Origin: Erythrobacter sp. WG
Lineage (GTDB): Bacteria > Pseudomonadota > Alphaproteobacteria > Sphingomonadales > Sphingomonadaceae
Reading direction: 5' to 3'
Assembly (NCBI RefSeq): GCF_026586795.1
Contig: NZ_JAPFGY010000010.1
Location: 1 to 64,000, forward strand
DNA length: 64,000 nucleotides
Shown here: piece by piece, positions 1 to 64,000 of the stretch
Numbering within the stretch: the stretch's first letter is position 1
How the letters are laid out: each line of letters opens with the position of its first letter
Made by a program: the position numbers and the translations under genes
The notes under the pieces: generated by a model
What the model was told of the DNA's origin: nothing
Databases searched by the model: none
What the model saw: the letters and a program-made list of their open reading frames with translations, nothing else

Positions 1-119
1 CCTAAGCACACTCTTAAGAGCACGCTTAAGAGCGCTCGCTGCCTACCCAGGCAAGGCGGCCCCCGCCGGATGGATACGGTTTCTTTGAGGTGGCGCTCGA
101 TGCGATCCAGCAGTTTCAT
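1..119 (-). CDS. Possible small gene, 3' end outside window
   Basis: An ATG at 119 on the reverse strand, preceded by GAGG seven bases upstream, opens a frame with no stop up to the window edge (39 codons; begins MKLLDRIERHLKET). It diverges from the S24 repressor, with the SOS box between them, so it could be a second gene under that control. The frame reads through a short CTTAAGAGC direct repeat, which weakens the case. I do not recognise a family. It could equally be untranslated leader DNA. Confidence 0.2.
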   Translation of the reverse strand, partial: MKLLDRIERHLKETVSIRRGPPCLGRQRALLSVLLRVCL

Positions 120-147
120 GGCGGGCCTCGACTCACTTGATCCTTGT

Positions 148-162
148 GTTCCTGATTTGTTC
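148..162. promoter_or_regulatory. LexA/SOS box (GTTC-N7-GTTC)
   Basis: The sequence reads GTTC, seven bases, GTTC. This is the alphaproteobacterial LexA operator consensus. It lies 68 bases upstream of the S24 repressor start and 29 bases from a possible divergent start at 119. It suggests that either the host LexA or the element's own S24 protein controls this promoter region, linking the element to DNA damage. The match is exact; binding itself is inference. Confidence 0.7.
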
Positions 163-229
163 TTATTAGGACGTTTCCATTGAGTCTAGGAGATTTCCTT
201 CACTCCAAGGCCGATAGAGGAAACAGGTC

Positions 230-865
230 ATGGACAACGTCAGAGAGGAACTGGATCGGCTGATCCAGCAGCGACGGCTCGGATATTCGGAGATCTCGCG
301 GCTGTTGGGACGCAATGCTGCCTACATCCAGCAATTCATCAAGCGCGGATCGCCGCGCAAACTCGACGATGCCGACAGGCGCCTGCTCGCCCGCTTCTTC
401 GGGGTCGATGAGCAGCTTCTGGGCGGTCCGCCGCCGGCATTGCGTGACGGCCTCGTTGAAGTTCCGATGCTGAATGTTGATGCTTCGGCTGGCTTCGGCG
501 CGGTTGCCGAGAGCGAGAGCGCCTATACACGGTTTGGCTTTGATGAGCGTTGGCTGGCGCGGCTGACACGGGCGAAGGGAAGCAGTCTCTCGATCATAAA
601 TGTGGCGGGCGATTCTATGGAGCCGACGCTTAGCAGCGGTGACGAAGTGCTGGTCGATGCCTCCGACCAAAGTTCCCGGCTGCGGGACGGCATCTATGTG
701 CTGCGCGCCGACGACGCCCTCGTGGTCAAACGCGTGACCCTGAAGCCGGGCGGCCGCAAGATCACGATCAGCAGCGATAACCCTGCCTATCCGAGCTGGG
801 ACGATGTCGATCGGGCTGACATCCAGATTGTCGGGCGGGTCATCTGGTTCGGCCGAGCGCTCTAG
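230..865 (+). CDS. S24-family LexA-like repressor
   Basis: A 211-aa self-cleaving repressor. The N-terminal part (about residues 5-45) has a helix-turn-helix pattern, and the C-terminal half is an S24/LexA peptidase domain. The expected autoproteolysis signals are all visible: an Ala87-Gly88 scissile pair, nucleophile Ser129 in GDSM, and general-base Lys167 in VVKRV. Proteins of this kind hold phages and ICEs silent until RecA activates self-cleavage. The start is supported by GAGG nine bases upstream. An SOS box precedes the gene. It converges on the HNH gene, with a single base between the two stops. The most likely role is master repressor of the element; a host-type S24 peptidase is the alternative. 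Confidence 0.85.
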   Translation: MDNVREELDRLIQQRRLGYSEISRLLGRNAAYIQQFIKRGSPRKLDDADRRLLARFFGVDEQLLGGPPPALRDGLVEVPMLNVDASAGFGAVAESESAYTRFGFDERWLARLTRAKGSSLSIINVAGDSMEPTLSSGDEVLVDASDQSSRLRDGIYVLRADDALVVKRVTLKPGGRKITISSDNPAYPSWDDVDRADIQIVGRVIWFGRAL

Positions 866-866
866 C

Positions 867-1775
867 TCAGAGGCCAGCAAAGCGGGCACGGTGCCGGGCG
901 ACGAAGTCGGGATGCGGGTGATCGCGGCGGTCGGTCGGCAATCTGATCTTCTGACCTGAAGGCGGAAAGAGCTGGAGCAGCTCGGAAGGCACCTTGTTGT
1001 GCGACACCAGAAGGCAGTGGTTCTCATCGAAGCTGATCAAATGGCGATCAAACAGCCAATGCGCGGTCGCTGACAGCGCCACGCCATTGGGAACGACATC
1101 CGGCCCGCCATCGGCGACCGACCAGATATGCGCGGCCTGGGCCTCGGCCTTGCCGCCACCATTGATGATCCGAAGACCCGTCACTGCACAGGTGCTGTCG
1201 TAGGCATCGAGAACGCGGTTGCGGAAGCTTGCCGCGCGGATCTTCTTGTTGACCAGGATCTGTTCGATCCGGCGCTCACCAGGCGCATGCTCTAGCAAGT
1301 TGGCCGTCACGTCATCGATGTGGCGTTCATCGAGCTCGAGCCGGATGCGATTGTCGGGATCGAGGGTTTCGGCGAGACCCTGGTTGACGATCGCGACAAA
1401 GTCGTCGTTGTCGATGGTTCTGAGCGACTTTCCGCGCAGCGTGCGGCCAGCGTCCCCCGGGCTTGCCATCTCACGCAGAAACCGCTCGGCAAAGCGCCCG
1501 TCCTTGTCGCGATAAGGGACTATGCCATCAAACGGCAGATAGTCCCGCACGCGGGCGTAGTAGTGGGTGGGGTCGGCTTCGTCAGGGTCGATTTGTTCGA
1601 CAAAAGCGGTCGCGACATAGGCCATTCGGCCGCCGGCAACGCGGGTCTCGCGGTAGAGGATCCAGTCGCCTTCGATCTGCTTTGCGACCGCAAGATAGTT
1701 CGAGGGGAAATGATAGCGTTCGGTGATGAGGTCATCGTAGCGCGAATTGCCGCTGATCTCGAAAACGCCCTTCAC
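867..1775 (-). CDS. HNH endonuclease (predicted restriction-type)
   Basis: A 302-aa protein with a C-terminal HNH nuclease module (about residues 195-255). It begins with a Cys in CAVTG, followed by AAHI, an Asn-Gly pair and a His-x5-FD stretch, in the order seen in COG3440-type predicted restriction endonucleases. The first 180 residues form a separate domain I cannot name. The start is GTG, with GAGGAG eight bases upstream. No methyltransferase partner is visible nearby, so it is either a solitary modification-dependent nuclease or a homing-type enzyme. The catalytic motif supports DNA cleavage; the target is unknown. Confidence 0.75.
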   Translation of the reverse strand: MKGVFEISGNSRYDDLITERYHFPSNYLAVAKQIEGDWILYRETRVAGGRMAYVATAFVEQIDPDEADPTHYYARVRDYLPFDGIVPYRDKDGRFAERFLREMASPGDAGRTLRGKSLRTIDNDDFVAIVNQGLAETLDPDNRIRLELDERHIDDVTANLLEHAPGERRIEQILVNKKIRAASFRNRVLDAYDSTCAVTGLRIINGGGKAEAQAAHIWSVADGGPDVVPNGVALSATAHWLFDRHLISFDENHCLLVSHNKVPSELLQLFPPSGQKIRLPTDRRDHPHPDFVARHRARFAGL

Positions 1776-1848
1776 CGGCAGTGCTCCTCATCGCTCGTGC
1801 GGATCCATTGTGCCGCCTAGGACTGTGCGCGTCCAGGCTGGCGGCGGT

Positions 1849-4776
1849 CTAAATCCCGATTTCGAAAGGCTTTACCCGCTCTTTGCCCAGCTCGGGCTTG
1901 TCGCTCGGACCTGCCTCTGCCGCGATCCCGTCCTTGCCTTTGGCAGTGCCCCGCGCCGCAGCCGTCTTGAGCCGCACTGTGACCTCGAGCGCGGATGTCT
2001 TCTCGCCGCTGTTGGCCTTGATCGCGCGGCCGAGCTTTTCGGCATTGTCGGCTACAAGGGTCAGCCCATCGCGCAGACGGGTCACGGTCACCAGGAAGGT
2101 CTGCTGGTTTGCCAGATTGCGCTCGCGGCTGTCCATCACTGCGATGCCGCGATCCGATGTTATCCCCTGCGCCATATGTGCGTTGAGCGCATAGGCGAGA
2201 TCGAGACGTTTCAACATTGGATCATTCTTGGGAAGGCTGGCGAAGGCGCCAGATGAGGTCTGCAAAGTGACCCCCTTCTCGTCGATCGCCACTACGCTTG
2301 CCTGGTCCGCATTGAACAGGCCGCGCTTGTGGTCATTAGCGGTCCATCGGATCCGATCACCGGCAAAGATCCGCAATGCCTGACGCTCGAACAGCGAGAG
2401 GCGGTCATTGTTGTCGCCTGGCCGCAGGCGGGCCGGGCTGAAGCGGTGCTGCCGTCCCTTGCTGTCTGTGAGCGTCAACTGCTTGCGCTCATGGTCGATG
2501 GCCGTGACCGTGTAGTCTCCTGCCGAAAGCTTCTGCGCCCGGTCTGCTGACCGCAGGTTCAAGACCATGCCGTGCTTATAGGTCCGGAGATATCGCAGCT
2601 CTTCGCGGGTGGCATTGACCCGCGAGAGGACCTGCAGATTGGCAGAGCCTGGACCAAGCTCCCCGTTGGCGTGGCGGCCCTGTTGAACGGCAGCGTTGAC
2701 CGCTGATCGCAGCGCCCGCCCTGAGGCATAGATCGCGGTGCGCGCCCGCTCTTCGCCGCTCAACGCGAGCCATTGCTCGGCTGCGACGATCGCGCCGTCG
2801 CCGGTGGTTTCGATGGTGTTTGGTGCGAGGGCTTTCAGCGCTTCATCAATGCGCCCCGCCTGCGCTGCGGCCTGCGCGCGCCGCAACTCAGGGTCGCGCC
2901 CGCGAAGATTGACCTCCATCGTAGCGCGCGCAATCCCGGCGCTCTGAACCAGATCGAACGGCTTGCCAGCATCGACGGCGCCCAATTGCTTGCGATCACC
3001 GATCAGAATCAGGCGCTGGACCTCAGCGAGATTGGCAAGGCGCACTAGCTTGGCCTTGTCGGCATTCGAGATCATCGAGGCCTCGTCGACCATCAGGACT
3101 TGGTATCCGAGCGACATGCGCGCTTCGGCGACCAGCGCGGCATTTCCGGGCTCCTGAAGCAGCTTGTCCCATTGCCCCAGGAAACGGGCGAGGGTCATCG
3201 ACCCAATGCCGGTATCGCGCTCGAGCATCTGCACGAGGGTGTTCTGCACCGCGAGACCGAGAACATCCTTGCCTTCTTCGCGCAGGACCTGCGCGACCGG
3301 CTTCATGACGCTGCTCTTGCCGGCCCCCGCCACGCCCTGGATGGCGACAATGCGATCACTGGAAGCGAGCACGAGAGCAGCGGCATCCTCCTGGCTGCGG
3401 TTTAGCGCGATCCCATGGTTGAAGGCGGCCACGGCCTGGACCTTTGAGCGGGCCTCGTCGCTGTCGAGAACGGGTGATGCCGCACCGCGCCCTTCCTCGA
3501 CACCGGCGAGAATGGCGGTTTCAAGGATCAAGGCCTCCTTGCTGGCGAGCCACCCGCGGTGCTCACCCTTGCCCTTCACGAGCGCGCCACTGGCAAGCAG
3601 CGCATTCACGCGGCCCTCTATGTGATCGATGCTGGTGGGGAGGCCAAAGTCGAGCGCGGCCTTGAGCAATCCTTCGCGCGGGAAGGCCGCCTCGCGCTGC
3701 GACAAGTGACGCACCGCCGACGCAACTGCCTGCGCCGCGGCGATCGTCGGCGCGTCCAGTTTGAGCACGCTTGGAGGGATCAAAGGGTCGGCGGGATCGC
3801 CTTTGATCCGCTGCGCAAAGTCTCTGAGCTTGGCCAAGCCGCGCTGCAGAAGGGTTGCGCCTCGCGGGTTCGCCAGACCTTGAAGCTCAGCGCGCGTGTG
3901 GGACGTTTCGATGAGCTCGCCAAGATTGAGACCGACCGCTTGCGCGCGCTCTTCCCAGGCTCCGACAAGTCCTATGCGATCGGCCACTGGCGTCTTGCCT
4001 TTGCGCGTATCGAGCACGGCGATGTCGCGTGCCTTGGGAGAGTTTTCGCCGCGCTCAGCGACGGCATCGAGCACCTCTTCGCGCCGGGTGGAGAAGGCCA
4101 TGATTTGCTCGCGTGAGATCCCCGCGGCTTCGAAGTTGCCATGCTTGCCCACCGGTCCGGCTTGGTAGCCCATCTTTTCGATGGCGATGCGGAAGTGAGC
4201 CATCGTCATGGCATTGAGGAGCGTGTTCATGCTCCAGAGCTTGTCGTTGCGCAGCGCCCGCCATTTGCCATCGCTGCCCTGCGTCACGTTGGCGACGACC
4301 GCATGAAAGTGGAGATTGGGCTCCTGGTTGCGATTGGTGTCGTGCTGGAAGAGACCGATCGTCAGGTTATCGGTCTGGGTCCTGCCGTACCCCGCCTTGG
4401 TTTCCGTCCGGGTCTGCGCCGCGTTCTTTTCTGCCCAGCGAAGCGTGGCGATGACGGCTTCGCGATAGGCGGCGATGATGCGCTGGTCGCCGCCGACGAG
4501 CGCCAGCAATGACCAGCTCTTGGGCAAGGAGAAGGTGAGATCCGTGCCCGGTCTGTGGGCCTGCCCCGCGTTTCCGACTTGGATCCCGCCGGGGAGCTCG
4601 CCGCGCAGCACGGCATCGAACTGCGCCGCACTGACCTCGCCTTTGAGGCCCAGGCGTTCTGCCCCTTTGCCGATCCATGTCCCCGAGCGATCGGCATCGG
4701 CAGCGGTGTAGTAGTTGTCGGCCGCAAAATAGCTGGCAGCAGCTGAAGGCGAGCGGACATTGGCAACAGAAAGCAT
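1849..4776 (-). CDS. traA: MobF conjugative relaxase/helicase (TrwC/TraI family)
   Basis: A 975-aa two-domain relaxase that nicks oriT, becomes covalently bound to the transferred strand and unwinds the DNA. The N-terminal relaxase domain (1-300) has candidate nicking tyrosines Tyr16 and Tyr22/23 and the metal-binding histidines His145, His156 and His158 (the latter two in NLHFHAVV). The helicase domain has Walker A GVAGAGKS at 481-488, Walker B LMVDEAS at 561-567 and the GDRKQLGAVDAG motif from 593. TGAGG precedes the ATG. It lies just downstream of the coupling protein and the small accessory gene, so these three probably form a mobilisation operon read from the oriT side. The symbol is by analogy with TraA/TrwC; subfamily placement needs alignment. 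Confidence 0.9.
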   Translation of the reverse strand: MLSVANVRSPSAAASYFAADNYYTAADADRSGTWIGKGAERLGLKGEVSAAQFDAVLRGELPGGIQVGNAGQAHRPGTDLTFSLPKSWSLLALVGGDQRIIAAYREAVIATLRWAEKNAAQTRTETKAGYGRTQTDNLTIGLFQHDTNRNQEPNLHFHAVVANVTQGSDGKWRALRNDKLWSMNTLLNAMTMAHFRIAIEKMGYQAGPVGKHGNFEAAGISREQIMAFSTRREEVLDAVAERGENSPKARDIAVLDTRKGKTPVADRIGLVGAWEERAQAVGLNLGELIETSHTRAELQGLANPRGATLLQRGLAKLRDFAQRIKGDPADPLIPPSVLKLDAPTIAAAQAVASAVRHLSQREAAFPREGLLKAALDFGLPTSIDHIEGRVNALLASGALVKGKGEHRGWLASKEALILETAILAGVEEGRGAASPVLDSDEARSKVQAVAAFNHGIALNRSQEDAAALVLASSDRIVAIQGVAGAGKSSVMKPVAQVLREEGKDVLGLAVQNTLVQMLERDTGIGSMTLARFLGQWDKLLQEPGNAALVAEARMSLGYQVLMVDEASMISNADKAKLVRLANLAEVQRLILIGDRKQLGAVDAGKPFDLVQSAGIARATMEVNLRGRDPELRRAQAAAQAGRIDEALKALAPNTIETTGDGAIVAAEQWLALSGEERARTAIYASGRALRSAVNAAVQQGRHANGELGPGSANLQVLSRVNATREELRYLRTYKHGMVLNLRSADRAQKLSAGDYTVTAIDHERKQLTLTDSKGRQHRFSPARLRPGDNNDRLSLFERQALRIFAGDRIRWTANDHKRGLFNADQASVVAIDEKGVTLQTSSGAFASLPKNDPMLKRLDLAYALNAHMAQGITSDRGIAVMDSRERNLANQQTFLVTVTRLRDGLTLVADNAEKLGRAIKANSGEKTSALEVTVRLKTAAARGTAKGKDGIAAEAGPSDKPELGKERVKPFEIGI

Positions 4777-4834
4777 CGGTCATCAACCTCAGGGTGCCTC
4801 CCCTGCAGCTGACATTCTCCCCCTCACTTCGACC

Positions 4835-7150
4835 TCACATATCAGGCTCGAAATCGCCGAAGTCCTTGACGGGTGGATCACTGACAGCACCCTCGCGCAG
4901 ATCATTCTGCGCCGGGTCTGCGCGCGGAGATCCACTGCCCGGATGCGCCTTGGGGAGCTGCGTCCGGTCCTCCTCTGCCGTCTCGCTATGCTCTCCTCGC
5001 GCAGAAGCGCGGCCTCGGACGGTGCCCCGTGGTGTAGCTTCCTCCCCCGTCGTGAGGGCTGGAGCGGGTAGAGACGCCGACAGGGCACCACCCTTCTTCG
5101 CCCCTGATTTTGTCTGCGCGCCATGCGCCTGCTGCGCCGCTTTCTCCTGCGCGAGACCCTCATCGCGGGGCTGTTCGCCGGGCACAGTTCGACCGTGAGG
5201 CTGATCGGTCAAATCGAGTTTGAGCTGCTTGGCATCAACCGGCTTGCCGGCACCATCGTCATTCGATGCGGGATGCGAGTTTCCGCCATCTGACGGCCCT
5301 TCTGGCCTCTGAGGTACCGGGCCGCCCCGCTCGCGGTGAATGTCGTTCGCCGGTGCCTCACGCGGGATAAAGCCTTCGGCAATCCGCTCCCGGGAGCGCG
5401 GGATCAGCGTCACCGGTGCGGCTGGAAATCCATCGGGGAACTTGAGGTAGGCTGAGAGCCGCGGAAGGTTCATGAATTGGTCGGGCATGAGCAGCGGCTC
5501 GACCTGGCGTCTTGGCGTCAGGCTCACCGCATCGCGGGCATTGTTGTAGCCGTAGCTATAGCCTTCCTCCATGTCGCGGACCTGCCGATGGCCGATGAAA
5601 TCGGAGCACCAGGTGGCCGTCTCGCGGTCGGCGGTGGCGAGGATCAGCTTGGTACGCGCCAGCGAGGAAAGCGTCATAGCCATGTTCTCCCCGTAGACCT
5701 CCTTGAGCTTGGCAAAGGCATGGACGCCGGTGACGATCGCGCCCCCGAAATTGCGCGCGGTTTGCAGACCTTTTTCGAGCGCGGGGAGACGGTGCAGAGC
5801 GCCAAGTTCGTCGATCAGAAACCAAATCCGCAGGTCCTGCGTGCGCTCGAGCGTCATGAGCGTGTTCATGGCCGTATCGAGCCAGAGCGTGAGGAGCTGC
5901 GAGGAAATGCTCATGTCGACATAGCGGGCTGACAGGAACAGGATCGACCCCGGTTCGCCATCACCTTTGACCCAGTCGCGGACCGAGAAGGGGGTGCCTT
6001 TCGACGGAAGAAGCTTCAGGACCTTGGCATTGGCGTTGAACACCGCGCGGATCGATTCCGCCATGCGGGCGGCTTCCGGAGCGGTCAGCGGATCGGCGAT
6101 CGTCCCGCGCATCAGGGCATGCACTTCGGATAGATCGGCGGTCATCAGCCGGTCCGCTAGAGCCTGGTTGGATGCGGTCCCGCTGCGCCTCAGATGAAGG
6201 CACATCTCGACGAACAACATGCGCGCTGCGAGCACCCAGAACTGCTCGGATCCACCCCCGTCGTGGGGGACGAGCGCTTCGGCAGCGGCATGGAATTCGG
6301 CTTCGCTCGAGCAATCATTGAACACGCTCCAGAGCGGGCAGCGGGCATCAACCGGGTTCAAAATGATGTCGCGCTTGGGCTCGTAGAAGGCCTCGATGAA
6401 CGCTCCGGTGAGGTCGAAGATCACCGCGCGCTGTCCGCGGAGCCGTGCTTCGGAGACTAGCTCGGTGAGCGCCACGGTCTTGCCGGTCCCGGTGGTCCCG
6501 ATCAGCATCGTGTGGCTCTGCTCCAGCCTCCATGGCCAGCTTACCCCTGCGAGATGAGCCGGAGCATAGTGCCCGGCCTCAGCAAGCGCCGTGGGGCTGG
6601 CAAGCCGCCACTTCCACCCGAACTTCTGACCCAGTTCTTCAGCCCTCCGGGCGCGGTTGTAGCGGGTGACTTCCTCTTCGAGTGCATCGAGGGAAACGAG
6701 CATCGCGCCGCGCTCGTGCTTGCGCTCCTTGGACTTGCCTCCGAACCGCTCGGCAAACCACCAGAAGACCGCAAAGGCTGGGACCAGAAGAACCCCCGAG
6801 ACCAGCAAACCGTGCCGCAAGGCCGAGTCGAAGGCAGTCATGGCCGCACGCATCGGCGGAAACTCGCGCACCACGGAAAAGGGGATGCCGACGAGCTCGC
6901 CGCTCAGCATTTCAAGGTTCACAAGCTTGCCGGGATCGAACTCCATGAAGGCATAAAGGCTAGCATAGAGATGCATCCAGACGAGGTAGAGTTGATGGTC
7001 GCTGAGGCTCGCTCTGACCTCATACCAGCAGGTGCCGACAACGACGAGCGCAGTGACGAACAAGGGGCCTTTCAGGCCAGCGGCAAACATGAAGCCGAAA
7101 TGGCCGAGCAACTGGCTGCCGCGGGTGAAGTTCACGAGATTATGCTTCAT
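4835..7150 (-). CDS. traD: Type IV coupling protein (VirD4/TraD family)
   Basis: A 771-aa inner-membrane ATPase that recruits the relaxase-DNA complex to the secretion channel. Two transmembrane segments lie near residues 25-42 and 115-132. The nucleotide-binding domain starts with GTTGTGKT at 218-225, and a hydrophobic strand ending in DELGAL supplies Walker B. The C-terminal 150 residues are hydrophilic and low-complexity. I chose the ATG at 7150 because it has GGGGAG upstream and begins right before the first membrane helix; a longer frame to 7309 has no support. It overlaps the upstream accessory gene by 11 bases, indicating translational coupling. Confidence 0.9.
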   Translation of the reverse strand: MKHNLVNFTRGSQLLGHFGFMFAAGLKGPLFVTALVVVGTCWYEVRASLSDHQLYLVWMHLYASLYAFMEFDPGKLVNLEMLSGELVGIPFSVVREFPPMRAAMTAFDSALRHGLLVSGVLLVPAFAVFWWFAERFGGKSKERKHERGAMLVSLDALEEEVTRYNRARRAEELGQKFGWKWRLASPTALAEAGHYAPAHLAGVSWPWRLEQSHTMLIGTTGTGKTVALTELVSEARLRGQRAVIFDLTGAFIEAFYEPKRDIILNPVDARCPLWSVFNDCSSEAEFHAAAEALVPHDGGGSEQFWVLAARMLFVEMCLHLRRSGTASNQALADRLMTADLSEVHALMRGTIADPLTAPEAARMAESIRAVFNANAKVLKLLPSKGTPFSVRDWVKGDGEPGSILFLSARYVDMSISSQLLTLWLDTAMNTLMTLERTQDLRIWFLIDELGALHRLPALEKGLQTARNFGGAIVTGVHAFAKLKEVYGENMAMTLSSLARTKLILATADRETATWCSDFIGHRQVRDMEEGYSYGYNNARDAVSLTPRRQVEPLLMPDQFMNLPRLSAYLKFPDGFPAAPVTLIPRSRERIAEGFIPREAPANDIHRERGGPVPQRPEGPSDGGNSHPASNDDGAGKPVDAKQLKLDLTDQPHGRTVPGEQPRDEGLAQEKAAQQAHGAQTKSGAKKGGALSASLPAPALTTGEEATPRGTVRGRASARGEHSETAEEDRTQLPKAHPGSGSPRADPAQNDLREGAVSDPPVKDFGDFEPDM

Positions 7151-7472
7151 GGGAATTGCTCCCCATGGCGGTGCTGACAGCAAGGCCAAGTTTCTCGAGC
7201 CGGCGCCGGTAGGCCTCGTGGGTCCGCTCGCGCAAGCTGCTGTCAGGATGGCTGGCCAGCAATGCGTCGAGTGCGACCGCGATGAAGACACTTTGGCGGG
7301 CGGGATCAAAGCCGTTGGCGCGCGAATTCACCTCGTCGTCCAGCCGCCAGCCTGCGATGACGAGGTCGCGAATGAAGATGCTAACGCTCTCGCCATTGTC
7401 CGCTGCACGGTGACGCGCCCAGGTCGCCACAGAGACGGGGAGGAAGGTTTGAAGCCGATCAAGTCGGGGCAT
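7140..7472 (-). CDS. Small relaxosome accessory protein (putative)
   Basis: A 110-aa protein directly upstream of the coupling protein and overlapping it. The first 45 residues (PRLDRLQTFLPVSVATW, then SVSIFIRDLVIAGW) fit a short strand plus two helices, as in ribbon-helix-helix DNA-binding proteins. Many transfer systems encode such a protein here to bind oriT and help the relaxase. The ATG at 7472 has GAGGA about ten bases upstream. An 8-bp inverted repeat (7477-7505) overlaps this ribosome-binding region, suggesting the protein represses itself. The position is strong evidence for the role; the fold assignment is inference. Confidence 0.65.
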   Translation of the reverse strand: MPRLDRLQTFLPVSVATWARHRAADNGESVSIFIRDLVIAGWRLDDEVNSRANGFDPARQSVFIAVALDALLASHPDSSLRERTHEAYRRRLEKLGLAVSTAMGSNSHEA

Positions 7473-8135
7473 AATGCAGGTTCCTCTTATCGCCGACGGA
7501 ACCTGGCTCACCTCGCGGAAGGTGTAATGAGAATAAATCGTGAACAACTCGCGGTCAATGAAAACAATGTATCTGTTTTTCAGATTTTTAGGTCGATGTG
7601 AGTGGTAGGCTGCTCGCCGCAAACCCGCATAACTCGCTGGCGGGTCATTTGTGCACAAACCCACATTCTGTCATGATTACAGAAGGATATCTCCCGGTTT
7701 CGCGGGGTAGGGTGTGCTCCCTGTTCCCCAATTGCGCGAGGGTGAACCGGTACCTTGGACGGTTCATGATCGGACGATCATCACCCGCTTACAAACCGGA
7801 GCGTGAGCAAGTGGGCCGAGCGGTTTCGGAGCCGGCGTAGCGGCAAGGCTCGGGCGCCTCAAACTAGAGATCGCACCGGCGGAAGAGGCAGCGGCAAAGG
7901 GTGCGTGGGCAACAAGACTAGCGGCAGCGGTCGCGATCGCCGTTGCCCGCCGCCCGACCCGCTGCCGGTCCGCACGTGCGCGCGGGGCCCAGGAACAAAC
8001 ACGCCGCACCCTCAGGAGCGCATCGCATGATGCGCGGGACAGAGTGCGGCCTCAGCCCCGCTCCGTTTTTCGCGGGGCGCCGTCACAAGGTGGAGGTGGC
8101 CCGTTACGCTTGGTTCCCAAGAGCTGGCGAGCGAG
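7473..8135. other. Non-coding structured block: candidate oriT
   Basis: About 660 bases without a convincing gene lie between the mobilisation operon and a small reverse-strand gene. The block is rich in inverted repeats: arms at 7477-7484 and 7498-7505; a perfect 12-bp palindrome TTTGTGCACAAA at 7648-7659; arms at 7743-7749 and 7760-7766; and ATGATCG-GA-CGATCAT at 7766-7781, flanked by GGTGA at 7741 and TCACC at 7781. Origins of transfer in MobF systems usually lie beside the accessory/relaxase genes and carry such repeats. I cannot place the nick site. The right half (7800-8135) shows nothing else I can name. Confidence 0.5.
7477..7505. repeat. Inverted repeat over accessory-gene start region
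   Basis: Perfect 8-bp arms (CAGGTTCC and GGAACCTG) are separated by 13 bases. They lie immediately upstream of the accessory gene and include part of its ribosome-binding site. Likely an autoregulatory operator or an accessory-protein binding site within oriT. Confidence 0.55.
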
Positions 8136-8169
8136 AAAAAAGGGCAGGAACCGTTTCCGGTTCCCACCC
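8136..8169 (-). terminator. Intrinsic terminator of the 73-aa gene
   Basis: On the reverse strand a hairpin with perfect 7-bp arms (GGAACCG/CGGTTCC, 4-base loop) and outer GGG/CCC pairing is followed by six T residues. It starts 11 bases after the stop codon of the gene at 8180-8401. This is a textbook rho-independent terminator. Confidence 0.8.
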
Positions 8170-8179
8170 TCTTTGTGCC

Positions 8180-8401
8180 TTAGAACTCGTCGAGCATGGC
8201 CCCATGAACCGTGTGCACCACGCGTGCAGCCAGGTGCGCCGGCAGGGCGTTGTAGTCGCCTTCGTCCAGTGCAATGTAGCCGAGCTCATCATCCTCAATG
8301 ACGTGCTGATCGAAGAAGCTGTGCAGGGCGCGCCGTTCGGCGGCTTCCAGGGCCTCGAAATAGCTGCGCGACGGCAGGGAGCATGTGTTGAATTGAGCCA
8401 T
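8180..8401 (-). CDS. Conserved-looking 73-aa protein, function unknown
   Basis: A short acidic, mostly helical protein (theoretical reading; no motif recognised). It is clearly a gene: AGGAGG sits seven bases before the ATG, a 6-bp hairpin stands just upstream of that site, and a strong intrinsic terminator follows the stop. It lies alone between the oriT-like block and another structured non-coding stretch, so it may act in transfer or its control. No function is claimed. Confidence 0.6.
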   Translation of the reverse strand: MAQFNTCSLPSRSYFEALEAAERRALHSFFDQHVIEDDELGYIALDEGDYNALPAHLAARVVHTVHGAMLDEF

Positions 8402-8747
8402 GATAATCCTCCTGAAATCTGTCGTGAGACGACAGGAGGTGGCGGCGATGGTCTGGCCTTTGCCGGGTCACAGGATCGCCCAGAGGCGACCGCGCAGCGG
8501 CGGCGGGGGAAACGATTTTGTTCGCAGCCGGGCGTAGCCCGGTAGCGGACAAAATGGTGGGGCCCCGCACGTCCTTGAGGCGGTGAAGGCAAGGCCATCA
8601 TGCTGGAATATCCGTGAGCCAGGACCCTCTACCTCTGAAGTAGGCGAATTCCTTTTGGCATGGTGCAATCAAACTTTCCTACACCCAGTGGGGCCGTGCA
8701 TCTTGCCGCTAGGAAGGCGACACGGGGGGGAATGAAAGGACCAAGAC
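8402..8747. other. Non-coding stretch with leader hairpin and long stem-loop
   Basis: Nearly 350 bases without a supported gene. The left end is the leader of the 73-aa gene, with hairpin CTGTCG/CGACAG at 8419-8435. The middle holds a 41-base stem-loop (8515-8555) followed by GGGGCCCC. The right end should carry the promoter and the AAGGA ribosome-binding site of the forward gene at 8748. Nothing else is recognisable. Confidence 0.4.
8515..8555. repeat. 41-base nested stem-loop
   Basis: An outer stem of 11 pairs (one G-T pair; ATTTTGTTCGC against GCGGACAAAAT) encloses two unpaired bases on each side and an inner perfect 6-bp stem CCGGGC/GCCCGG with a 3-base loop. The length and symmetry suggest a functional structure, such as a single-strand initiation signal, a recombinase site or a regulatory RNA element. 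Confidence 0.5.
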
Positions 8748-9017
8748 ATGCCCCGAAGCACAAGCGCCGTATCGGCCCTGCAAAAGCTCGAAGCGGAGCG
8801 CAAAGCGCTCGATGCAAGGCAGCGAGACCTCGAAAGCAAGGCTGCCCAGGAAGTTGGTGAAGTGATCCTTGGAACCGGGCTTGAAGCCTTCTCAGCAAAG
8901 GGCCTGAGACAGGTTGCTGAGGCGCTTGGTAAGCTGGGAGAGGCGGCCAGCATCGAGAAGCTCGGCGCGCGCCCACAAGCCCGCAGCGCTGGGGTGCCCA
9001 AATCCCCACAAGACTGA
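8748..9017 (+). CDS. Small helical protein of unknown function
   Basis: An 89-aa, charged, probably coiled-coil protein. Residues 10-35 are a regular pattern of Leu, Ala, Lys and Glu, followed by a second amphipathic helix (VGEVILGTGLEAF). An AAGGA site lies eight bases before the ATG. Similar short helical proteins occur on sphingomonad plasmids as hypothetical genes, though I cannot name the family. It converges with ssb. Possible roles include DNA-binding accessory or plasmid maintenance; none is shown by the sequence. Confidence 0.55.
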   Translation: MPRSTSAVSALQKLEAERKALDARQRDLESKAAQEVGEVILGTGLEAFSAKGLRQVAEALGKLGEAASIEKLGARPQARSAGVPKSPQD

Positions 9018-9079
9018 CAGGCAACGGGGCCCTGCCTGGCCGGCAGAGCCCCGTGCTTGGATCGCGAACAATTGGCCGA

Positions 9080-9478
9080 TCAGTCGATCGGAGGCGCGTC
9101 GCGGTTGTCGTCTTCATCGCTGCGGTTGCTGGCGCGCGAGAGAAAGTCGATCTTGTCGGCCAGCACCTCGCATCCGTAGCGCTTCACGCCGTCCTGATCT
9201 TCCCACTGCGTGTAGTGGAGGCGGCCCTGAACCGAGACCAGCTGGCCTTTCGAGCAGTACTGGCCGACCGTCTTGGCGAGGCCATTGAAGCAGGTCACCC
9301 GGTGGAACTCGCTGTCCTTGGCGGTGAATCCGTTCTCGTCCTTGTAGGTGTTGCCGTCCTTGTCGCGGGCGGGGCGGTCGGTAACAACCGTGATGCCCGT
9401 GACGCTGGTGCCACCCTTGGTTTCGCGGGCTTCCGGATCGCGTGCGATGCGGCCGGTGAGGATAACGAGATTGGTCAT
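9080..9478 (-). CDS. ssb: Single-stranded DNA-binding protein
   Basis: A 132-aa SSB with the OB-fold signature from residue 3 (NLVILTGRIARDPE), the internal strands FHRVTCFNGLAK and LVSVQGRLHYTQW, and a short acidic tail. It coats single-stranded DNA during conjugative transfer and replication of the element. GGAGA precedes the start. The tail ends in PPID and lacks the terminal Phe of the usual chromosomal SSB tip (DDDIPF type), so contacts with host repair proteins may be altered. It is an element copy; the chromosomal SSB should be elsewhere. Confidence 0.9.
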   Translation of the reverse strand: MTNLVILTGRIARDPEARETKGGTSVTGITVVTDRPARDKDGNTYKDENGFTAKDSEFHRVTCFNGLAKTVGQYCSKGQLVSVQGRLHYTQWEDQDGVKRYGCEVLADKIDFLSRASNRSDEDDNRDAPPID

Positions 9479-9567
9479 GGAAAGTCTCCTTCGATCTCAA
9501 ACCGAAAACCACTTCCGGCTTGCGAACGTCGAAGAGAGACAGGGCATGGGAGGACTGCACCGCAGGG

Positions 9568-9585
9568 CCTCAGGCGGGCCTGAGG
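9568..9585. repeat. Hairpin in ssb upstream region
   Basis: Perfect 7-bp arms CCTCAGG/CCTGAGG with a 4-base loop lie 90 bases upstream of ssb. A second hairpin, CAGGTC/GACCTG, lies at 9669-9687. The 282-base interval 9479-9760 holds these and no gene. They may be leader structures of ssb or termination signals. Confidence 0.35.
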
Positions 9586-9760
9586 GACAAGGGAAACTTG
9601 TTCATGACGGGTGGTGCGGGCAGCCCGCGGCGAAGACGCGGGCAACACGGCCGGAAAGGAACGGGTTGCAGGTCCTCAGCTGACCTGGGTCAGACAGGTT
9701 CGCAGGGAAAGCCGGATTGGGATTTGGGATGATCTGAAGGCAAGCGAATGATCCAACCGC

Positions 9761-10036
9761 TCACTTTTGCTCCTCGCTCGCTTCGCCCGCGGCAAGCATG
9801 TCCATGAAGGTGCGTGCGGCCTCCTGGTCGTTTGGATCCTTGAACGCGACGTCGAGGTCAGGCGCAGAGCCGAGCATGTGCAGCAGCGCCCAGAGGGCAA
9901 AGCGTTTCCCCCGATCTTGCTCAAGCCCGAGATCAACGAGGCAGTGCTCGATGCCCGAGGCTAGCACGTCGGGACTGGCGCGAGACAGATCTGTGCCATG
10001 GAAATAGCGCGTCAGCAGGTCGTCGAGGTGCATCAT
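9761..10036 (-). CDS. Small hypothetical protein
   Basis: A 91-aa acidic helical protein (starts MMHLDDLLTRYFHG, ends ASEEQK). I chose the ATG at 10036 because the sequence upstream of it in the longer frame is atypical; the ribosome-binding site is weak. It is divergent from the serine recombinase, with 146 bases between the starts. No family recognised. It could be a recombination-related partner, by position only. Confidence 0.5.
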   Translation of the reverse strand: MMHLDDLLTRYFHGTDLSRASPDVLASGIEHCLVDLGLEQDRGKRFALWALLHMLGSAPDLDVAFKDPNDQEAARTFMDMLAAGEASEEQK

Positions 10037-10182
10037 CGAATACTGTTTTCTTTCTGGCGTTTTCAGTGAGGTCGAGGGTGATCTTAACGCAGAACGTCCC
10101 TGCGCGATCGGCCAGGGCCATACGTTCAAGACGTGCCTTCGAAAGTAGCGCAGGTTCCGCCTCTCACAAGAGGAGAGGACCG

Positions 10183-12021
10183 ATGCCGAGTGACGAGAAC
10201 CTGCCGATCAAGCGCTGCGCGATCTACACCCGCAAGAGCACCACCCACCGGCTCGAGCATGATGTAAATTCGCTGGTGACCCAGCGGGAAATCAGCAGCG
10301 CCTACATCACAAGCCAGCAGTACAAAGGCTGGGTCGAACTGCCCCAGCACTACGACGATGGGGGGCATTCCGGGAGTGGTCTCGAGCGCCCGGCGCTTGC
10401 CCGTTTGATGCAGGATATCGAAGCCGGAAAGATCGACACCGTGGTGGTCTACAAGATTGACCGCCTGACCAGGAGCCTGCTCGATTTCGTGCGGCTGATC
10501 GAGATGTTCGACCGGCAATCGATCACGCTGGTGTCGATTTCCCAGGCGTTCGATACCTCGGACAGCATGGGGCGGATGATCCTCAACGTATTGCTGACCT
10601 TTTCCCAGTTCGAGCGCGAACTGATCGCCGAGCGCGTGCGTGACAGCATCCGAACACGCAAGCGGCATGGCCGCATTCACGGCGGACTTCCGCCGTTCGG
10701 CTATGTCGCAGGTCGCGACGGCATCCACGTCGATCAGGCAGAAGCTGATATCGTCCGCTTCATCTTTGCCGAGTTCCTTCGTACCCGACGCTATACGTCG
10801 GTCATGACGGCCGTCCGCGAGGCGGGCTACTGCAGTTCCGTCAAATTGTCGCGCCGGGGTGTTCCGCGCGGCGGCACCCCGATGTCGCCTGGCACTGTGT
10901 ACGGCATTCTTCGCAACCCGATCTACGTCGGGCAAATCCGCGGTCACGATACCACTTACCAGGGCGTCCACGAGCCGCTGATCAGCGAAGCAACCTGGGC
11001 GGCAGCGCAGGCCTTGAGCGAGGAGCGTAAGAAGCGCTCGCCTCATGCCAAGGAGACACACCATTTCCTCGCCGGCTTGCTGTGGGATGACCTGGGCCGG
11101 CACATGCTGCTCGACCTGAACTGGCAGCGCGGGCGAACATACTGCGCCTATGTGTCGAGCAACGCGGCCTGGTCGCAGGTCGAGTATCGCCGTGCCTATC
11201 GGTGCAATGCCGATCACCTCGACAAGACAGTTCTGGCCGCGGTTTGCGACTTCCTCGCTGACAGGGGGAAGCTCAGGGGCGCGCTCAAAACGCTTGGTCT
11301 CTTCGGTGATGATCTCGACCGGCTTGCCAATCGCGGCAAAGCAATCAGCCAGATGCTCGAGGTTACGAGAGCCGAATGGCTGCCTGACCTGTTTGCCGCC
11401 CTTGTGCACCAGGTCGAGATCGCTGAAGAGACGGTGTCGATCACCTTCCGGTCGCTCGAGCTGCGGCGCTTGATGGCATGGGACGGCAAAACGGCGTTCA
11501 GGGGCAGGCCTGCAGATTGGCCGTGCAGCGATGCCCGCTATGTCCTGGACATCGACGTGCGGGTCATCACCGCCGAGCGCTGGCCCTCCCTCCATATCAT
11601 ACCGCGCACCGAGGCGAACGACACGCGCCCGAACCCGAAGCTTGTCGAACTGATCAAGGCTGCGCGGAGAGCCCAGATCCTCGTCGACGAGCATCGCGAT
11701 CTGTCGATCGAAGAGCTTGCCAAGAAGCAAGGTTGCAGGCCTACGCACTTTGCGCGCCTGATCCGGTTGAACTACCTCGCGCCAGATATTGCCACAGCGA
11801 TTCTCGATGGCACCCAGCCAGCAGAGCTGGACCGCAAGACCCTCCTCGATTCCAATGTCCCCACTAGCTGGGCTGTGCAGCGAAAGCTATTCGGCTTTCC
11901 TGCGCCGGAAAGAGCCATCAGTCCGAGGAATCTCTTTGGAAGAGGCATGTGGCCAGCAGCAGGTCAGATGGATGGCAAAGGTGCTGAAGCTCAGGCCGGG
12001 GACGGTGTATCACGCCCATAA
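10183..12021 (+). CDS. Large serine recombinase (resolvase/invertase type)
   Basis: A 612-aa site-specific recombinase. The N-terminal catalytic domain begins CAIYTRKST, placing the nucleophile at Ser19, and carries the KIDRLTRS motif at 91-98 plus FSQFERELIAERVRD. A recombinase domain (about 160-290) and a long C-terminal DNA-binding region follow. AGGAGAGG precedes the ATG at 10183. Such enzymes insert or invert DNA through short att sites and often lack the usual zinc ribbon in sphingomonad plasmids. It sits inside an element that already has a tyrosine integrase, so it may mobilise a sub-module or be a remnant cargo transposase-like gene. Confidence 0.85.
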   Translation: MPSDENLPIKRCAIYTRKSTTHRLEHDVNSLVTQREISSAYITSQQYKGWVELPQHYDDGGHSGSGLERPALARLMQDIEAGKIDTVVVYKIDRLTRSLLDFVRLIEMFDRQSITLVSISQAFDTSDSMGRMILNVLLTFSQFERELIAERVRDSIRTRKRHGRIHGGLPPFGYVAGRDGIHVDQAEADIVRFIFAEFLRTRRYTSVMTAVREAGYCSSVKLSRRGVPRGGTPMSPGTVYGILRNPIYVGQIRGHDTTYQGVHEPLISEATWAAAQALSEERKKRSPHAKETHHFLAGLLWDDLGRHMLLDLNWQRGRTYCAYVSSNAAWSQVEYRRAYRCNADHLDKTVLAAVCDFLADRGKLRGALKTLGLFGDDLDRLANRGKAISQMLEVTRAEWLPDLFAALVHQVEIAEETVSITFRSLELRRLMAWDGKTAFRGRPADWPCSDARYVLDIDVRVITAERWPSLHIIPRTEANDTRPNPKLVELIKAARRAQILVDEHRDLSIEELAKKQGCRPTHFARLIRLNYLAPDIATAILDGTQPAELDRKTLLDSNVPTSWAVQRKLFGFPAPERAISPRNLFGRGMWPAAGQMDGKGAEAQAGDGVSRP

Positions 12022-12036
12022 TAGAACGGGCGTGAT
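12009..12036. terminator. Inverted repeat between convergent genes
   Basis: Perfect 9-bp arms ATCACGCCC/GGGCGTGAT enclose the recombinase stop codon, with a 10-base loop. They lie between convergent genes (recombinase forward, DUF2493 gene reverse) and may stop transcription from both sides. There is no T-run, so it could instead be a protein-binding palindrome. Confidence 0.5.
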
Positions 12037-12069
12037 GCCGATGCACCGGAACCTGTGGCGGGACGGCGA

Positions 12070-13002
12070 TCATCCGCCGCCGCCAGTCGCGATTGCGCGC
12101 CGATCAACGACGGTAATCCGCTGGGCCTTAGCCTCGATCACGAGGCGTTCGAGCACCCCGTTGCCCGGGAAGGCCACAAGGTAGCGCGGTTTCAAGCTGA
12201 GCATCTGCTCGTTGCGCTTGAAGCCAGCACGCGCCCCGAGCCGCCGGTCGAGGGCGAAGACGAGCTGTTGGACGTTGCGGCGTTCGGCCCAGCTCGCGGC
12301 GAGCCGATCGACGCCTTTGCTGTCGCCGCCATGCACGAGGACCATGTCAGGGATCCGGTCATAGACCTTGTCGAGCGTAGCCCAGACATTTGCTGCGAAT
12401 GCCTTGGCTTCATCACTCGAGGCAAAGGATGAACGGCCGCCGGCGAAGACCACCGGCGTTCCTTCCGGGCTATGTGCGGCGCGCCGCCGTTCGCTGCGCG
12501 CCTTGAGGAAATCGCGGGCATCAACGACGGCCGAGGTCAAATGGGCAGCGTGGTTCGCACGCGAGCCCGATATCGGGCGCCAGCACGAGCCGATTTCGTC
12601 ATGGTACAGTAAGGCCGCCACTTCACGCATTTGCTCGAAGGCGATCATGCTGGCCTCTGCGGCCTGTGCGCGCTCGACCTGTTCTTCGAGATTGCTAGAA
12701 TGCACTTCCGACCCGTCAGCGGCTGCCAGCAAGGCACGGATTTCGTCAGCGGCACGATCGAGCTGTGCTGATTTACGGCTGGCCGCGCGGTGGAAGAGAT
12801 TGACGAAGCCCCAGGCGATATCTTCGGCGTCCACCTCGAGCGCCGTGTCGGCAAACATCGCGAAGAGCTCGGACCAGACCGCGCCCAATGTTTGGTCGAT
12901 GGCTTCTTCGCCCGGGAAATCCGTCGTGTTGAACGGGGCGGATTGGATAGTGAAACCTGTGAGGTCGAGGCCTGCGAGTTGCTCCAAAAAGCTGTCGTAC
13001 AT
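12070..13002 (-). CDS. DUF2493 (SLOG/YspA-like) domain protein
   Basis: A 310-aa protein. Residues 1-190 are helical and unassigned. The C-terminal part (about 195-300) is a DUF2493 domain: a Rossmann-like strand VVFAGGR, then VLVHGGDSKGVDRLAASW, then FKRNEQML and LVAFPGNGVLERLVIEAKAQ. The family belongs to the SLOG/LOG nucleotide-binding superfamily, thought to sense or process nucleotides or NAD derivatives. Such genes are frequent on conjugative plasmids of sphingomonads. CAGGAGA precedes the ATG and is partly sequestered in a long-range inverted repeat (13013-13078). The precise ligand is unknown. Confidence 0.75.
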   Translation of the reverse strand: MYDSFLEQLAGLDLTGFTIQSAPFNTTDFPGEEAIDQTLGAVWSELFAMFADTALEVDAEDIAWGFVNLFHRAASRKSAQLDRAADEIRALLAAADGSEVHSSNLEEQVERAQAAEASMIAFEQMREVAALLYHDEIGSCWRPISGSRANHAAHLTSAVVDARDFLKARSERRRAAHSPEGTPVVFAGGRSSFASSDEAKAFAANVWATLDKVYDRIPDMVLVHGGDSKGVDRLAASWAERRNVQQLVFALDRRLGARAGFKRNEQMLSLKPRYLVAFPGNGVLERLVIEAKAQRITVVDRRAIATGGGG

Positions 13003-13012
13003 GGTGTGGTCT

Positions 13013-13078
13013 CCTGATCGTTCGGCAGGAGCTGGACGGCCTGATGGCCTCGATCCTGTCCGCCGGAGCCCGATCAGG
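13013..13078 (-). promoter_or_regulatory. Leader inverted repeat overlapping ribosome-binding site
   Basis: Perfect 8-bp arms CCTGATCG and CGATCAGG are 50 bases apart in the leader of the DUF2493 gene. The proximal arm contains the first half of the CAGGAGA ribosome-binding site, so folding could dampen translation. The rest of 13003-13273 shows no gene. Confidence 0.4.
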
Positions 13079-13273
13079 ACCGGGATCAGGGTGACGGCAC
13101 ACCGCGCAGCGGGAAACCTGCGACCCTAGGCTGGCGCGGGCCACACGGGCCGACGGGTCGCAGGTTGTGCTGGCACCCGGCCGGTCCAGGGCCTCTCCCG
13201 GCGTTCAGGTGTGAGGCGGAAGGGCTCGTTCGGTCCGAACTTCTCGCGAGACCACGCCAACGACTTTGCGGCC

Positions 13274-13714
13274 TCAAGGCCTCGTGCTCTGGGAAGCAAA
13301 CCCTAAGCGCTCGAAGATTGCTTCCCCGTTCGAAAATCGGCCGACAAGACGTAGGTCGCCGAACAGACCGACGAACCTGTCTGAGACCTGCGTGATCCAG
13401 CGTTTAGCGAAGTCGGAGCGTCGCTGCTCTGGGCAACGCTCCCAGTATGCGCTGTCATCGCGTTCGACGAGCCAGATTGCTGCCAGGCCGCAATAGGTCG
13501 AGATGCCGCAATCGGCGAAGGCGTTGCGGAGCAGGATCCTGTCTTCGCGCCCACGCCAGCCTTCCTGTCGCTGCAACGATGGAAAAGCGCTTCGTGCTGA
13601 GCTGATCACGTCCTCGACAAGACAGTCGTAGGCCCAGCCACGGTCGTCCTCGTCTTCATCGAACAAACGGAAAGCGACGATGGAGCCACGGGGGTAGCTG
13701 ACGGAGCGTGCCAT
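13274..13714 (-). CDS. Hypothetical protein downstream of ardC
   Basis: A 146-aa protein rich in Trp, Arg and Asp, beginning MARSVSYPRGSIVAFRLFDE. I chose the ATG at 13714, with AAGGGGGAAG upstream; a TTG at 13732 overlapping the ardC stop is possible. It directly follows ardC (14-base gap) and is probably co-transcribed with it, which makes an anti-defence or plasmid-establishment role plausible. I recognise no named domain. Confidence 0.65.
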   Translation of the reverse strand: MARSVSYPRGSIVAFRLFDEDEDDRGWAYDCLVEDVISSARSAFPSLQRQEGWRGREDRILLRNAFADCGISTYCGLAAIWLVERDDSAYWERCPEQRRSDFAKRWITQVSDRFVGLFGDLRLVGRFSNGEAIFERLGFASQSTRP

Positions 13715-13728
13715 GGGTGCTTCCCCCT

Positions 13729-14664
13729 TCAAGCTGCTTCTGAGAGGGCAGGTTGGTCTTCGGTCGTTTCGGCCGTGACCACGCCGCCAAGACGCAGCAG
13801 CAGGCTCGCAGCCTCCTCAGCTTTTGCGGCCGCCGTTAGGATTGCCCGCTCATCAGACTTCAGGAGATCCAGCCAGGCCGCGATATAGCTCGCGTGATGG
13901 TCAAGATGGGCAACCGGAAGGCCAAGCTCAGCCCCCAGAATGGCTGCCGAGAGTTCGGCAACCAGTTCCTCCGCTGCATAGGCCTCGCTCCCGAAACGGT
14001 TCTTGAGGTTGCGATCAAGGCGCGACGAATGCCCGGTCCAGTGCGAAAGTTCGTGCGCGAGCGTGGCATAGTACTGTTCGTACGCGTCGAACAGCTCGTT
14101 CGGCGGCATGGTGATCCTGTCTGCGACGGGTTCGTAGTATGCCTCGCAGCCCTGGTGACGAAGGCTGGCGCCGATATTCGCAAAGAAGCCATCGAGCCGC
14201 TCCTCCCGGCCAGCCGGCTCGATCAGACCGATCGCAGGTTCGGGATAGTACATCGCGGGCAGACCATCGCACTGGTCTGCATTGAAGACCGCGAAGGCCT
14301 TGAGGACACGGCGTGTCTCGGTGTCGGTGCCACCTGCGGCATCATCGACCTCTTCCTCATACGTCTTATAGAAGATCGCGATGGTCGACTTCTCACCTTT
14401 GCGGACCTGCCCACCGAGCTTCTGGCACTGGCGGTAGGTCATCCAGTAAGGAGATGAGTATCCGGCGGCATCGGCCATCAACCACAGCCAAAAGGTATTC
14501 ATGCCCCGGTATGGCGTCCCGCAAGCGCGGAGCGGTCGTGACACGGGCTGTCCGCGCCATGGCTTGATCCATGGCTTGGTGCCTTGCTCGAGCTTCTCGA
14601 TGATCGCATCGGTTATTCTCTGTGCTGGGGATCGCGAACAGGCGGCGCGCTTGAACTTGGCCAT
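13729..14664 (-). CDS. ardC: ArdC-family antirestriction protein
   Basis: A 311-aa protein of the ArdC family. It has an N-terminal ssDNA-binding region (DUF1738-like, residues 10-130, with PWRGQPVSRPLRACGTPYRG and VRKGEKSTIAIFYK) and a C-terminal zincin-like metallopeptidase domain with HELSH at 204-208. ArdC proteins are delivered or expressed early in conjugation and protect incoming single-stranded DNA from restriction. CAGGAGA precedes the ATG at 14664; an in-frame extension to 14706 lacks support. The linked downstream gene probably forms an operon with it. Confidence 0.88.
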   Translation of the reverse strand: MAKFKRAACSRSPAQRITDAIIEKLEQGTKPWIKPWRGQPVSRPLRACGTPYRGMNTFWLWLMADAAGYSSPYWMTYRQCQKLGGQVRKGEKSTIAIFYKTYEEEVDDAAGGTDTETRRVLKAFAVFNADQCDGLPAMYYPEPAIGLIEPAGREERLDGFFANIGASLRHQGCEAYYEPVADRITMPPNELFDAYEQYYATLAHELSHWTGHSSRLDRNLKNRFGSEAYAAEELVAELSAAILGAELGLPVAHLDHHASYIAAWLDLLKSDERAILTAAAKAEEAASLLLRLGGVVTAETTEDQPALSEAA

Positions 14665-14912
14665 AAGAGGTCTCCTGAGCACCAGGACGAGATTGTCCCG
14701 GAGCAAACAGGAAGGGCTCCCTCCCCTCTAACCGGTAAGCGATGCTTTCAGCTCACGTGAGCGTGGCGCAGGAACTCGTCGACCCGCGAAGCGGAGTGAC
14801 CATTGGCGAGACTGGTGAGCGTCGCATACTTAACTGAAGCTGTGACTGCTAAGTTCGGCTATGGATCAGCTTTTGAGTGAATTGAGGATTACCCAATCTG
14901 ACACATTTAACG
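14665..14912. other. Non-coding junction between ardC and the conjugation-type locus
   Basis: About 250 bases with the ardC leader at the left and a comparatively AT-rich patch at 14820-14930. A weak GGAGC/GCTCC inverted repeat lies at 14700-14720. No gene and no clear terminator are visible. The base composition shift here fits the edge of an inserted cargo island. Confidence 0.4.
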
Positions 14913-15617
14913 CTAGTAAACCCCGTCACTTGCAGGGGTTCGTGTGCATAGTTCGATCGTTTGAAGAGCCACCCTGTTGCCGGTCTCAATGAAAAGCGAG
15001 CGGTAGTCATCGATTGTTGCTTCGCTTGGCAATGGCGGACTCTCAGCCTCCTCCATCATGTATTGGCGAAATCGCTGCCGCATAGCGGCATCCAAGCGAC
15101 GCTGGTGGCGATCTGCGAGAAGCTCGGCGGCAGAGGCTGAAGCGGAAACTGCCAGTTCGTGCGGTGCGAAAACGGGGGTGCCACGTTCAGCTTTCCTTGC
15201 GATGAGAATTGTGCGGACACACCAGACCATGCGCCGCACGACAATATTGGAGCTAAGCGCACTGGCGTGGCGATCAAGGAACCAACCGAGGTCGCGTGCA
15301 TGCGCGATTTCACGCGCATAACTTGTTCGCAGTCTGAATTGAGACCGTAGTTGATCGAGCTGGCTTAGCGGATCGAATACTGGCTTGGCCTCGCGCGCTA
15401 TATGACAGACGAAGAGATCCCCGTCACGGGCATCGGCCATCAGCTTTTCCCACGGATAAAAGAACATCGAGAGATGCCCTATCGACTTATGCTGCGGGGT
15501 GCCCGGAGGGCTGATGAGCAACAAGTCGGTGTCCGACCCACGGCTGTTGTCTTCGCGGGCACGACTGCCGAAAAGCAGGATAGCGGATATCCCTTTACCT
15601 TCGAGGGCCATGCTCAA
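14913..15617 (-). CDS. Minimal nucleotidyltransferase (MNT-type, pol-beta fold)
   Basis: A 234-aa protein whose N-terminus carries the nucleotidyltransferase signature: LLFGSRARE (Gly17-Ser18), then SDTDLLL with Asp29 and Asp31 as the metal-binding pair. The C-terminal 140 residues are predicted helical and unassigned. Its ATG overlaps the stop of the WYL regulator (ATGA), so the two are translationally coupled. MNT proteins often neutralise HEPN toxins by AMP transfer, but no separate HEPN gene is adjacent. A pol-beta-type transferase beside E2-E1-JAB genes recalls published ubiquitin-like operon surveys and CBASS, although this protein is much smaller than a CD-NTase and lacks its usual layout. 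Confidence 0.7.
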   Translation of the reverse strand: MSMALEGKGISAILLFGSRAREDNSRGSDTDLLLISPPGTPQHKSIGHLSMFFYPWEKLMADARDGDLFVCHIAREAKPVFDPLSQLDQLRSQFRLRTSYAREIAHARDLGWFLDRHASALSSNIVVRRMVWCVRTILIARKAERGTPVFAPHELAVSASASAAELLADRHQRRLDAAMRQRFRQYMMEEAESPPLPSEATIDDYRSLFIETGNRVALQTIELCTRTPASDGVY

Positions 15618-16522
15618 CGCGATGCTCGCTCAATCGCGTCGATTGACAGCTTGCGTGCCATCGTCCGGGCACTGACGACCTCGTCGCGATTGAGGAGCAC
15701 AAGCTGTTGTTTGCCAGGCGGTAGTGTATCGGGCGCAACATCCAAATTGTGCTCGGTCATCAGGTAGAAGGTCTGGCTCAGCCGCTTGGTAACGATGAGT
15801 CGACCTTCAGCCATGCCATATTCGACCTCAAGCGCTGCTTGCTGACTATGGGACAGCGCCGGGTTGGGCGCCAGAACCATGTCGATTTCATGCATCCATT
15901 CGAAATCGAGCGTGGGATCGATCGCTGCCTCCTTGATTTCGCCGACCTGCTCGATCCGGAAGAGATTATAGTCGCGAAAATCCGAATGTTCTGTTGACCA
16001 GGCTCGGACATACCAGCGGCCGACAGCATGAAAGAGCGCGTGGGGTGCGATGACCCGGCGCGGTTCGGATGAGCCCGTGATTGATTTGTACTTGATCTCC
16101 AACTGGCCCCGCTTGTTGATTGCATCGAGGATGTGGAGCAAAATTCTGGCGTCCGTCCGTTTTCGCAGGAGCGAGACATTCTCGATCGGCGGAGTACTGT
16201 CGAACCAGGTATCTTCCTGCCGCATCCATTGATTTTCTATAGCGACGAGTTGAAGCAAATAACGTTCGGCCGAAGCGTGCATCAGCTTCGGCTCGTAGGT
16301 CGGCGCACGTAAATAGGCCTTAAGGGTCTGGTCGTAGACTAGGTTCCCGGGCGCGAGAGCCGTGTATTGAGCGATGTCGGATGATGCCTGCTGGGCAGAT
16401 ATTCCGAAGGTCTCCGCAAGATCACGGCGATTAAACCGCCCGTCCCAAAACAACCGAAAATCGATAAACTCGAGGCGTCGTTGCACGCCCCAGCGTACTG
16501 TTTCGCCCGTCTCTGGTACCAC
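15614..16522 (-). CDS. WYL-domain transcription regulator (CapW/BrxR-like)
   Basis: About 302 aa. A winged-helix N-terminus (RRLEFIDFRLFWDGRFNR followed by a helix-turn-helix-like DLAETFGISAQQ) is followed by a central WYL domain with the RWYVRAW signature and a C-terminal WCX-like region. CapW/BrxR proteins of this layout repress CBASS, BREX and other defence operons and release upon infection. I prefer the GTG at 16522 because GGAGGG lies just upstream and homologues begin about ten residues before the RW motif; an ATG at 16561 is the alternative. It is divergent from the E2-E1-JAB operon and probably its switch. Confidence 0.82.
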   Translation of the reverse strand: MVPETGETVRWGVQRRLEFIDFRLFWDGRFNRRDLAETFGISAQQASSDIAQYTALAPGNLVYDQTLKAYLRAPTYEPKLMHASAERYLLQLVAIENQWMRQEDTWFDSTPPIENVSLLRKRTDARILLHILDAINKRGQLEIKYKSITGSSEPRRVIAPHALFHAVGRWYVRAWSTEHSDFRDYNLFRIEQVGEIKEAAIDPTLDFEWMHEIDMVLAPNPALSHSQQAALEVEYGMAEGRLIVTKRLSQTFYLMTEHNLDVAPDTLPPGKQQLVLLNRDEVVSARTMARKLSIDAIERASR

Positions 16523-16663
16523 AAAACCCTCCAACAACTCGATTCGAAAAAAATATCCCATCGCCTTTCTTGACGGGTTGGGATATGATTCCCATACTCA
16601 ATGGACGCGATGATCTTAGGGATCAACGACGAAGGAAGGCAGAAGGCGCAAGGGTCTGAAGAT
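16523..16663. promoter_or_regulatory. Divergent promoter/operator of the defence locus
   Basis: This AT-richer interval separates the WYL gene from the forward operon. It contains ATATCCCA at 16553-16560 and its exact inverse TGGGATAT at 16579-16586. The second arm also starts a closer dyad TGGGA-N6-TCCCA (16579-16594). Repeated dyads of one half-site between a WYL regulator and its divergent defence operon are what a CapW/BrxR-like operator would look like. Binding is inferred. Confidence 0.6.
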
Positions 16664-16852
16664 ATGGCGAAAAATACTGGCGATGGGTTCCGGCGAGGCT
16701 CGGTGTCGGGCCGCACACAGTTCCAGCGGCCCGATGGGCACTGGCAGAAGCGCAATGAACACACCGGCCGCCTGATGGGCGTCAAGAATGACGGCAAGCC
16801 GTTCAAGGGCGTCGCACGCGAGCCCGACGGCCGAGACACCCCCAACGCTTAG
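16664..16852 (+). CDS. 62-aa basic protein, first gene of the operon
   Basis: A short Gly/Arg/Lys-rich protein (core QRPDGHWQKRNEHTGRLMG, then NDGKPFKGV). I chose the ATG at 16664, with AGGG nine bases upstream; the in-frame extension to 16601 starts inside the operator region. Small proteins with a similar TG-x-W-x-KR ... TGRF/L ... DGKPFKG pattern are, from memory, widespread hypothetical genes. It precedes the metallo-hydrolase gene by 55 bases and is likely co-transcribed. It is too short and polar for a ubiquitin fold; possible roles are antitoxin, inhibitor or conjugation substrate. Confidence 0.6.
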   Translation: MAKNTGDGFRRGSVSGRTQFQRPDGHWQKRNEHTGRLMGVKNDGKPFKGVAREPDGRDTPNA

Positions 16853-16907
16853 GATCCGGCCGCGCCCTCGCGCGAGTTCGGCCGGCATCCTTCACAAAGG
16901 ACTTTAG

Positions 16908-18077
16908 ATGACCGCCTCGATCACCTTCTTCCCCGTCGATAATGGCGACATGACCTTGCTGACCTTCGATAACGATCAGACACTGCTGATCGATATGCAT
17001 GTCCGCAAGGCTGCCGACAACGCCGACGACGATACGCCTGACGTCATGGCCGATTTGCGCAGCCGGTTGAAGCGCGACGCAAAGGGCCGGATGTTCGTCG
17101 ATGGCTTCCTGCTCAGCCATCCCGACAAGGACCATATCGGCGGACTTGAAACACATTTCCACCTCGGCCCGCCCGACGAGTGGAAGAAGGACGACGACAA
17201 AATCCTCATCCGCGAGATGTGGTCTTCGCCAGTCGTGTTCCGCCGAGCCAGCAAGACGCATACGCTCTGTGATGATGCCAAGGCATGGGCGAAGGAAGCG
17301 CGGCGCCGCGTTGCGCTGTATCGCGAGAAGGGCACCGCAACGATCGAAGGCGATCGCATCCAGATCATGGGTGAGGATGAGGACGGCAAGACTGATGACA
17401 TTCTTGCCATCGTGGTCAAGGCTGACGAACTGGTCACCAAGCTCAACCGCGTCGCGGCCGACACGTTCGAAGCCGGCCTCTTCGCACCCTTACCGCAGGG
17501 CGACGACGAGGAACTCGACGAGTTGCTCGCAAAAAATCGCTCGTCCGTGATCTTGCGCTTTTCCATCCGCGGCGGCGGCATCCCCGATAAGTGCCGCTTC
17601 CTCACTGGCGGCGATGCCGAAGTGGCGATCTGGGAGCGGCTGTGGAATAAGCACGGCGGCGATCGAGCCGACTGGCTGAGCTACGACATTCTCCAGGCGC
17701 CCCATCATTGCTCGTGGCATAGCCTGAGCTACGACAGCTACTCGGACTGTGGCGAAGACGCTGAAGTGTGCGAAGGGGCACGCAGCGCCCTTGCGCAGAT
17801 TCGCAAGGGGGCGATCATCGTAGCTAGCTCGAAAACGATCGATCCCGAGGATGCGGATCCACCCAGCGACCGGGCGAAGCGCGAATATATCTCGATCGTT
17901 GACGATGCGGCTGATCGCTTCCTCTGCGTGGCCGACGTCTGGAACGACGAGCAGCGGGCGCTGCAATATGATATCACCTCCAGCGGCGTTACCAAAACGG
18001 TCAAGACTGCTGCGAAGGCGGCGGTCGCCGCCCTCGGGATCGGCGCCACTGCCTCCCAGGCGCGTGCTCACGGGTGA
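16908..18077 (+). CDS. Metallo-beta-lactamase-fold protein of the Ub-like locus
   Basis: A 389-aa MBL-fold hydrolase of the ComEC-like type. Metal-site signatures are SHPDKDHIGG (His71, Asp73, Asp75, His76, with Asp replacing the second His of HxHxDH), TGGDA (Asp236) and APHHCSWHS at 264-272. There is no signal peptide or membrane segment, so it is cytoplasmic. The last 30 residues are an Ala-rich tail ending QARAHG. Its stop overlaps the E2-E1-JAB start (GTGA). MBL-fold proteins have been noted beside E2-E1-JAB genes in surveys of prokaryotic ubiquitin-like systems. It may be the nuclease/hydrolase effector, and the Gly-ending tail could be a conjugation site. Function is inference. Confidence 0.8.
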   Translation: MTASITFFPVDNGDMTLLTFDNDQTLLIDMHVRKAADNADDDTPDVMADLRSRLKRDAKGRMFVDGFLLSHPDKDHIGGLETHFHLGPPDEWKKDDDKILIREMWSSPVVFRRASKTHTLCDDAKAWAKEARRRVALYREKGTATIEGDRIQIMGEDEDGKTDDILAIVVKADELVTKLNRVAADTFEAGLFAPLPQGDDEELDELLAKNRSSVILRFSIRGGGIPDKCRFLTGGDAEVAIWERLWNKHGGDRADWLSYDILQAPHHCSWHSLSYDSYSDCGEDAEVCEGARSALAQIRKGAIIVASSKTIDPEDADPPSDRAKREYISIVDDAADRFLCVADVWNDEQRALQYDITSSGVTKTVKTAAKAAVAALGIGATASQARAHG

Positions 18078-20350
18078 GCATGGCCGAAACGATCTCGGGT
18101 GACCCGGCCGAGCATCTGCTTCGGGTCGCCCTCGCCCATCCCGAGTGCGTGGGCGGCGCCCTGCTGAATCCTACGGCCGGCCAGCGTCGCATCCGGCTCG
18201 ACATGAATGTCGAGATGCCGTTGCACATGAAGGCGGACGGCATGAGCGCCAGCGGTGTGCGGACATGCGAGCCCGTCGAGGTCGAGATCCCGGACCGATA
18301 CCCTTGGCGATCGCCGCGCTTCTCTTTGCGGGAGGATTTCCCACGCAACTTTCCGCATCTGATGCCCTTCTCCGAACGGCCGCGGCCGTGCCTGGTCGAC
18401 GGCGATCAGGACGAGTATTTCCTTCAGTTCGGCCTAGTCGAATATGGCGTGTTCCATCTCGTGGGGCAGCTGGCGGCGTGGCTGCGCAAGGCGGCGATCG
18501 GCAACCTGATTGACCCGCAGCAAGGTTGGGAGCCGATGCTGCGCCGCGACCTGCGGCACGTCGTCGAGTGCGACGCGGACCAAGCGCGCGCTGTCGTCAA
18601 CAAGCAAGGCGGCTGGGTCGCTTGGCGGGCTCACTTTATCCGGTGCGGCGCCGAGAACGGGACGCTCAGCGTGGGCGCGGAAGCGTGGGTGTCCAGCAAA
18701 GGCGAGCGAACCCCACTGATGCGCAAGCAGGGAGACCAGAGCTTCACCTATCGACGGATCAGCGACGACGCCGCAAGCGGCAATACGGTCATAGGGATCA
18801 TCTGGCCGGACAAACGCCCTGATGGCAGACCGTTCATCAGCGAGTCGTATATGCCTGAAACGATCCGAACTTTGGGTGATCTACAGGCGAGGGCTACAGA
18901 GCTGGGCTGTGGGCGAGGCTTGGCGACGTTCCTCTCCAACCTCGAGCGTTGCTTCGCGGGCATGGTTTGTCCCGTTCCGGTGCCGGTCGCCGTGGTGCTG
19001 TGCGTGCGCCGCCCGGTGCGCCTCATCGGTGCCCTGTCCGACATCGAGTTGCTGCCCTACGTGTTCGAGATCCGCGCGAACGAGAAAAGAACCTCCCTAT
19101 TCGTTGAAGGGGAGTGCGAGCCGGTGGGACCCGCGATGCACTTTCAATCGCTGACCCAATCTCTTCTCAGGACACTCTCTGGGACCTTGGAGCGACCCAG
19201 TATCGCCTTGCTCGGCTGCGGCAGTGTCGGTTCCAAGCTTGCGTCACACGCGGCGCGGGCGGGCCAGACCGTCGCCGCCCTGTCCGACCAGGCGTCGCTT
19301 CGGCCACACAATATGGCGCGACATGCGCTCGGTCCCGATCACGTCGCCACCAATAAAGCCGAAGCGCTCGCGCACGAGCTTGCCGGATTCGGCCTGTCTC
19401 CTGCAGTCTATCGAGGGGATCTCGTGACAGGTCTCGGCAGCGAACGGGATCGAATCATTCCCAAAGGGACAGGTGCGGCGGTCAATTCCACAGCTTCGCT
19501 GGCCGTCCGGGAGGCGCTGGTCGCATCGGCCGATGCGCGGCTCAAGACGAGATTGGTCGAGGCCGCACTTTTCGGCCGCGGACGAGGTGCGTTCCTGCTG
19601 ATGGACGGGAAGGCACATAATCCGACGCACAGCGACCTCATCGCCGAGCTCTATGCGACGCTCGACGATCACCGGGCTGTCCAGTTACTGTTCGACCCTG
19701 CCGAAGGCCTGTCGGCCATCCAGATAGGACAAGGGTGCGGGTCCTTGACGATGCCCATGGAAGATGCGCGCCTCTCGGCGATGACAGCCGGCTTGTCGCT
19801 TGAGCTGGACGCGGCCTTGTCGGAAAGCAGTGCTGACGGTCTAATTGTCATCGGCGTCGGTGATCAGCGCGGTGCGTCGACGCATTGGTCGCGGTGGGCC
19901 GTACCATCATTCGAGGCTGTGCAGATTGCGGGAAGCGACGGTTGGGAATTGCGCATCTCGCAGCGCGTGGCCGATCGGATCAGGGCTGAGGCTGTGGCCT
20001 TTGGGAGTGTCGAGACCGGCGGGGTTATGATCGGCTTGACCAGCGCCCGACTCAAAACCGTTACCGTCGTTGACCTGCTTGATGCACCGGTCGACAGCAA
20101 GCGTAGCGGCAGCTTGTTCGTGCTTGGGACCAGCGGCCTACAAGCGGCAATTGAAGCGCGCCATCTCGCGAGCGGCCAGACTTTGTTCGATGTTGGCACC
20201 TGGCACAGCCATTTGGCAGATGCCGGACCATCGCCAACCGACTGGCAGACGGCCGCCGACCTCGCCGTCGAGCGGGCGCCACCATCGGTCCTGCTGATCG
20301 CGACGCCAAAGCGCTTCTTCGCGCTGATGTCCCAAGAGAAAGCAGGATGA
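18074..20350 (+). CDS. E2-E1-JAB triple-fusion ubiquitin-like conjugation enzyme
   Basis: A 758-aa cytoplasmic fusion. Residues 40-145 form an E2-like domain with catalytic-Cys candidate Cys106 in RPRPCLVDG after the YP-x2-P and FPH signatures. Residues 375-600 are an E1/ThiF-like adenylation domain: GCGSVG at 381-386, Asp405, Asn413, Arg416 and Lys428, with Cys555 as candidate thioester Cys. Residues 625-750 are a JAB/MPN metalloprotease with Glu647, His711, His713, Ser720 and Asp723, so the peptidase looks active. The fused enzymes would activate, transfer and cleave a modifier, as Cap2 and Cap3 do in CBASS. The start is GTG at 18074 overlapping the previous stop, or ATG at 18080. The modifier and its target are not evident. 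Confidence 0.85.
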   Translation: MSMAETISGDPAEHLLRVALAHPECVGGALLNPTAGQRRIRLDMNVEMPLHMKADGMSASGVRTCEPVEVEIPDRYPWRSPRFSLREDFPRNFPHLMPFSERPRPCLVDGDQDEYFLQFGLVEYGVFHLVGQLAAWLRKAAIGNLIDPQQGWEPMLRRDLRHVVECDADQARAVVNKQGGWVAWRAHFIRCGAENGTLSVGAEAWVSSKGERTPLMRKQGDQSFTYRRISDDAASGNTVIGIIWPDKRPDGRPFISESYMPETIRTLGDLQARATELGCGRGLATFLSNLERCFAGMVCPVPVPVAVVLCVRRPVRLIGALSDIELLPYVFEIRANEKRTSLFVEGECEPVGPAMHFQSLTQSLLRTLSGTLERPSIALLGCGSVGSKLASHAARAGQTVAALSDQASLRPHNMARHALGPDHVATNKAEALAHELAGFGLSPAVYRGDLVTGLGSERDRIIPKGTGAAVNSTASLAVREALVASADARLKTRLVEAALFGRGRGAFLLMDGKAHNPTHSDLIAELYATLDDHRAVQLLFDPAEGLSAIQIGQGCGSLTMPMEDARLSAMTAGLSLELDAALSESSADGLIVIGVGDQRGASTHWSRWAVPSFEAVQIAGSDGWELRISQRVADRIRAEAVAFGSVETGGVMIGLTSARLKTVTVVDLLDAPVDSKRSGSLFVLGTSGLQAAIEARHLASGQTLFDVGTWHSHLADAGPSPTDWQTAADLAVERAPPSVLLIATPKRFFALMSQEKAG

Positions 20351-21012
20351 TGGCTGACGGAAAAACGCTGAAGGAGCAGAATGCCGGGCTGATCCGCGCG
20401 GCGATGATCGGGCATATGGTAGCGTTCGCTTGGGTTGCCGGCGAGCCGCTCCGGCTCCTGAAAATGGATGGACCGTCGTTGGCGAGCCGCCTTGAGGCGC
20501 TGGCAGCGCCGGGGACGGCCGCCTTGGGACTGATCGTGATTGCTTCACTGATCCTGCTGGGCATAATCAATCCGAACTGGCGGGATCGCCTCATCTACTG
20601 GCGCTGGCGCAATCCTCTTCCGGGCTGTCGGGCGTTCACTCAGATCGGTCCGGCGAGCAGCCACGTCGATATGCAGCGATTGGCTGAAGAATTTGGGCCA
20701 CTGCCGACTGATGGCGCGGAGCAGAACCGGCTCTTCTATCGAATCTACCGCAACTTTCGGGACGAAGTGGGGGTGCTCGACGCGCACGGCAGGTATCTCG
20801 CGGCCCGTGACATCGGCACGATCAGCGCTTCAGTGATGCTGTTCCTGCCGTGGCTCGCTTGGTGGGCATCAGGCGAGACCGGGCGTGCGATTGTTTATGG
20901 CTTAGCGCTCATTGCGATCTATGCCTTCTGTGCTCTGGCAGCGCAGAACTACGGTTTTCGGATGGTGCAACACGTCCTGGCGTTGGCCTCGGCTGGCAGC
21001 CGCTCAGTGTAG
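20347..21012 (+). CDS. Four-helix membrane protein, candidate effector
   Basis: A 221-aa protein with two hydrophobic hairpins: segments near residues 17-33 and 57-75, a soluble middle of about 80 residues, then segments near 158-174 and 180-200. It overlaps the E2-E1-JAB stop by ATGA, so it is part of the same operon. Terminal membrane genes in bacterial immune operons are often pore-forming effectors that kill or arrest the infected cell; an anchor for the conjugation machinery is another option. No named domain is recognised. Confidence 0.65.
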   Translation: MMADGKTLKEQNAGLIRAAMIGHMVAFAWVAGEPLRLLKMDGPSLASRLEALAAPGTAALGLIVIASLILLGIINPNWRDRLIYWRWRNPLPGCRAFTQIGPASSHVDMQRLAEEFGPLPTDGAEQNRLFYRIYRNFRDEVGVLDAHGRYLAARDIGTISASVMLFLPWLAWWASGETGRAIVYGLALIAIYAFCALAAQNYGFRMVQHVLALASAGSRSV

Positions 21013-21049
21013 CGATTTGCCCCTCCGGCATCTCAAGGCTACCTAGGAC

Positions 21050-21187
21050 ATGACCCAGCCGCCGCACTATGTGCCTGGAGCCATAGTGGACCTATGTGCA
21101 CAGGCTGCCGATCCGCTAGACGTCGACGATGGTGCCTACTGGTTCATCACGGACCGAGGGCGAGCCGCGCTCAGCCCACAGGCCTGA
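21050..21187 (+). CDS. Possible 45-aa protein at operon end
   Basis: A short frame 37 bases after the membrane gene, with a weak CTAGGA site before the ATG. The C-terminal stretch AYWFITDRGRAAL looks protein-like. It may be a fifth small gene of the defence operon or chance. Of the 357 bases between the membrane gene and parB, the rest (21188-21311) shows nothing recognisable. Confidence 0.3.
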   Translation: MTQPPHYVPGAIVDLCAQAADPLDVDDGAYWFITDRGRAALSPQA

Positions 21188-21311
21188 GCTGCCACTATGT
21201 TTAGCTGCTGAACGGAACAGTGCAAAGGCTCAGCATCATCTTCAGTCAAGGCAACCCAAGGCTTCAGAGCATGGACAGCGGGGCAATCGCCCTAGCAACA
21301 AATCGAGAAAT

Positions 21312-21340
21312 GGCGGCCTGTCCAAGAAGAACAGGCCGCC
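21312..21340 (-). terminator. Terminator hairpin after parB-like gene
   Basis: Perfect 10-bp arms GGCGGCCTGT/ACAGGCCGCC with a 9-base loop sit 30 bases beyond the stop of the reverse-strand parB-like gene. On the reverse strand they are followed by ATTTCTC, a weak T-tract. The hairpin may also end the forward defence operon, since the two converge here. Confidence 0.65.
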
Positions 21341-21369
21341 AGCCGAAAGAGCACTACCTGTCAAGAGGG

Positions 21370-23337
21370 TCAGGCTGCTTCTTCGGTCACCTCATCGACC
21401 GCCGAATTCAAAATGTCGGCATCGGCCATCGTCGCCGCTTCGGAAGGAGCAGCGAATTTCATCAGGTCCGGGACCCAAGCGAGGGCACGCTCCTTGCTCC
21501 CCGCCTCGCCGATGAAGTTCCCCGAGAAGATCCGTTCGGCCGCGCTTGCGAGTTCGGACTTCTTCGAACCGGCATAGCGGGTCACCAGGTCCGGCCCGCC
21601 GACAGCGTCGAGCGCCTCCAGGATGCGCGCCTTCGGCACACGGTCGAAATAGTTCGCTGCGGTCGGCCGCCACCAATGCGCAGTTTCGATTTCGAGCAGA
21701 GAAGCAAGGGTCTCGTGGAGCGGAACAGAGCGCTCGCGCCCGAAGGCGAGGCTTGCGATAATTGTCCGCGACACGACATGGCCGAGCCATGCTGACCGCG
21801 CTTCCTCCGACAGCGCGCGAAACTGTATGAAGCGATCGACCTCGGTTTCGCCAGAGCGCCATGTTTCATCGAGTGACCCGACGAACTCAGCTATTGCTGC
21901 AGTCGCAGGTGCATCCTTGGCCTCGAAGCCAGAGACGGGGCCCGCCGCGACGGATCCGACAAGCGTTGAGGCTCTTTTCGCGCGCCAGTCATGCTGGTCG
22001 GCATCGGCGAGCGTGAAGACCATGAAGTCCAAAGCAAGAGCAGGGTTTTTGGCGAGGTGGACGGCAAGGATGTCCCGCCGCTGCATGGCAAGCTCGTCAA
22101 GCAACCGCTGCGAAAGCGCACTGCTCTTGGGCTTCGCTTGTCCCTCTTCAGCGACCGCTTCGATTGCGCCTTCGCCCTCATTCGAGAGCACAACATCGGT
22201 GTAAAACTGCGGGACGAGTTGCGGTTCTCCGCTGCGGGAGAGAACGAGAAAGGCGCCGGCGTCGGGCTTCAATTCCTCGGCCAGCACGGGAGTGCGTTCG
22301 TTGAGGGCACGTATAGCCTCATCGATCACCACGAGTTCCTTCTCGGCCTTCCCGATTTCTTCTTCGTCGCTTTCCTCATCTTCCAGGATGGCGGCCACGC
22401 GATCGTAGTCGGCTTCGAGCGCGGTCAGTTCCTGTGTTTCTTGTTCGGTCAGGGGGGCGGGCTCGGAGGGTAATCTGCGCAAGCTTCCGACGAGGTCGTG
22501 TCCGACGTAGTTGGAAAGTGTCGGCCGGACCCATCCAATCCCTAGTTCATTCGCCGTTCGGGCTGCGGCTTCTTCCATCGCCGCATGAGCCAGGTTCTCG
22601 AGCAGGCCGACGTCGATCCAGCTTTCGCTGGCATCATCATCGAAGAGCTCACGCTCGATGCGGCCCCCGGTGGCCAGGTAGGTGTCACGGCCGACAAGGA
22701 TGGCGCGCGGGTCGGAACCGCGAACAGAGGCGTCGAGCACCATGCGCCGGATTGTATCCGGCGTAATATGATACCACGCGTTCTGCAGCTCGGCGAACAC
22801 CTGTGCCTGACGATCGGTGTCGGAGATCGCGCCATAGGCTTTTGCCATGTCGAGCGTGATCTCGCCGGCTGCGAGCGCCTCGAAGATGTCAGGGGCGAGC
22901 GCAGCAAGCCGGAGCCGACCTTCGACAAAGCGGACGGTTAGGCCAAAGCGTCGTGCAACCTCTTCTGCGCTGGCACCCGCTTCGATGATCGCTGCGAAGG
23001 CCTGCGCTTCGTCTGCGGGGTTCATGGCGAGCCGCTGGAAGTTCTCTGCGAGGCTGGTTTCGCGCACTTCGCTCTCTTCGCCTTCGATCACCAGGCATGT
23101 GACCTCTTGATCGGGAGTGATTGCCCCATCAGCAGCGAGCGCTTGCAGCGCTGCTAGGCGGCGCCCGCCGGCCTCGACTTCGAATTTGCCACGCGCTGCC
23201 TTCCGAACGACGAGGTTTTGCAGCAAGCCGCGTGCAGCGATGTCAGCCTTGAGCTGTGCATCGGCTGCGGGATCGCTTGATTTGCGAACGTTGTTCGGAC
23301 TGGCGGCGAGCTTCTTGAGCGGGATTGATTGGATCAT
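21370..23337 (-). CDS. Long ParB/Spo0J-like DNA-binding protein
   Basis: A 655-aa protein. The N-terminal 110 residues are a ParB/Srx-type domain with GGRRLAAL at 57-64 and ETSLAENFQR around 93-102. A helix-turn-helix region follows (SAEEVARRFGLTVRFVEGRL). The long C-terminal region (200-655) is acidic and helical and is absent from the usual 300-aa ParB. Such long ParB proteins are typical of conjugative plasmids and ICEs of Sphingomonadales, without an adjacent ParA. It could promote element maintenance or act as a CTP-dependent regulator. A leader hairpin (23363-23380) and CAGGAGA site precede it. Confidence 0.82.
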   Translation of the reverse strand: MIQSIPLKKLAASPNNVRKSSDPAADAQLKADIAARGLLQNLVVRKAARGKFEVEAGGRRLAALQALAADGAITPDQEVTCLVIEGEESEVRETSLAENFQRLAMNPADEAQAFAAIIEAGASAEEVARRFGLTVRFVEGRLRLAALAPDIFEALAAGEITLDMAKAYGAISDTDRQAQVFAELQNAWYHITPDTIRRMVLDASVRGSDPRAILVGRDTYLATGGRIERELFDDDASESWIDVGLLENLAHAAMEEAAARTANELGIGWVRPTLSNYVGHDLVGSLRRLPSEPAPLTEQETQELTALEADYDRVAAILEDEESDEEEIGKAEKELVVIDEAIRALNERTPVLAEELKPDAGAFLVLSRSGEPQLVPQFYTDVVLSNEGEGAIEAVAEEGQAKPKSSALSQRLLDELAMQRRDILAVHLAKNPALALDFMVFTLADADQHDWRAKRASTLVGSVAAGPVSGFEAKDAPATAAIAEFVGSLDETWRSGETEVDRFIQFRALSEEARSAWLGHVVSRTIIASLAFGRERSVPLHETLASLLEIETAHWWRPTAANYFDRVPKARILEALDAVGGPDLVTRYAGSKKSELASAAERIFSGNFIGEAGSKERALAWVPDLMKFAAPSEAATMADADILNSAVDEVTEEAA

Positions 23338-23362
23338 GGGTAGTCTCCTGATGCGGTTTAAA

Positions 23363-23380
23363 GCTCACGGGCCTGTGAGC
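23363..23380 (-). promoter_or_regulatory. Leader hairpin of the parB-like gene
   Basis: Perfect 6-bp arms GCTCAC/GTGAGC with a 6-base loop are flanked by GCGG and CGC that can extend the stem. The hairpin lies some 20 bases upstream of the ribosome-binding site. Confidence 0.4.
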
Positions 23381-23406
23381 CGCACATCAAGAAGCCCTCT
23401 CTCCTC

Positions 23407-24321
23407 TCATTGCGTCGCTTTGCGGCGCAGCCACTCCTGCAACTCATCATTCCAGTCGCTGCCGGCAGCCGACGGTCTTCGGATACGAACGATCCGCCCT
23501 TCAGCGGCGTATGCGGCCACGCCACGTTCCCTGGCGAGGTTTCCGCCATCGTCGTGGTCAACGAAGAGGTGCAATTCGGTCACGCTCTCAGGAATGGCGA
23601 CAAGGCCGAAGCGCTCGTTCCCGAGGGTCGCCCAGGTCGGGACGCCGGTCAGCGCATAAGCCGCCATCGCGCTCTCGATGCCCTCCGCGAGCCCCAACTG
23701 GCCGTTGATAGGAGCGAACAGGCGAACTGCGGCCGCGCCCAAGGTTCCGAGCGCCCGCTTGGGTTTGGCGAAGGCGGCTTTGCCGCTCAGATCCTGTGCC
23801 AGAAACGTGCGGTGGATCGCGATTGGGCCTTCGTCGAGACTGACTGCGGCAATGAGGGCCGGAATAAACCGCGTCTGGCCCTTCGGTCCGAGCGGAGTGC
23901 GCGAATGAAAACGCAGTGCCGGAGAAGCAGCCAGGATACCGCGACCTTCAAGGTAGGTCTTGGCTGGGCTCCCAGGCAGGGGCGTGGCCTCCCGCCAAAT
24001 GTTGAGCGCTGCCATTGATGATCTGCGTACACTGCTCGAGGGAGGCGCAACTGGCTCTGAACCCCCTGCGAAGAGGGCTGGTGCATCGACGCCTTCCCTT
24101 GCGAGAGCCGCGAGCACGCTCTGCTGGTCACAGCCGGCGAAGCAGTGAAACAGGATTGCCTTTCGGCCGAGGGTCACCCCAAGCGAGGGGGTTCGATCAT
24201 CATGGGCCGGACAACATGCCATGCCCTTCGTACCGCACCATTTGCCGCCGCGGCTTTCACAGATGCGGCGAGCGGTGTCGGCAAGAGAGTGGCCATGATC
24301 GGTTTGCAAGGGGATGGACAA
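23407..24321 (-). CDS. Toprim-domain primase-like protein
   Basis: A 304-aa DNA primase-like protein. The N-terminus carries a zinc-binding CHC2-like region (CPAHDDRTPSLGV, then FHCFAGC). The C-terminal part is a Toprim domain with LAEGIESAMAA (catalytic Glu) and the acidic LFVDHDDGG motif. It probably makes primers on the single strand entering the recipient or during element replication. The start is TTG at 24321, with GAGGAG about seven bases upstream; no better ATG exists. It is about 70 bases upstream of the parB-like gene on the same strand. Confidence 0.8.
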   Translation of the reverse strand: MSIPLQTDHGHSLADTARRICESRGGKWCGTKGMACCPAHDDRTPSLGVTLGRKAILFHCFAGCDQQSVLAALAREGVDAPALFAGGSEPVAPPSSSVRRSSMAALNIWREATPLPGSPAKTYLEGRGILAASPALRFHSRTPLGPKGQTRFIPALIAAVSLDEGPIAIHRTFLAQDLSGKAAFAKPKRALGTLGAAAVRLFAPINGQLGLAEGIESAMAAYALTGVPTWATLGNERFGLVAIPESVTELHLFVDHDDGGNLARERGVAAYAAEGRIVRIRRPSAAGSDWNDELQEWLRRKATQ

Positions 24322-24455
24322 GATAGGCTCCTCAGCACGCCAAGTTGCCCCCTCGATTGCGATCCTCTCCTCTACCTGCAGTCCAGCGCACGCTTTCCTA
24401 CAGCCACATGTTCATCATATGTTCTCATACGAGTCGTGGCAAGAGGACACATCCG

Positions 24456-25055
24456 GTGATCAAAGGCGTACCTCACATCAAGGCGATCATCGTCTGCCTT
24501 GGAGCGACAGCCCCATTTTCGGCGCAGTCCTTGGCAAATGAGTTCGTTCTCTACCAACATGCCACGCCCAGGATTGAGCCCGAGCTGACCGCTCCGCCAC
24601 CGGGCCTGCCCCCGATTGGGCTGTCACCGGCACGAGTTCTCGTTCGGAGCGATGTATCCTATCGCGAGAACCTTTACGCCCGCGCGATCTCCGACGCTGA
24701 GCGGCGGTATCAGCTCCCTGATAATTTGCTACGCGCCTTGATCTGGGCGGAGTCGCGGTTTGACCCGATGGCTGTCAGCCGAGCGGGGGCAGCAGGGCTC
24801 GCGCAACTGATGCCAGGGACTGCGCGCGAACTCGGTGTCATGAACCGTCATGACCCTATGGCTTCGATCGATGGCGGAGCGCGATACTTGCGGCAAATGC
24901 TGGACCGGTTTGAGGCCGTCCATCTTGCGCTTGCTGCGTATAATGCTGGGCCCGGCGCGGTATCCAAAGCGCGCGGGATACCGAGGAATGGCGAGACACC
25001 CGAGTATGTTCGCGCGGTTCTCGACAGATGGCGCTCGATTGCCGCATGGCGTTGA
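24456..25055 (+). CDS. Secreted lytic transglycosylase (SLT family)
   Basis: A 199-aa periplasmic muramidase. It has a signal peptide (VIKGVPHIKAIIVCLGATAPFSAQSLA region, cleaved near residue 22) and an SLT domain with ALIWAESRFDP (catalytic Glu), GAAGLAQLMPGTA and ALAAYNAGPGAV. Such enzymes open the peptidoglycan locally for a type IV secretion channel (VirB1-like). The GTG at 24456, preceded by AGAGG, places the signal peptide at the N-terminus; upstream codons to 24345 are unlikely to be translated. It is divergent from the primase gene. Confidence 0.82.
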   Translation: MIKGVPHIKAIIVCLGATAPFSAQSLANEFVLYQHATPRIEPELTAPPPGLPPIGLSPARVLVRSDVSYRENLYARAISDAERRYQLPDNLLRALIWAESRFDPMAVSRAGAAGLAQLMPGTARELGVMNRHDPMASIDGGARYLRQMLDRFEAVHLALAAYNAGPGAVSKARGIPRNGETPEYVRAVLDRWRSIAAWR

Positions 25056-25194
25056 CGCGCATGGGAATTTTTTCCTACTCGCTTTCCCTGCCACTCTTTT
25101 GCGATAAACCTCAGACTGGCGGGAGAAGTCACGCGGCCCACTTCCTGAAGCGAAGCGCCGATCACATCGGGGGCAAATCAATCTGCGAAAGGGA

Positions 25195-25680
25195 ATGCTC
25201 TTGGGTTTGGGCTTGTTTTCGATCCTCGCTACGGCAGGTGCCTTGGCGATTAATTGGTTTGGACCGGTTACCGAGCCCGCTGCGCTGAGCCTCCAGGCGT
25301 CTGAGGCGCGCCCAACGCTCATCAAAGCGGGGGCTTCTGCTCAATTCAGCATATGCGGCTCGGTCAGGCGGACCTGCGTGGTGGATGGCGACACCTTTTG
25401 GCTCGATGGGGTCAAGATCCGCATCGCCGACATCGACACACCTGAGATCGGCCAGCCCCAGTGCGACCGCGAGTATCAGCTCGGGATGAAGGCAACCTAT
25501 CGCCTAGTCGAATTGCTCAATGTCGGACCCTTCGAGCTCCGGACGATTGGCGGCCGCGATGAAGACCGGTTTGGTCGAAAGCTTCGAGTGGTGATCCGTG
25601 GCGGCCGATCGCTGGGCGACCAGCTCGTCAGTGAAGGCCTTGCCCGAACTTGGTCGGGACGGCGCGAGCCGTGGTGCTAA
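25195..25680 (+). CDS. Thermonuclease-like (SNase) protein
   Basis: A 161-aa staphylococcal-nuclease-type protein with an N-terminal hydrophobic anchor or signal (residues 2-20). The SNase fold is shown by VVDGDTFWLDGVKIRIADIDTPE, then DRFGRKLRVV and LVSEGLA. It is exported or membrane-anchored on the outer face. Such genes are common in conjugative elements of Sphingomonadales. The role is unclear: it may degrade extracellular DNA or modify surface exclusion. The ATG at 25195 is supported by AAGGG, although spacing is short. Confidence 0.78.
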   Translation: MLLGLGLFSILATAGALAINWFGPVTEPAALSLQASEARPTLIKAGASAQFSICGSVRRTCVVDGDTFWLDGVKIRIADIDTPEIGQPQCDREYQLGMKATYRLVELLNVGPFELRTIGGRDEDRFGRKLRVVIRGGRSLGDQLVSEGLARTWSGRREPWC

Positions 25681-25865
25681 CCCGCGACCAGGAACTTTGG
25701 GCGGCTGCACTTTGGGTTGAGCGCAACCACGGCGACAACGGATTAGACCATATCGCACGCGAAGTTGAGCGCCTCGCTGCCGAAGGTGACGAGGCAGGCG
25801 TTGCGACTTGGGAAGCCATCGCTGAGCGCTACAGGCAATTGCGTGATAAGACGCGCGCGAATTGA
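25674..25865 (+). CDS. DUF6961-like small protein
   Basis: A 63-aa protein starting VLTRDQELWAAALWVER and containing GDEAGVATWEAIAERY. This matches the short TRDQELW ... GDEAG-x-ATW family I recall as DUF6961, frequent on sphingomonad plasmids. The start is GTG at 25674 (or 25671), overlapping the nuclease stop, so the two are coupled. Function unknown. Confidence 0.6.
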   Translation: MLTRDQELWAAALWVERNHGDNGLDHIAREVERLAAEGDEAGVATWEAIAERYRQLRDKTRAN

Positions 25866-25877
25866 GGCGCTAGCAGC

Positions 25878-25982
25878 ATGCGGGAATGGCTCGCCCGGTG
25901 GGCAATCAGGATCGAGGTGGCACTGCTTGCCTCGGCGACCTTGGTCACCCTGGCTCTCAGCCTCTACTCCTGTGTGGCTTGA
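25878..25982 (+). CDS. Possible 34-aa membrane peptide
   Basis: An ATG frame of 34 codons, MREWLARWAIRIEVALLASA followed by more hydrophobic residues: a basic start and one membrane segment. It follows the DUF6961-like gene by 12 bases and stops just before the integrase stop on the other strand. No clear ribosome-binding site, so support is only by composition. Confidence 0.3.
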   Translation: MREWLARWAIRIEVALLASATLVTLALSLYSCVA

Positions 25983-25997
25983 AGCGATCCCTTCGTC

Positions 25998-27206
25998 CTA
26001 TGCAGCCTGGCGCTTTTTCCCTTCGCGCAGCTCATCGAGGTAGTCGCTCCACCACTGCGCCATTCGAACCCGCTCGTCCCAATGCTTGCCGCGATGATAG
26101 ATGCCGCGCACGACGTTGCTGTCGCCATGTGCGAGCGCCCGTTCGATCGCATCAGGATTCCACAGGCCCGATTCGTTGAGGAAGGTTGAGGCGGTGGCCC
26201 TGAGGCCATGCGCGGTCAGCTCCTCCTTCGAATAGCCCATGCGCCGGAACGCTGCATTGAGCGTGTTCTCGCTCATCGGGCGGATGCCGCTGCGGGCCGA
26301 GGGAAAGACGTAGCCGTCGGTCCCCAGCATGCTGGCAAGCTCGGTGAGGTAGCCGACCACCTGCTTGGAGAGCGGCACCGCATGCGGCCGGCGAGCCTTC
26401 ATCTTCCCAGCGGGGATCTTCCAGACTCCATCCTCAAGATCGATCTCGCGCCACTCGGCGTGGCGTAGCTCGCCCGGCCGCACGAACACGTGCGGCGCGA
26501 TTTGGAGGGCGTATTTGGTGACCAGGTAGCCGGTGTAGTCATCGATGGCGCGCAAGAGACCGCCGAGCTCCTTTGGCTCGAGGATCGCGGCATAGTGCTG
26601 CGCCCGCGGCGTCACAAGCGCGCCCTTTAGCATCGCTGTGGGATCGGATTTGCAGCGGGTGGTGGCAACGCCGTAGCGAAACACGCGCCCGGCAAACGAC
26701 CGACACTTCTTCGCCGTTTCGTGCTTACCCGTCGCCTCGAGCCGCTTGAGGGGCGCCAGCACTTCGAAGGGCTCGATGTCATGGATCGGGCGATTACCGA
26801 TGGCTGGCGTCAGCTGCTCGAGGAAGTAGTTCGCCTTAACAAGGGTTGCCTGGGCAAGCCCGTTCTTGACCATCATCTGCTCGATGTATTCCCGCGCCAC
26901 CGCCTCGAAGGTCTGGGCCGACAGGAACTCATCGCGGATCTTCTTCTTGCGCTTTTCGAAGGCGGGGTCGCCACCTTCGGCGACCGAATGCCTTGCCGCA
27001 TCGGCGGCATTGCGCGCCTGCTTGAGATTGATCTCGGGGTAAGGGCCGATCGCAAGCTTCTTCTCGACGTTGCCGATCCGGTAGCGGAATCGCCACAGCT
27101 TGCCGCCTGACGGGGTGACCTCGATATACAGGCCGCGGTGGTCGGCGACCTTGTACGACTTGTCCTTTGGCTTTAACGTCCGAAGCCTGTTTTCGGTCAG
27201 CGCCAT
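25998..27206 (-). CDS. int: Tyrosine site-specific integrase (P4-type)
   Basis: A 402-aa phage-type integrase that inserts and excises the element. It has the N-terminal DUF4102-like arm-binding domain (ALTENRLRTLKPKDKSYKV), a SAM-like core-binding domain (100-190) and the catalytic domain with Arg in RPGELRHAEW, Lys in KMKARRPHAVPLS, HGLR and the nucleophile Tyr in VVRGIYHRGKHWDER. It lies 167 bases from the 3' end of tRNA-Leu, reading away from it, the arrangement of P4-like integrases that use a tRNA 3' end as attB. This gene defines the right end of the element. Confidence 0.92.
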   Translation of the reverse strand: MALTENRLRTLKPKDKSYKVADHRGLYIEVTPSGGKLWRFRYRIGNVEKKLAIGPYPEINLKQARNAADAARHSVAEGGDPAFEKRKKKIRDEFLSAQTFEAVAREYIEQMMVKNGLAQATLVKANYFLEQLTPAIGNRPIHDIEPFEVLAPLKRLEATGKHETAKKCRSFAGRVFRYGVATTRCKSDPTAMLKGALVTPRAQHYAAILEPKELGGLLRAIDDYTGYLVTKYALQIAPHVFVRPGELRHAEWREIDLEDGVWKIPAGKMKARRPHAVPLSKQVVGYLTELASMLGTDGYVFPSARSGIRPMSENTLNAAFRRMGYSKEELTAHGLRATASTFLNESGLWNPDAIERALAHGDSNVVRGIYHRGKHWDERVRMAQWWSDYLDELREGKKRQAA

Positions 27207-27373
27207 GTGTGGGCCTTTTCCTCAATGTGGTTTTCACATGAGCCCGCAAAAGGCCCGCAAAACCGTTCGGAAAGCCCGGGATTTGCTGGGACGATCCGAG
27301 ACCATCCAAGGGCCAATTCCCTTGGATTTCTGCGGCTTTCATACATTTTTCGGGATGTTCTGAGAAGAACAAA

Positions 27374-27460
27374 TGGTGCCCAGAAGAGGACTCGAACCTC
27401 CACGCCCTTGCGAGCGCCGCCACCTGAAGACGGTGCGTCTACCAATTCCGCCATCTGGGC
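27374..27460 (-). tRNA. tRNA-Leu(CAG), integration target
   Basis: On the reverse strand the acceptor stem GCCCAGA/TCTGGGC, the long variable arm expected for Leu, anticodon loop TTCAGGT (anticodon CAG) and TTCGAGTCC T-arm are all present, followed by an encoded CCA (27374-27376). The gene is intact, as expected when an element restores the tRNA 3' end on integration. The likely att core is within its 3' half, adjoining the integrase. Confidence 0.95.
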
Positions 27461-27705
27461 ACGGTGCCGGGCGGGTCGCATCGCCGTCCGGCTGGGTAGG
27501 AGGGCGCGAATAGCGATGGGTTCGGGGGCTTGTCAACAGGATTGCCCGGGGGGTGGAAAAAGAGGCGGATGGGGCGGGCCTGCCTTGCATGGGCGCGCCG
27601 CGGTGGCGGGGGCTGCGCGCAAGCTCGGCCTTGCCGGCACTGGCCAGGCGGCGCGCCTGGCTTCTGTGCTGTGCGGGCGCGGGGCAGGAGGTGTGCCGCG
27701 CGCGC
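27461..27705. other. Intergenic region upstream of tRNA-Leu
   Basis: A 245-base GC-rich interval between accA (stop side) and tRNA-Leu. It should contain the tRNA promoter near 27480-27510 and any terminator of the pcs-mcr-accA operon. I see no gene and no clear hairpin with a T-tract. Confidence 0.4.
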
Positions 27706-28632
27706 CTAGCCGAGCTGCAGGAAGAATGCCTCGCGCTCGCGGCGCAACGCGTCCGGCGGCATGGCGGCAAGGCTGTCCAATTCGGCGCGCAGGGCGAGCG
27801 CGAGGCGCTTGACCGTCTCGGCGGGATCGCGATGGGCACCGCCGCGCGGTTCGTAAACGATGCGGTGGATGACCCCGAGCTTCAGAAGATCGCCCGCCGT
27901 CACCTTCATCGCCTCGGCCGCGGTCTCGGCCTGGACGGCGCTGCGCCACAGGATCGAGGCGCAGCCCTCCGGCGAGATCACCGAATAGACCGCGTGCTCG
28001 AACATCAGCACCCGGTTCGCCGCCGCGAGCGCCACCGCGCCGCCCGAGCCGCCCTCGCCGATGATCACCGCAATCAGCGGCACGCCCAGGGCGAGGCACG
28101 CTTCGGTGGAGCGGGCGATGGCCTCGGCCTGCCCGCGCGCCTCGGCATCGACGCCGGGGAAGGCGCCGGGGGTGTCGACCAGCGTCACCACCGGGAGGCC
28201 GAAGCGGTCGGCGAGCTCCATCAACCGGATCGCCTTGCGATAGCCTTCGGGCCGCGCCATGCCGAAATTGTGGCGAAGGCGCCCCGGGGTGTCCTCGCCC
28301 TTCACATGGCCGATCACCATCACCCGCCGCCCCTCGAAGCGCGCGAAGCCGCCGATGATCGCCTGGTCCTCGCCGAAGGTGCGGTCCCCGGCGATGGGCA
28401 GGAACTCGCTGAACAGTCCCTTCACCAGCCGCTCGAAGCGGGGGCGCTGCGGGTGGCGGGCGACGAGGGTGCGCTGCCAGGGGGTGAGGCGCGCATAGGT
28501 GTCCTCGAGCAGCTTCGCCGCCCGCATCGCCAGCATCCGCGCCTCCTCGGTCCCTTCCGCATGGGCGGCGAGTTCGGCGGCGTGCTTGTCGAGCGCCTCG
28601 ATCGGCTTCTCGAAGGGCAGGTACTGGATCAT
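27706..28632 (-). CDS. accA: Acetyl-CoA carboxylase carboxyltransferase, alpha subunit
   Basis: A 308-aa AccA. It transfers the carboxyl group from biotin to acetyl-CoA, making malonyl-CoA, as an alpha2beta2 complex with AccD. Family signatures are the N-terminal helix [48 protein letters not shown] and [12 protein letters not shown]. It follows mcr by 16 bases and closes the pcs-mcr-accA operon, so malonyl-CoA supply is tied to malonyl-CoA reductase. It may be the only copy and also serve fatty acid synthesis; that cannot be told from this window. Confidence 0.93.
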
Positions 28633-28648
28633 GCCCCCTACCCCCGCC

Positions 28649-31600
28649 TCACACCGTCATCGACATGCCGCGGTAGATCCGAGCGCGGTAGCGCGAATCC
28701 TCCGCGTCAGGCAGCGGCGCGCCGACCAGCAGCACCGCGCGGGCGAAGCGGCGCACCTCTTCGAGATGCTCGTCGAGATCGCGCGGCTCTTCCGATTGCA
28801 CCCGGCGGGTGAGGTTGATCTGGTTGACCGGCACATCATGCACCAGCCGCTCGTTCTCCACGGCCAAGGTGGCCGTGAACGCGTGGAGCGTGGTCTTGAT
28901 GAAGTTCGCGAGGGCAAAGGCCGGGGACTTGTCGCCCATCGGCACATCCGGCGAAGTCAGCACCAGCTGGCAATCATCGTAGAGGGACGCGCGGCGGCTG
29001 ACGCGGAAGTGGTGGGTGAGGTTGCACTCCACGACCTTGCGGAACTCCTCCGGGGTGAGCGGATCGGCGGTGTCGAACAGCTTGCCCGGCAGCGCCTCGA
29101 AGGGGGTGGACAGGATCGTCGTCGGCTTGCCCCAGGCCATCAGCGCCTCGTCCATCGCGGCCTCGATGTCAGAGGTGACGACCAGCGAGGTGAGCGCCTC
29201 GGCGGTCTCGCGCTCGAGCTGCGCCTTGATCGCCTCGAAGCCCTCGGCGGTGCGGGTGATCAGCACCACGTTGGCCGCATGGCAATCCTCGATGAAGGCA
29301 CGCGCGGTTTCGGCGAGGTAATCGGCGAGATGTTCGCCGATGATCCACACGGTCTTGCCGCGCATCTGGTCGAGCCGTTCCTGCTTCGGGCTTCCGAACA
29401 GCTCGCGCTCGGTCGTCGAGCGTTCGACGGAGAGCCCGCCCGAGGGCATGAAGGTCTCGCCCGAGACGGCACGGTCGGCGAGGAAGAAGACGGTCGCCTG
29501 CGCGACGTCGTGCTCGGTCGGCATCTTGCCGAGGTAGAGCTTGGAGAGCACCCCGGTGCCGACCTTGTTGGCCTCGATGGCGATCTTGTCGGCGGGAAGG
29601 AAGGGCGCGTCCTCGGGCGGCACGCGCAGCAGCCAGTCGCCGTCGCTCTCGGCCGTGGCCGGGCGATCGTTCCACTCGGGCGCGTCGAGGAACAGGCCCG
29701 CCTGCCTGAGGCGCGCCACCAGCGCGGCGGCGATCTGCGGGGTCAGGAGATACTGGTCCCAGGTGCAGGTGCCGTCACCCTCACGCGCGCAGGCCAGCGC
29801 GAGTTCGCGCAATTCGCGCGGGTTGTTGGTGTCGTGGCTCATCTTGACGGTGTCGTTGCGGGCGAGCCGCGCCAGCACCGCCTCGACCCGCACCCCGCGC
29901 CGGATCGCCTTGATCGCGGCGGCGTGGACGGCATTGAGGCGTTTGTTTTCGAGGATCAGCTTGCCGCGCCGCTCGAACAGCCCCGGCTTGCCCCCGGTGC
30001 CCGACAGGCGATCGCCATCGACCGGCCCCGGCGCAATCGCGTTGAACTGCACCTCCGGCCCGAGATAGCGCGCCATCGATTCCACCATCGCGCGCTGCCC
30101 GGCCTTGGACACGGCATAGTCGGCGCGGTTGGGATAGGCCACCGCGAGATACTTCTCGCCCCCGAAGTAGCTCGAAACATTGAGGATGTAGCCCGAGCCT
30201 TGCGCCTTCATCAGCGGCGCGACGTGGTGCATCAGGAAGTAGTTCGACACGAGGTTCGCATCGAGCGTGTAGTTCCAGGCATCGACGGTCATGTCGACGA
30301 CCATGTCCTCCGCGCCCGCCACGCCTGCGTTATTGATGAGGTAGTCGATCCGCCCGAAGGCCTTCAGCGTCGCGTCGACCGCGCCCTTCAGGCTCTCGAA
30401 ATTGCTGACATCGACATTGGCGAGGGTCTGCACCCGGCGCTCGACACCGGCAAAGCCGATGTCCTCGAGTTCGGAGACGATCCGCGCCCGCGCCACCGCA
30501 AGTTCGCTTTCGCGGCGGGCGACCATCATGACCTTGCCGCCCGCGAGCGCCAGCAGCCGCGCCACCTGCCCGCCGATCCCGGCCGAACCGCCGGTGATCA
30601 GCGCGACCTTGCCGAGGTGCAGCCCGGTGATGTTCTCGGAGAAGCCGGGCATCGCCTTCCTCGCTCCGGTCGCCTCGCCGATGTTCGCCGGGACATAAAG
30701 CGTGATCTCGCCGAGCTTGCTTTCCTTCAAGAGGATGCGCGCGGCATGGCCCGCGGTGAAGCGGATGTTCCCGGCTTCGGCATTGGTAAAGCGCACGATC
30801 TGGTTGCCCCACTCCGCCTGCCGGCGGCGGCCGTGGGCGGTGTCGATCGCGCTCTCGTCGCGCCAGATGCGGATGAGCTGTTCCGTGGCGGCGCGCTGGA
30901 TGTGATTGTAGACGTTGCCCTTCCCGTCGTCCTTGTGGCTGACGAAGACGAAGCGCGGCGGCTGGAGCAGATTATCGTGACGCTTCCAGTAGCGGCTCAT
31001 GGTCCGCGCGAGCGCCATGTTGCCGGCCAGTTCGGCATCCATCAGCGCCTCGACCACACCGTCACCCGCTTCGGCGAGCGCACCGGCCAGCTCGCCCGCG
31101 CCCAGCGCGGGAAGGAACAGCGCGCCGCTGACGGGGGTGCCGTGGCGGGTATATTCCTCCAGCGCCTCTTCCATTCCCGCCGGGTCCTTGCGGTTGAAGC
31201 GCATGATGCTGAGCTTGTCGGACAGGCCCATCGCGGCGCAGCGCTTCTCGGCGATGGCGACGTCGGCGGCGCGCGGCAGGCCGAGCAGGACCTGCGCCCC
31301 GCAGGCAAGCTGCACCTGCGCGATCTCGAGCGCCTCCTCCCAGTCGTCGCCCGCCGCGATCAGCACGGCAAGGCCGGTGCCGTCCATCGAGCGCATCGTG
31401 GGCCGCGCGAGATAGGTCGCGCGCTCCTCCTTGCGCACGGTCATGCCGTGGGTGACCTCGAAATCGTGGCCGTTGTAGGCAGCGGATTCATCGCTGCCCA
31501 GGAAGACGCAGGTGGTGGCGATGTCCTCGGGCGTGGGGAAGGTCTTGGCCTTCGCGTTGCCGCCTGTCGCGCGCTCAAGGCTCATCATGTCGAAGAACTG

Positions 31601-32347
31601 GTTCGCGGTGGTCCCCGCCTCGTCCCCGCGCGCGGTGTCCATCGCGGCGAAGACGGTGCGGATCCGCTCGCTCTCGATCGGGCCGGGGTAGACGAGGTTC
31701 ACCCGGATGCCCTTGGGTCCGAGCTCGAGGCTCAATTCGCGGCTCCAGGCGTTCATCGCCGCCTTGGGGACGACATAGGCGGCACGCGCAAAATAGGGCG
31801 TGCGGCTGAAGATGGTCGAGACGTTGATGATCGAGCCGCCCTCGGGGATGTGCTCGGCCGCGACCCGCGCGACGTTGAAGGCGACGCCGAAGATGTTGCG
31901 CAGGGCATCGCCCACGGTCTCGCCGTCGGTGCTGCCGCGCTTCCGGAGCTCGGCTAGCTCCTCCGCCGAAAGCGGCAGGTTCTCGATCGGCTGCTTGGGG
32001 CCCGCGCTCCCGGCGTTGTTGACCAGAATGTCGATCCGCCCGAACTGCTTCACCACCTCACCGATCGCCGCCCGGACCGAGGCGATGTCGCCGCCGTCGA
32101 GGGCCACCGAGGCGAGCCGCGAGGGGTCCGCGCCGGTCGCCTTCAAGAGCGCCTCGGCCGCCGCCTGCGTGCGCTCCGGGGTGCGGCCCGTCATCACGAC
32201 GGTTGCACCTTCTGCAAGATAATGCGTGACGATATGCCCGCCGAGATTGCCGGCCGCGCCGGTCACGACCGCGATCTTGCCAGCAAGGCGGCCCGGGACA
32301 TCGCCCTGGAGGGCAGGCGCAGCAGCAGCGGCTTTGGACTTCGCCAT
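28649..32347 (-). CDS. mcr: Bifunctional malonyl-CoA reductase
   Basis: A 1232-aa protein made of two SDR halves, the layout and length of the Chloroflexus enzyme. It reduces malonyl-CoA with NADPH to malonate semialdehyde and then to 3-hydroxypropionate. The N-terminal half has TGAAGNLGG at 29-37 and the Tyr191-x3-Lys195 pair; the C-terminal half has TGGSAGIGG at 585-593 and Tyr744-x3-Lys748. By analogy with Chloroflexus, the C-terminal half does the first reduction. The ATG at 32347 is preceded by GGAGAG. It sits between pcs and accA on the same strand. A different large SDR fusion is possible but unlikely given the neighbours. Confidence 0.92.
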
Positions 32348-32459
32348 AGGACTCTCCTCACACAATGACCGCGAAAGAGGCACCGCCTCGCTTCGCTTCA
32401 GGCTTCGAACGATCTCTGGGGAGGAGAGATGGAAAGTTTCAAAAATCGCAACGCTCGAG

Positions 32460-35400
32460 TCAAGCCTCCGGTTCCGTGTCCGAGGGCGCCGCGACCTGCG
32501 CTGCCCCCTGCGCGGCCCACGCCTCGAGCAGCGCGTCGCGACTCCTGAGGCCCATTTCGGGCAGCGCATGGTTGACCACGTAGGTCGATCCGGTGTGCCG
32601 GTTGTCCCACATCGCCTGGTGCGCCTCCGGAAGGCCGTCCCACGGCACGACCTCGGGCTCGGTCACTTCGAGGAGCCCGGCGGCGATCATGTCGTTCATC
32701 CGCGCGACCTCGTAGGCGTTGCACAGGTGCGTGCCGAAGATCTGCGCGGTCGGCATGTAGATGCGCCGCTGGCGGGTCCACACCTGGGGTGCGTAGAAGG
32801 TGAAGCGGCAGCCGGTCAGGTCTTCCGCAAAGATTACCCGCCCCGTGAAGGGCTTCACCAGCGAGGTCGAGATGCCGAGCGTGTCCTGCCCGGCCCGCTC
32901 GAACACCAGATCGGGGCTGCCGCGCGGGTTGTCGGGCGAGCGCAGGATCTTGCCCACGGCCGAGCCGAAGGGCTTCATCACCCGGTCCTGATAGTCGCGC
33001 ACCGCCGCCTTGAAGACCTCGATATCGGCCTTGGCATCGGGCAGGCGCGGCATGGTGTCGGGCCAGTGGAAATTGGCACCCTCGCGGCGGCGGATCGATT
33101 CGAGGGAGACGATCCCCTCGATCGCGTCCTCGAGGCCCAGCGATTGCAGAAACTCGCGCTGCCCGTCAGTGGTGGTGGCGATCACGCTGCGGGCGTTGAA
33201 GCGGCGGGCGGCCTCGATCATTTCGAGGCCCGTCTCGTCGAGCAATTCGGAGGAACCCGGCCCGTAGAAGATCAGCACCGCCTCGCCCCCGCGCAGGGCC
33301 GCGCGGCGGAGCATCTCTTCGGGCGAGGCCGTGCCCGGCTTGCCCATGAAGCTGAAATGGTAGCCCGACGACGCGCCATAGAAAGCGAGCGTGCCGCCCT
33401 CGGCAAGGAGCTGGAACGAGCGCGGGAAGGCGGTCTCGCCCGCATGGCTCACCACGTAGTCGGCGAGCTTGCCGCCGTTCAGCGCCTTGTATGCCTCGAT
33501 CAGCGGCGCGCCTGCGGCTTCCCACGCGATGGCCTCGGCCTTGTCCTCGGGCACGACGGTGTAGAGGTCGGCGAAACGCGCATCCTTGCGGTTGATCGCC
33601 CCGACCGCGCCCTGCACCTTGGTGATGAACTGCGCGCGTTCCTCCGAGGAAACGAGCCCCGTCACCTGCAACCCGGTCCGCACCGAGGAACGCAAAGCAT
33701 CAAGCCCCGTCCCCGTCGCTGCGCCTTCGACGAACAGCGTCCGCCCCGGTGCAATCTGCAAGGTGGTGAACAGGCAGCGCGCGATGGTGCCGAGGTTCAG
33801 CACATAGCTCCCCGCCTGCTCCAGCGTGAGGTCGGGCGGCACCTTGTGCATCTGCGGCGCCTGCACGGTCAGGAACTGCGCATGGCTCCCCGTCTCGGTC
33901 TCGTAGCCCTGGATGGAAAAGTCCGCATACATCGGGTCGTTGCCGACCAGCGGGCTGAGCAGGTCATTGGTCCCCGAATAGACCGTCACCAGATCGCCGA
34001 CCTTGATCCGCCCCTGCGCCCGCGTCTCTGACCCGAGCGCGGCAACCAGCGCGATGCCGCCGGAACCGGTGATCTGCACGTCCTCCTCATGCGCATCGAA
34101 GGGCGAGACGGGGATGCCGGTCAGCGCCCAGATGTCGTTGAAGTTGACCTCGCTGGTCAGCATATAGAGCAGCGCCTCGTTGGGCGCGGGCTCGGGCACC
34201 TTGACGATCAGCTCCTTCTCGTGGCTCGCCGGCGGGCCGAAGCGGGGCTGGCCGGTGTCGGGATCGCGGGCGATGCCGAAGGCATATTGCCACGGCGGGA
34301 TCGGGGTGACGCCGGGATAGAAGGGCGCGCCGACGGGCAGCAGATCGCCCGCCGCCTCAAGCGCCTGCGCGCGCATTTCGTGCTCGGCATCGATCCACAC
34401 GCCGTCGCGCCGCACCGGGAGCGGCGGGGCGACCTTGTCCATGAATTGCCGGATGCCGGTCTTGCCGCCCTCGGGATCGACGATCGCCTCGGCGAACAGC
34501 CGCGCCTCGCGCTCGGTGCCGGCGGTGATGCCGTGCTCCAGCCCGGTGCGCACCGCGTCGAGCGCGCGCGCGCCCGCGACATCGCGGCCCGCCCATGCGA
34601 GCTGCCTGAGGATGCGCTGCAGAAACGCGTCCTCCAGCACCGCATCGAGATCGACCTCCGACGCCTCCTCCCAGCGCACCGTCGCGCCCTGCCTTTCCGC
34701 GAAGGCGCAGCCGAGCGCACTCGCAGGTCCGCGCCTCACGAAATCCCGCACCGCCGCATGGGCTGCGGAGAGCGCGTCCTGCGCGCCGTCCACCAACTCG
34801 TCGACGAGGCCGATATCGGCAGCGGCCTCCGCCGTGATGCTCCGACCGCCCAGAATGAGATCGAGCGCATCGCGCACACCCTCCGCCCCGCGCCGGTCGG
34901 CGAGCAGGCGCGGCAGGCGCTGCGTGCCGCCATAGCCGGGGAGCAATCTCAGCCGGATCTCGGGCTGGCCGAAACGCGCAACGGGCTCGGCGATGCGGTA
35001 ATGGCACGCGAGCGCGAATTCCATGCCCCCGCCGAGCGCCACGCCCTGCACCGCCGCGACGCAGGGCTTGTTCATGCTCTCGATGGTGCGGAAGGCGAGG
35101 TGCGCGTTGTTGGGGAGCACCATGGCCTCGTCGACCGTGTGGATCTCCTCGAGCATCTGGCGGATGTCGGCCCCCGCGACGAAGGACGAGGTGCCCTCGC
35201 CGGTGAACACCACCGCCACGACGCTGTCATCGCGTGCCAGCGTGGAGGTGACCAGCACCAGCTCGTCGATGGCGCGTTCGTTCAGCGCATTGACCGGCGG
35301 GTTGGTGACCGTGACGGTCGCGACCTGCTTGCCGGGCGCGACGGTATTGTATTGCACAAGGAAATAGCGGTGCCGGTCGAACAGCGCCTGCTCGTCGCTC

Positions 35401-37967
35401 ATGCGCTGCTTGCGCTGCCAATCGGCGATGACGCGCTTGAGTTCATCGAGCGCCTCGGGGTTGCGCAAGGTGGTGACGTCGCCGACATCCTCGCCCACCA
35501 CCAGCGCACGGACCATGCGCCGCATATACTTGCCGCTGCGGGTCTCGGGGAACTGCGAGACCTCGATGAAGTCCGCCGGGACCGCGACCGCGCCCTTTTC
35601 GGTGCGCACCAGATCGAACAGGCGGCGCTTGTCCTCATGCGTGAGCTTGCGCCCTGCGACAGGCACCACGAAGGCGAGCGGGGTCAGCCCCTTCTCGCGG
35701 TGCGGGGCGCCGACCACCAGCACGTTGCCGACCGGCGAATCCGGCGCGAGCGCCTTGTCGCGCAGCACCGCGCCTTCGATTTCTTCCGTGCCCATGCGGT
35801 GGCCCGAGACGTTGATCACGTCATCGCTCCGGCCATGCAGCGAGAACGATCCGTCGGGATGCTGGATCGCGAAGTCGCCTTGGGTATAGGCCCAGGCGCC
35901 CTTCCAGCGCTTCCAGTAGCCCTCCTCCCAGCGCTGGGCATCGCCGCGCCATTCCGGAGCGACGCGGCCATCCGCAACCTTGAAGCCCGCGATGTCGCCC
36001 CAGATGGTGCGCGCGAGGTAGGGGTAAGGCGCGGCGATCACGATTTCGCCCTTCTCGCCCGTTTCGGCCTTGCGCCAAGGCACGCCGCCGTCATCCGCCC
36101 GCGCGAAGGGGGCGACAGCCCCCGAGCGCGCGCCCTCGCCCGCCTCATCCTCGACCCACACATCGCCGACGATCCAGGGGAGCGGATAGGCATGCGCGTC
36201 GGGGCGCAGGGGAAAATCGTCATTCGCGAACATATGCGTCCACGCGATCCCGCCGTGCTCGGTCGCCCAGTAGGAGTTGATGTAGCGCGGGGTCACGTGC
36301 TCCATCCCGAAGGCCTGCACGCTCGGCGAGACAGGCTCGGCGCAGAAAGTCGCCACGCGCAGACCGCTCATGTCGTAGCGTTCGAGCTCGGCAAGGTTCG
36401 CCGGGTCGGACATGATCGACTTGAGGAACGTCACCCCGGCCTTGAAGATGCGCACCTTGTGCCGCTCGATCATCGAGGCGAAGCGGCCTGCGTGGGGGAA
36501 CACGGGAGAGCCTTCGGAGACCAGCGACGTCACCCGCGTCATCAGCGGCGCGCAGATCAGGTAGCTCTGCCCGGTGATCCAGCCCGGATCGGCGACCACG
36601 AACAGCGTGTCGCCGGGGCGCGCGTCGAAGCTCGCCGCCATCGTCTCGGCAACGCCCGCCGCATAGCCGTGGGAGTGGACGATACCCTTGGGCTTGCCGG
36701 TGCTGCCCGAGGTGTAGATGAAGAACATCGGGTAGTCGGCATCGACCGGCATCGGTTTCGAGGACGCCCAGATCGCGCGCACGAAATCGGCGTCGGGCAG
36801 CGCCATCAGCTCGGCTTCCGACTGCACCGCGAAGCCCGCTGCGCGGGCCTTCTCGAGCACCGTGGCGAAGGCCGCGTCGGTCAGCTCGTGGCTCCAGCGA
36901 TCGCGCTCCTCGCGCCAGATCATGTCGGGCTGGTTGGTGTGGCGAACCACGATCACCGCCTCGACCCGCGGCGGTAGCGTCACGAGGCTCGAGGCGATCG
37001 CGATCCGCACCCGCGCCGCATCCGCGCTGGTGATGCGGCCCTCCCCGCCCAGTTGGATCAGCGCCTTGCCCACGCCGCGCATCACGTCCGAGCGATCGAC
37101 CGTGATCTCCCCGGCCAGCGCCTCGCGCACGGCGGCAAGGATCGTCGCGTGGTCTTCCGCCGCCAGATCGAGATCGAGCCCGCCAAGGATGTCCAGCGCC
37201 GTCGTCACCGGCACGAAGTTGTCGAGCGCGGGGTCGGTGTAGGCGTTCTTGAAGGCGGCGACCTGCGCGTTCCGGTAGCTCCCGTCGCTGGTCACGATCA
37301 CCCGCGCCGCCGTGTCGGCGATGCGGTCCGAGAGGGTCTTGTCGGAAAAGCCGCCGAACACCGCCGTATAGACGACGCCCAAGCGCTTGGCCGCCTCGGT
37401 CCAGTAGATCTGCGGCACGATGCTCGGCATGTTCAAGGCCATGCGGTCGCCCGCCTTGAGGCCTAGCGCCTCCAGCGCCACGGCGCACTTCGCCACCTCC
37501 AGCAGCAAACGCTTGCGGCTGATCGTGAAGCAGTCGATCGGGGCGCCCTTGCCGCCGTTCGCGCTCATGTCCCAGCGGTCGCCCTCGAAGACCAGCGCCG
37601 CCTCGTCGCCGTGGCCGGCGAGCACGTGACGGTCGAGTTCGGAGAAGGCGGCATTGGTGCGCCCGCCGACGAACCAGCGCCAATGCGGCGGATTGCTGCC
37701 GTCGAAACCGGTGTGCCAGGGGGTGAAGCCTTCGGGCAGATCGGGCGCAACCGGCGCCGCGCTCGCGCCGTCCCAGCCGCGCCAGCGCCCGTCCGCGCCC
37801 TTCGCGAGCCACGCGCCCTCAGCGCCCACCTCGGCCACGAACCAGTGCATGTTGCGCGCGGCGATAGCGCCGTGGAAGGCGCCCGGATCGGCGAGCGCGG
37901 CGGCGCGCATCGCCTCCCAGTCGGCGCGGGTGCGCACCGGATTGGCCTGCAGGTCGTCGCCCTTCAC
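32460..37967 (-). CDS. pcs: Propionyl-CoA synthase (trifunctional)
   Basis: About 1835 aa, with three enzymes in a row. Residues 40-870 are an acyl-CoA synthetase with IYTSGSTGKPKG near 417-427 and PETRSGKYMRR. Residues 880-1180 are an enoyl-CoA hydratase with VQGVALGGGMEFALA. Residues 1300-1830 are an MDR-type acrylyl-CoA reductase with VEGAATGTGLDA. Together they convert 3-hydroxypropionate, CoA, ATP and NADPH to propionyl-CoA while channelling acrylyl-CoA. Length and order match Chloroflexus propionyl-CoA synthase. The start is uncertain: I used the GTG at 37967 just before the conserved region; the frame is open to an ATG at 38108. Confidence 0.92.
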   Translation of the reverse strand: MKGDDLQANPVRTRADWEAMRAAALADPGAFHGAIAARNMHWFVAEVGAEGAWLAKGADGRWRGWDGASAAPVAPDLPEGFTPWHTGFDGSNPPHWRWFVGGRTNAAFSELDRHVLAGHGDEAALVFEGDRWDMSANGGKGAPIDCFTISRKRLLLEVAKCAVALEALGLKAGDRMALNMPSIVPQIYWTEAAKRLGVVYTAVFGGFSDKTLSDRIADTAARVIVTSDGSYRNAQVAAFKNAYTDPALDNFVPVTTALDILGGLDLDLAAEDHATILAAVREALAGEITVDRSDVMRGVGKALIQLGGEGRITSADAARVRIAIASSLVTLPPRVEAVIVVRHTNQPDMIWREERDRWSHELTDAAFATVLEKARAAGFAVQSEAELMALPDADFVRAIWASSKPMPVDADYPMFFIYTSGSTGKPKGIVHSHGYAAGVAETMAASFDARPGDTLFVVADPGWITGQSYLICAPLMTRVTSLVSEGSPVFPHAGRFASMIERHKVRIFKAGVTFLKSIMSDPANLAELERYDMSGLRVATFCAEPVSPSVQAFGMEHVTPRYINSYWATEHGGIAWTHMFANDDFPLRPDAHAYPLPWIVGDVWVEDEAGEGARSGAVAPFARADDGGVPWRKAETGEKGEIVIAAPYPYLARTIWGDIAGFKVADGRVAPEWRGDAQRWEEGYWKRWKGAWAYTQGDFAIQHPDGSFSLHGRSDDVINVSGHRMGTEEIEGAVLRDKALAPDSPVGNVLVVGAPHREKGLTPLAFVVPVAGRKLTHEDKRRLFDLVRTEKGAVAVPADFIEVSQFPETRSGKYMRRMVRALVVGEDVGDVTTLRNPEALDELKRVIADWQRKQRMSDEQALFDRHRYFLVQYNTVAPGKQVATVTVTNPPVNALNERAIDELVLVTSTLARDDSVVAVVFTGEGTSSFVAGADIRQMLEEIHTVDEAMVLPNNAHLAFRTIESMNKPCVAAVQGVALGGGMEFALACHYRIAEPVARFGQPEIRLRLLPGYGGTQRLPRLLADRRGAEGVRDALDLILGGRSITAEAAADIGLVDELVDGAQDALSAAHAAVRDFVRRGPASALGCAFAERQGATVRWEEASEVDLDAVLEDAFLQRILRQLAWAGRDVAGARALDAVRTGLEHGITAGTEREARLFAEAIVDPEGGKTGIRQFMDKVAPPLPVRRDGVWIDAEHEMRAQALEAAGDLLPVGAPFYPGVTPIPPWQYAFGIARDPDTGQPRFGPPASHEKELIVKVPEPAPNEALLYMLTSEVNFNDIWALTGIPVSPFDAHEEDVQITGSGGIALVAALGSETRAQGRIKVGDLVTVYSGTNDLLSPLVGNDPMYADFSIQGYETETGSHAQFLTVQAPQMHKVPPDLTLEQAGSYVLNLGTIARCLFTTLQIAPGRTLFVEGAATGTGLDALRSSVRTGLQVTGLVSSEERAQFITKVQGAVGAINRKDARFADLYTVVPEDKAEAIAWEAAGAPLIEAYKALNGGKLADYVVSHAGETAFPRSFQLLAEGGTLAFYGASSGYHFSFMGKPGTASPEEMLRRAALRGGEAVLIFYGPGSSELLDETGLEMIEAARRFNARSVIATTTDGQREFLQSLGLEDAIEGIVSLESIRRREGANFHWPDTMPRLPDAKADIEVFKAAVRDYQDRVMKPFGSAVGKILRSPDNPRGSPDLVFERAGQDTLGISTSLVKPFTGRVIFAEDLTGCRFTFYAPQVWTRQRRIYMPTAQIFGTHLCNAYEVARMNDMIAAGLLEVTEPEVVPWDGLPEAHQAMWDNRHTGSTYVVNHALPEMGLRSRDALLEAWAAQGAAQVAAPSDTEPEA

Positions 37968-38196
37968 GGGCAGCTCGGTGACAGAAATGGCCTCGTCCCC
38001 CAATGTGGCGTGGCCCGCAGCGCGTATCCCCCCGCACGGCGGCACCGGAGCAAAATTACACGTCCTGCGGCGGCTCGGCAAGAATATGCCAAACCGCCGC
38101 ACGTCCACACAACGCGGCCTGCCCGGAAGGGTTCCCCTGCCCCGGCCGATCTTACCGGAGGGGCCCGGCTAACGGTTTGTCAACCATGCAACCCCT

Positions 38197-40446
38197 ATGA
38201 GCAACGACAGGGGCAGGTCCGCTGCGAGCGGTCGGCCCGGCACGAGGACCAGTATGGCACTTGGGTTTCGCAGATCGGCGCGCGAGGACACTCGCGACAG
38301 CAACAAGGGGCATAGCGCCCCGACGGGCGCACGGCCCGATCGCAGCGCCGTGCTCGGCGAGGTCGAGGAACTCGGCATCGGGATGTTCTGGGCGACCGAC
38401 GCCGAGGACAAGCTGACCTTTCTTTCGCAGCGCGCGCTCGCCGATCTCGGCGTCGAGGCCGACACGCTGATCGGCAGCCCGGTCGTCAAGCTCTTCCAGG
38501 ACGTCGAGGACGAACACGCCACCACCGCGCAGCGCAACCTCGCCTTCAAGCTGCGCGCCCGCTCCAAGCTCGACGAGCAGATCGTGCAGGTCACCACCGC
38601 GCGCGGCCACACCCGCTGGTGGCGGATCAATGGCCGCCCGCTGCTGGATGCGCAGGGCAATTTCCAGGGCTATCGCGGCAGCGCCGTCGATATTTCGGCG
38701 CAATATGCCTACGAGACCCAGGTCGCGCGCCAGTCGCAGGTCGACGAGCTGACCGGGCTTGCCAACCGCCGCAAGCTCAAGGAACGGCTGACCGCGATGC
38801 TCGCCGCCTTCCGGGTGTCCCAGCGGTCCTGCGCGCTGATGATGCTCGATCTCGACCGCTTCAAGCAGGTCAACGACACGATGGGCCACCCGGCTGGCGA
38901 CGAGCTGCTGAAGCAGGTCGCCTCCCGCCTGCAATCGATCGTCAAGGATGCCGGCGAAGTCGGTCGCCTGGGCGGCGACGAGTTCCAGGTCCTGCTGCCC
39001 GACATGGACGATCGCGGCGCCCTGGGCGAGCTTGCCAACCGCATCGTGCAATCGATCTCGCAGCCCTACCAGATCAACGGCCGGCGCGCGATCATCGGCA
39101 CCTCGGTCGGCATCGCCATCGCCCCTTACGACGGGGTGGAGGCCGACGAACTGACGCGGGCGGCCGATATGGCGCTCTATTCCGCCAAGGAAACGCGCAG
39201 CGGCATCTTCTGCTTCTTCACCAGCGAGCTGCGCGATGCGGCCTCCAAGACCGCCAAGATCGGCGACCGCCTGCGCGACGCGGTCGACAAGGGGGACCTG
39301 AGGCTTGCCTACCAGCCGCTGGTCAATCCCGAGACCAACGAGGTCAAGTGCTTCGAGGCGCTGCTGCGCTGGCACGACGAGGAAGAGGGCAACATCAGCC
39401 CGGCCCACTTCATCCCCATCGCCGAGAACGACGATCTCATCATCAAGCTGGGCGAGATGGCGCTGCGCCAGGCCTGCACCGATGCGATGGCCTGGCCCGA
39501 AACGGTCCGTGTCGCGGTCAACGTCTCGGCCAAGCAGTTCGTGCGTCCCGGCTTCAAGAAGACGGTGGCAGGCGCGCTCGAAGCTTCGGGCCTGCCGCCG
39601 CAGCGGCTCGAGCTCGAGATCACCGAGAGCGTGTTCGTGGGCGACCTCGAGAGCGTCGATGCGATCTTCCGCGATATGAAGAAACTCGGCGTGCGCCTCG
39701 CGCTCGACGATTTCGGCACGGGCTATTCCTCGCTCGGCTATCTGAAGCACGGTCATTTCGACAAGATCAAGATCGACCAGAGCTTCGTGCGCGGCTGCAC
39801 CGAGAACGGCGACATCAACCCTGCGATCATCGCCGCGATCGTGGCCCTGGCCAAGGCGCTGGGGATGGAGACGGTCGCCGAAGGGGTCGAGGCGATGGAC
39901 GAGCTCCAGCTGGTGCGCGAACGCGGCGCCGACCTGGTGCAGGGCTACATTTTTTCCAAGCCCATGACCCAGGACGAGGTGATCGCGCGGTTCGAGGGCG
40001 AGAATGCCGAATTCAAGCCGAGCGGACCGCCGCGCCACCGTTCCGAGCGTATCACCATCTTCCGCAAGGTCGGGTTGATCCACGAGGACCACTATTACGA
40101 CGTGATCCTCAGGAACTTGTCCAAGACCGGCGCGCGCATCAATGGCCTTGCCGGGGTGCCGGTGGGCACCGACGTGGTGCTCGATCTGGGCCACGGGCAG
40201 CTGGTGGTGAGCAAGGTGGTCAACGCCACCGAGAACAGCCAGGGCCTCAAGTTCGAGACCAACCTCATTTCCGACGGTACCGGCGGGTTCATGACCCGGC
40301 ACCGCATCTCGCCCTATTCGCTCGCCGAGGCGGGCATCCCGCTGGCGGCGCTGGGCGCGGGCGCCTTCCCGCTCGCCAAGTGGCGCGAGGCGAACAAGAG
40401 CGTGCCCAAGTTCATCCAGCTGGAACTGAGCGCGCCGGGGCTTTAG
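38197..40446 (+). CDS. PAS-GGDEF-EAL-PilZ signalling protein
   Basis: A 749-aa cytoplasmic c-di-GMP protein. A PAS-like sensor lies at 50-165, then a diguanylate cyclase domain with intact GGDEF (259-263), a phosphodiesterase domain with EALLRW (EAL at 387-389), and a C-terminal PilZ-like domain (RHRSERIT, then NLSKTGARI) that binds c-di-GMP. Both catalytic motifs look functional. The PilZ tail could give feedback from the product. There are no membrane helices. It is divergent from pcs. The ATG at 38197 has no strong ribosome-binding site; Met20 is the next candidate. Confidence 0.88.
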   Translation: MSNDRGRSAASGRPGTRTSMALGFRRSAREDTRDSNKGHSAPTGARPDRSAVLGEVEELGIGMFWATDAEDKLTFLSQRALADLGVEADTLIGSPVVKLFQDVEDEHATTAQRNLAFKLRARSKLDEQIVQVTTARGHTRWWRINGRPLLDAQGNFQGYRGSAVDISAQYAYETQVARQSQVDELTGLANRRKLKERLTAMLAAFRVSQRSCALMMLDLDRFKQVNDTMGHPAGDELLKQVASRLQSIVKDAGEVGRLGGDEFQVLLPDMDDRGALGELANRIVQSISQPYQINGRRAIIGTSVGIAIAPYDGVEADELTRAADMALYSAKETRSGIFCFFTSELRDAASKTAKIGDRLRDAVDKGDLRLAYQPLVNPETNEVKCFEALLRWHDEEEGNISPAHFIPIAENDDLIIKLGEMALRQACTDAMAWPETVRVAVNVSAKQFVRPGFKKTVAGALEASGLPPQRLELEITESVFVGDLESVDAIFRDMKKLGVRLALDDFGTGYSSLGYLKHGHFDKIKIDQSFVRGCTENGDINPAIIAAIVALAKALGMETVAEGVEAMDELQLVRERGADLVQGYIFSKPMTQDEVIARFEGENAEFKPSGPPRHRSERITIFRKVGLIHEDHYYDVILRNLSKTGARINGLAGVPVGTDVVLDLGHGQLVVSKVVNATENSQGLKFETNLISDGTGGFMTRHRISPYSLAEAGIPLAALGAGAFPLAKWREANKSVPKFIQLELSAPGL

Positions 40447-40583
40447 GGCGGTTTTCCGACTTGGGGCGAGCCGGCGCTTGCCGGGGTGTCGCGCAGCCCT
40501 TCCCCCCCGCCAGACCCCCGCCAGCCCCCGGCCAGACCCCCTCCAGCCTGCCGCAGATGGCCGCTTGCAGGGCATTGTGGCGG

Positions 40584-40599
40584 TGTTTCACGTGAAACA
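40584..40599. promoter_or_regulatory. parS: parS centromere site (perfect palindrome)
   Basis: TGTTTCACGTGAAACA, identical to the bacterial chromosomal ParB-binding consensus, stands alone in the intergenic space between the GGDEF/EAL gene and queF. Chromosomal parS sites cluster around oriC, so this segment probably lies in the origin-proximal part of the chromosome. It should be bound by the host ParB rather than the long ParB-like protein of the element. Confidence 0.93.
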
Positions 40600-40623
40600 T
40601 CGCCTCTCCGGCAACCGGCCGCT

Positions 40624-41091
40624 TCAGCCGCGACCGCGATAGGCTTGCACGCCCTGGTCGGGCAGCCACAAGTCCTCGGGCGGCTTGCCCGATTGCCAGA
40701 AGACGTCGATCGGGATGCCCCCGCGCGGATACCAGTAGCCGCCGATCCTGAGCCACTTCGGCCGCATCTCCGCGTTGAGGCGGACCCCGATGCCGACCGT
40801 CACATCCTCGTGGAACCCATTGTGATTCCTGAAGGAACCGAGGAACAGCTTGAGGCTCTTGCTCTCGACGATGGTGTCGCGGGGCACGTAGTCGATGACG
40901 AGGTGCGCGAAATCGGGCTGGCTGGTGACCGGGCACAGCGAGGTGAACTCGGGCGCCGCGAAGCGCACGAGGTAGGTGAGCCCGGGCCGCGGGTTGGGCA
41001 CGTAGTCGAGCACCGCCGCCTCGGGCGAGGCGGGCAGCGGGGTGTCGCGCCCCAGGAACTGCGGCGTGTTGGAGGGGGGTGTGCTTTCCAT
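40624..41091 (-). CDS. queF: 7-cyano-7-deazaguanine (preQ0) reductase
   Basis: A 155-aa single-domain QueF of the short type. It reduces preQ0 to preQ1 with NADPH in queuosine tRNA modification. Signatures are [11 protein letters not shown], with the catalytic Cys of the thioimide, and [21 protein letters not shown]. Sequence upstream of the ATG at 41091 in the longer frame is unlike the family, so this start is preferred. No other queuosine gene is next to it. Confidence 0.93.
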
Positions 41092-41246
41092 GCCGCGCTG
41101 TTGCCCCGATCCAACCCGCCGCGCAAGCGCCAAGCTGGACGAGGTGCGGGGATGCCCCCTATGTGGGACAGCGCCGGTTCACCCCAGACCCGGCACAGCA
41201 GCGCCGCCCTGCCCGACCGAGCCGACCCACCGAGCCAGATCACCGC

Positions 41247-42398
41247 ATGACCCTGCCCCCCGCCCGCCCCGCCCTTCGCCGTTGTCTCGCCGCCGCCGCC
41301 CTCCTCGCCGCCGTGCCGCTGGCGGCGCAGGAGAGCCCCGGAAGCTTCACCCTGCCGCCGCCGAGCCCCACGCCGACCCCGCCGCCCGCCGGCCCCGAGG
41401 ACGAGCGCGCCGGCGTCACCATCCCCCCGCGCCCGATCCCGACCGCAACGCCCACGCCGCGCCCCGCCACGGCGCCGAGCCCGCTGCCGACCCTCGCGCC
41501 CGAGCCGGTCCCCACCATCGCACAGCCCGCCCCCGTGCGCTCTGCACCAACCGCTGCGCCGTCTCCCACGACCTCGCTTCCCGGCCCGGTGGCAACGGGG
41601 AGCAGCTCGGCCGCGACGGCGACAGCGGCGCCGCAGCCTGCGGTGGATGGCAACCAAGACACGGTCTTTCCGCCCCCCGCACCGCCGACGCTACCCGGCA
41701 CATCGCCCCAAGCCCTGCCCGACTTCGCCGCTCCTGCCGAGACCGCGGATGCGCCTGCCACCCTGCCCGAGTGGTGGCCGCTGGCGGCGGCGGGGCTCGG
41801 CGGGCTGGCGCTGCTCGGCGGCGGCGCGCTCCTGTGGCGGCGCCGCAGGCCCCGGGTGCTGCGCCTCGCCGCGCCCTCGGCCATCGACCCGGCAGGTGCG
41901 GAGGCGCAGCCCGATCTCACCCGCCTTGACCTCGCGCTCGAGATTACCGGGGCGACCCGCAGCCTGATGCGCTTCACGATCGGCTATCGGCTGACCGTCG
42001 CGAACCGTTCGGGCCGGGCGGTGCAGGACCTCAAGATCGCGGTGCAGCTCGCCTGCGCGCGCGCGGCGGGGGGCAGCGGCCCCTCGGCGGGGGCGGCGCA
42101 GGGGCTGAGCGACATCGCGCGGGTCGGCCCGCACCAGGCGCAGGGCGTCACCGGCGAGATTCAGCTCCCCCTGTCCGCGATCGCTCCGCTGCGGCAGGGC
42201 AGCACGCCGCTGTTCATCCCGCTGGTCCACGTCACGATCGAGGGCGCCGGCCAGCCCGCGCTGACCCGCACCTTCGTCGTCGGGCCGCGCAGCGCGAGCG
42301 GGCGGGTGCATCCGATCACGCTCGACCAGCCGCCCGGCAGCATTGCCGGGCTTGTCGCACAGCCCGTCGCGCCGCCGCCCGCCTCCGCCGCAGCCTGA
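41247..42398 (+). CDS. Exported Pro-rich protein with single membrane anchor
   Basis: A 383-aa protein. It has a signal peptide (residues 1-27, ending LAAQ), a Pro/Thr/Ala-rich low-complexity stretch (30-160), one membrane helix (WWPLAAAGLGGLALLGGGAL, about 175-195) followed by RRRRP, then a 170-residue cytoplasmic domain with LEITGATRSLMRFTIGYRL. The topology suggests a surface or periplasmic stalk with an inner domain. No family recognised. It is 49 bases ahead of sseA on the same strand. Confidence 0.7.
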   Translation: MTLPPARPALRRCLAAAALLAAVPLAAQESPGSFTLPPPSPTPTPPPAGPEDERAGVTIPPRPIPTATPTPRPATAPSPLPTLAPEPVPTIAQPAPVRSAPTAAPSPTTSLPGPVATGSSSAATATAAPQPAVDGNQDTVFPPPAPPTLPGTSPQALPDFAAPAETADAPATLPEWWPLAAAGLGGLALLGGGALLWRRRRPRVLRLAAPSAIDPAGAEAQPDLTRLDLALEITGATRSLMRFTIGYRLTVANRSGRAVQDLKIAVQLACARAAGGSGPSAGAAQGLSDIARVGPHQAQGVTGEIQLPLSAIAPLRQGSTPLFIPLVHVTIEGAGQPALTRTFVVGPRSASGRVHPITLDQPPGSIAGLVAQPVAPPPASAAA

Positions 42399-42447
42399 GC
42401 GCCGGCGCGCTTTGCACCGGGCGCACTTGCACGCTAGGCTCGCGGCC

Positions 42448-43320
42448 ATGACCACGCTCCCCGCCCCGCTCGTGACCTCCGACTGGCTCGCCGAACACCT
42501 CGCCGACCCGCACATCGCGGTGCTCGATGCCTCGCTTCACCTCCCTGCCGCGGCGCGCGACGCGGGCGAGGAGTTCGCCGTCGGGCACATCCCGGGCGCA
42601 CGGTTCCTCGACCTTGCGAGCCTTGTCGACCGCAACTCCCCGGTGCCCGCCGCCCTGCCCCGCCCGGAGCAGCTCGCCGAGCGGCTGGCGAGCCTCGGCG
42701 TGGCGCCCGGCGACGGCATCGTCCTCTATGACGACAGCGCGATCCGCACCGCCGCTCGCGGGTGGTTCATGCTGACGTCGAGCGGCTGGTCCAACGTCGC
42801 GATCCTCGACGGTGGCCTCGGCAAGTGGCGCGAGGAAGGCCGCGCGCTGGAGAGCGGCGGGGCCGAGGTCGCTCCGGCATCCCCCGCCAACCTCTCCGCC
42901 CCCGAGCGGGTGCGCACCAAGGCCGATATGCTCGCCAATATCGACAGCCGCGCCGAACAGGTGCTCGACGCGCGCGGCGCCGACCGGGTCTATGGGACGG
43001 GCGTCGACCCGGTCCATGGCGTGCCCAACGGGCGCATCCCCGGCGCGCGCAACCTGCCTTACACCGCGCTGTTCGAGGCGGACGGGACCTACAAGAGCCC
43101 CGACGCCTTGCGTGCGGCCTTCGCGGAGGCCGGGATCGACCTTGCCCGGCCCGTCACCACCACCTGCGGCAGCGGCGTCACCGCCAGCGTGCTGCTGTTC
43201 GCCATGCACCTCCTTGGCAAGCAGGATACCGCACTCTACGACGGGAGCTGGAGCGAATGGGGCGCGGACCCCGCCACGCCCAAGGCCCAAGGCCCCGATC
43301 CGGAGCGCCCCGAGGCATGA
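42448..43320 (+). CDS. sseA: 3-mercaptopyruvate sulfurtransferase
   Basis: A 290-aa protein with two rhodanese domains. The C-terminal one holds Cys240 in CGSGVTAS, the active loop of 3-mercaptopyruvate sulfurtransferases rather than of thiosulfate-type rhodanese (CRKGVTA type). It moves sulfur from mercaptopyruvate to cyanide or thiols. The N-terminal domain has GHIPGARFLDLASL. Its stop overlaps the metC start (ATGA), so it belongs to a sulfur-metabolism operon. Confidence 0.88.
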   Translation: MTTLPAPLVTSDWLAEHLADPHIAVLDASLHLPAAARDAGEEFAVGHIPGARFLDLASLVDRNSPVPAALPRPEQLAERLASLGVAPGDGIVLYDDSAIRTAARGWFMLTSSGWSNVAILDGGLGKWREEGRALESGGAEVAPASPANLSAPERVRTKADMLANIDSRAEQVLDARGADRVYGTGVDPVHGVPNGRIPGARNLPYTALFEADGTYKSPDALRAAFAEAGIDLARPVTTTCGSGVTASVLLFAMHLLGKQDTALYDGSWSEWGADPATPKAQGPDPERPEA

Positions 43321-44507
43321 GCGACGGCGGCGATCACAAGGACCTGCGGCCCGCCACCCGCCTCGTCCACGGCGGCCGCCGCAAGGAGTGGACCGGCCCG
43401 GTGGTCAACCCGCCGGTGTGGCGCGCCTCGACCCATCTCTACGCCAGCGACGCCGAGCGGCAGGCGGCGGGCGGCAACAATGCCGACGGGCAGTTCTTCT
43501 ACGGTCGTCGCGGCGCACCGACCCAGTGGGCGCTCGCCGAGGCGCTGACGCAGATCGAGCCGGGCGCGCACGGCACGGTGCTCTACCCGAGCGGGGTGGC
43601 GGCGATCGCCGGCGCGATGCTCGCCGTCCTTGCGCCGGGCGACCGGCTGCTGATGAGCGACAACGCCTATGACCCCACCCGCAGCATGGCGACGGGTCTG
43701 CTGGCGCGGCTGGGCGTGACGACCGAATTCTTCGACCCGCGCGACATCGCGGCCTACCGCGCCCTGTTCGCCGCGCCGGTCAAGGCGGTGTGGCTCGAGA
43801 GCCCCGGAAGCCTCACCTTCGAGGTCTGCGACATCCCCGCGCTCGCCGGTATCGCCCGCGAGCACGGGGCCGTCACCCTGCTCGACAACACCTGGGCGAG
43901 CCCGCTCGGCTTTTCGGGGCTGACCCACGGCTGCGACATCGTGATGATGAGCCTCTCCAAGCACGTCGGCGGGCATTCCGACCTGATGATGGGCTCGGCG
44001 AGCGCGGGCAAGCGCTGGTACACGGCGCTGCGCCGCGTCAGCCACGAGCTGGGTCAAGTGGTCTCGCCCGACGACGCGGCCTTGGCGGCGCGGGGCCTGA
44101 GGACGATGGGCGTGCGGCTCGCGGCGCAGACCGCCTCGGCGCTGAAGGTGGCCGAATGGCTGGAAGCGCAGCCGCAGGTCTCGCAAGTGCTCTGCCCGCT
44201 CCTCCCCTCGCATCCCGGCCATGGCCTGTGGAAGCGCGACTTCGCCGGCGGGTGCGGGCTCTTCGCCTTCGTGCTGGCGAGCGAGGACCCGGCCGCCTCG
44301 GCGCGGGTCTCCGATGCGCTCGCGCTGTTCGGCAACGGCTATTCGTGGGGCGGGTTCGAGAGCCTTGCACTGCCGATTGCTCCGAAGTCCTACCGCTCGG
44401 TCATGCCCTGCCCGACTGGCGGGCGCCCCGCCCTGCGCCTGTCGATCGGCCTCGAGGACCCCGAGGACTTGATCGCCGATCTGGCGCAGGCGCTGGCGCG
44501 CGCGTGA
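43317..44507 (+). CDS. metC: Cystathionine beta-lyase
   Basis: A 396-aa PLP enzyme of the Cys/Met metabolism family. It cleaves cystathionine to homocysteine, pyruvate and ammonia in methionine synthesis. Lys215 in SLSKHVGGHSD is the PLP-binding lysine, and LLDNTWASPLGF and YPSGVAAI are further family signatures. It overlaps sseA at the start and the mscS-like gene by one base at the end. A gamma-lyase role is less likely because of the beta-lyase-like GHSDLMMG context. Confidence 0.88.
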   Translation: MSDGGDHKDLRPATRLVHGGRRKEWTGPVVNPPVWRASTHLYASDAERQAAGGNNADGQFFYGRRGAPTQWALAEALTQIEPGAHGTVLYPSGVAAIAGAMLAVLAPGDRLLMSDNAYDPTRSMATGLLARLGVTTEFFDPRDIAAYRALFAAPVKAVWLESPGSLTFEVCDIPALAGIAREHGAVTLLDNTWASPLGFSGLTHGCDIVMMSLSKHVGGHSDLMMGSASAGKRWYTALRRVSHELGQVVSPDDAALAARGLRTMGVRLAAQTASALKVAEWLEAQPQVSQVLCPLLPSHPGHGLWKRDFAGGCGLFAFVLASEDPAASARVSDALALFGNGYSWGGFESLALPIAPKSYRSVMPCPTGGRPALRLSIGLEDPEDLIADLAQALARA

Positions 44508-45508
44508 TGGCTGCCGCTCGGCCAACGCCGCGCGCCAGCGAGGCAGTCGGCGGCGCGGATATCCTGCGCGAGGATCTCGCCGAACGCTCGCAGACCGTCG
44601 GCGGCATCGTCAACCGGCTGGACAGTTTCGCGCTCGAAATCGGCACATTTCGGGTGTCGGCATTCGACGTGCTGTTCGCGGTCGGTGCGGTCTTGCTGGT
44701 GGTGGTGATCGCATGGTTCGCCACCCGCTTCACCCGTTCCGCCCTGCGCCGCGCCACCCGGCTCGACGGAACCCAGGCGGCGCTCGCCGAGAAGATCGCG
44801 ACCATCGTCATCTGGGTCATGGCCTTTCTCGTCGGCGTGGACCTGCTCGGTGTCGATCTGACCGCACTCACGGTGTTCTCGGGCGCCTTCGGCCTGGCCA
44901 TCGGCTTCGGCCTGCAAAAGACCTTCGGCAATCTCATCTCGGGCATCATCCTCCTGATGGACAAGTCGATCAAGCCGGGGGACGTGATCGCGGTCAACGA
45001 TCAGACCGGGCAGCAGACCTTCGGCCAGATCCGCAAGATCGGCATCCGCGCAGTCTCGGTCACCACCCGGGACGAGCGGGAATATCTGATCCCCAACGAG
45101 AACCTGATGATCAACCAGGTCGAGAACTGGTCCTATTCCTCGCGCAATGTGCGGGTGCAGGTGCCGGTGGGGGTGAGTTATGACGCGGACATGGCGCTCG
45201 CCGAGACGCTGATGCTCGACGCCGCACGCAAGGCCCGCCGGGTGCTGCTCCAGCCTGCCCCTTCTGTGTGGTGGAACGGGTTCGGCGACAATGCGGTCAA
45301 CTTCACGATCCATTGCTGGATCAACGATCCCGAAGAAGGCGTCGGCAACGTGAAGAGCGATGTGCTCAAGCACTTGTGGGCGCTGTTCAAGGAGCACGGG
45401 GTCGGCCTGCCCTACCCGCAGCGCGACATTCATCTCAAGGATGGTGCGGCGGTGGAGCGGCTGCTCGCGGCGCTGGAGACGAGGAAGTCCCCGGACCCTC
45501 GGCAATAG
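44507..45508 (+). CDS. MscS-family mechanosensitive channel
   Basis: A 333-aa inner-membrane protein with an N-terminal soluble segment, TM helices near 55-73 and 90-120, and the pore-lining TM3 with Ala/Gly packing (FSGAFGLAIGFGLQKTFGNL at about 124-143). This is followed by the MscS beta domain (KSIKPGDVIAV, then LIPNENLMINQVENWSYS). It opens under membrane tension to release solutes. It shares one base with the metC stop, so it is co-translated with sulfur genes, probably just operon architecture. Confidence 0.88.
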   Translation: MAAARPTPRASEAVGGADILREDLAERSQTVGGIVNRLDSFALEIGTFRVSAFDVLFAVGAVLLVVVIAWFATRFTRSALRRATRLDGTQAALAEKIATIVIWVMAFLVGVDLLGVDLTALTVFSGAFGLAIGFGLQKTFGNLISGIILLMDKSIKPGDVIAVNDQTGQQTFGQIRKIGIRAVSVTTRDEREYLIPNENLMINQVENWSYSSRNVRVQVPVGVSYDADMALAETLMLDAARKARRVLLQPAPSVWWNGFGDNAVNFTIHCWINDPEEGVGNVKSDVLKHLWALFKEHGVGLPYPQRDIHLKDGAAVERLLAALETRKSPDPRQ

Positions 45509-45553
45509 CTGCGCTTCGCGCGCGGCAATCCATTCTCGCTGGCCTGCACGGCC

Positions 45554-46402
45554 GTGACGGCCCAATTGGGCGCCATGCGAAAGACCGGCACCATCTATCT
45601 CGTCGGCGCGGGGCCGGGTCCGGTGGACCTCCTCACCCTGCGTGCCGCTCGCCTCATTTCCGAGGCGCGGGTGATCGTCCATGACGGGCTGATCGGGCCG
45701 GACATCCTCGGCCTCGCCCGCTCGGACGCCCGCCTGATCTCGGTCGCCAAGAGCCGCGCGCGCCACACCATGCCGCAGGCAGACATCAACGCGCTCCTGA
45801 TCCGCGAGGCATTGCAAGGCCATGATGTCCTGCGCCTCAAGGGCGGCGATCCCTTCATCTTCGGACGCGGCGGCGAGGAAGCCGAGGCGGCGCGCGCTGC
45901 CGGCGTCCCCGTCGAGGTGGTCCCCGGCATCAGCGCAGCGCAGGGCGCGGGCGCGGCGGCGCAGATCGCGCTCACCCACCGCGAGGCTTCGAGCATCGTC
46001 TCGTTCGTGGCCGGCCAGTGCAAGGGCCTTGCCGAGCAGGACTGGTCGGGCCTTGCGGGCAAGGGTCGCACCCTGGTGATCTACATGGGCGTCTCGACCG
46101 CGGGCAGAATCGCCGAGAAGCTGATGGCCGACGGCCTCGCCCCCGAGATGCCGGTCGCGGTGATCGAGAACGCCGCGCGCCCCGAGATGCGGGTGCTGCG
46201 CGGGCTGCTCGCGGGGCTGCCGGAGCTGGTCGAGGCCAACGGCGTCAAGAGCCCCGCCCTCATCGTCATCGGCGACGTCACCGCGCGCCTGTCCGACCAA
46301 AGCCGTCGTCCCAGCGCAAGCTGGGACCTGGAGCGGCAAACGCAGTTCATTGAGGCCCTAGGCCCCAGCTTGCGCTGGGGTGACGGAGAGCAGGAAGCAT
46401 GA
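45554..46402 (+). CDS. cobA: Uroporphyrinogen-III C-methyltransferase (siroheme)
   Basis: A 282-aa SAM-dependent methyltransferase making precorrin-2, the precursor of siroheme for the sulfite reductase encoded downstream. Signatures are VGAGPGPVDLLTLRA, GGDPFIFGRGGEE and VPGISAA. The start is GTG at 45554 or ATG at 45575. The last 30 residues are encoded by an inverted pair of REP-type palindromes (46304-46386), and this tail is unlike other family members. Its stop overlaps the DUF2849 gene (ATGA). Confidence 0.9.
   Translation: MTAQLGAMRKTGTIYLVGAGPGPVDLLTLRAARLISEARVIVHDGLIGPDILGLARSDARLISVAKSRARHTMPQADINALLIREALQGHDVLRLKGGDPFIFGRGGEEAEAARAAGVPVEVVPGISAAQGAGAAAQIALTHREASSIVSFVAGQCKGLAEQDWSGLAGKGRTLVIYMGVSTAGRIAEKLMADGLAPEMPVAVIENAARPEMRVLRGLLAGLPELVEANGVKSPALIVIGDVTARLSDQSRRPSASWDLERQTQFIEALGPSLRWGDGEQEA
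46304..46386. repeat. Inverted REP-type pair inside cobA 3' end
   Basis: Two palindromes face each other. One is GTCCCAGC-GCAA-GCTGGGAC around 46308-46327; the other is its near-inverse CCCCAGC-TTGC-GCTGGGG around 46363-46380, with 35 bases between. Such paired intergenic repeats are scattered through alphaproteobacterial genomes. Here they form the coding end of cobA. Confidence 0.75.
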
Positions 46403-46698
46403 AAATCCTCACCGGCAACGACCTGCGCAGCGGCGCCGTCACCTGGTGGAACGGCTCCGGCTGGTCGCTGTTCGTCGACGATGCCGTGGACGTGGGCAAG
46501 GACGCGGAAGAAATCCTCGCCCGCGAGGAAGCTGCGCGCCGGGTCAACGTGCCCTACGTGATCGAGGCGAGCATCGACGCCGCCGGCCACGTGCGCCCCG
46601 CCCACATCAAGGACCGCGTGCGCGCGCTGGGCCCCACGGTGCGCCGCGATCTCGCCGTGCCGACCGCGCAGAAGACCGGCTGGGACTGGGTGATCTGA
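46399..46698 (+). CDS. DUF2849 protein of the cys operon
   Basis: A 99-aa small protein (KILTGNDLRSGAVTWWNGSG) matching the DUF2849 family, regularly encoded between cobA-type and cysI genes in alphaproteobacteria. It probably supports sulfite reductase function or assembly, on context only. The start overlaps the cobA stop by ATGA, and the stop overlaps the next gene by one base. Confidence 0.82.
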   Translation: MKILTGNDLRSGAVTWWNGSGWSLFVDDAVDVGKDAEEILAREEAARRVNVPYVIEASIDAAGHVRPAHIKDRVRALGPTVRRDLAVPTAQKTGWDWVI

Positions 46699-47138
46699 TG
46701 CGCCTGCCTGCCGCCACGCTGGCCTCGGCCGTCGCCTTCGCCGCCGCGCCTTCCGCTGCCGAAACCGCGCCCGCTCCGGCACAGGCGCGCACCACGATGG
46801 TGGTCGAATGGACGCGCCTCAAGGCCCTCCCCGGCGAGCGCGCCAACCTCACCGCCTTCATCCACCTCAACTGGTTTGCGATGGACGCCAAGGCCGTGGA
46901 GCAGGGCCTGTTCACCTCCTACCGCCTGATCGCCAACCCCGCCCCCGATGGCGAGTGGGACCTGCTGGTCGAGGTCGGCTACCCCACGCCTGCCGGTTAC
47001 GACGATCCCGCCACCCGCGCCGCCTTCGAGGCGATCCGCGCCGCGCACAAGACCGTGCCGGTCGAGGGCAAGACCCTGCGCGAACTCGGCAACATCCTCG
47101 GCACCGAACGCCTCCCCGTCCTGACTGGAACCCGCTGA
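46698..47138 (+). CDS. Small exported protein within the cys operon
   Basis: A 146-aa protein with a signal peptide (RLPAATLASAVAFAAAPSAA) and a mature domain of about 110 residues (MVVEWTRLKALPGERANLTA) with the look of a ferredoxin-like or dimeric alpha-beta barrel domain. It shares single bases with both neighbours, so it is translated as part of the operon. I do not know this gene from standard cys operons; its role could be periplasmic sulfur chemistry or unrelated. Confidence 0.65.
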   Translation: MRLPAATLASAVAFAAAPSAAETAPAPAQARTTMVVEWTRLKALPGERANLTAFIHLNWFAMDAKAVEQGLFTSYRLIANPAPDGEWDLLVEVGYPTPAGYDDPATRAAFEAIRAAHKTVPVEGKTLRELGNILGTERLPVLTGTR

Positions 47139-48805
47139 TGTACCGCTATGACCAATACGACCAGGCCATGGTCGATGCCCGCGTCGCCGAATTCCGCGAC
47201 CAGGCCCGCCGCCGCCTCGAAGGCAAGCTGACCGAGGACCAGTTCAAGCCGCTCAGGCTGATGAACGGGCTCTACCTGCAACTCCACGCCTATATGCTGC
47301 GCGTCGCCATCCCCTACGGGACGCTCGACAGCCGGCAGCTCGAGAAACTTGCCGACATCGCCGACAAGTACGACCGCGGCTACGGGCACTTCACCACCCG
47401 CCAGAACATCCAGTACAACTGGATCAAGCTCGAGGACGCCGCCGACATCCTCGCCGAGCTGGCGAGCGTCGAGATGCACGCGATCCAGACCAGCGGCAAC
47501 TGCATCCGCAACATCTCGTCCGACCATTTCGCGGGCGCGGCGGCGGACGAGGTGGTCGACCCCCGCCCCTATGCCGAGCTGATGCGCCAGTGGTCGAGCT
47601 TCCACCCGGAGTTCAGCTACCTGCCCCGCAAGTTCAAGATCGCGGTGATCGCGTCCGAAAAGGACCGCGCGGCGATGCGGCTGCACGACATCGGCATCCG
47701 CATCGTCAAGCGCGGCGCTGAAGTGGGCGCCGAGGTCTATGCGGGCGGCGGGATGGGCCGCACGCCGATGGTGGCCCCGCTGATCCGCGACTTCGTGGCC
47801 CTGGACCAGCTGATCACCTATGCCGAGGCGGCGCTCAGGGTCTACAACCGCTACGGCAGGCGCGACAACAAGTACAAGGCGCGCATCAAGATCCTCGTCC
47901 ATGAGCTTGGCGCGGCGGAATACACGCGCCAGGTCGAGGAGGAGTTCGCGCACCTGCTGAGTGTGGGCGTCGAGCCGCCTCTGGCCGAACTCGAACGCAT
48001 CAAGGCGCACTTCGCCCCTCCCCCGTTCGTGTCGAGCGAAGTCGAGACACCCTTCGAACAGCACCTCTCGACCATCCTCGAGGCGAACGGAGGTCAGGGT
48101 AGCGCGTTCGGCCGTTGGGTCCGGCGCAACACCCACCCCCACAAGGCGCCGGGTTACGTCTCCGCCGTCATCAGCCTCAAGCCCGCAGGCGGCATCCCCG
48201 GCGATGCGACCTCGGAGCAGATGCGCCTAGTGGCGAAGCTCGCCCGCGATCACTCTTTCGACGAGCTGCGCGTGATGCACACGCAGAACCTGCTGCTGCC
48301 CCATGTGCGGATCGCGGACCTTCCGGCGGTGTGGCAGGCGCTCGACGAAGCGGGCCTCGGCAGTCCCAACATGGACACCATCGAGGACATCATCGCCTGC
48401 CCGGGCCTCGACTATTGCAGCCTCGCCAACGCCCGCTCGATCCCGCTCGCCCAGCGCATTTCGGAGCGCTTTGCCGAGACCGGTCGCACCGAGGTGGTGG
48501 GCGAGTTGAAGCTCAAGATCTCCGGCTGCATCAACGCCTGCGGGCACCACCACGCGGGCCACATCGGCATCCTCGGCGTCGACAAGAAGGGGGTCGAGAA
48601 CTACCAGCTTTCGCTCGGCGGGTCCGAGGCCGAGGACGTGAGCCTCGCCAAGATCACCGGCCCCGGCTTCGACGAGGACGGCGTGATCGCCGCGGTCGAG
48701 AAAGTCACCGATGTCTACCTTGCCAAGCGCAGCGACGGCGAGCGCTTCCTCGACACCTACCGCCGCATCGGCATGGAGCCTTTCAAGGAGGCGCTTTATG
48801 GGTAA
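47138..48805 (+). CDS. cysI: Assimilatory sulfite reductase hemoprotein
   Basis: A 555-aa nitrite/sulfite reductase family protein with siroheme and a 4Fe-4S cluster. Cluster cysteines are in CPGLDYC and SGCINACGHHH, with HTQNLLLPHV preceding. It reduces sulfite to sulfide. A segment near residues 293-310 (FVSSEVETPFEQHLS) is encoded by a sphingomonad-type REP palindrome and may be an inserted loop. It overlaps the DUF934 gene by 8 bases. A nitrite reductase is less likely given cobA, DUF934 and cysH around it. Confidence 0.9.
   Translation: MYRYDQYDQAMVDARVAEFRDQARRRLEGKLTEDQFKPLRLMNGLYLQLHAYMLRVAIPYGTLDSRQLEKLADIADKYDRGYGHFTTRQNIQYNWIKLEDAADILAELASVEMHAIQTSGNCIRNISSDHFAGAAADEVVDPRPYAELMRQWSSFHPEFSYLPRKFKIAVIASEKDRAAMRLHDIGIRIVKRGAEVGAEVYAGGGMGRTPMVAPLIRDFVALDQLITYAEAALRVYNRYGRRDNKYKARIKILVHELGAAEYTRQVEEEFAHLLSVGVEPPLAELERIKAHFAPPPFVSSEVETPFEQHLSTILEANGGQGSAFGRWVRRNTHPHKAPGYVSAVISLKPAGGIPGDATSEQMRLVAKLARDHSFDELRVMHTQNLLLPHVRIADLPAVWQALDEAGLGSPNMDTIEDIIACPGLDYCSLANARSIPLAQRISERFAETGRTEVVGELKLKISGCINACGHHHAGHIGILGVDKKGVENYQLSLGGSEAEDVSLAKITGPGFDEDGVIAAVEKVTDVYLAKRSDGERFLDTYRRIGMEPFKEALYG
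48023..48055. repeat. REP-type palindrome inside cysI
   Basis: A CGTTCGTGTCGAGCG ... GTCGAGACACC element, matching the common sphingomonad intergenic repeat, reads in frame through cysI. Related copies, more diverged, lie at 53204-53270. Confidence 0.7.
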
Positions 48806-49253
48806 TGACCTTGGGACGAGCCCCGACGAGGTGCAGTTCCGCTTCCGCGACGACGAGCCGGTCGATCATGCGACCGTCACGGTCGATTCCTGCTGCGACC
48901 AGACCAACGCTGCTGCCGTCCGGATCGAGCCGGGTGACGATGCCCGCGTGCTGCTGCCGTTCTTGGACCGTCTCGCGCTGGTCGAGGTCAACTTCCCCGC
49001 CTTCGGCGACGGACGCGGCTACTCGGCTGCCCGCATCCTGCGCGAGGCGGGCTACACCGGCGAGCTGCGCGCGGTCGGCCAGGTGCTGATCGACCAGCTC
49101 TCGCACATGCGCCGCTGCGGCTTCGACAGCTTCGCCCCCGACAAGCGCCTCGACGAGGAGGACGCCGCGCGCGCCTTCGCGACGTGGGAGAACGTCTACC
49201 AACGCGCGGCGGATGGTCGCCGCACGGTAGCGGAGAAGCGCCATGAAGCCTGA
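48798..49253 (+). CDS. DUF934 protein of the cys operon
   Basis: A 151-aa protein (RVLLPFLDRLALVEVNFPAF, then LREAGYTGELRAVGQVLIDQ and MRRCGFDSF) matching the DUF934 family, encoded between cysI and cysH in many proteobacteria. It is thought to assist sulfite reductase, perhaps as an oxidoreductase or electron-transfer partner. It overlaps cysI by 8 bases and cysH by 11, indicating tight coupling. Confidence 0.88.
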   Translation: MGNDLGTSPDEVQFRFRDDEPVDHATVTVDSCCDQTNAAAVRIEPGDDARVLLPFLDRLALVEVNFPAFGDGRGYSAARILREAGYTGELRAVGQVLIDQLSHMRRCGFDSFAPDKRLDEEDAARAFATWENVYQRAADGRRTVAEKRHEA

Positions 49254-50019
49254 ACTCAATCTCGCCGCGCAAACCCGCACCCGCGACGCGCTCGATCTCG
49301 CCCCGCGGTTCACCGACCACGACGCGCAGCGCCTCAACCGCCTGTTCGAGGGCGCGTCGACCGCCGAGATGCTCAAGAGCGTGATCCGCGACCGCCTCGC
49401 AGGCGAACTCACGGTGGTCTCGAGTTTCGGCGCGGAGAGCGCGGTGTTGCTCCACCTGGTAGCGTCTGTGGACCGGTCCGTGCCGGTGCTGTTCCTCGAC
49501 ACCGGCAAGCACTTCGCCGAAACCCTCGCCTATCGCGACGAACTCGTGACGCTGCTCGGGCTCGACCTCGTGGTGCTGCGGCCGGACCCGGACGACCTCG
49601 CCAAGCGGGACGAGACCGGCCTCAGATGGTCCTACGACCCCGACGGCTGCTGTGAAATACGCAAGGTCAAGCCGCTCGCGAAGGCGCTTGCGCGGTTCGA
49701 CGCGAGCTTCACCGGGAGGAAGGCGTTCCAGGCCAGGACGCGGGCCAATCTGCCGCGCTTCGAGGTGGATACTTCGGATGCGCAGGGGCGGCTCAAGATC
49801 AATCCGCTGATCGACTGGGACGCGAGCCAGATCGAGGGCTATTTCATCCAGCACGACCTCCCCCGCCACCCTCTGATCGCACAAGGCTACCCCTCGATCG
49901 GCTGCTCGCCCTGCACCTCGCAGGTGCTGCCCGGCGAGGACCCGCGTTCGGGCCGCTGGAAGGGCTGGGACAAGACCGAATGCGGCATCCACAAGCCGGG
50001 CTTAGAGCCGTTTTTGTGA
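49243..50019 (+). CDS. cysH: Adenylyl-sulfate (APS) reductase
   Basis: A 258-aa reductase that makes sulfite from APS using thioredoxin. The SSFGAESAVLLHL loop binds the nucleotide. Cys136-Cys137 and Cys221/Cys224 (GCSPCT) are the four ligands of a 4Fe-4S cluster, typical of the APS-type rather than the PAPS-type enzyme, and Cys247 in ECGIH is the catalytic Cys. It ends the sulfate assimilation operon, feeding sulfite to CysI. Confidence 0.92.
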   Translation: MKPELNLAAQTRTRDALDLAPRFTDHDAQRLNRLFEGASTAEMLKSVIRDRLAGELTVVSSFGAESAVLLHLVASVDRSVPVLFLDTGKHFAETLAYRDELVTLLGLDLVVLRPDPDDLAKRDETGLRWSYDPDGCCEIRKVKPLAKALARFDASFTGRKAFQARTRANLPRFEVDTSDAQGRLKINPLIDWDASQIEGYFIQHDLPRHPLIAQGYPSIGCSPCTSQVLPGEDPRSGRWKGWDKTECGIHKPGLEPFL

Positions 50020-50029
50020 GGCGGGGCGC

Positions 50030-50947
50030 CTAGAGCCACCCCTCCCGGACGTACCACTCGGCGGTAGCCTTCAGACCATCTTCGCCGGAAATGCGCGGCT
50101 GCCACAGGCCCGGTGGCGGCTTCCTGTCGAAGCGCGAGACCCAGTTGGGATGGGCCATGTAGCCGACACGGTCAGGCGTGAGCTTGGCGCGGTCGCCCCG
50201 CGCCATGCGGTCGGCGGCAGCGGCGGCGTCAAGCACCGCGCGCGGCAGGTGCGGGGCGAAGACGCGACTGCGGCCCACCGCCCGACCGATCGCGGCGGCG
50301 AGTTCCTTGTGGCTCCACCCGCCCTCGCGTCCGTCGTCCGGTTCATAGGTTTGCTTGCGGGTCGCGGCAGAATTGGCGGTGGCCAGCCCCACCAGCAACC
50401 GCGCGAGATCGTCGGCGTGGATGATCGAGCTCGCTCCGCCCGGCGGAAGAGGGACGAAGCCCCATTTGGCCGTGCGGAACATGTCGAGATAGTCGATATC
50501 GCGCGGGCCATAGACGCCGGGAGGCCGCACCGTGGTCCAGTCGAGCCCGCTCGCCTCGACCAGCGCCTCGGCCTTTGCCTTGGAGGCGCCATAGGCCGAA
50601 AGCTTCGGCTCGCGCGCGGCGAGCGAGGAGACGAACACCAGTCGGCGGACGCCGGCGCCCTTCATCGTGGCAATCACATTGGCGGTGCCGGTGACATTGG
50701 CGAGGGCGAACCGCGCCGGATCGGGCGTGTTGGTGAGCCCGGCAACATGGAGCACCGCATCTGCGCCCGCGAACAAAGCCGCCAGCGCCGCCTTGTCGCC
50801 GAGATCGCCTCGCACCCACTCCACGCCTTCGCGCGGCGCCTGATCGCGCCGGGCGAGCGCGCGGACCGTGTGCCCCTCGGCCAGAGCCGCATCGAGCACC
50901 GCAGAGCCGACGAAACCGGTCGCACCGGTGATCGCCAGGAGCGTCAC
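50030..50947 (-). CDS. NAD(P)-dependent epimerase/reductase-like protein
   Basis: A 305-aa extended-SDR protein with the Rossmann motif ITGATGFVGSAV near the N-terminus, VRALARRDQ for the nucleotide, and FVSSLAAREPKLSAYGASKA containing the Tyr-x3-Lys pair. It acts on an unknown sugar-nucleotide or ketone. Its start overlaps the proB stop (ATGA), so it is translated with proB. It converges with cysH across only 10 bases. Confidence 0.8.
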   Translation of the reverse strand: MTLLAITGATGFVGSAVLDAALAEGHTVRALARRDQAPREGVEWVRGDLGDKAALAALFAGADAVLHVAGLTNTPDPARFALANVTGTANVIATMKGAGVRRLVFVSSLAAREPKLSAYGASKAKAEALVEASGLDWTTVRPPGVYGPRDIDYLDMFRTAKWGFVPLPPGGASSIIHADDLARLLVGLATANSAATRKQTYEPDDGREGGWSHKELAAAIGRAVGRSRVFAPHLPRAVLDAAAAADRMARGDRAKLTPDRVGYMAHPNWVSRFDRKPPPGLWQPRISGEDGLKATAEWYVREGWL

Positions 50948-52062
50948 AGCAGGACCATATGGTCGCGGTGGATCACGCAGGAGCGCGGCGCGTAGCCCAG
51001 CCGCTCGGCCTGATCCTCGGCGCGCTTGCCCGCGATGCGCTGCAATTCGGCCGCGTCATATTCGGCGAGGCCTTGTGCGAGGCGCTCGCCGCGCAGGCTG
51101 AGCACGCTGACAAGATCGCCGCGCCGGAAGCTGCCGGAGACGCCGACAACGCCCGCGGCGAGCAGGCTCGCTCCGCCCTTCAGTGCCTCGGCGCAGCCCG
51201 TGTCGACGCGCAGCTCGCCCGCCGGTGCGAGCCGCCCGCCGAGCCATGCCTTGCGGGCCGAGGCGGCACTCACGGGAAGGAACAGCGTCCCCGTGCCCTC
51301 GGCCAGCGCCTTTGCAATCGGGGCTGCTTGGGTGCCATTGAGAATGCCGAGCGCGATCCCGGCCCGCGTCGCGATCTGCGCCGCTTGCAGCTTGGAGATC
51401 ATCCCGCCCGAGCCGAGGCCGGAGGATGAGGCTCCGCTCGCCATTGCCATGACTTCGGGGGTCACGGCCTCGACCACCGGGATCAGCGTGGCGCCGTCCT
51501 CGCGCGGGTCGCGGTCATAGAGCCCGTCGACATCCGAAAGCAGCAGCACCACATCGGCATTGGCCGCCTGCGCCACGCGGGCGGCCAAGCGATCATTGTC
51601 GCCGAAGCGGATTTCCTCGGTGGCGACGCTGTCGTTCTCGTTGATGACCGGGGTCACGCCCGCCTCGAGCAGCCGGTCGAGCGTCGCCGAGGCATTGAGA
51701 TAGCGGCGGCGGTCTTCGAGGTCGCCCAAGGTCAGCAGCATCTGCGCGGCGGTGATGCCTTGTGCGCCGAGCGCGCGGCTCCACAGGTCGGCAAGCGCGA
51801 TCTGTCCCACGGCAGCTGCGGCTTGTGCATCGGCAAGGCTCCCGCGCCCGCCCTTGGGCAGGGCGAGCCGCGCCGCGCCCAGCGCAATCGCGCCCGAGCT
51901 CACCACGATCACCTGCGCGCCTGCCCTTCGCAGGCTGGCAAGGTCGCGCGCCATGTCCGAAAGCCACGCCTCGCGCGCCTGGCCGCCGCCGACCAGCAGC
52001 GCAGAGCCGATCTTGACCACGATCCGCCGTGCGGTGGTGATGTCAGCGAGACGCGTCAGCAT
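50944..52062 (-). CDS. proB: Glutamate 5-kinase
   Basis: A 372-aa enzyme, first step of proline synthesis. The amino-acid-kinase domain has VVKIGSALLVGGG, VVSSGAIALGAARL, INENDSVATEEIRFGDND and LLSDVDGLYDRDP. A C-terminal PUA domain (270-372) contains RGDLVSVLSLRGERLAQGLAEY. The ATG at 52062 is eight bases after the obg stop. It is part of an obg-proB-SDR unit; proC is 7 kb away on the same strand. Confidence 0.93.
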   Translation of the reverse strand: MLTRLADITTARRIVVKIGSALLVGGGQAREAWLSDMARDLASLRRAGAQVIVVSSGAIALGAARLALPKGGRGSLADAQAAAAVGQIALADLWSRALGAQGITAAQMLLTLGDLEDRRRYLNASATLDRLLEAGVTPVINENDSVATEEIRFGDNDRLAARVAQAANADVVLLLSDVDGLYDRDPREDGATLIPVVEAVTPEVMAMASGASSSGLGSGGMISKLQAAQIATRAGIALGILNGTQAAPIAKALAEGTGTLFLPVSAASARKAWLGGRLAPAGELRVDTGCAEALKGGASLLAAGVVGVSGSFRRGDLVSVLSLRGERLAQGLAEYDAAELQRIAGKRAEDQAERLGYAPRSCVIHRDHMVLL

Positions 52063-52069
52063 CGCTGGC

Positions 52070-53146
52070 TCAGAGCGGCGACCACTCGGGGGCGTCGCCA
52101 TCATCCTCGATCTCGACCGCCTTGGTCTCGGTCGCGGTGCGATCCGGCAGGTAGGCAAGCACCGCGTCGAGGAGCTCGGGGATCCCCGCACCGGTCGCGC
52201 CCGACACCGCAAAGACCTGCTCCGCGCCCGCCGTCAGCAGCTCCTTGCGGAAGCCCTCGACCAGTTCGGCATCGGCCAGGTCGAGCTTGTTGAGCACCAC
52301 CAGCCGGGGCTTTTCGTCAAGCCGCGTGTGCTCCTTGTCGCCATAGGCGGCGAGCTCCTCCTCGACGATGCGCATCGCCTCGGCGGGGTCGGCGTCCTCG
52401 GTGCCGGTGATGTCGATGAGATGGATCAGCACCCGGCAACGCTCGATGTGCCCGAGGAAGCGGTCGCCGATGCCGACGCCGTCCGCCGCGCCCTCGATGA
52501 GGCCCGGGATGTCGGCGAGCACGAATTCGCGGCCCTTGTGGCGCACGACCCCGAGCTTGGGCACCAGCGTGGTGAAGGCATAGTCGCCGACCTTCGCCTG
52601 CGCGTTCGAGACCGCGTTGATGAAGGTTGACTTGCCCGCATTGGGCAGCCCCACCAGCCCCACATCCGCGAGCAGCTTGAGCCGCAGCCACACCCACGCC
52701 TCCTCGCCCGGAATGCCGGGCTGGTGCTGGCGCGGCGCGCGGTTGGTCGAGGTCTTGTAGGAGGCATTGCCGCGTCCGCCCATGCCGCCTTCGAGGAACA
52801 CGAGCCGCTGGCCCACCTCGGTGAAGTCGGCGAGCACCTCTTCCTTGTCCTCGGAGAGGATCTGCGTGCCCACCGGCACCTTGATGACCAGCGGCTCGGC
52901 CGAGGCGCCGGTGCGGTCCTTGCCCATCCCGTGGCCGCCGCGCGGGGCCTTGAAGTGCTGCGAATAGCGGAAGTCGATCAGCGTGTTGAGGCCCGCGACG
53001 GCTTCGAACACGATGTCCCCGCCGCGCCCGCCATTGCCGCCATCGGGGCCGCCATACTCGACATACTTCTCGCGCCGGAACGAGACGGCCCCGGGGCCGC
53101 CTCCGCCGGACTTCACATAGATCTTGGCCTGGTCGAGGAAATGCAT
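52070..53146 (-). CDS. obg: Obg/CgtA GTPase
   Basis: A 358-aa ribosome-associated GTPase. The Gly-rich Obg domain (1-158) has VKSGGGGPGAVSFRREKYV and GGNGGRGG. The G domain follows, with GLPNAGKST at 166-174, the DIPGLIEG switch and NKLD. It controls 50S assembly and growth arrest. The start MHFLDQAKIYV is the family's usual N-terminus. Confidence 0.95.
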   Translation of the reverse strand: MHFLDQAKIYVKSGGGGPGAVSFRREKYVEYGGPDGGNGGRGGDIVFEAVAGLNTLIDFRYSQHFKAPRGGHGMGKDRTGASAEPLVIKVPVGTQILSEDKEEVLADFTEVGQRLVFLEGGMGGRGNASYKTSTNRAPRQHQPGIPGEEAWVWLRLKLLADVGLVGLPNAGKSTFINAVSNAQAKVGDYAFTTLVPKLGVVRHKGREFVLADIPGLIEGAADGVGIGDRFLGHIERCRVLIHLIDITGTEDADPAEAMRIVEEELAAYGDKEHTRLDEKPRLVVLNKLDLADAELVEGFRKELLTAGAEQVFAVSGATGAGIPELLDAVLAYLPDRTATETKAVEIEDDGDAPEWSPL

Positions 53147-53177
53147 CGCGGGCGCTTACGCATTTTCTGCTGCAAAT

Positions 53178-53204
53178 GCGAGGGGAATGGCGATTCCCCC
53201 TCGC
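53178..53204 (-). terminator. Hairpin downstream of btuF-like gene
   Basis: GCGAGGGGAAT and ATTCCCCCTCGC form an 11-bp stem with one bulged C and a 4-base loop between the btuF-like gene and obg. There is no T-run, so it may be a weak terminator or part of the adjacent repeat. Confidence 0.45.
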
Positions 53205-53270
53205 CCGTTCGCCTCGAGCGCAGCCGAGAGGCCATGGCAATGTATCTCGGCTTCGCTCGATATGAACGGG
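53204..53270. repeat. Inverted REP-type pair between obg and btuF-like gene
   Basis: CCCGTTCGCCTCGAGCGCAG ... and ... CTTCGCTCGATATGAACGGG face each other, with related palindromic arms on both sides. They belong to the same repeat class as the copy inside cysI. Confidence 0.7.
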
Positions 53271-53277
53271 TCTGGCG

Positions 53278-54192
53278 TTAGAGCCTCGCGATGAACGGCC
53301 GCAAACGCTCCGGCACGGTATCCGGCGTATGGATCAGGCAGGCAAGCACCTCGGCGCTCTCCACCAGACGCGGGCCAGGGCGGTTGAAGAGGTGGTGGCC
53401 GTCGACCGCGAAGACCCGCCCCTCACGCACCGCTCTGAGGTCGCGCCACGGCGCCCCGGCCAGTAACGCGCGGGCCTCGGGCAGGGTCTGGGCGAGCTGG
53501 TAGCCGCAGGGCATCAGCGCGATGATATCCGGATCGGCGGAGCTCACCGCCTCGGCCTCGATCCAGTGCGAGTGGACGCCCGGATCGGCCAGCAATGGCT
53601 CGGCTCCGGCGGCGGTGATGAGTTCGGGCACCCAGTTGCCCGCGACCATCAGCGGTTGGAGCCATTCGACCGCGAGCATCCTTGGGCGCACGGCAGGCGC
53701 TGCGGGAAGCGCGCCGAGCCCCGCCCGCATCCGCGCCGCCGCTGCGGCTGCGCGCTGGGGCACGCCTGCCGCCTCGGCCACGCGCTCGAGATCGCCGAAC
53801 ACGTCCGCAAGGTCATCGGGCGCGAGCGAGACGAGCTTGGGCGGCGCACCGACCCATGTCGCCAGCGCCTCTTCCAGATCGGCTGGCGTCACCGCGCAGA
53901 CCGCGCATTGCGCCTGGGTCAGGATCACATCGGGCCTGAGCGACTTGAGCAGCGGCGCATCGACATCATAGACCGACAGGCCCTTCTCGACGATCGCCTT
54001 TACCCGGTCCTCGATCGCCTGCGAGGTCAGGCCCTTCTCCAGCTTGGTCGATGTGCACACCGGTAGCGCCTTCACCGCCGGGGGGAAGTCGCATTCGTGC
54101 GAACGGCCCACCAGATTGTCCTGCAATCCCAGCGCCACCGCAGTCTCGGTGGCGCTGGGAAGCAGCGAGACGATCCTGATCGGCGGGTTCAT
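53278..54192 (-). CDS. Cobalamin-binding protein, BtuF-like
   Basis: A 304-aa substrate-binding protein of the BtuF/FhuD class (IRIVSLLPSATETAVALG, then LKSLRPDVILTQ and DIIALMPCGY). The frame lacks a signal peptide, so export is not obvious; BtuF-like soluble forms without a signal exist in several alphaproteobacteria. It follows btuB and a membrane gene under a B12 riboswitch, supporting cobalamin as ligand. It overlaps the upstream membrane gene by ATGA. No BtuC/BtuD gene is adjacent. Confidence 0.78.
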   Translation of the reverse strand: MNPPIRIVSLLPSATETAVALGLQDNLVGRSHECDFPPAVKALPVCTSTKLEKGLTSQAIEDRVKAIVEKGLSVYDVDAPLLKSLRPDVILTQAQCAVCAVTPADLEEALATWVGAPPKLVSLAPDDLADVFGDLERVAEAAGVPQRAAAAAARMRAGLGALPAAPAVRPRMLAVEWLQPLMVAGNWVPELITAAGAEPLLADPGVHSHWIEAEAVSSADPDIIALMPCGYQLAQTLPEARALLAGAPWRDLRAVREGRVFAVDGHHLFNRPGPRLVESAEVLACLIHTPDTVPERLRPFIARL

Positions 54193-54704
54193 CGCGCCTG
54201 CCATGCGGCGAGCGCGGGAAGGGGTGCCAGCACCTGCCAGCCGAGCCACAGGCCGGCGAACCATAGCCCGTCGTTCAGCGCGATCAGCCCGACGATCTCC
54301 GCCGCGAACAGCGACGGATCGCCGAACGGGAGGGCATAGGCGAACAGCATCGCCTCGAAGGCCGCGAAGGCGGCACAGAACGCCAGCAGCGCGTTCGCAC
54401 CCCGCCCCGCCACCACGCGCGCGGCGACAAAGGCGAGGAGGCTCGATCCCAGCAGCGAAAGCCCCGCCGCAAAGGTCGCGCCGTCCCGTGGGAAGCCCAT
54501 CAGGCCGAAGCCCAGCACCTGATTGCCGAGCCAGCACAGCCCCACAGCCGCCGCCCCGCGCCGCGCGGGCATGGCGAGCGCGGCGATGGCGGCGATGGCG
54601 GCGAAGGGCATCATGCAGGCGAGGACGGTGCTGCCCGTCAGCGTGCTCACGGCGAGGACCGCAGGGAGCGCGATGGCGCCGAGGCTCTTTTCGGTCTGCG
54701 TCAT
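54189..54704 (-). CDS. Membrane protein in B12 uptake cluster
   Basis: A 171-aa protein with five or six hydrophobic segments and almost no soluble loops (AVLAVSTLTG, VGLCWLGNQVLGFGLMGFP, LSLLGSSLLAFVAARVVAG, LLAFCAAFAAFEAM, LIALNDGLWFAGLWLG). It lies between btuB and the btuF-like gene in place of the missing BtuCD transporter. It resembles in size and density a solitary S-component of ECF transporters (BtuM is an example known for B12); this is inference. The ATG at 54704 is preceded by GGAGG. Confidence 0.65.
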   Translation of the reverse strand: MTQTEKSLGAIALPAVLAVSTLTGSTVLACMMPFAAIAAIAALAMPARRGAAAVGLCWLGNQVLGFGLMGFPRDGATFAAGLSLLGSSLLAFVAARVVAGRGANALLAFCAAFAAFEAMLFAYALPFGDPSLFAAEIVGLIALNDGLWFAGLWLGWQVLAPLPALAAWQAR

Positions 54705-54717
54705 GTCGGTGCCTCCC

Positions 54718-56670
54718 TCAGAACCGCGCCTCGACGCCCACCGCCGCGCTGCGGCCCGGCGAGACGAAGCTGAACACCTGCTCGTAGGTCTCGCCCAGCA
54801 GGTTCTCAACGCGGGCGAAGGCGCCGATCCGCTCGGTCAGCTTCACGCGCGCGTTGAGGTTGACGAGCGTGTAGTCGCCGAGCCGGACCCGCACCGGGCG
54901 GAAGCTCGGGTCGGTGAAGGCATCGTCGAGCGCGCGGCCGTTGTAGCGCACCACCAGTGTCGCCGAGGCGGCATCGGCGGGAGCGCTCCAGGTCAGCGCG
55001 CCGCTGGCGACGTGCCGCGGGCGGCGGACCTCCTCGCGGCCGTTCTCCTCGGCATCGAGGTAGGTGTAGGCGGCATCGAGGCTGACACCCGCGCCGAGGC
55101 GCGCGGCGAGCGCCACTTCCAGACCGCGCTGCTTGCTCGTGGTCGTGCGGTTCGCCGGGCTGGCGATGAAGGTCGGCGGCGGGAAGGTGGTGAAGATCTC
55201 GCCTTCAAGCTCGCTGTCGAACCACGTCACGGCAAGGGTCGCGCCCTCGCCGATCCGCTGATCGAGGCCGACTTCCCAACCTTGCGATTTCTCGGGCCGC
55301 AGCGCGGCGTTGCCGATGAAGCGGCCGTCGACGAAGCCGAAGAGCTCGAAGAAGCCGGGGTTCTTGATCCCCGATCCGGCCGCCGCGCGCAGGCGGGTGC
55401 TATCGGTCACGCGGTATCCCGCGCCGAGCCGGAAGGTGGTGGCGTCGCGGAACCGGTCGTTGATGTCGTGCCGCACCGCGCCCGACAGGTCGAGCCGCTC
55501 CCCGCTGTAGCGATATTCGCCGACGAGCCCGACCTGTTCGATCTGCCGCTGCCCGTTGAAGGCGAAACCGCCGGGGGTGGTGTTGCGAAAGGCCTCGCGC
55601 TCGTAATCGGCGGCGAAGGTCACCGTGTGCTGCCCCGCCACGAAGGCGCTGACGTAGGACGCCCTGAAGCGCTCCCCCTCGCTCGAATTCGAGCGGCCGA
55701 AGGGCCCGAAGGTGTCGCGGGTGATGTCGGCGATCTGGGCCGAAAGGTCATGCGTCCAGCGACCCTCCAGCAGGTTCGCGCGGGCACCGATCAGCGCGTA
55801 GAGCGCCTCGTTGGTGAAGCGCGTGCCGGGGCTGTCGACGATGAAGCCGAAGGTCGGGCTGGTGCGGTTGTTGTTGCTGTTGTTGAACAGGCCCTCGGTA
55901 CGGATGTAGCGCCCGGCGGCGCGCAGGGTGAGGCCTTCGGCAAGCGCGACACTGCCCTTGCCCGCCAGCGTGTAGCTGTCGCGCCCGATATCGCGGGTGC
56001 CGTTGCGGGCGTTGGGCTGGCCGTCGGTGCTTACGACGACGCCGGAGAGCGCCGCGTCCCAGCCATCGCCCGCTGCGCCATAGCGCACCGCGCCGTTGAC
56101 GGTGCCTTGGGTGCCGCCTTCGATCCGCGCCGCCAGTCCGGGCAGTTCGCGCCCGCTCGCGGTCTGGTAGGCGACCACCCCGCCGATCGCGTCCGAACCG
56201 TAAAGCGCCGATTGCGGGCCCCGCAGCACCTCCAGCCGCGCGCCGATATCGGCGGAGAGCGTGCCGATGTCGAATTCGCCCGCGAAGGGATCGGATACCT
56301 CGATGCCGTCGACCAGCACCAGCACGTGGTTCGCCTCCGAGCCGCGCAGGCGGATCTGGGTCTGGCCGGGAACGCCCGCGACCGCGACGCCGGGGATGTC
56401 GCGCAGCACGTCGGCGAGGTCGCGGACCTGGCGCTGCTCAAGCTGCTCGGCGGTGATGATGCTGACGGAACCGGGGTAAGCTCCGGCGAGATCGGTCACG
56501 CCCGAGCGGCTGGCGCTGACCACGATCGCATCGCGGCCTGCGGTCTCGCCCGCTGGCGCGGCATCCTCCGCCGTCTTCCGCGCCCGCGCGTCCACGCCCT
56601 GCGCCGTAGCCGGCGCAGCCCACATCAGCGCCGCCCACGCGACGCTGCCCAACAATGCAAGATTCTTCAC
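54718..56670 (-). CDS. btuB: TonB-dependent cobalamin receptor
   Basis: A 650-aa outer-membrane receptor. It has a signal peptide (NLALLGSVAWAALMWAAPATAQ), a TonB-box-like DAIVVSASR, a plug domain (LADVLRDIPGVAVAGVPGQ and LRGPQSALYGSDAIGG) and a C-terminal beta-barrel ending in Phe. It takes up cobalamin using TonB energy. GTG at 56670, with GGAGGAATCC upstream, puts the signal at the N-terminus. A cobalamin riboswitch upstream identifies the ligand. Confidence 0.9.
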   Translation of the reverse strand: MKNLALLGSVAWAALMWAAPATAQGVDARARKTAEDAAPAGETAGRDAIVVSASRSGVTDLAGAYPGSVSIITAEQLEQRQVRDLADVLRDIPGVAVAGVPGQTQIRLRGSEANHVLVLVDGIEVSDPFAGEFDIGTLSADIGARLEVLRGPQSALYGSDAIGGVVAYQTASGRELPGLAARIEGGTQGTVNGAVRYGAAGDGWDAALSGVVVSTDGQPNARNGTRDIGRDSYTLAGKGSVALAEGLTLRAAGRYIRTEGLFNNSNNNRTSPTFGFIVDSPGTRFTNEALYALIGARANLLEGRWTHDLSAQIADITRDTFGPFGRSNSSEGERFRASYVSAFVAGQHTVTFAADYEREAFRNTTPGGFAFNGQRQIEQVGLVGEYRYSGERLDLSGAVRHDINDRFRDATTFRLGAGYRVTDSTRLRAAAGSGIKNPGFFELFGFVDGRFIGNAALRPEKSQGWEVGLDQRIGEGATLAVTWFDSELEGEIFTTFPPPTFIASPANRTTTSKQRGLEVALAARLGAGVSLDAAYTYLDAEENGREEVRRPRHVASGALTWSAPADAASATLVVRYNGRALDDAFTDPSFRPVRVRLGDYTLVNLNARVKLTERIGAFARVENLLGETYEQVFSFVSPGRSAAVGVEARF

Positions 56671-57205
56671 GGATTCCTCCCGTCGATAAGCAACATGACG
56701 GCCGCGGGAGGTCACCCCCCACGCAGCCCAGCGATGTCGCTCACGACGAAAGTGTTTCCGCGCCTGGCCAATCCCTGAGCCCGGCATAGAGCGACACGCT
56801 CCGGTCGGTCTCCTGGCTCACGGGTCAACGCATCGGGTGCTCACCTTCCCGGAGCGTTGCCGCTCCAGTGGCTGCCCTCAGATGAGGGGGCGCAACCTGA
56901 CACTCGCCGCTTACAGTTGCAGGGACAGCTGCGGAATCGAACCGCATTCCCGTTACCGAAACGCGCCGTGTTGTTAGGCGCTCGCCTGCGCGAGCGCAAT
57001 ATCCTCGCTGCGACACCCTGCGGGCGCGTCTATGCGGGCGGGCGGGCGAAGCATCGCCGCAGGGCCGGCCGACCGTCGCCGTTTATGCGGCGGAAGCCAA
57101 GCGGTACGGACGGCCCGCGCCCGGCGTCTGAGGGCGCAAACAAAGAACCCGCCAGTTCAACGCAAACGGCCTTCCCCCGCCGGGGGAAGGCCGTTTGCGT
57201 TGAAC
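56671..57205. other. btuB leader and tRNA-Ala flank
   Basis: Over 500 bases without a gene. It contains the btuB untranslated leader (56671-56799), the cobalamin riboswitch (56800-56965), the presumed btuB promoter (about 57000-57150) and the long hairpin next to tRNA-Ala (57152-57208). The stretch 56990-57140 shows nothing recognisable. Confidence 0.6.
56800..56965 (-). promoter_or_regulatory. Cobalamin (AdoCbl) riboswitch
   Basis: On the reverse strand the conserved elements follow in order: ACGGGAATGCGG, CTGTCCCTGCAACTGTAAGC, the B12-box core GCCACTGG, GGGAAGG and GACCCGTGAGCCAGGAGACC. These are the hallmarks of the cobalamin riboswitch. It is placed to shut off btuB and the following membrane and binding-protein genes when cobalamin is plentiful. 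Confidence 0.93.

Positions 57206-57208
<3 letters not shown>
57152..57208. repeat. Perfect 27-bp hairpin abutting tRNA-Ala
   Basis: Two exactly complementary 27-base arms are separated by 3 bases. The right arm ends in the three bases that encode the CCA of tRNA-Ala. On the reverse strand the hairpin directly follows the tRNA and could stop transcription, although the T-tract after it is poor (TTCTTTGTTT). Confidence 0.8.
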
Positions 57209-57281
<73 letters not shown>

Positions 57282-57390
57282 GTTCCAGTTTTCGCGCCCG
57301 CGGGCCCGTGTTCAGGTGCGAGCGAGCGCGCGCATTAGCGGGAAGCGCAAGGCCATGCAACGGCCATTTTGCGCCCCCGCAAGCGCCCGC

Positions 57391-58329
57391 TCACGTGCCC
57401 CGCTTTGCCGCCGGCTTCGGCGCCGGCTTCGCGGTCGGCTTGGGCGCGATCGGTTGCACCACGGGCTGTGCGGTGACGCCCTCGCGCACCGGGATCACGG
57501 GAACGGGAAGCCCCGTCTCGGGATCGAGCACGGCCTGCGTGGGCGCACTGGTCTGCTCGGTCAGAACCCCGGCGCGGGCCTGCTGCACCGCCACCCAGCC
57601 CGGCTGCGAGGCCCCGTATTGGGCGCCCCACTTCGCGTCCCACTCGGCCGAGGCGCGCTGATAGGCCTCGTATTCGTCGAAGAACTGCTCGAAAGGCGCC
57701 AAGAGCCCATCGAAATTGGCGCGCGCGAAGGCGAGCGGATCGCTCGGCGGCGTCGCCTGCGCGCGGTTCGCCATATCGAGCGCCGCGCGGCAGAACCCGG
57801 CGCGGGCGGCAGGCTCGGCGAAGAAATTGTAGACCTGCGTGGTGTAGCCATCACGCGCCACGATCGCGTCGCGGCGGACCCTGAAGCGGCTGGTGTAGCT
57901 CTTCTCGAGCCGGTCGTTGACCGCCTTGAGAGAGCGCACGTTGCGGGTGAGGAAGCCGCGATAGCCGGTCAGGATCGGCTCATATTCGGGCGACAGGCAG
58001 TTGAGCGCGGCGACATTCCAGGCGGAGCGCAGGTTCCAGACAAGCTGGTCGTCGGTAAGGTTGCTATTCACCGTGATGCGGCGTCCGTCAGGCCCGCGCG
58101 AGGGCATCGACATCACGTAGTGCGCGCCCCCCGGTGGAAGCGGGCGATAGGGAACGGTCTCGACCACCGGCGCCGGGCGGGCGGCGACGGTGGGCGGCGG
58201 CGGCGGGGCCTTGGCCGCACAGCCGGCGAGAAGCGTCGCGCCGGCCAGCGCCGTGATCGTCAGGCCAAAGGTCGCGCGGGCCGAAGCCTGCGAAGAACAA
58301 GCGGTCGGCGTGTGGGGGGACGCGCTCAT
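57391..58329 (-). CDS. Lipoprotein of unknown function
   Basis: A 312-aa protein with a lipoprotein signal: a hydrophobic stretch then LLAGC, acylated Cys37. A Pro/Ala-rich linker and a helical domain (90-260) follow, then a Pro/Lys-rich C-terminus (PKPTAKPAPKPAAKRGT). It is probably attached to the inner leaflet of the outer membrane, with its basic tail possibly touching peptidoglycan. The ATG at 58329 has GGAGAG upstream. No family recognised. Confidence 0.72.
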   Translation of the reverse strand: MSASPHTPTACSSQASARATFGLTITALAGATLLAGCAAKAPPPPPTVAARPAPVVETVPYRPLPPGGAHYVMSMPSRGPDGRRITVNSNLTDDQLVWNLRSAWNVAALNCLSPEYEPILTGYRGFLTRNVRSLKAVNDRLEKSYTSRFRVRRDAIVARDGYTTQVYNFFAEPAARAGFCRAALDMANRAQATPPSDPLAFARANFDGLLAPFEQFFDEYEAYQRASAEWDAKWGAQYGASQPGWVAVQQARAGVLTEQTSAPTQAVLDPETGLPVPVIPVREGVTAQPVVQPIAPKPTAKPAPKPAAKRGT

Positions 58330-58513
58330 GTAAAGACTCTCTCCTGCTGCGGTTCCGGAGCCGCCCGCAGGGTGATGCGCGGGCGAGGCTTGCTCCAAGC
58401 TGAAGGCGCGATAGCCGCCTTCCCGCGCAAAGCAAATGCCCGGAAGCCTTTGTGGGCCTCCGGGCATTCGATATTTCAACATCCTTGCGGCAGGCCGAGG
58501 CCCGCAGCCCGGA

Positions 58514-59257
58514 TCACTCGCGGCTGCCGAACATCCGCAGCAGGAACATGAACATGTTGATGAAGTCGAGATAGAGGTTGAGCGCCCCCATGATCACGAC
58601 CTTGCCCATCATCTCCGTGCCACGGACCACGCTGTACTGCTGCTTCAGCCGCTGCGTATCGTAGGCCGTGAGACCCGCAAAGATCAGCACGCCGAGGATG
58701 CTGATGACCAGCGCCAGCGTGCCCGACTGCAGGAACAGGTTGAGCAGCATCGCGATGACCAGGCCGAACACGCCCATGATCAGGAAGGTGCCGAAGCCCG
58801 ACAGGTCCTTCTTGGTGGTGTAGCCGAACAGCGACAGCCCCGCGAAGGCGCCGGCGGTGGCGAAGAACGTGCTGGCGATCGATTCCCCGGTGAAGACCAG
58901 GAAGATGGTCGACATAGACAGGCCCATCACCACCGCGAAGGACCAGAACAGGATCTGCAGCGTGGCGGTGCTCATGCGGTTGAGGCCGAAGCTCATCGCC
59001 ATCACGAAGCCGAGCGGCGCCAGCGCCACGATCCACATCAGCGGACCCGAAGCGAAGGCGTAGGCAAGGCCCGTCGCCGCCGCGCCGAGCGCGACGATGC
59101 CGGTCAGCAGCACGCCTGAGGTCATGTAGTTGTAGATCGAGAGCATGTACTTGCGCAGGCCCTCGTCATAACCGGCGCGGCCGGCGACATCGCCCCCGGC
59201 CCGCGGCACGGAGCCGAGGCGCTGCGCACTGCGCGAGGTGTCATTCCAGTCAGCCAT
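58514..59257 (-). CDS. Bax inhibitor-1 (YccA/YbhL) family membrane protein
   Basis: A 247-aa protein with seven membrane segments and an N-terminal cytoplasmic tail of 35 residues. TAYDTQRLKQQY near the C-terminus carries the conserved Asp of the calcium-leak/BI-1 channel family, and LNLYLDFINMFMFLLRM is the family's final helix. Bacterial members affect FtsH proteolysis or ion leak. Single gene; no operon partner is apparent. Confidence 0.9.
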   Translation of the reverse strand: MADWNDTSRSAQRLGSVPRAGGDVAGRAGYDEGLRKYMLSIYNYMTSGVLLTGIVALGAAATGLAYAFASGPLMWIVALAPLGFVMAMSFGLNRMSTATLQILFWSFAVVMGLSMSTIFLVFTGESIASTFFATAGAFAGLSLFGYTTKKDLSGFGTFLIMGVFGLVIAMLLNLFLQSGTLALVISILGVLIFAGLTAYDTQRLKQQYSVVRGTEMMGKVVIMGALNLYLDFINMFMFLLRMFGSRE

Positions 59258-59379
59258 TGCGAAACCCTTAGCCTTTCCAAGACGGAGCGCGAAAGGCCGC
59301 GCTCTCCATGGCGGGAATATCGGGGTTTCGGTCGCGCATTTCAAGCGAAACCGGACGTCGGACCCCATCAATCGTTCAG

Positions 59380-59395
59380 CTTAACGTCTGTTAAG
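59380..59395. repeat. Short palindrome next to proC stop
   Basis: CTTAAC-GTCT-GTTAAG forms a perfect 6-bp stem one base beyond the proC stop codon. It may be a weak terminator or an operator for the Bax-inhibitor-like gene. Confidence 0.35.
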
Positions 59396-59396
59396 A

Positions 59397-60188
59397 TTAA
59401 GCGTTCCGCGAAAGCGCGGCGCCCTTGTCACGGGTCGCCGCAAGCGTCGCCGCCAGCAGGCGCCGCAGCGCCTGGTCCGCGTCGAGCACGTTGAGCCCCT
59501 CGCGGGTCATCCCGCCCGGGCTCGCGACACGATCGGCAAGGGTGGCAGGGTCCGCATTCGCGCCGGCCGCCAGCGCCGCCGCCCCCTCGACAGTGGCGAG
59601 CGCGAGCTTTGCGGCCATGCCCTCCTCGAGCCCGAGATCGCGAGCCGCCCCGGCGAGGGCGTCGATGAAGCGATAGACGAACCCCGGGCCCGATCCGGCC
59701 AGCGCCGTGACGAGATCGAACTGCGTCTCGTCCTCCAGCCACATGGCGGTCCCGAGCGCATCGAACAGGTCGTGCGCGGCGCTGCGTTCGTCCGGCGCGA
59801 GGCCGGGCCCGGCAAGGATCACCGGCGACTTGCGGATCGCGGCGGCGAGGTTCGGCATCACCCGAGCGCGCGCGCGCGCGGCGGGGAAAGCGACAGCGAG
59901 CTGGGCAAGCGTGATCCCTGCAAGCAGCGAACAAACCGTCCGGCCCGCGGTCAGACCCTGCAAGCCTGGCGTCAGCGCTCCGAGTTGTTGCGGCTTGAAG
60001 CCGAGCAGCACCGCATCATGCACCCCGGGCACCTCGGACACATCGCGGTGGAGCGCAACGCCCTCCGGCGCCTCGGCCAGCATGGGATCGAGCACCGAGA
60101 ACCGTGCAGGAGGCTGGCCTGCCGCCAGCCACCCGGCGAGCATCGCCCCGCCCATGTTGCCGCAGCCGATGATGAGGAGGTGGTTCAT
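59397..60188 (-). CDS. proC: Pyrroline-5-carboxylate reductase
   Basis: A 263-aa enzyme, last step of proline synthesis. The Rossmann motif IIGCGNMGGAML lies at the start, and the C-terminal dimer domain has ALAGSGPGFVYRFIDALAGAA and SPGGMTREGLNVLD. The ATG at 60188 is the natural family start. Confidence 0.93.
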   Translation of the reverse strand: MNHLLIIGCGNMGGAMLAGWLAAGQPPARFSVLDPMLAEAPEGVALHRDVSEVPGVHDAVLLGFKPQQLGALTPGLQGLTAGRTVCSLLAGITLAQLAVAFPAARARARVMPNLAAAIRKSPVILAGPGLAPDERSAAHDLFDALGTAMWLEDETQFDLVTALAGSGPGFVYRFIDALAGAARDLGLEEGMAAKLALATVEGAAALAAGANADPATLADRVASPGGMTREGLNVLDADQALRRLLAATLAATRDKGAALSRNA

Positions 60189-60199
60189 GCCTTTTCCGA

Positions 60200-60294
60200 T
60201 CCGTTCGGGCTGAGCCTGTCGAAGCCCCGCTCTTCTTCTTCGGTCGCAGCGCTAGAAGAAAGTGCAGCCCTTCGACAAGCTCAGGGCGAACGGA
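60200..60294. repeat. Inverted REP-type pair between proC and ybjN
   Basis: CCGTTCGGGCTGAGCCTGTC and its inverse GACAAGCTCAGGGCGAACGG, each extended by GAAG...CCC/GGG, flank about 40 bases. This is the most common Sphingomonadales intergenic repeat type known to me. Confidence 0.8.
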
Positions 60295-60304
60295 AATCGG
60301 AAGC

Positions 60305-60796
60305 TCAGGCCTCGCCCGCCGCGTCGACCATCGCCGCCTCGAGCGCGGCGCGGGGGGACTTGCCGCCCCACAGCACGAACTGGAAGGCGGGGTAGAAGCG
60401 GTCGCATTCGTCGATCGCGCTCTCGACCAGCGCCTGCGCCATATCGAGGCTGAGCCGCCCATGGTCGCCCAGCAGCGCCCCGTGGCGATAGAGCAGCACA
60501 TCGCCGTTCGACCAAATGTCGAAGTGGCCGAGCCACATCTGCTCGTTGACGAGGCACAGCAGCTCATACGCGGCAGCGCGCTTGTCGTCGGTGACGCGGA
60601 TGTCGGGAAGGCACAGGAACTGGAGGACCGAATCCTCCGCCCGCCAGATCGCGCGGAGCTGGTAATTGGCCCAGCTGCCCTGCACCTCGCCGGTCATCTC
60701 GTCCTCCGATACGAACTCGCAGGGCCATCCCCGCGCGGCGAAGAGGCTGGCGAGCATTTCGACGGGGGCGGCATCGTCCTCGGCGGAATAGTCCAT
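60305..60796 (-). CDS. YbjN-domain protein
   Basis: A 163-aa cytoplasmic protein (LASLFAARGWPCEFVSEDEM, then LLCLVNEQMWLGHFDIWSNG and VESAIDECDRFYPAFQ) matching the YbjN superfamily, which resembles type III secretion chaperones and has been linked to motility and stress. I chose the ATG at 60796, with GAGAG upstream; an ATG at 60811 is possible. Located next to proC. Confidence 0.82.
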   Translation of the reverse strand: MDYSAEDDAAPVEMLASLFAARGWPCEFVSEDEMTGEVQGSWANYQLRAIWRAEDSVLQFLCLPDIRVTDDKRAAAYELLCLVNEQMWLGHFDIWSNGDVLLYRHGALLGDHGRLSLDMAQALVESAIDECDRFYPAFQFVLWGGKSPRAALEAAMVDAAGEA

Positions 60797-60985
60797 GTCG
60801 GCTGCTCTCATGGCCGGGCCTGTGCGGCGGCGGCGGGCGGGGGTGCGGGGGTCTGGCGAAGCATCGCGGGCAGAAGTGGACGCGAAGCGGGGGGCTTGGC
60901 AATCACCCATGCCTGGGTGGCTGGGGAGAACCGGACAGAGCTGTGCAAAGCCTGTGCAAAGAAACCATGCCGGCGCGCCGGCGCA

Positions 60986-62698
60986 TCACTTAAGCGGCTG
61001 GATTTCCTCGCCTTCCGGGCTGACATAGAGGAACACGTCCATGTCCTTCTTCTTCAGCTCGCGCACCAGCGCCTCGGCCTTGTCACGGCTGGTGATCGGC
61101 CCCACCAGCAGCCGATTGGTCTGCCCCCACTTGGCGGTGTTCGGCTCCAGCTTGGCGAGCGATGCGCCGCCCGTCTTCGACAGGCGCTTCCAGTCGAAGG
61201 CAAGCGCGTCGACCTTGCGCCCGGTCGCGACCTGCACCCAGACGCGGCTCGGATGCTTGGGCTTCGGCGGCTCCTTGGGCTTCGGTTTGGCCTTCTCGGC
61301 GGACTTGGCCTTCTCGTCCGTCTTGGCAGCGGACGCGGCAGGAGCGGGAGCAGCCGCGATTTCCCGGCGCGGGACGATTCGCGAAATGTCGACGGCCTCG
61401 GCCCCGGCACGCACGTCGGGCGGCGGCGCGCCGAGATCGGCAAAGGCATCGGCCACCCGCAGCGTTGCCACGGCGGGTCTGGGCGCAGGGGACGGTGCGG
61501 GCGCGGGTGCGAGCGCCGGGGCGTTGGCCTCAGCCGGCATCGGCGCGGAAGCGGCAGCGACGGGCGGCGGCGCGGCCGCAGCCAACTGGGTCGGCGCGGG
61601 CGGACCGACCGGTGCGGGCGCGGATGCGGCAGGGGGCGGCACGCTCGATACGGCAACCGGCGCCACCGTCGCCACCCGTGCGGGCTGGCTCGCTGGTGCT
61701 GGCACCGGGGTCGGGGACGGGGCCGGGGCCGGGGCGGAGCTTGCCGCCGTCCTTCCTCTGCGCCTCGTCTGCGCCGATGACGGCGCTGGTGCCGGAGCCG
61801 AAGGCACGACGCTGGCCGGTGCTGCGGCCGTCGGCGTGCCAAGCGGCGGGCCCGACGGCGCAAGGCGGCCCTCGCCGCGCTCCTCGGCCGCGAAACGGGC
61901 CAGGCGCGGATCGTCGCGGCCAATGTCGGCGGCGCGCGGGAAGATTCCGAGATTCGCCGCCGCGGCCTGCTGCGGCTTGGTGAGGCGCGGCATATAGCCG
62001 AGATAGGGCACCAGCCGGGTCGCCAGATCGCGCGGCATGACCTGCTCGACGATCGCGGCAGCGCGGTCGCTCTCGCCCATGATCGCGAGGCCGAAGGCGC
62101 GCGCGCGCTGCGCCGCCATGTCGCGGCGGTCGAGCAACGGACGCAGCGTCTCCTCGAAGCGCGCGCGATTGCCGCTGATGGCGAAGCTGACCGCCAGGCG
62201 CCGGCGCGCCTCGTCATCGGCGGGATCGAGCTGGAGCGCCCGGAAATAGGCAGATTGCGCGGCGGTCTGATCCCCCACCAGATCGAGGCTGAGCGCGCGG
62301 TCACTGGCCAGCGCCCGCTCGTCGCCACCGGCCGCCAGCGCCCGGTCGAACTGCACCAGCGCCTCGCCCGCCCGGCCCGAGCGCAGGTAGACCGCGCCGA
62401 GCCCCTGCGCGACACCGGGGTAGCCCGGATCGACATCCGCCGCCCGCCCGAAGAATCCGACCGCGGCTTCGAGATCTCCGACGCCGAGCGCAGCCTGTCC
62501 CGCCTCGAGCAGCGTGTCACGATCGCGCGGCATCCTGCTCAGCGTGACCAGCGCGCGGTTCAGGCGCTGCACCTCGGCGCTGGGAAGCTGCTGCACGACC
62601 TCGCGGGAGACGACATCCTGCGCAGCCGCTTCCGCGAATGCGGGGATGAGGACACAGAACGCGGCCAGAACCGGGGTGACTGGTAAGCGGGACAGCAT
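60986..62698 (-). CDS. Exported TPR protein with C-terminal SPOR domain
   Basis: A 570-aa protein: signal peptide (1-26), TPR-like helical repeats (about 45-235), a long Pro/Ala-rich linker (290-450), a Lys/Pro stretch and a C-terminal SPOR domain (490-570, with VWVQVATGRKVDAL and RLLVGPITSRDKAEALVREL). SPOR domains bind denuded peptidoglycan at the septum. It lies directly after ftsZ on the same strand, consistent with a division role. Confidence 0.85.
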   Translation of the reverse strand: MLSRLPVTPVLAAFCVLIPAFAEAAAQDVVSREVVQQLPSAEVQRLNRALVTLSRMPRDRDTLLEAGQAALGVGDLEAAVGFFGRAADVDPGYPGVAQGLGAVYLRSGRAGEALVQFDRALAAGGDERALASDRALSLDLVGDQTAAQSAYFRALQLDPADDEARRRLAVSFAISGNRARFEETLRPLLDRRDMAAQRARAFGLAIMGESDRAAAIVEQVMPRDLATRLVPYLGYMPRLTKPQQAAAANLGIFPRAADIGRDDPRLARFAAEERGEGRLAPSGPPLGTPTAAAPASVVPSAPAPAPSSAQTRRRGRTAASSAPAPAPSPTPVPAPASQPARVATVAPVAVSSVPPPAASAPAPVGPPAPTQLAAAAPPPVAAASAPMPAEANAPALAPAPAPSPAPRPAVATLRVADAFADLGAPPPDVRAGAEAVDISRIVPRREIAAAPAPAASAAKTDEKAKSAEKAKPKPKEPPKPKHPSRVWVQVATGRKVDALAFDWKRLSKTGGASLAKLEPNTAKWGQTNRLLVGPITSRDKAEALVRELKKKDMDVFLYVSPEGEEIQPLK

Positions 62699-62787
62699 AG
62701 CGGGTGCTCTAATGTCCCTGGCTTTCGCGGCCATCCGAGGCGAGGCGCGCTGCGCCAGGCCGACCGGGAGCCGCGCCGGGCCGGGGT

Positions 62788-64000
62788 TCACTGGTTGTTC
62801 TGGCGTCCAAGAAAGCGGGGAATGCTGAGCGCCGGGCCATCGTCGCTGTCGCCTTCGTCGTCTTCCTCTTCCTCGCGCGCGGTGCTGCGCGAGAGGTTGG
62901 CCATGCGTTCGAACAGCGTGCTACCCGATGTCGCCCCGCCGCCGGCGCCAGCGCCACCGCCCTCGCCGCCGCCGAGCAGGCCGCGCCGCCGTCCGCCGCC
63001 GAGGCGCGCCTCGACCGGGCGGTCTTCGGCCGCGAGCCGATCGGCGCTGGCGAGGAGGTCGTCCTGCACCGGCGGGCGCGTTGCGCCGCCGGCAGGTTCG
63101 CGGGTGTCGGCGTAGCTCTCGTCGAGATCGAGCGCATCGTCGTCGCCGCCCGCACCCTGGCCGTAACCCGACGCCTCGTCAGCGCCGCGCAGCCCGGCGA
63201 GCGGATCGACGATATCGTCGACGTCGTCCTCGTATTCGTCACCATAGCCGTCACCGGCCTTCATTCCGCTGAGCTCGAAGGGCGCAGCCGACCCGTAGGC
63301 GGCTTCACCCTCGCCCTCATCCTCGGCAACCTCGGCGAGGTCGAGCATATCCTCGTCGTCCTCGTCGGCCGCCGCGGCGGCGCCGAGATCGAGCGTCGGC
63401 GCGGCGGACGCGGTCATCGGCGCGGCATAGGGCGCGGGCCGGGCGCTCGGCAGTTCGTCGAAACCGCCGTCCTCGGACAGCTCCAGCACCGGACGCTTGG
63501 GCGCACGCGCCCCGCCGAGCGAGACGGTTTGCGAGCGCTCGGACTGGCCGATCGCGCTCTGCTCGATGCCGGTGGCGACCACCGAGACGCGGATCTTGCC
63601 CTTGAGATCGGGGTTGAAGGCCGAGCCCCAGATGATGTTGGCATCCTCGTCGACCAGCTCGCGGATGTGGTTGGCGGCCTCGTCGACCTCGAGCAGGCGC
63701 ATGTCCTCGCCGCCGATGATCGAGATGATGACGCCCTTGGCGCCGGCCATGCTCACCCCGTCGAGCAGCGGATTGGCGATCGCCTGTTCGGCGGCTTCCA
63801 GCGCGCGGTTCTCGCCCTCGCCCTCGCCGGTGCCCATCATCGCCTTGCCCATCTCGCTCATCACGCTGCGCACGTCGGCGAAATCGAGGTTGATAAGGCC
63901 GGGCATGACCATCAGGTCGGTGATCGAACGCACGCCCTGCTGGAGCACCTCGTCGGCGAGCTGGAAGGCTTCCTTGAAGGTGGTCTCGGCCTTGGCGACC
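62788..64000 (-). CDS. ftsZ: Cell division protein FtsZ (5' end outside window)
   Basis: At least 404 codons from the middle to the C-terminus of FtsZ. The GTPase C-domain has [39 protein letters not shown] and [16 protein letters not shown] long acidic disordered linker (130 to about 370 of the visible part) follows, and the conserved tip IPRFLGRQ binds FtsA/ZapA-type partners. The linker is long, as in other alphaproteobacteria. The N-terminal nucleotide-binding part lies beyond position 64000. Confidence 0.93.

Follow-up and report, generated by a model that had tools for sequence, protein, structure and literature searches.

The pcs, mcr and accA genes of this genome probably encode a functional first half of the 3-hydroxypropionate (3-HP) bicycle that serves anaplerosis powered by light. 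They lie as one minus-strand cluster with small gaps in the window (the whole stretch of 64 kb that was analysed), all at the positions proposed in an earlier note on this DNA and with open frames:

32460..37967, minus strand: pcs, trifunctional propionyl-CoA synthase (PCS), assigned by 6EQO alignment, family order and motif residues
28649..32350, minus strand: mcr, bifunctional malonyl-CoA reductase (MCR), assigned by chains 6k8v/6k8s and full-length chains 8hi4/8hjw
27706..28632, minus strand: accA, second copy, for a carboxyltransferase alpha subunit from the mcr-linked AccA group, assigned by equivalog cut-offs and tree
37968..38196, minus strand: intergenic region, presumed promoter of pcs-mcr-accA from the gene layout

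Earlier work already describes enzymes of this kind in both Erythrobacter NAP1 and Porphyrobacter ULC335; what is new here is the tie to phototrophy and the AccA copy.

Gene integrity and catalytic motifs

A gap of 109 bp separates pcs from mcr and one of 16 bp separates mcr from accA, no inner stops interrupt the three frames, and a GGDEF-EAL gene starting at 38197 diverges from the cluster. All three genes are under purifying selection (dN/dS 0.09-0.23, each against six orthologues). The PCS is full-length and trifunctional, as first described: residues 60-1867 of its open frame (32460-38108, 1882 residues) align with 25-1842 of the 1850-residue chain 6EQO (2919 bits), which we take to be the PCS structure of Erythrobacter sp. 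NAP1, and profile matches place an adenylation family first, then a crotonase and then an MDR reductase family, by family the activities of a 3-HP-CoA ligase, a dehydratase and an acrylyl-CoA reductase. The start codon is uncertain (GTG 37967, ATG 37910 or a GTG upstream); no ATG other than 37910 opens a long frame and the 6EQO alignment begins 7 codons upstream of that one, while GTG 37967, the choice of the earlier note, is the most plausible start. Counted from this GTG, K813, E983, E1003 and T1418-G-T-G are invariant in 45/45 aligned sequences; these are presumably the ligase lysine and the crotonase and reductase motifs.

For MCR (open frame 28649-32569), translation most likely starts at ATG 32350, predicting a protein of 1233 aa, because the alignment with chain 6k8v begins near that residue. 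The C half is covered near-identically by chain 6k8s, and the protein also matches the full-length chains 8hi4/8hjw; we assume that 6k8s and 6k8v are MCR structures of Erythrobacter (Porphyrobacter) dokdonensis DSW-74 and that 8hi4/8hjw come from Chloroflexaceae. The bifunctional assignment holds, both SDR halves being present, malonate semialdehyde reductase in the N half and malonyl-CoA reductase in the C half, each with its Tyr-x-x-x-Lys (Y192xxxK196, invariant in 44/44 aligned sequences; Y745xxxK749, in 45/45). The motifs taken as catalytic are unchanged on alignment.

The closest system compared is that of dokdonensis DSW-74, which has the same pcs-mcr-accA order, pufLM, and PCS, MCR and AccA identities of 91%, 93% and 90%, with no difference of kind seen. 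In Erythrobacter sp. NAP1, pcs and mcr also lie side by side and pufLM are present, but PCS and MCR are only 70% and 60% identical and the NAP1 flank holds no accA match.

The propionyl-CoA outlet and the second half of the bicycle

In the proposed route, acetyl-CoA carboxylase, with the operon AccA as one alpha subunit, would produce malonyl-CoA, which MCR would reduce with two NADPH to 3-HP; PCS would activate, dehydrate and reduce 3-HP to propionyl-CoA, and propionyl-CoA carboxylase, epimerase and mutase would carry this to succinyl-CoA, so that acetyl-CoA, two bicarbonate, three NADPH and ATP would yield a C4 unit. The most likely role is light-powered, CO2-adding anaplerosis combined with an electron sink. 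The genes, their integrity, the outlet genes and the co-occurrence are observations; flux direction, light dependence and use as an electron sink are what we infer. The earlier proposal that acetyl-CoA plus CO2 can be turned into propionyl-CoA is upheld in outline by the intact enzymes, the outlet genes and pufLM, as far as gene content can tell.

The outlet that the earlier note suggested looking for appears on contig C19, which carries a group of pccB-like, methylmalonyl-CoA mutase, bioB and pccA-like genes; the mutase scores above its cut-off, and the carboxylase subunits are assigned by context and by resemblance below equivalog cut-offs. These genes bear on the idea that propionyl-CoA is itself the wanted product, as a precursor of odd-chain fatty acids or of a storage polymer containing 3-hydroxyvalerate. 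MCR and PCS do stop at propionyl-CoA, a PHBV role is known from haloarchaea, and one near-complete genome, G219, retains pcs-mcr without a mutase match. However, 38/39 mcr genomes of the family have a mutase match and the pccB-like, mutase and pccA-like genes sit together here, making this idea improbable.

The genome encodes three PF03328 proteins (CitE-, HpaI/GarL- and RipC-like), all under curated cut-offs and none at the malyl-CoA lyase cut-off. With no clear malyl-CoA lyase (Mcl) among these proteins, the locus looks like half of the 3-HP bicycle. The Chloroflexus aurantiacus bicycle shares the bifunctional MCR of the first half, and that organism has a trifunctional PCS; here, in contrast, no clear Mcl accompanies them and the use is most likely without autotrophy. 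A complete autotrophic bicycle in this organism, which the earlier note did not claim, is very improbable, judged by these PF03328 proteins, despite the first-half enzymes, even if passages of Garritano 2022 (PMC9802188) describe Burkholderiales MAGs above the completeness threshold and two Gemmatimonadota MAGs with all genes.

Isocitrate lyase is present (PRK06498 match), so the MCR-PCS route is probably not the only route for acetyl-CoA, and a role as sole assimilation route was rejected for this genome. Among 78 genomes, 14 exceed the TIGR01346 cut-off for isocitrate lyase and 62 have weaker matches, mostly in ~550-aa frames like that of this genome.

Association with phototrophy

The photosynthesis genes proposed as a check were found: pufL and pufM lie on contig C2. 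The operon lies on C1 and is thus not physically linked to puf in this assembly. In a family sample of 397 genomes scored for mcr and pufLM, 37 carry both, 39 have puf alone, 2 have mcr alone and 319 have neither. pufLM are thus found in 37/39 mcr genomes versus 39/358 without mcr (Fisher p 2e-28), and within-genus permutation never reached 37 (0/20000). The two mcr genomes of the family without a pufLM match, G190 (88% complete) and G022 (67% complete), are both incomplete drafts. Conversely, 39/76 puf+ family genomes lack mcr, and mcr is therefore not needed for phototrophy. The ATP and NADPH cost of the route would pay mainly with photosynthetic electron flow, which could explain why phototrophs keep the module and few of their non-phototrophic relatives have it.

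Could pcs-mcr simply travel with puf as linked DNA and be functionally unconnected to light? An alphaproteobacterial MAG (G518, the same as L161) has pcs-mcr next to bch/crt genes and just one ORF away from pufM, and PCS and PufM distances correlate over 45 genomes (r 0.49). Against this, within the family the two loci are on different contigs or, in the 11 genomes where mcr and pufM share one, separated by about 62 kb to 2.4 Mb; PCS distances track those of housekeeping AccA (partial r 0.73) more closely than those of PufM (partial r 0.35; 19 genomes), and the nearest neighbours of PCS and PufM often differ. Mere hitchhiking with the photosynthesis genes thus fails to account for the pattern, and linked travel is an unlikely account. 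The reading we prefer, a route that serves phototrophic metabolism, has a precedent: PMC10674011 reports key 3-HP bicycle enzymes in Porphyrobacter sp. ULC335, like NAP1, with 3-HP bicycle genes rising by day, and already proposes CO2 co-assimilation in this aerobic phototroph; its main text leaves the genes unnamed and contains none of 'malonyl', 'propionyl' or 'acetyl-CoA carboxylase'. In the literature searched, which included few subscription journals, no survey was found that links pufLM with mcr or pcs across Sphingomonadales.

Replacement of RuBisCO was considered and rejected. This genome has no RuBisCO match; across genomes, PF00016 exceeds its cut-off in 9/38 with mcr (6 above 440 bits), in 3/41 puf+ genomes without mcr (2 above 440 bits) and in 0/1 for G719. 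Genomes with mcr do not have RuBisCO less often, there being no anti-correlation, so the route is no simple substitute for the Calvin cycle. PpsR operators were likewise set aside: an exact TGT-N12-ACA site lies upstream of pcs in just 2/35 loci, and none occurs in the 450 bp scanned upstream of pcs here. A palindrome, GGCAATAATATTGC, picked after viewing the sequences, occurs upstream in 3/35 loci (<=2 mismatches) and in 0/2134 background windows; it was not found upstream of pcs here.

Spread of pcs-mcr and the operon AccA

The earlier note understated the spread of pcs and mcr by giving them to few other proteobacteria: of 198 stretches with a confirmed PCS relative, the best 80 were kept for flank analysis and MCR adjoins PCS in 60 of these. 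Outside Sphingomonadales, 17/18 tested genomes with pcs beside mcr are puf+; L147, a 2.0-Mb MAG of unstated completeness, has mcr without a pufLM match. Where PCS has no MCR in its flank, only 2/13 distinct genomes (L160, G719) are puf+ and 11/13 are non-phototrophs. Tree-based independent pairs for MCR adjacency versus puf numbered just 2, giving no power.

PCS without flanking MCR occurs, among the best 80 of 198, in Aneurinibacillus, Paenibacillaceae and haloarchaea, where uptake of external 3-HP or acrylate (e.g. from DMSP breakdown) is plausible and PCS would be the working step; passages of Garritano 2022 (PMC9802188) propose organic-substrate assimilation for part-pathways in Actinobacteriota. 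Applied to the present locus this explanation is rather unlikely: the main phototroph clade pairs PCS with MCR in 58/59 rows, and the operon includes a carboxylase subunit that would be superfluous for 3-HP uptake.

This subunit, AccA (308 aa, containing a GEGGSGG stretch), was correctly named in the earlier note, as it scores over both accA equivalog cut-offs (NF004344, 420 bits versus 357; TIGR00513, 359 versus 319). Beyond that note, the operon accA is a second copy with a separate history: the other accA of the genome is on contig C27, and in the tree the operon AccA branches within a group of mcr-linked AccA sequences (support 83/89). Three near-complete related genomes have an operon-type accA as the only accA found, a natural hint that it encodes a competent carboxylase subunit. 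Specialisation of the linked AccA was rejected: at the 88% level, just one column (K to R) distinguishes the 25 linked AccA from the 49 free ones.

We see about an even chance for a broader proposal, that pcs-mcr is an accessory module of phototrophy, a bicarbonate-adding, NADPH-consuming anaplerosis that pays only with light, selected in anoxygenic phototrophs of the Alpha-, Beta- and Gammaproteobacteria and at least one Gemmatimonadota but lost, or never retained, without a reaction centre, and that Sphingomonadales captured the accA, which displaced the housekeeping copy in one genus. If so, one operon-encoded carboxyltransferase subunit would serve both fatty-acid synthesis and the CO2-adding route in that genus. 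Through the tight genomic tie of a CO2-adding, reductant-consuming route to the reaction centre, pcs-mcr is a concrete candidate for what aerobic anoxygenic phototrophs do with light beyond making ATP.

As to mobility, the 64-kb window was searched for an att repeat derived from the 3' end of tRNA-Leu, and none was found. In a plasmid search, the tRNA-Leu stretch was matched, and short PCS-like pieces appeared in three Natribaculum records, both among the matches listed (20 of 29 records).

The pcs-mcr-accA operon and its propionyl-CoA outlet

The operon of Erythrobacter sp. WG comprises three frames:

32460-38108, minus strand: pcs, propionyl-CoA synthase (PCS); residues 60-1867 align to solved chain 6EQO, which we take to be the PCS structure of Erythrobacter NAP1
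28649-32569, minus strand: mcr, malonyl-CoA reductase (MCR); open frame aligned to solved chains, likely start ATG 32350
27706-28632, minus strand: accA (AccA), over the accA equivalog cut-offs

These genes are co-directional within 27706-37967, with gaps of 109 and 16 bp and no inner stops, which bears out the full-length, single-strand cluster with small gaps described in the earlier note. The MCR frame matches two solved halves (6k8v and 6k8s, presumably from P. dokdonensis) and the full-length chains 8hi4 and 8hjw. Against six orthologues, dN/dS is 0.086-0.158 for PCS, 0.095-0.146 for MCR and 0.109-0.231 for AccA. The MCR SDR pairs Y192/K196 (44/44 aligned sequences) and Y745/K749 (45/45) are invariant, as are PCS K813, E983 and E1003 (45/45; numbered from GTG 37967); by family knowledge we take all of these to be catalytic, and the inactivating changes that the earlier note had proposed to look for are thus not seen at the presumed catalytic positions of either enzyme.

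The propionyl-CoA outlet and photosynthesis genes that it had also proposed to look for are present in the draft genome (3.31 Mb, 58 contigs): contig C19 groups methylmalonyl-CoA mutase (1194 bits vs a cut-off of 876) with pccB-like carboxyltransferase, biotin synthase and biotin-carboxylase (pccA-like) genes, and contig C2 carries pufL and pufM. The pccB and pccA names reflect family resemblance under equivalog cut-offs and the C19 context. Judged by the malyl-CoA lyase step, a second cycle of the 3-hydroxypropionate (3-HP) bicycle is not supported: none of the genome's three PF03328 proteins (apparently CitE-, HpaI/GarL- and RipC-like) reaches a malyl-CoA lyase cut-off. RuBisCO has no match in this genome. 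No mutase match was found in G219 (locus L049), although this 2.2-Mb genome of a phototroph is 99% complete and carries pcs-mcr-accA; matches are weaker or partial in G785, G788 and G791, outside the family. At 53278-56787 of the window, a TonB receptor closest to vitamin B12 receptors (under the cut-off) sits next to a periplasmic binding protein, and methylmalonyl-CoA mutase uses B12 as its cofactor.

Association with phototrophy

Searched with the Erythrobacter sp. WG MCR, 39/397 genomes sampled from the family (Sphingomonadaceae) hold a true mcr orthologue at 64-100% identity, including one split across two contigs (G022); the best non-orthologue among the matches listed reaches 88 bits. 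A reaction-centre subunit (pufLM) match marks 77/397 genomes as puf+, or 76 once the single genome that scored too low, presumably G118 (best E 7e-4), is set aside. Both occur in 37 genomes, mcr only in 2, puf only in 39 and neither in 319 (Fisher p 2e-28), the mcr-only genomes being G190 (88% complete) and G022 (67%). By genus, the corresponding counts are 11, 1, 20 and 64 (p 9e-6), and when mcr was shuffled within genera, joint genomes averaged 30.7 with a maximum of 36, 37 being reached in 0/20000.

PCS occurs in 5/385 genomes sampled from the class, Erythrobacter sp. WG included, and puf in 26/385; the four others with PCS are puf+ (G518, G719) or puf- (G507, G519), and MCR adjoins PCS only in G518. 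When named genomes were scanned with an alignment of PCS, 198 stretches encoding a relative were confirmed, of which the best 80 were kept, with flanks inspected for MCR up to 10 kb (1.4 kb in L168). MCR adjoins PCS in 60 of these best 80 of 198; of the remaining 20, nine sit on contigs that stop short, and in eleven the flank that is available contains no MCR. In the 48 of the 80 genomes searched for puf, it was found in 16/16 sphingomonads and 20/32 others. MCR is adjacent in 18 of these 32, 17 of them puf+; record titles include Aerophototrophica, Phyllobacteriaceae, Azospirillaceae, Rhodopila, Burkholderiales, other Betaproteobacteria, Steroidobacteraceae, Nevskiaceae, other Gammaproteobacteria, one Gemmatimonadetes and others. 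The sole puf- genome of the 18 is a 2.0-Mb Steroidobacteraceae MAG (L147). Those eleven with an MCR-free flank comprise six haloarchaea, three Firmicutes, UBA2562 and L160, only L160 being puf+; adding G519 (puf-) and G719 (puf+), and counting UBA2562 once (G507 is the same), 2/13 are puf+. Among short-contig genomes tested, L167 is puf- and L174 and L177 are puf+. On a PCS tree of 73 rows, MCR adjacency requires two changes and puf three (64 tested rows), independent contrasts being too few for a sign test.

Near full-length fused PCS occurs in haloarchaea and Aneurinibacillus/Paenibacillaceae (L168-L171, L175, L178, L155, L158, L173), with no match to bifunctional MCR in the flanks or to pufLM, and Natribaculum plasmids carry short PCS-like matches, among the matches listed. 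MCR appears as two slightly overlapping pieces in L104 (Sphingomonas psychrolutea, near codon 450) and L153 (Steroidobacteraceae MAG, near codon 965), through a frameshift, an assembly error or a real split.

Likely co-retention and the proposed route

In one alphaproteobacterial MAG (G518, the same as L161; JANQPL010000008; L094/L095), a single ORF separates MCR from pufM, followed by pufL, bchY, bchX, bchC, crtD, crtB, bchO and bchD; pcs-mcr/puf linkage was seen nowhere else. The Erythrobacter sp. WG operon and puf lie on separate contigs. Where one contig carries both mcr and pufM, as in 11 genomes of the family, they are ~62 kb (G134, G272) to 2.4 Mb apart. Searched with 18 photosynthesis-cluster proteins, the fetched flanks gave matches only at L161 and, via carotenoid desaturases, L112. 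PCS distances follow those of MCR (r 0.93) and, modestly, PufM (r 0.49, 45 genomes); over 19 genomes whose housekeeping AccA could be presumed, r is 0.78 for AccA vs 0.52 for PufM (partial r 0.73 and 0.35). We interpret this pattern more as selection keeping the two together than as their joint transfer. In a sphingomonad genome, a RuBisCO large subunit gene lies ~12 kb from mcr (G140:C1:3789352-3790275).

In the proposed route, ACC would supply malonyl-CoA, MCR would reduce it to 3-hydroxypropionate, PCS would form propionyl-CoA, and PCC and the mutase would yield succinyl-CoA. Per acetyl-CoA, two bicarbonate would be added and three NADPH spent. The genome also encodes isocitrate lyase (PRK06498, 1061 bits vs 446), which would make the route optional. 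Using up reductant for carbon gain would fit with light, and in Porphyrobacter ULC335 the 3-HP bicycle genes are reported to go up by day (PMC10674011). Against this light-driven reading, half of the family's phototrophs are without mcr, RuBisCO is no rarer in genomes with mcr, and G219 is without a mutase match. Also against it, no PpsR site was found in the 450 bp scanned upstream of pcs in the window. At three loci in two genera (L048, L055, L054), the palindrome GGCAATAATATTGC (0, 0 and 2 mismatches, respectively) sits 74-95 bp upstream of the aligned pcs start, a possible operator.

The operon is of a known kind; what we would call new, pending wider literature, are the capture of accA and how widely the link to light extends. 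Key bicycle enzymes are reported for NAP1 and ULC335 (PMC10674011), and Garritano 2022 describes the bicycle in MAGs of Burkholderiales, where photosynthesis is predicted, and of Gemmatimonadota, adding that mcr and pcs had been detected before in Alpha- and Gammaproteobacteria (PMC9802188). In the partial literature searched, neither a survey of how pcs-mcr goes with puf nor a mention of the operon accA turned up.

The operon accA and its neighbours

Erythrobacter sp. WG has two accA copies, in the operon and on contig C27, 64% identical. AccA is near MCR in 38 of the best 80 of 198 loci, directly behind it in 37 and ~2 kb away in L134; going by their titles, these are sphingomonads apart from Aerophototrophica (L114) and L118, whose title says just Alphaproteobacteria. 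In a tree of 76 AccA sequences, 25/27 copies linked to mcr fall into a single group (support 83/89, not starred). Outside it fall a long-branched G173 copy and the G072 copy, which is probably native because it lies 2 kb off and clusters with the free accA of G140, a member of the same genus. Among 79 genomes searched, the only accA is mcr-linked in four of one genus, G030 (100% complete), G113 (99%), G219 (99%) and G256 (82%), and likewise in the incomplete G022 (67%). The free accA of their genus mate G173 groups with other genera (G038, G250, G101, G284), and constraining the four linked copies with that group was rejected (p-AU 0.020, in a test devised after the tree was seen). In this genus, the operon accA likely took over the housekeeping role. 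Comparison of linked with free AccA gave no sign of specialisation in sequence.

A GGDEF-EAL gene (38197-40446) is divergent from pcs and adjoins it in the same-genus loci L041 and L042 too, with no match in the other fetched family loci. Just past accA, across tRNA-Leu(cag), lies a probable integrative element (1849-27460):

1849-4776: TrwC-like relaxase
4835-7309: TrwB-like coupling protein
10066-12021: serine recombinase
16908-18077: MBL-fold protein (416 bits vs a cut-off of 220)
18074-20350: E2-ThiF-JAB fusion
20347-21012: third frame of the candidate 6A-MBL system
21370-23337: ParB-like
25998-27206: tyrosine integrase
27374-27460: tRNA-Leu(cag), next to which the element lies

Inside this stretch, 16908-21012 is a candidate anti-phage 6A-MBL system.
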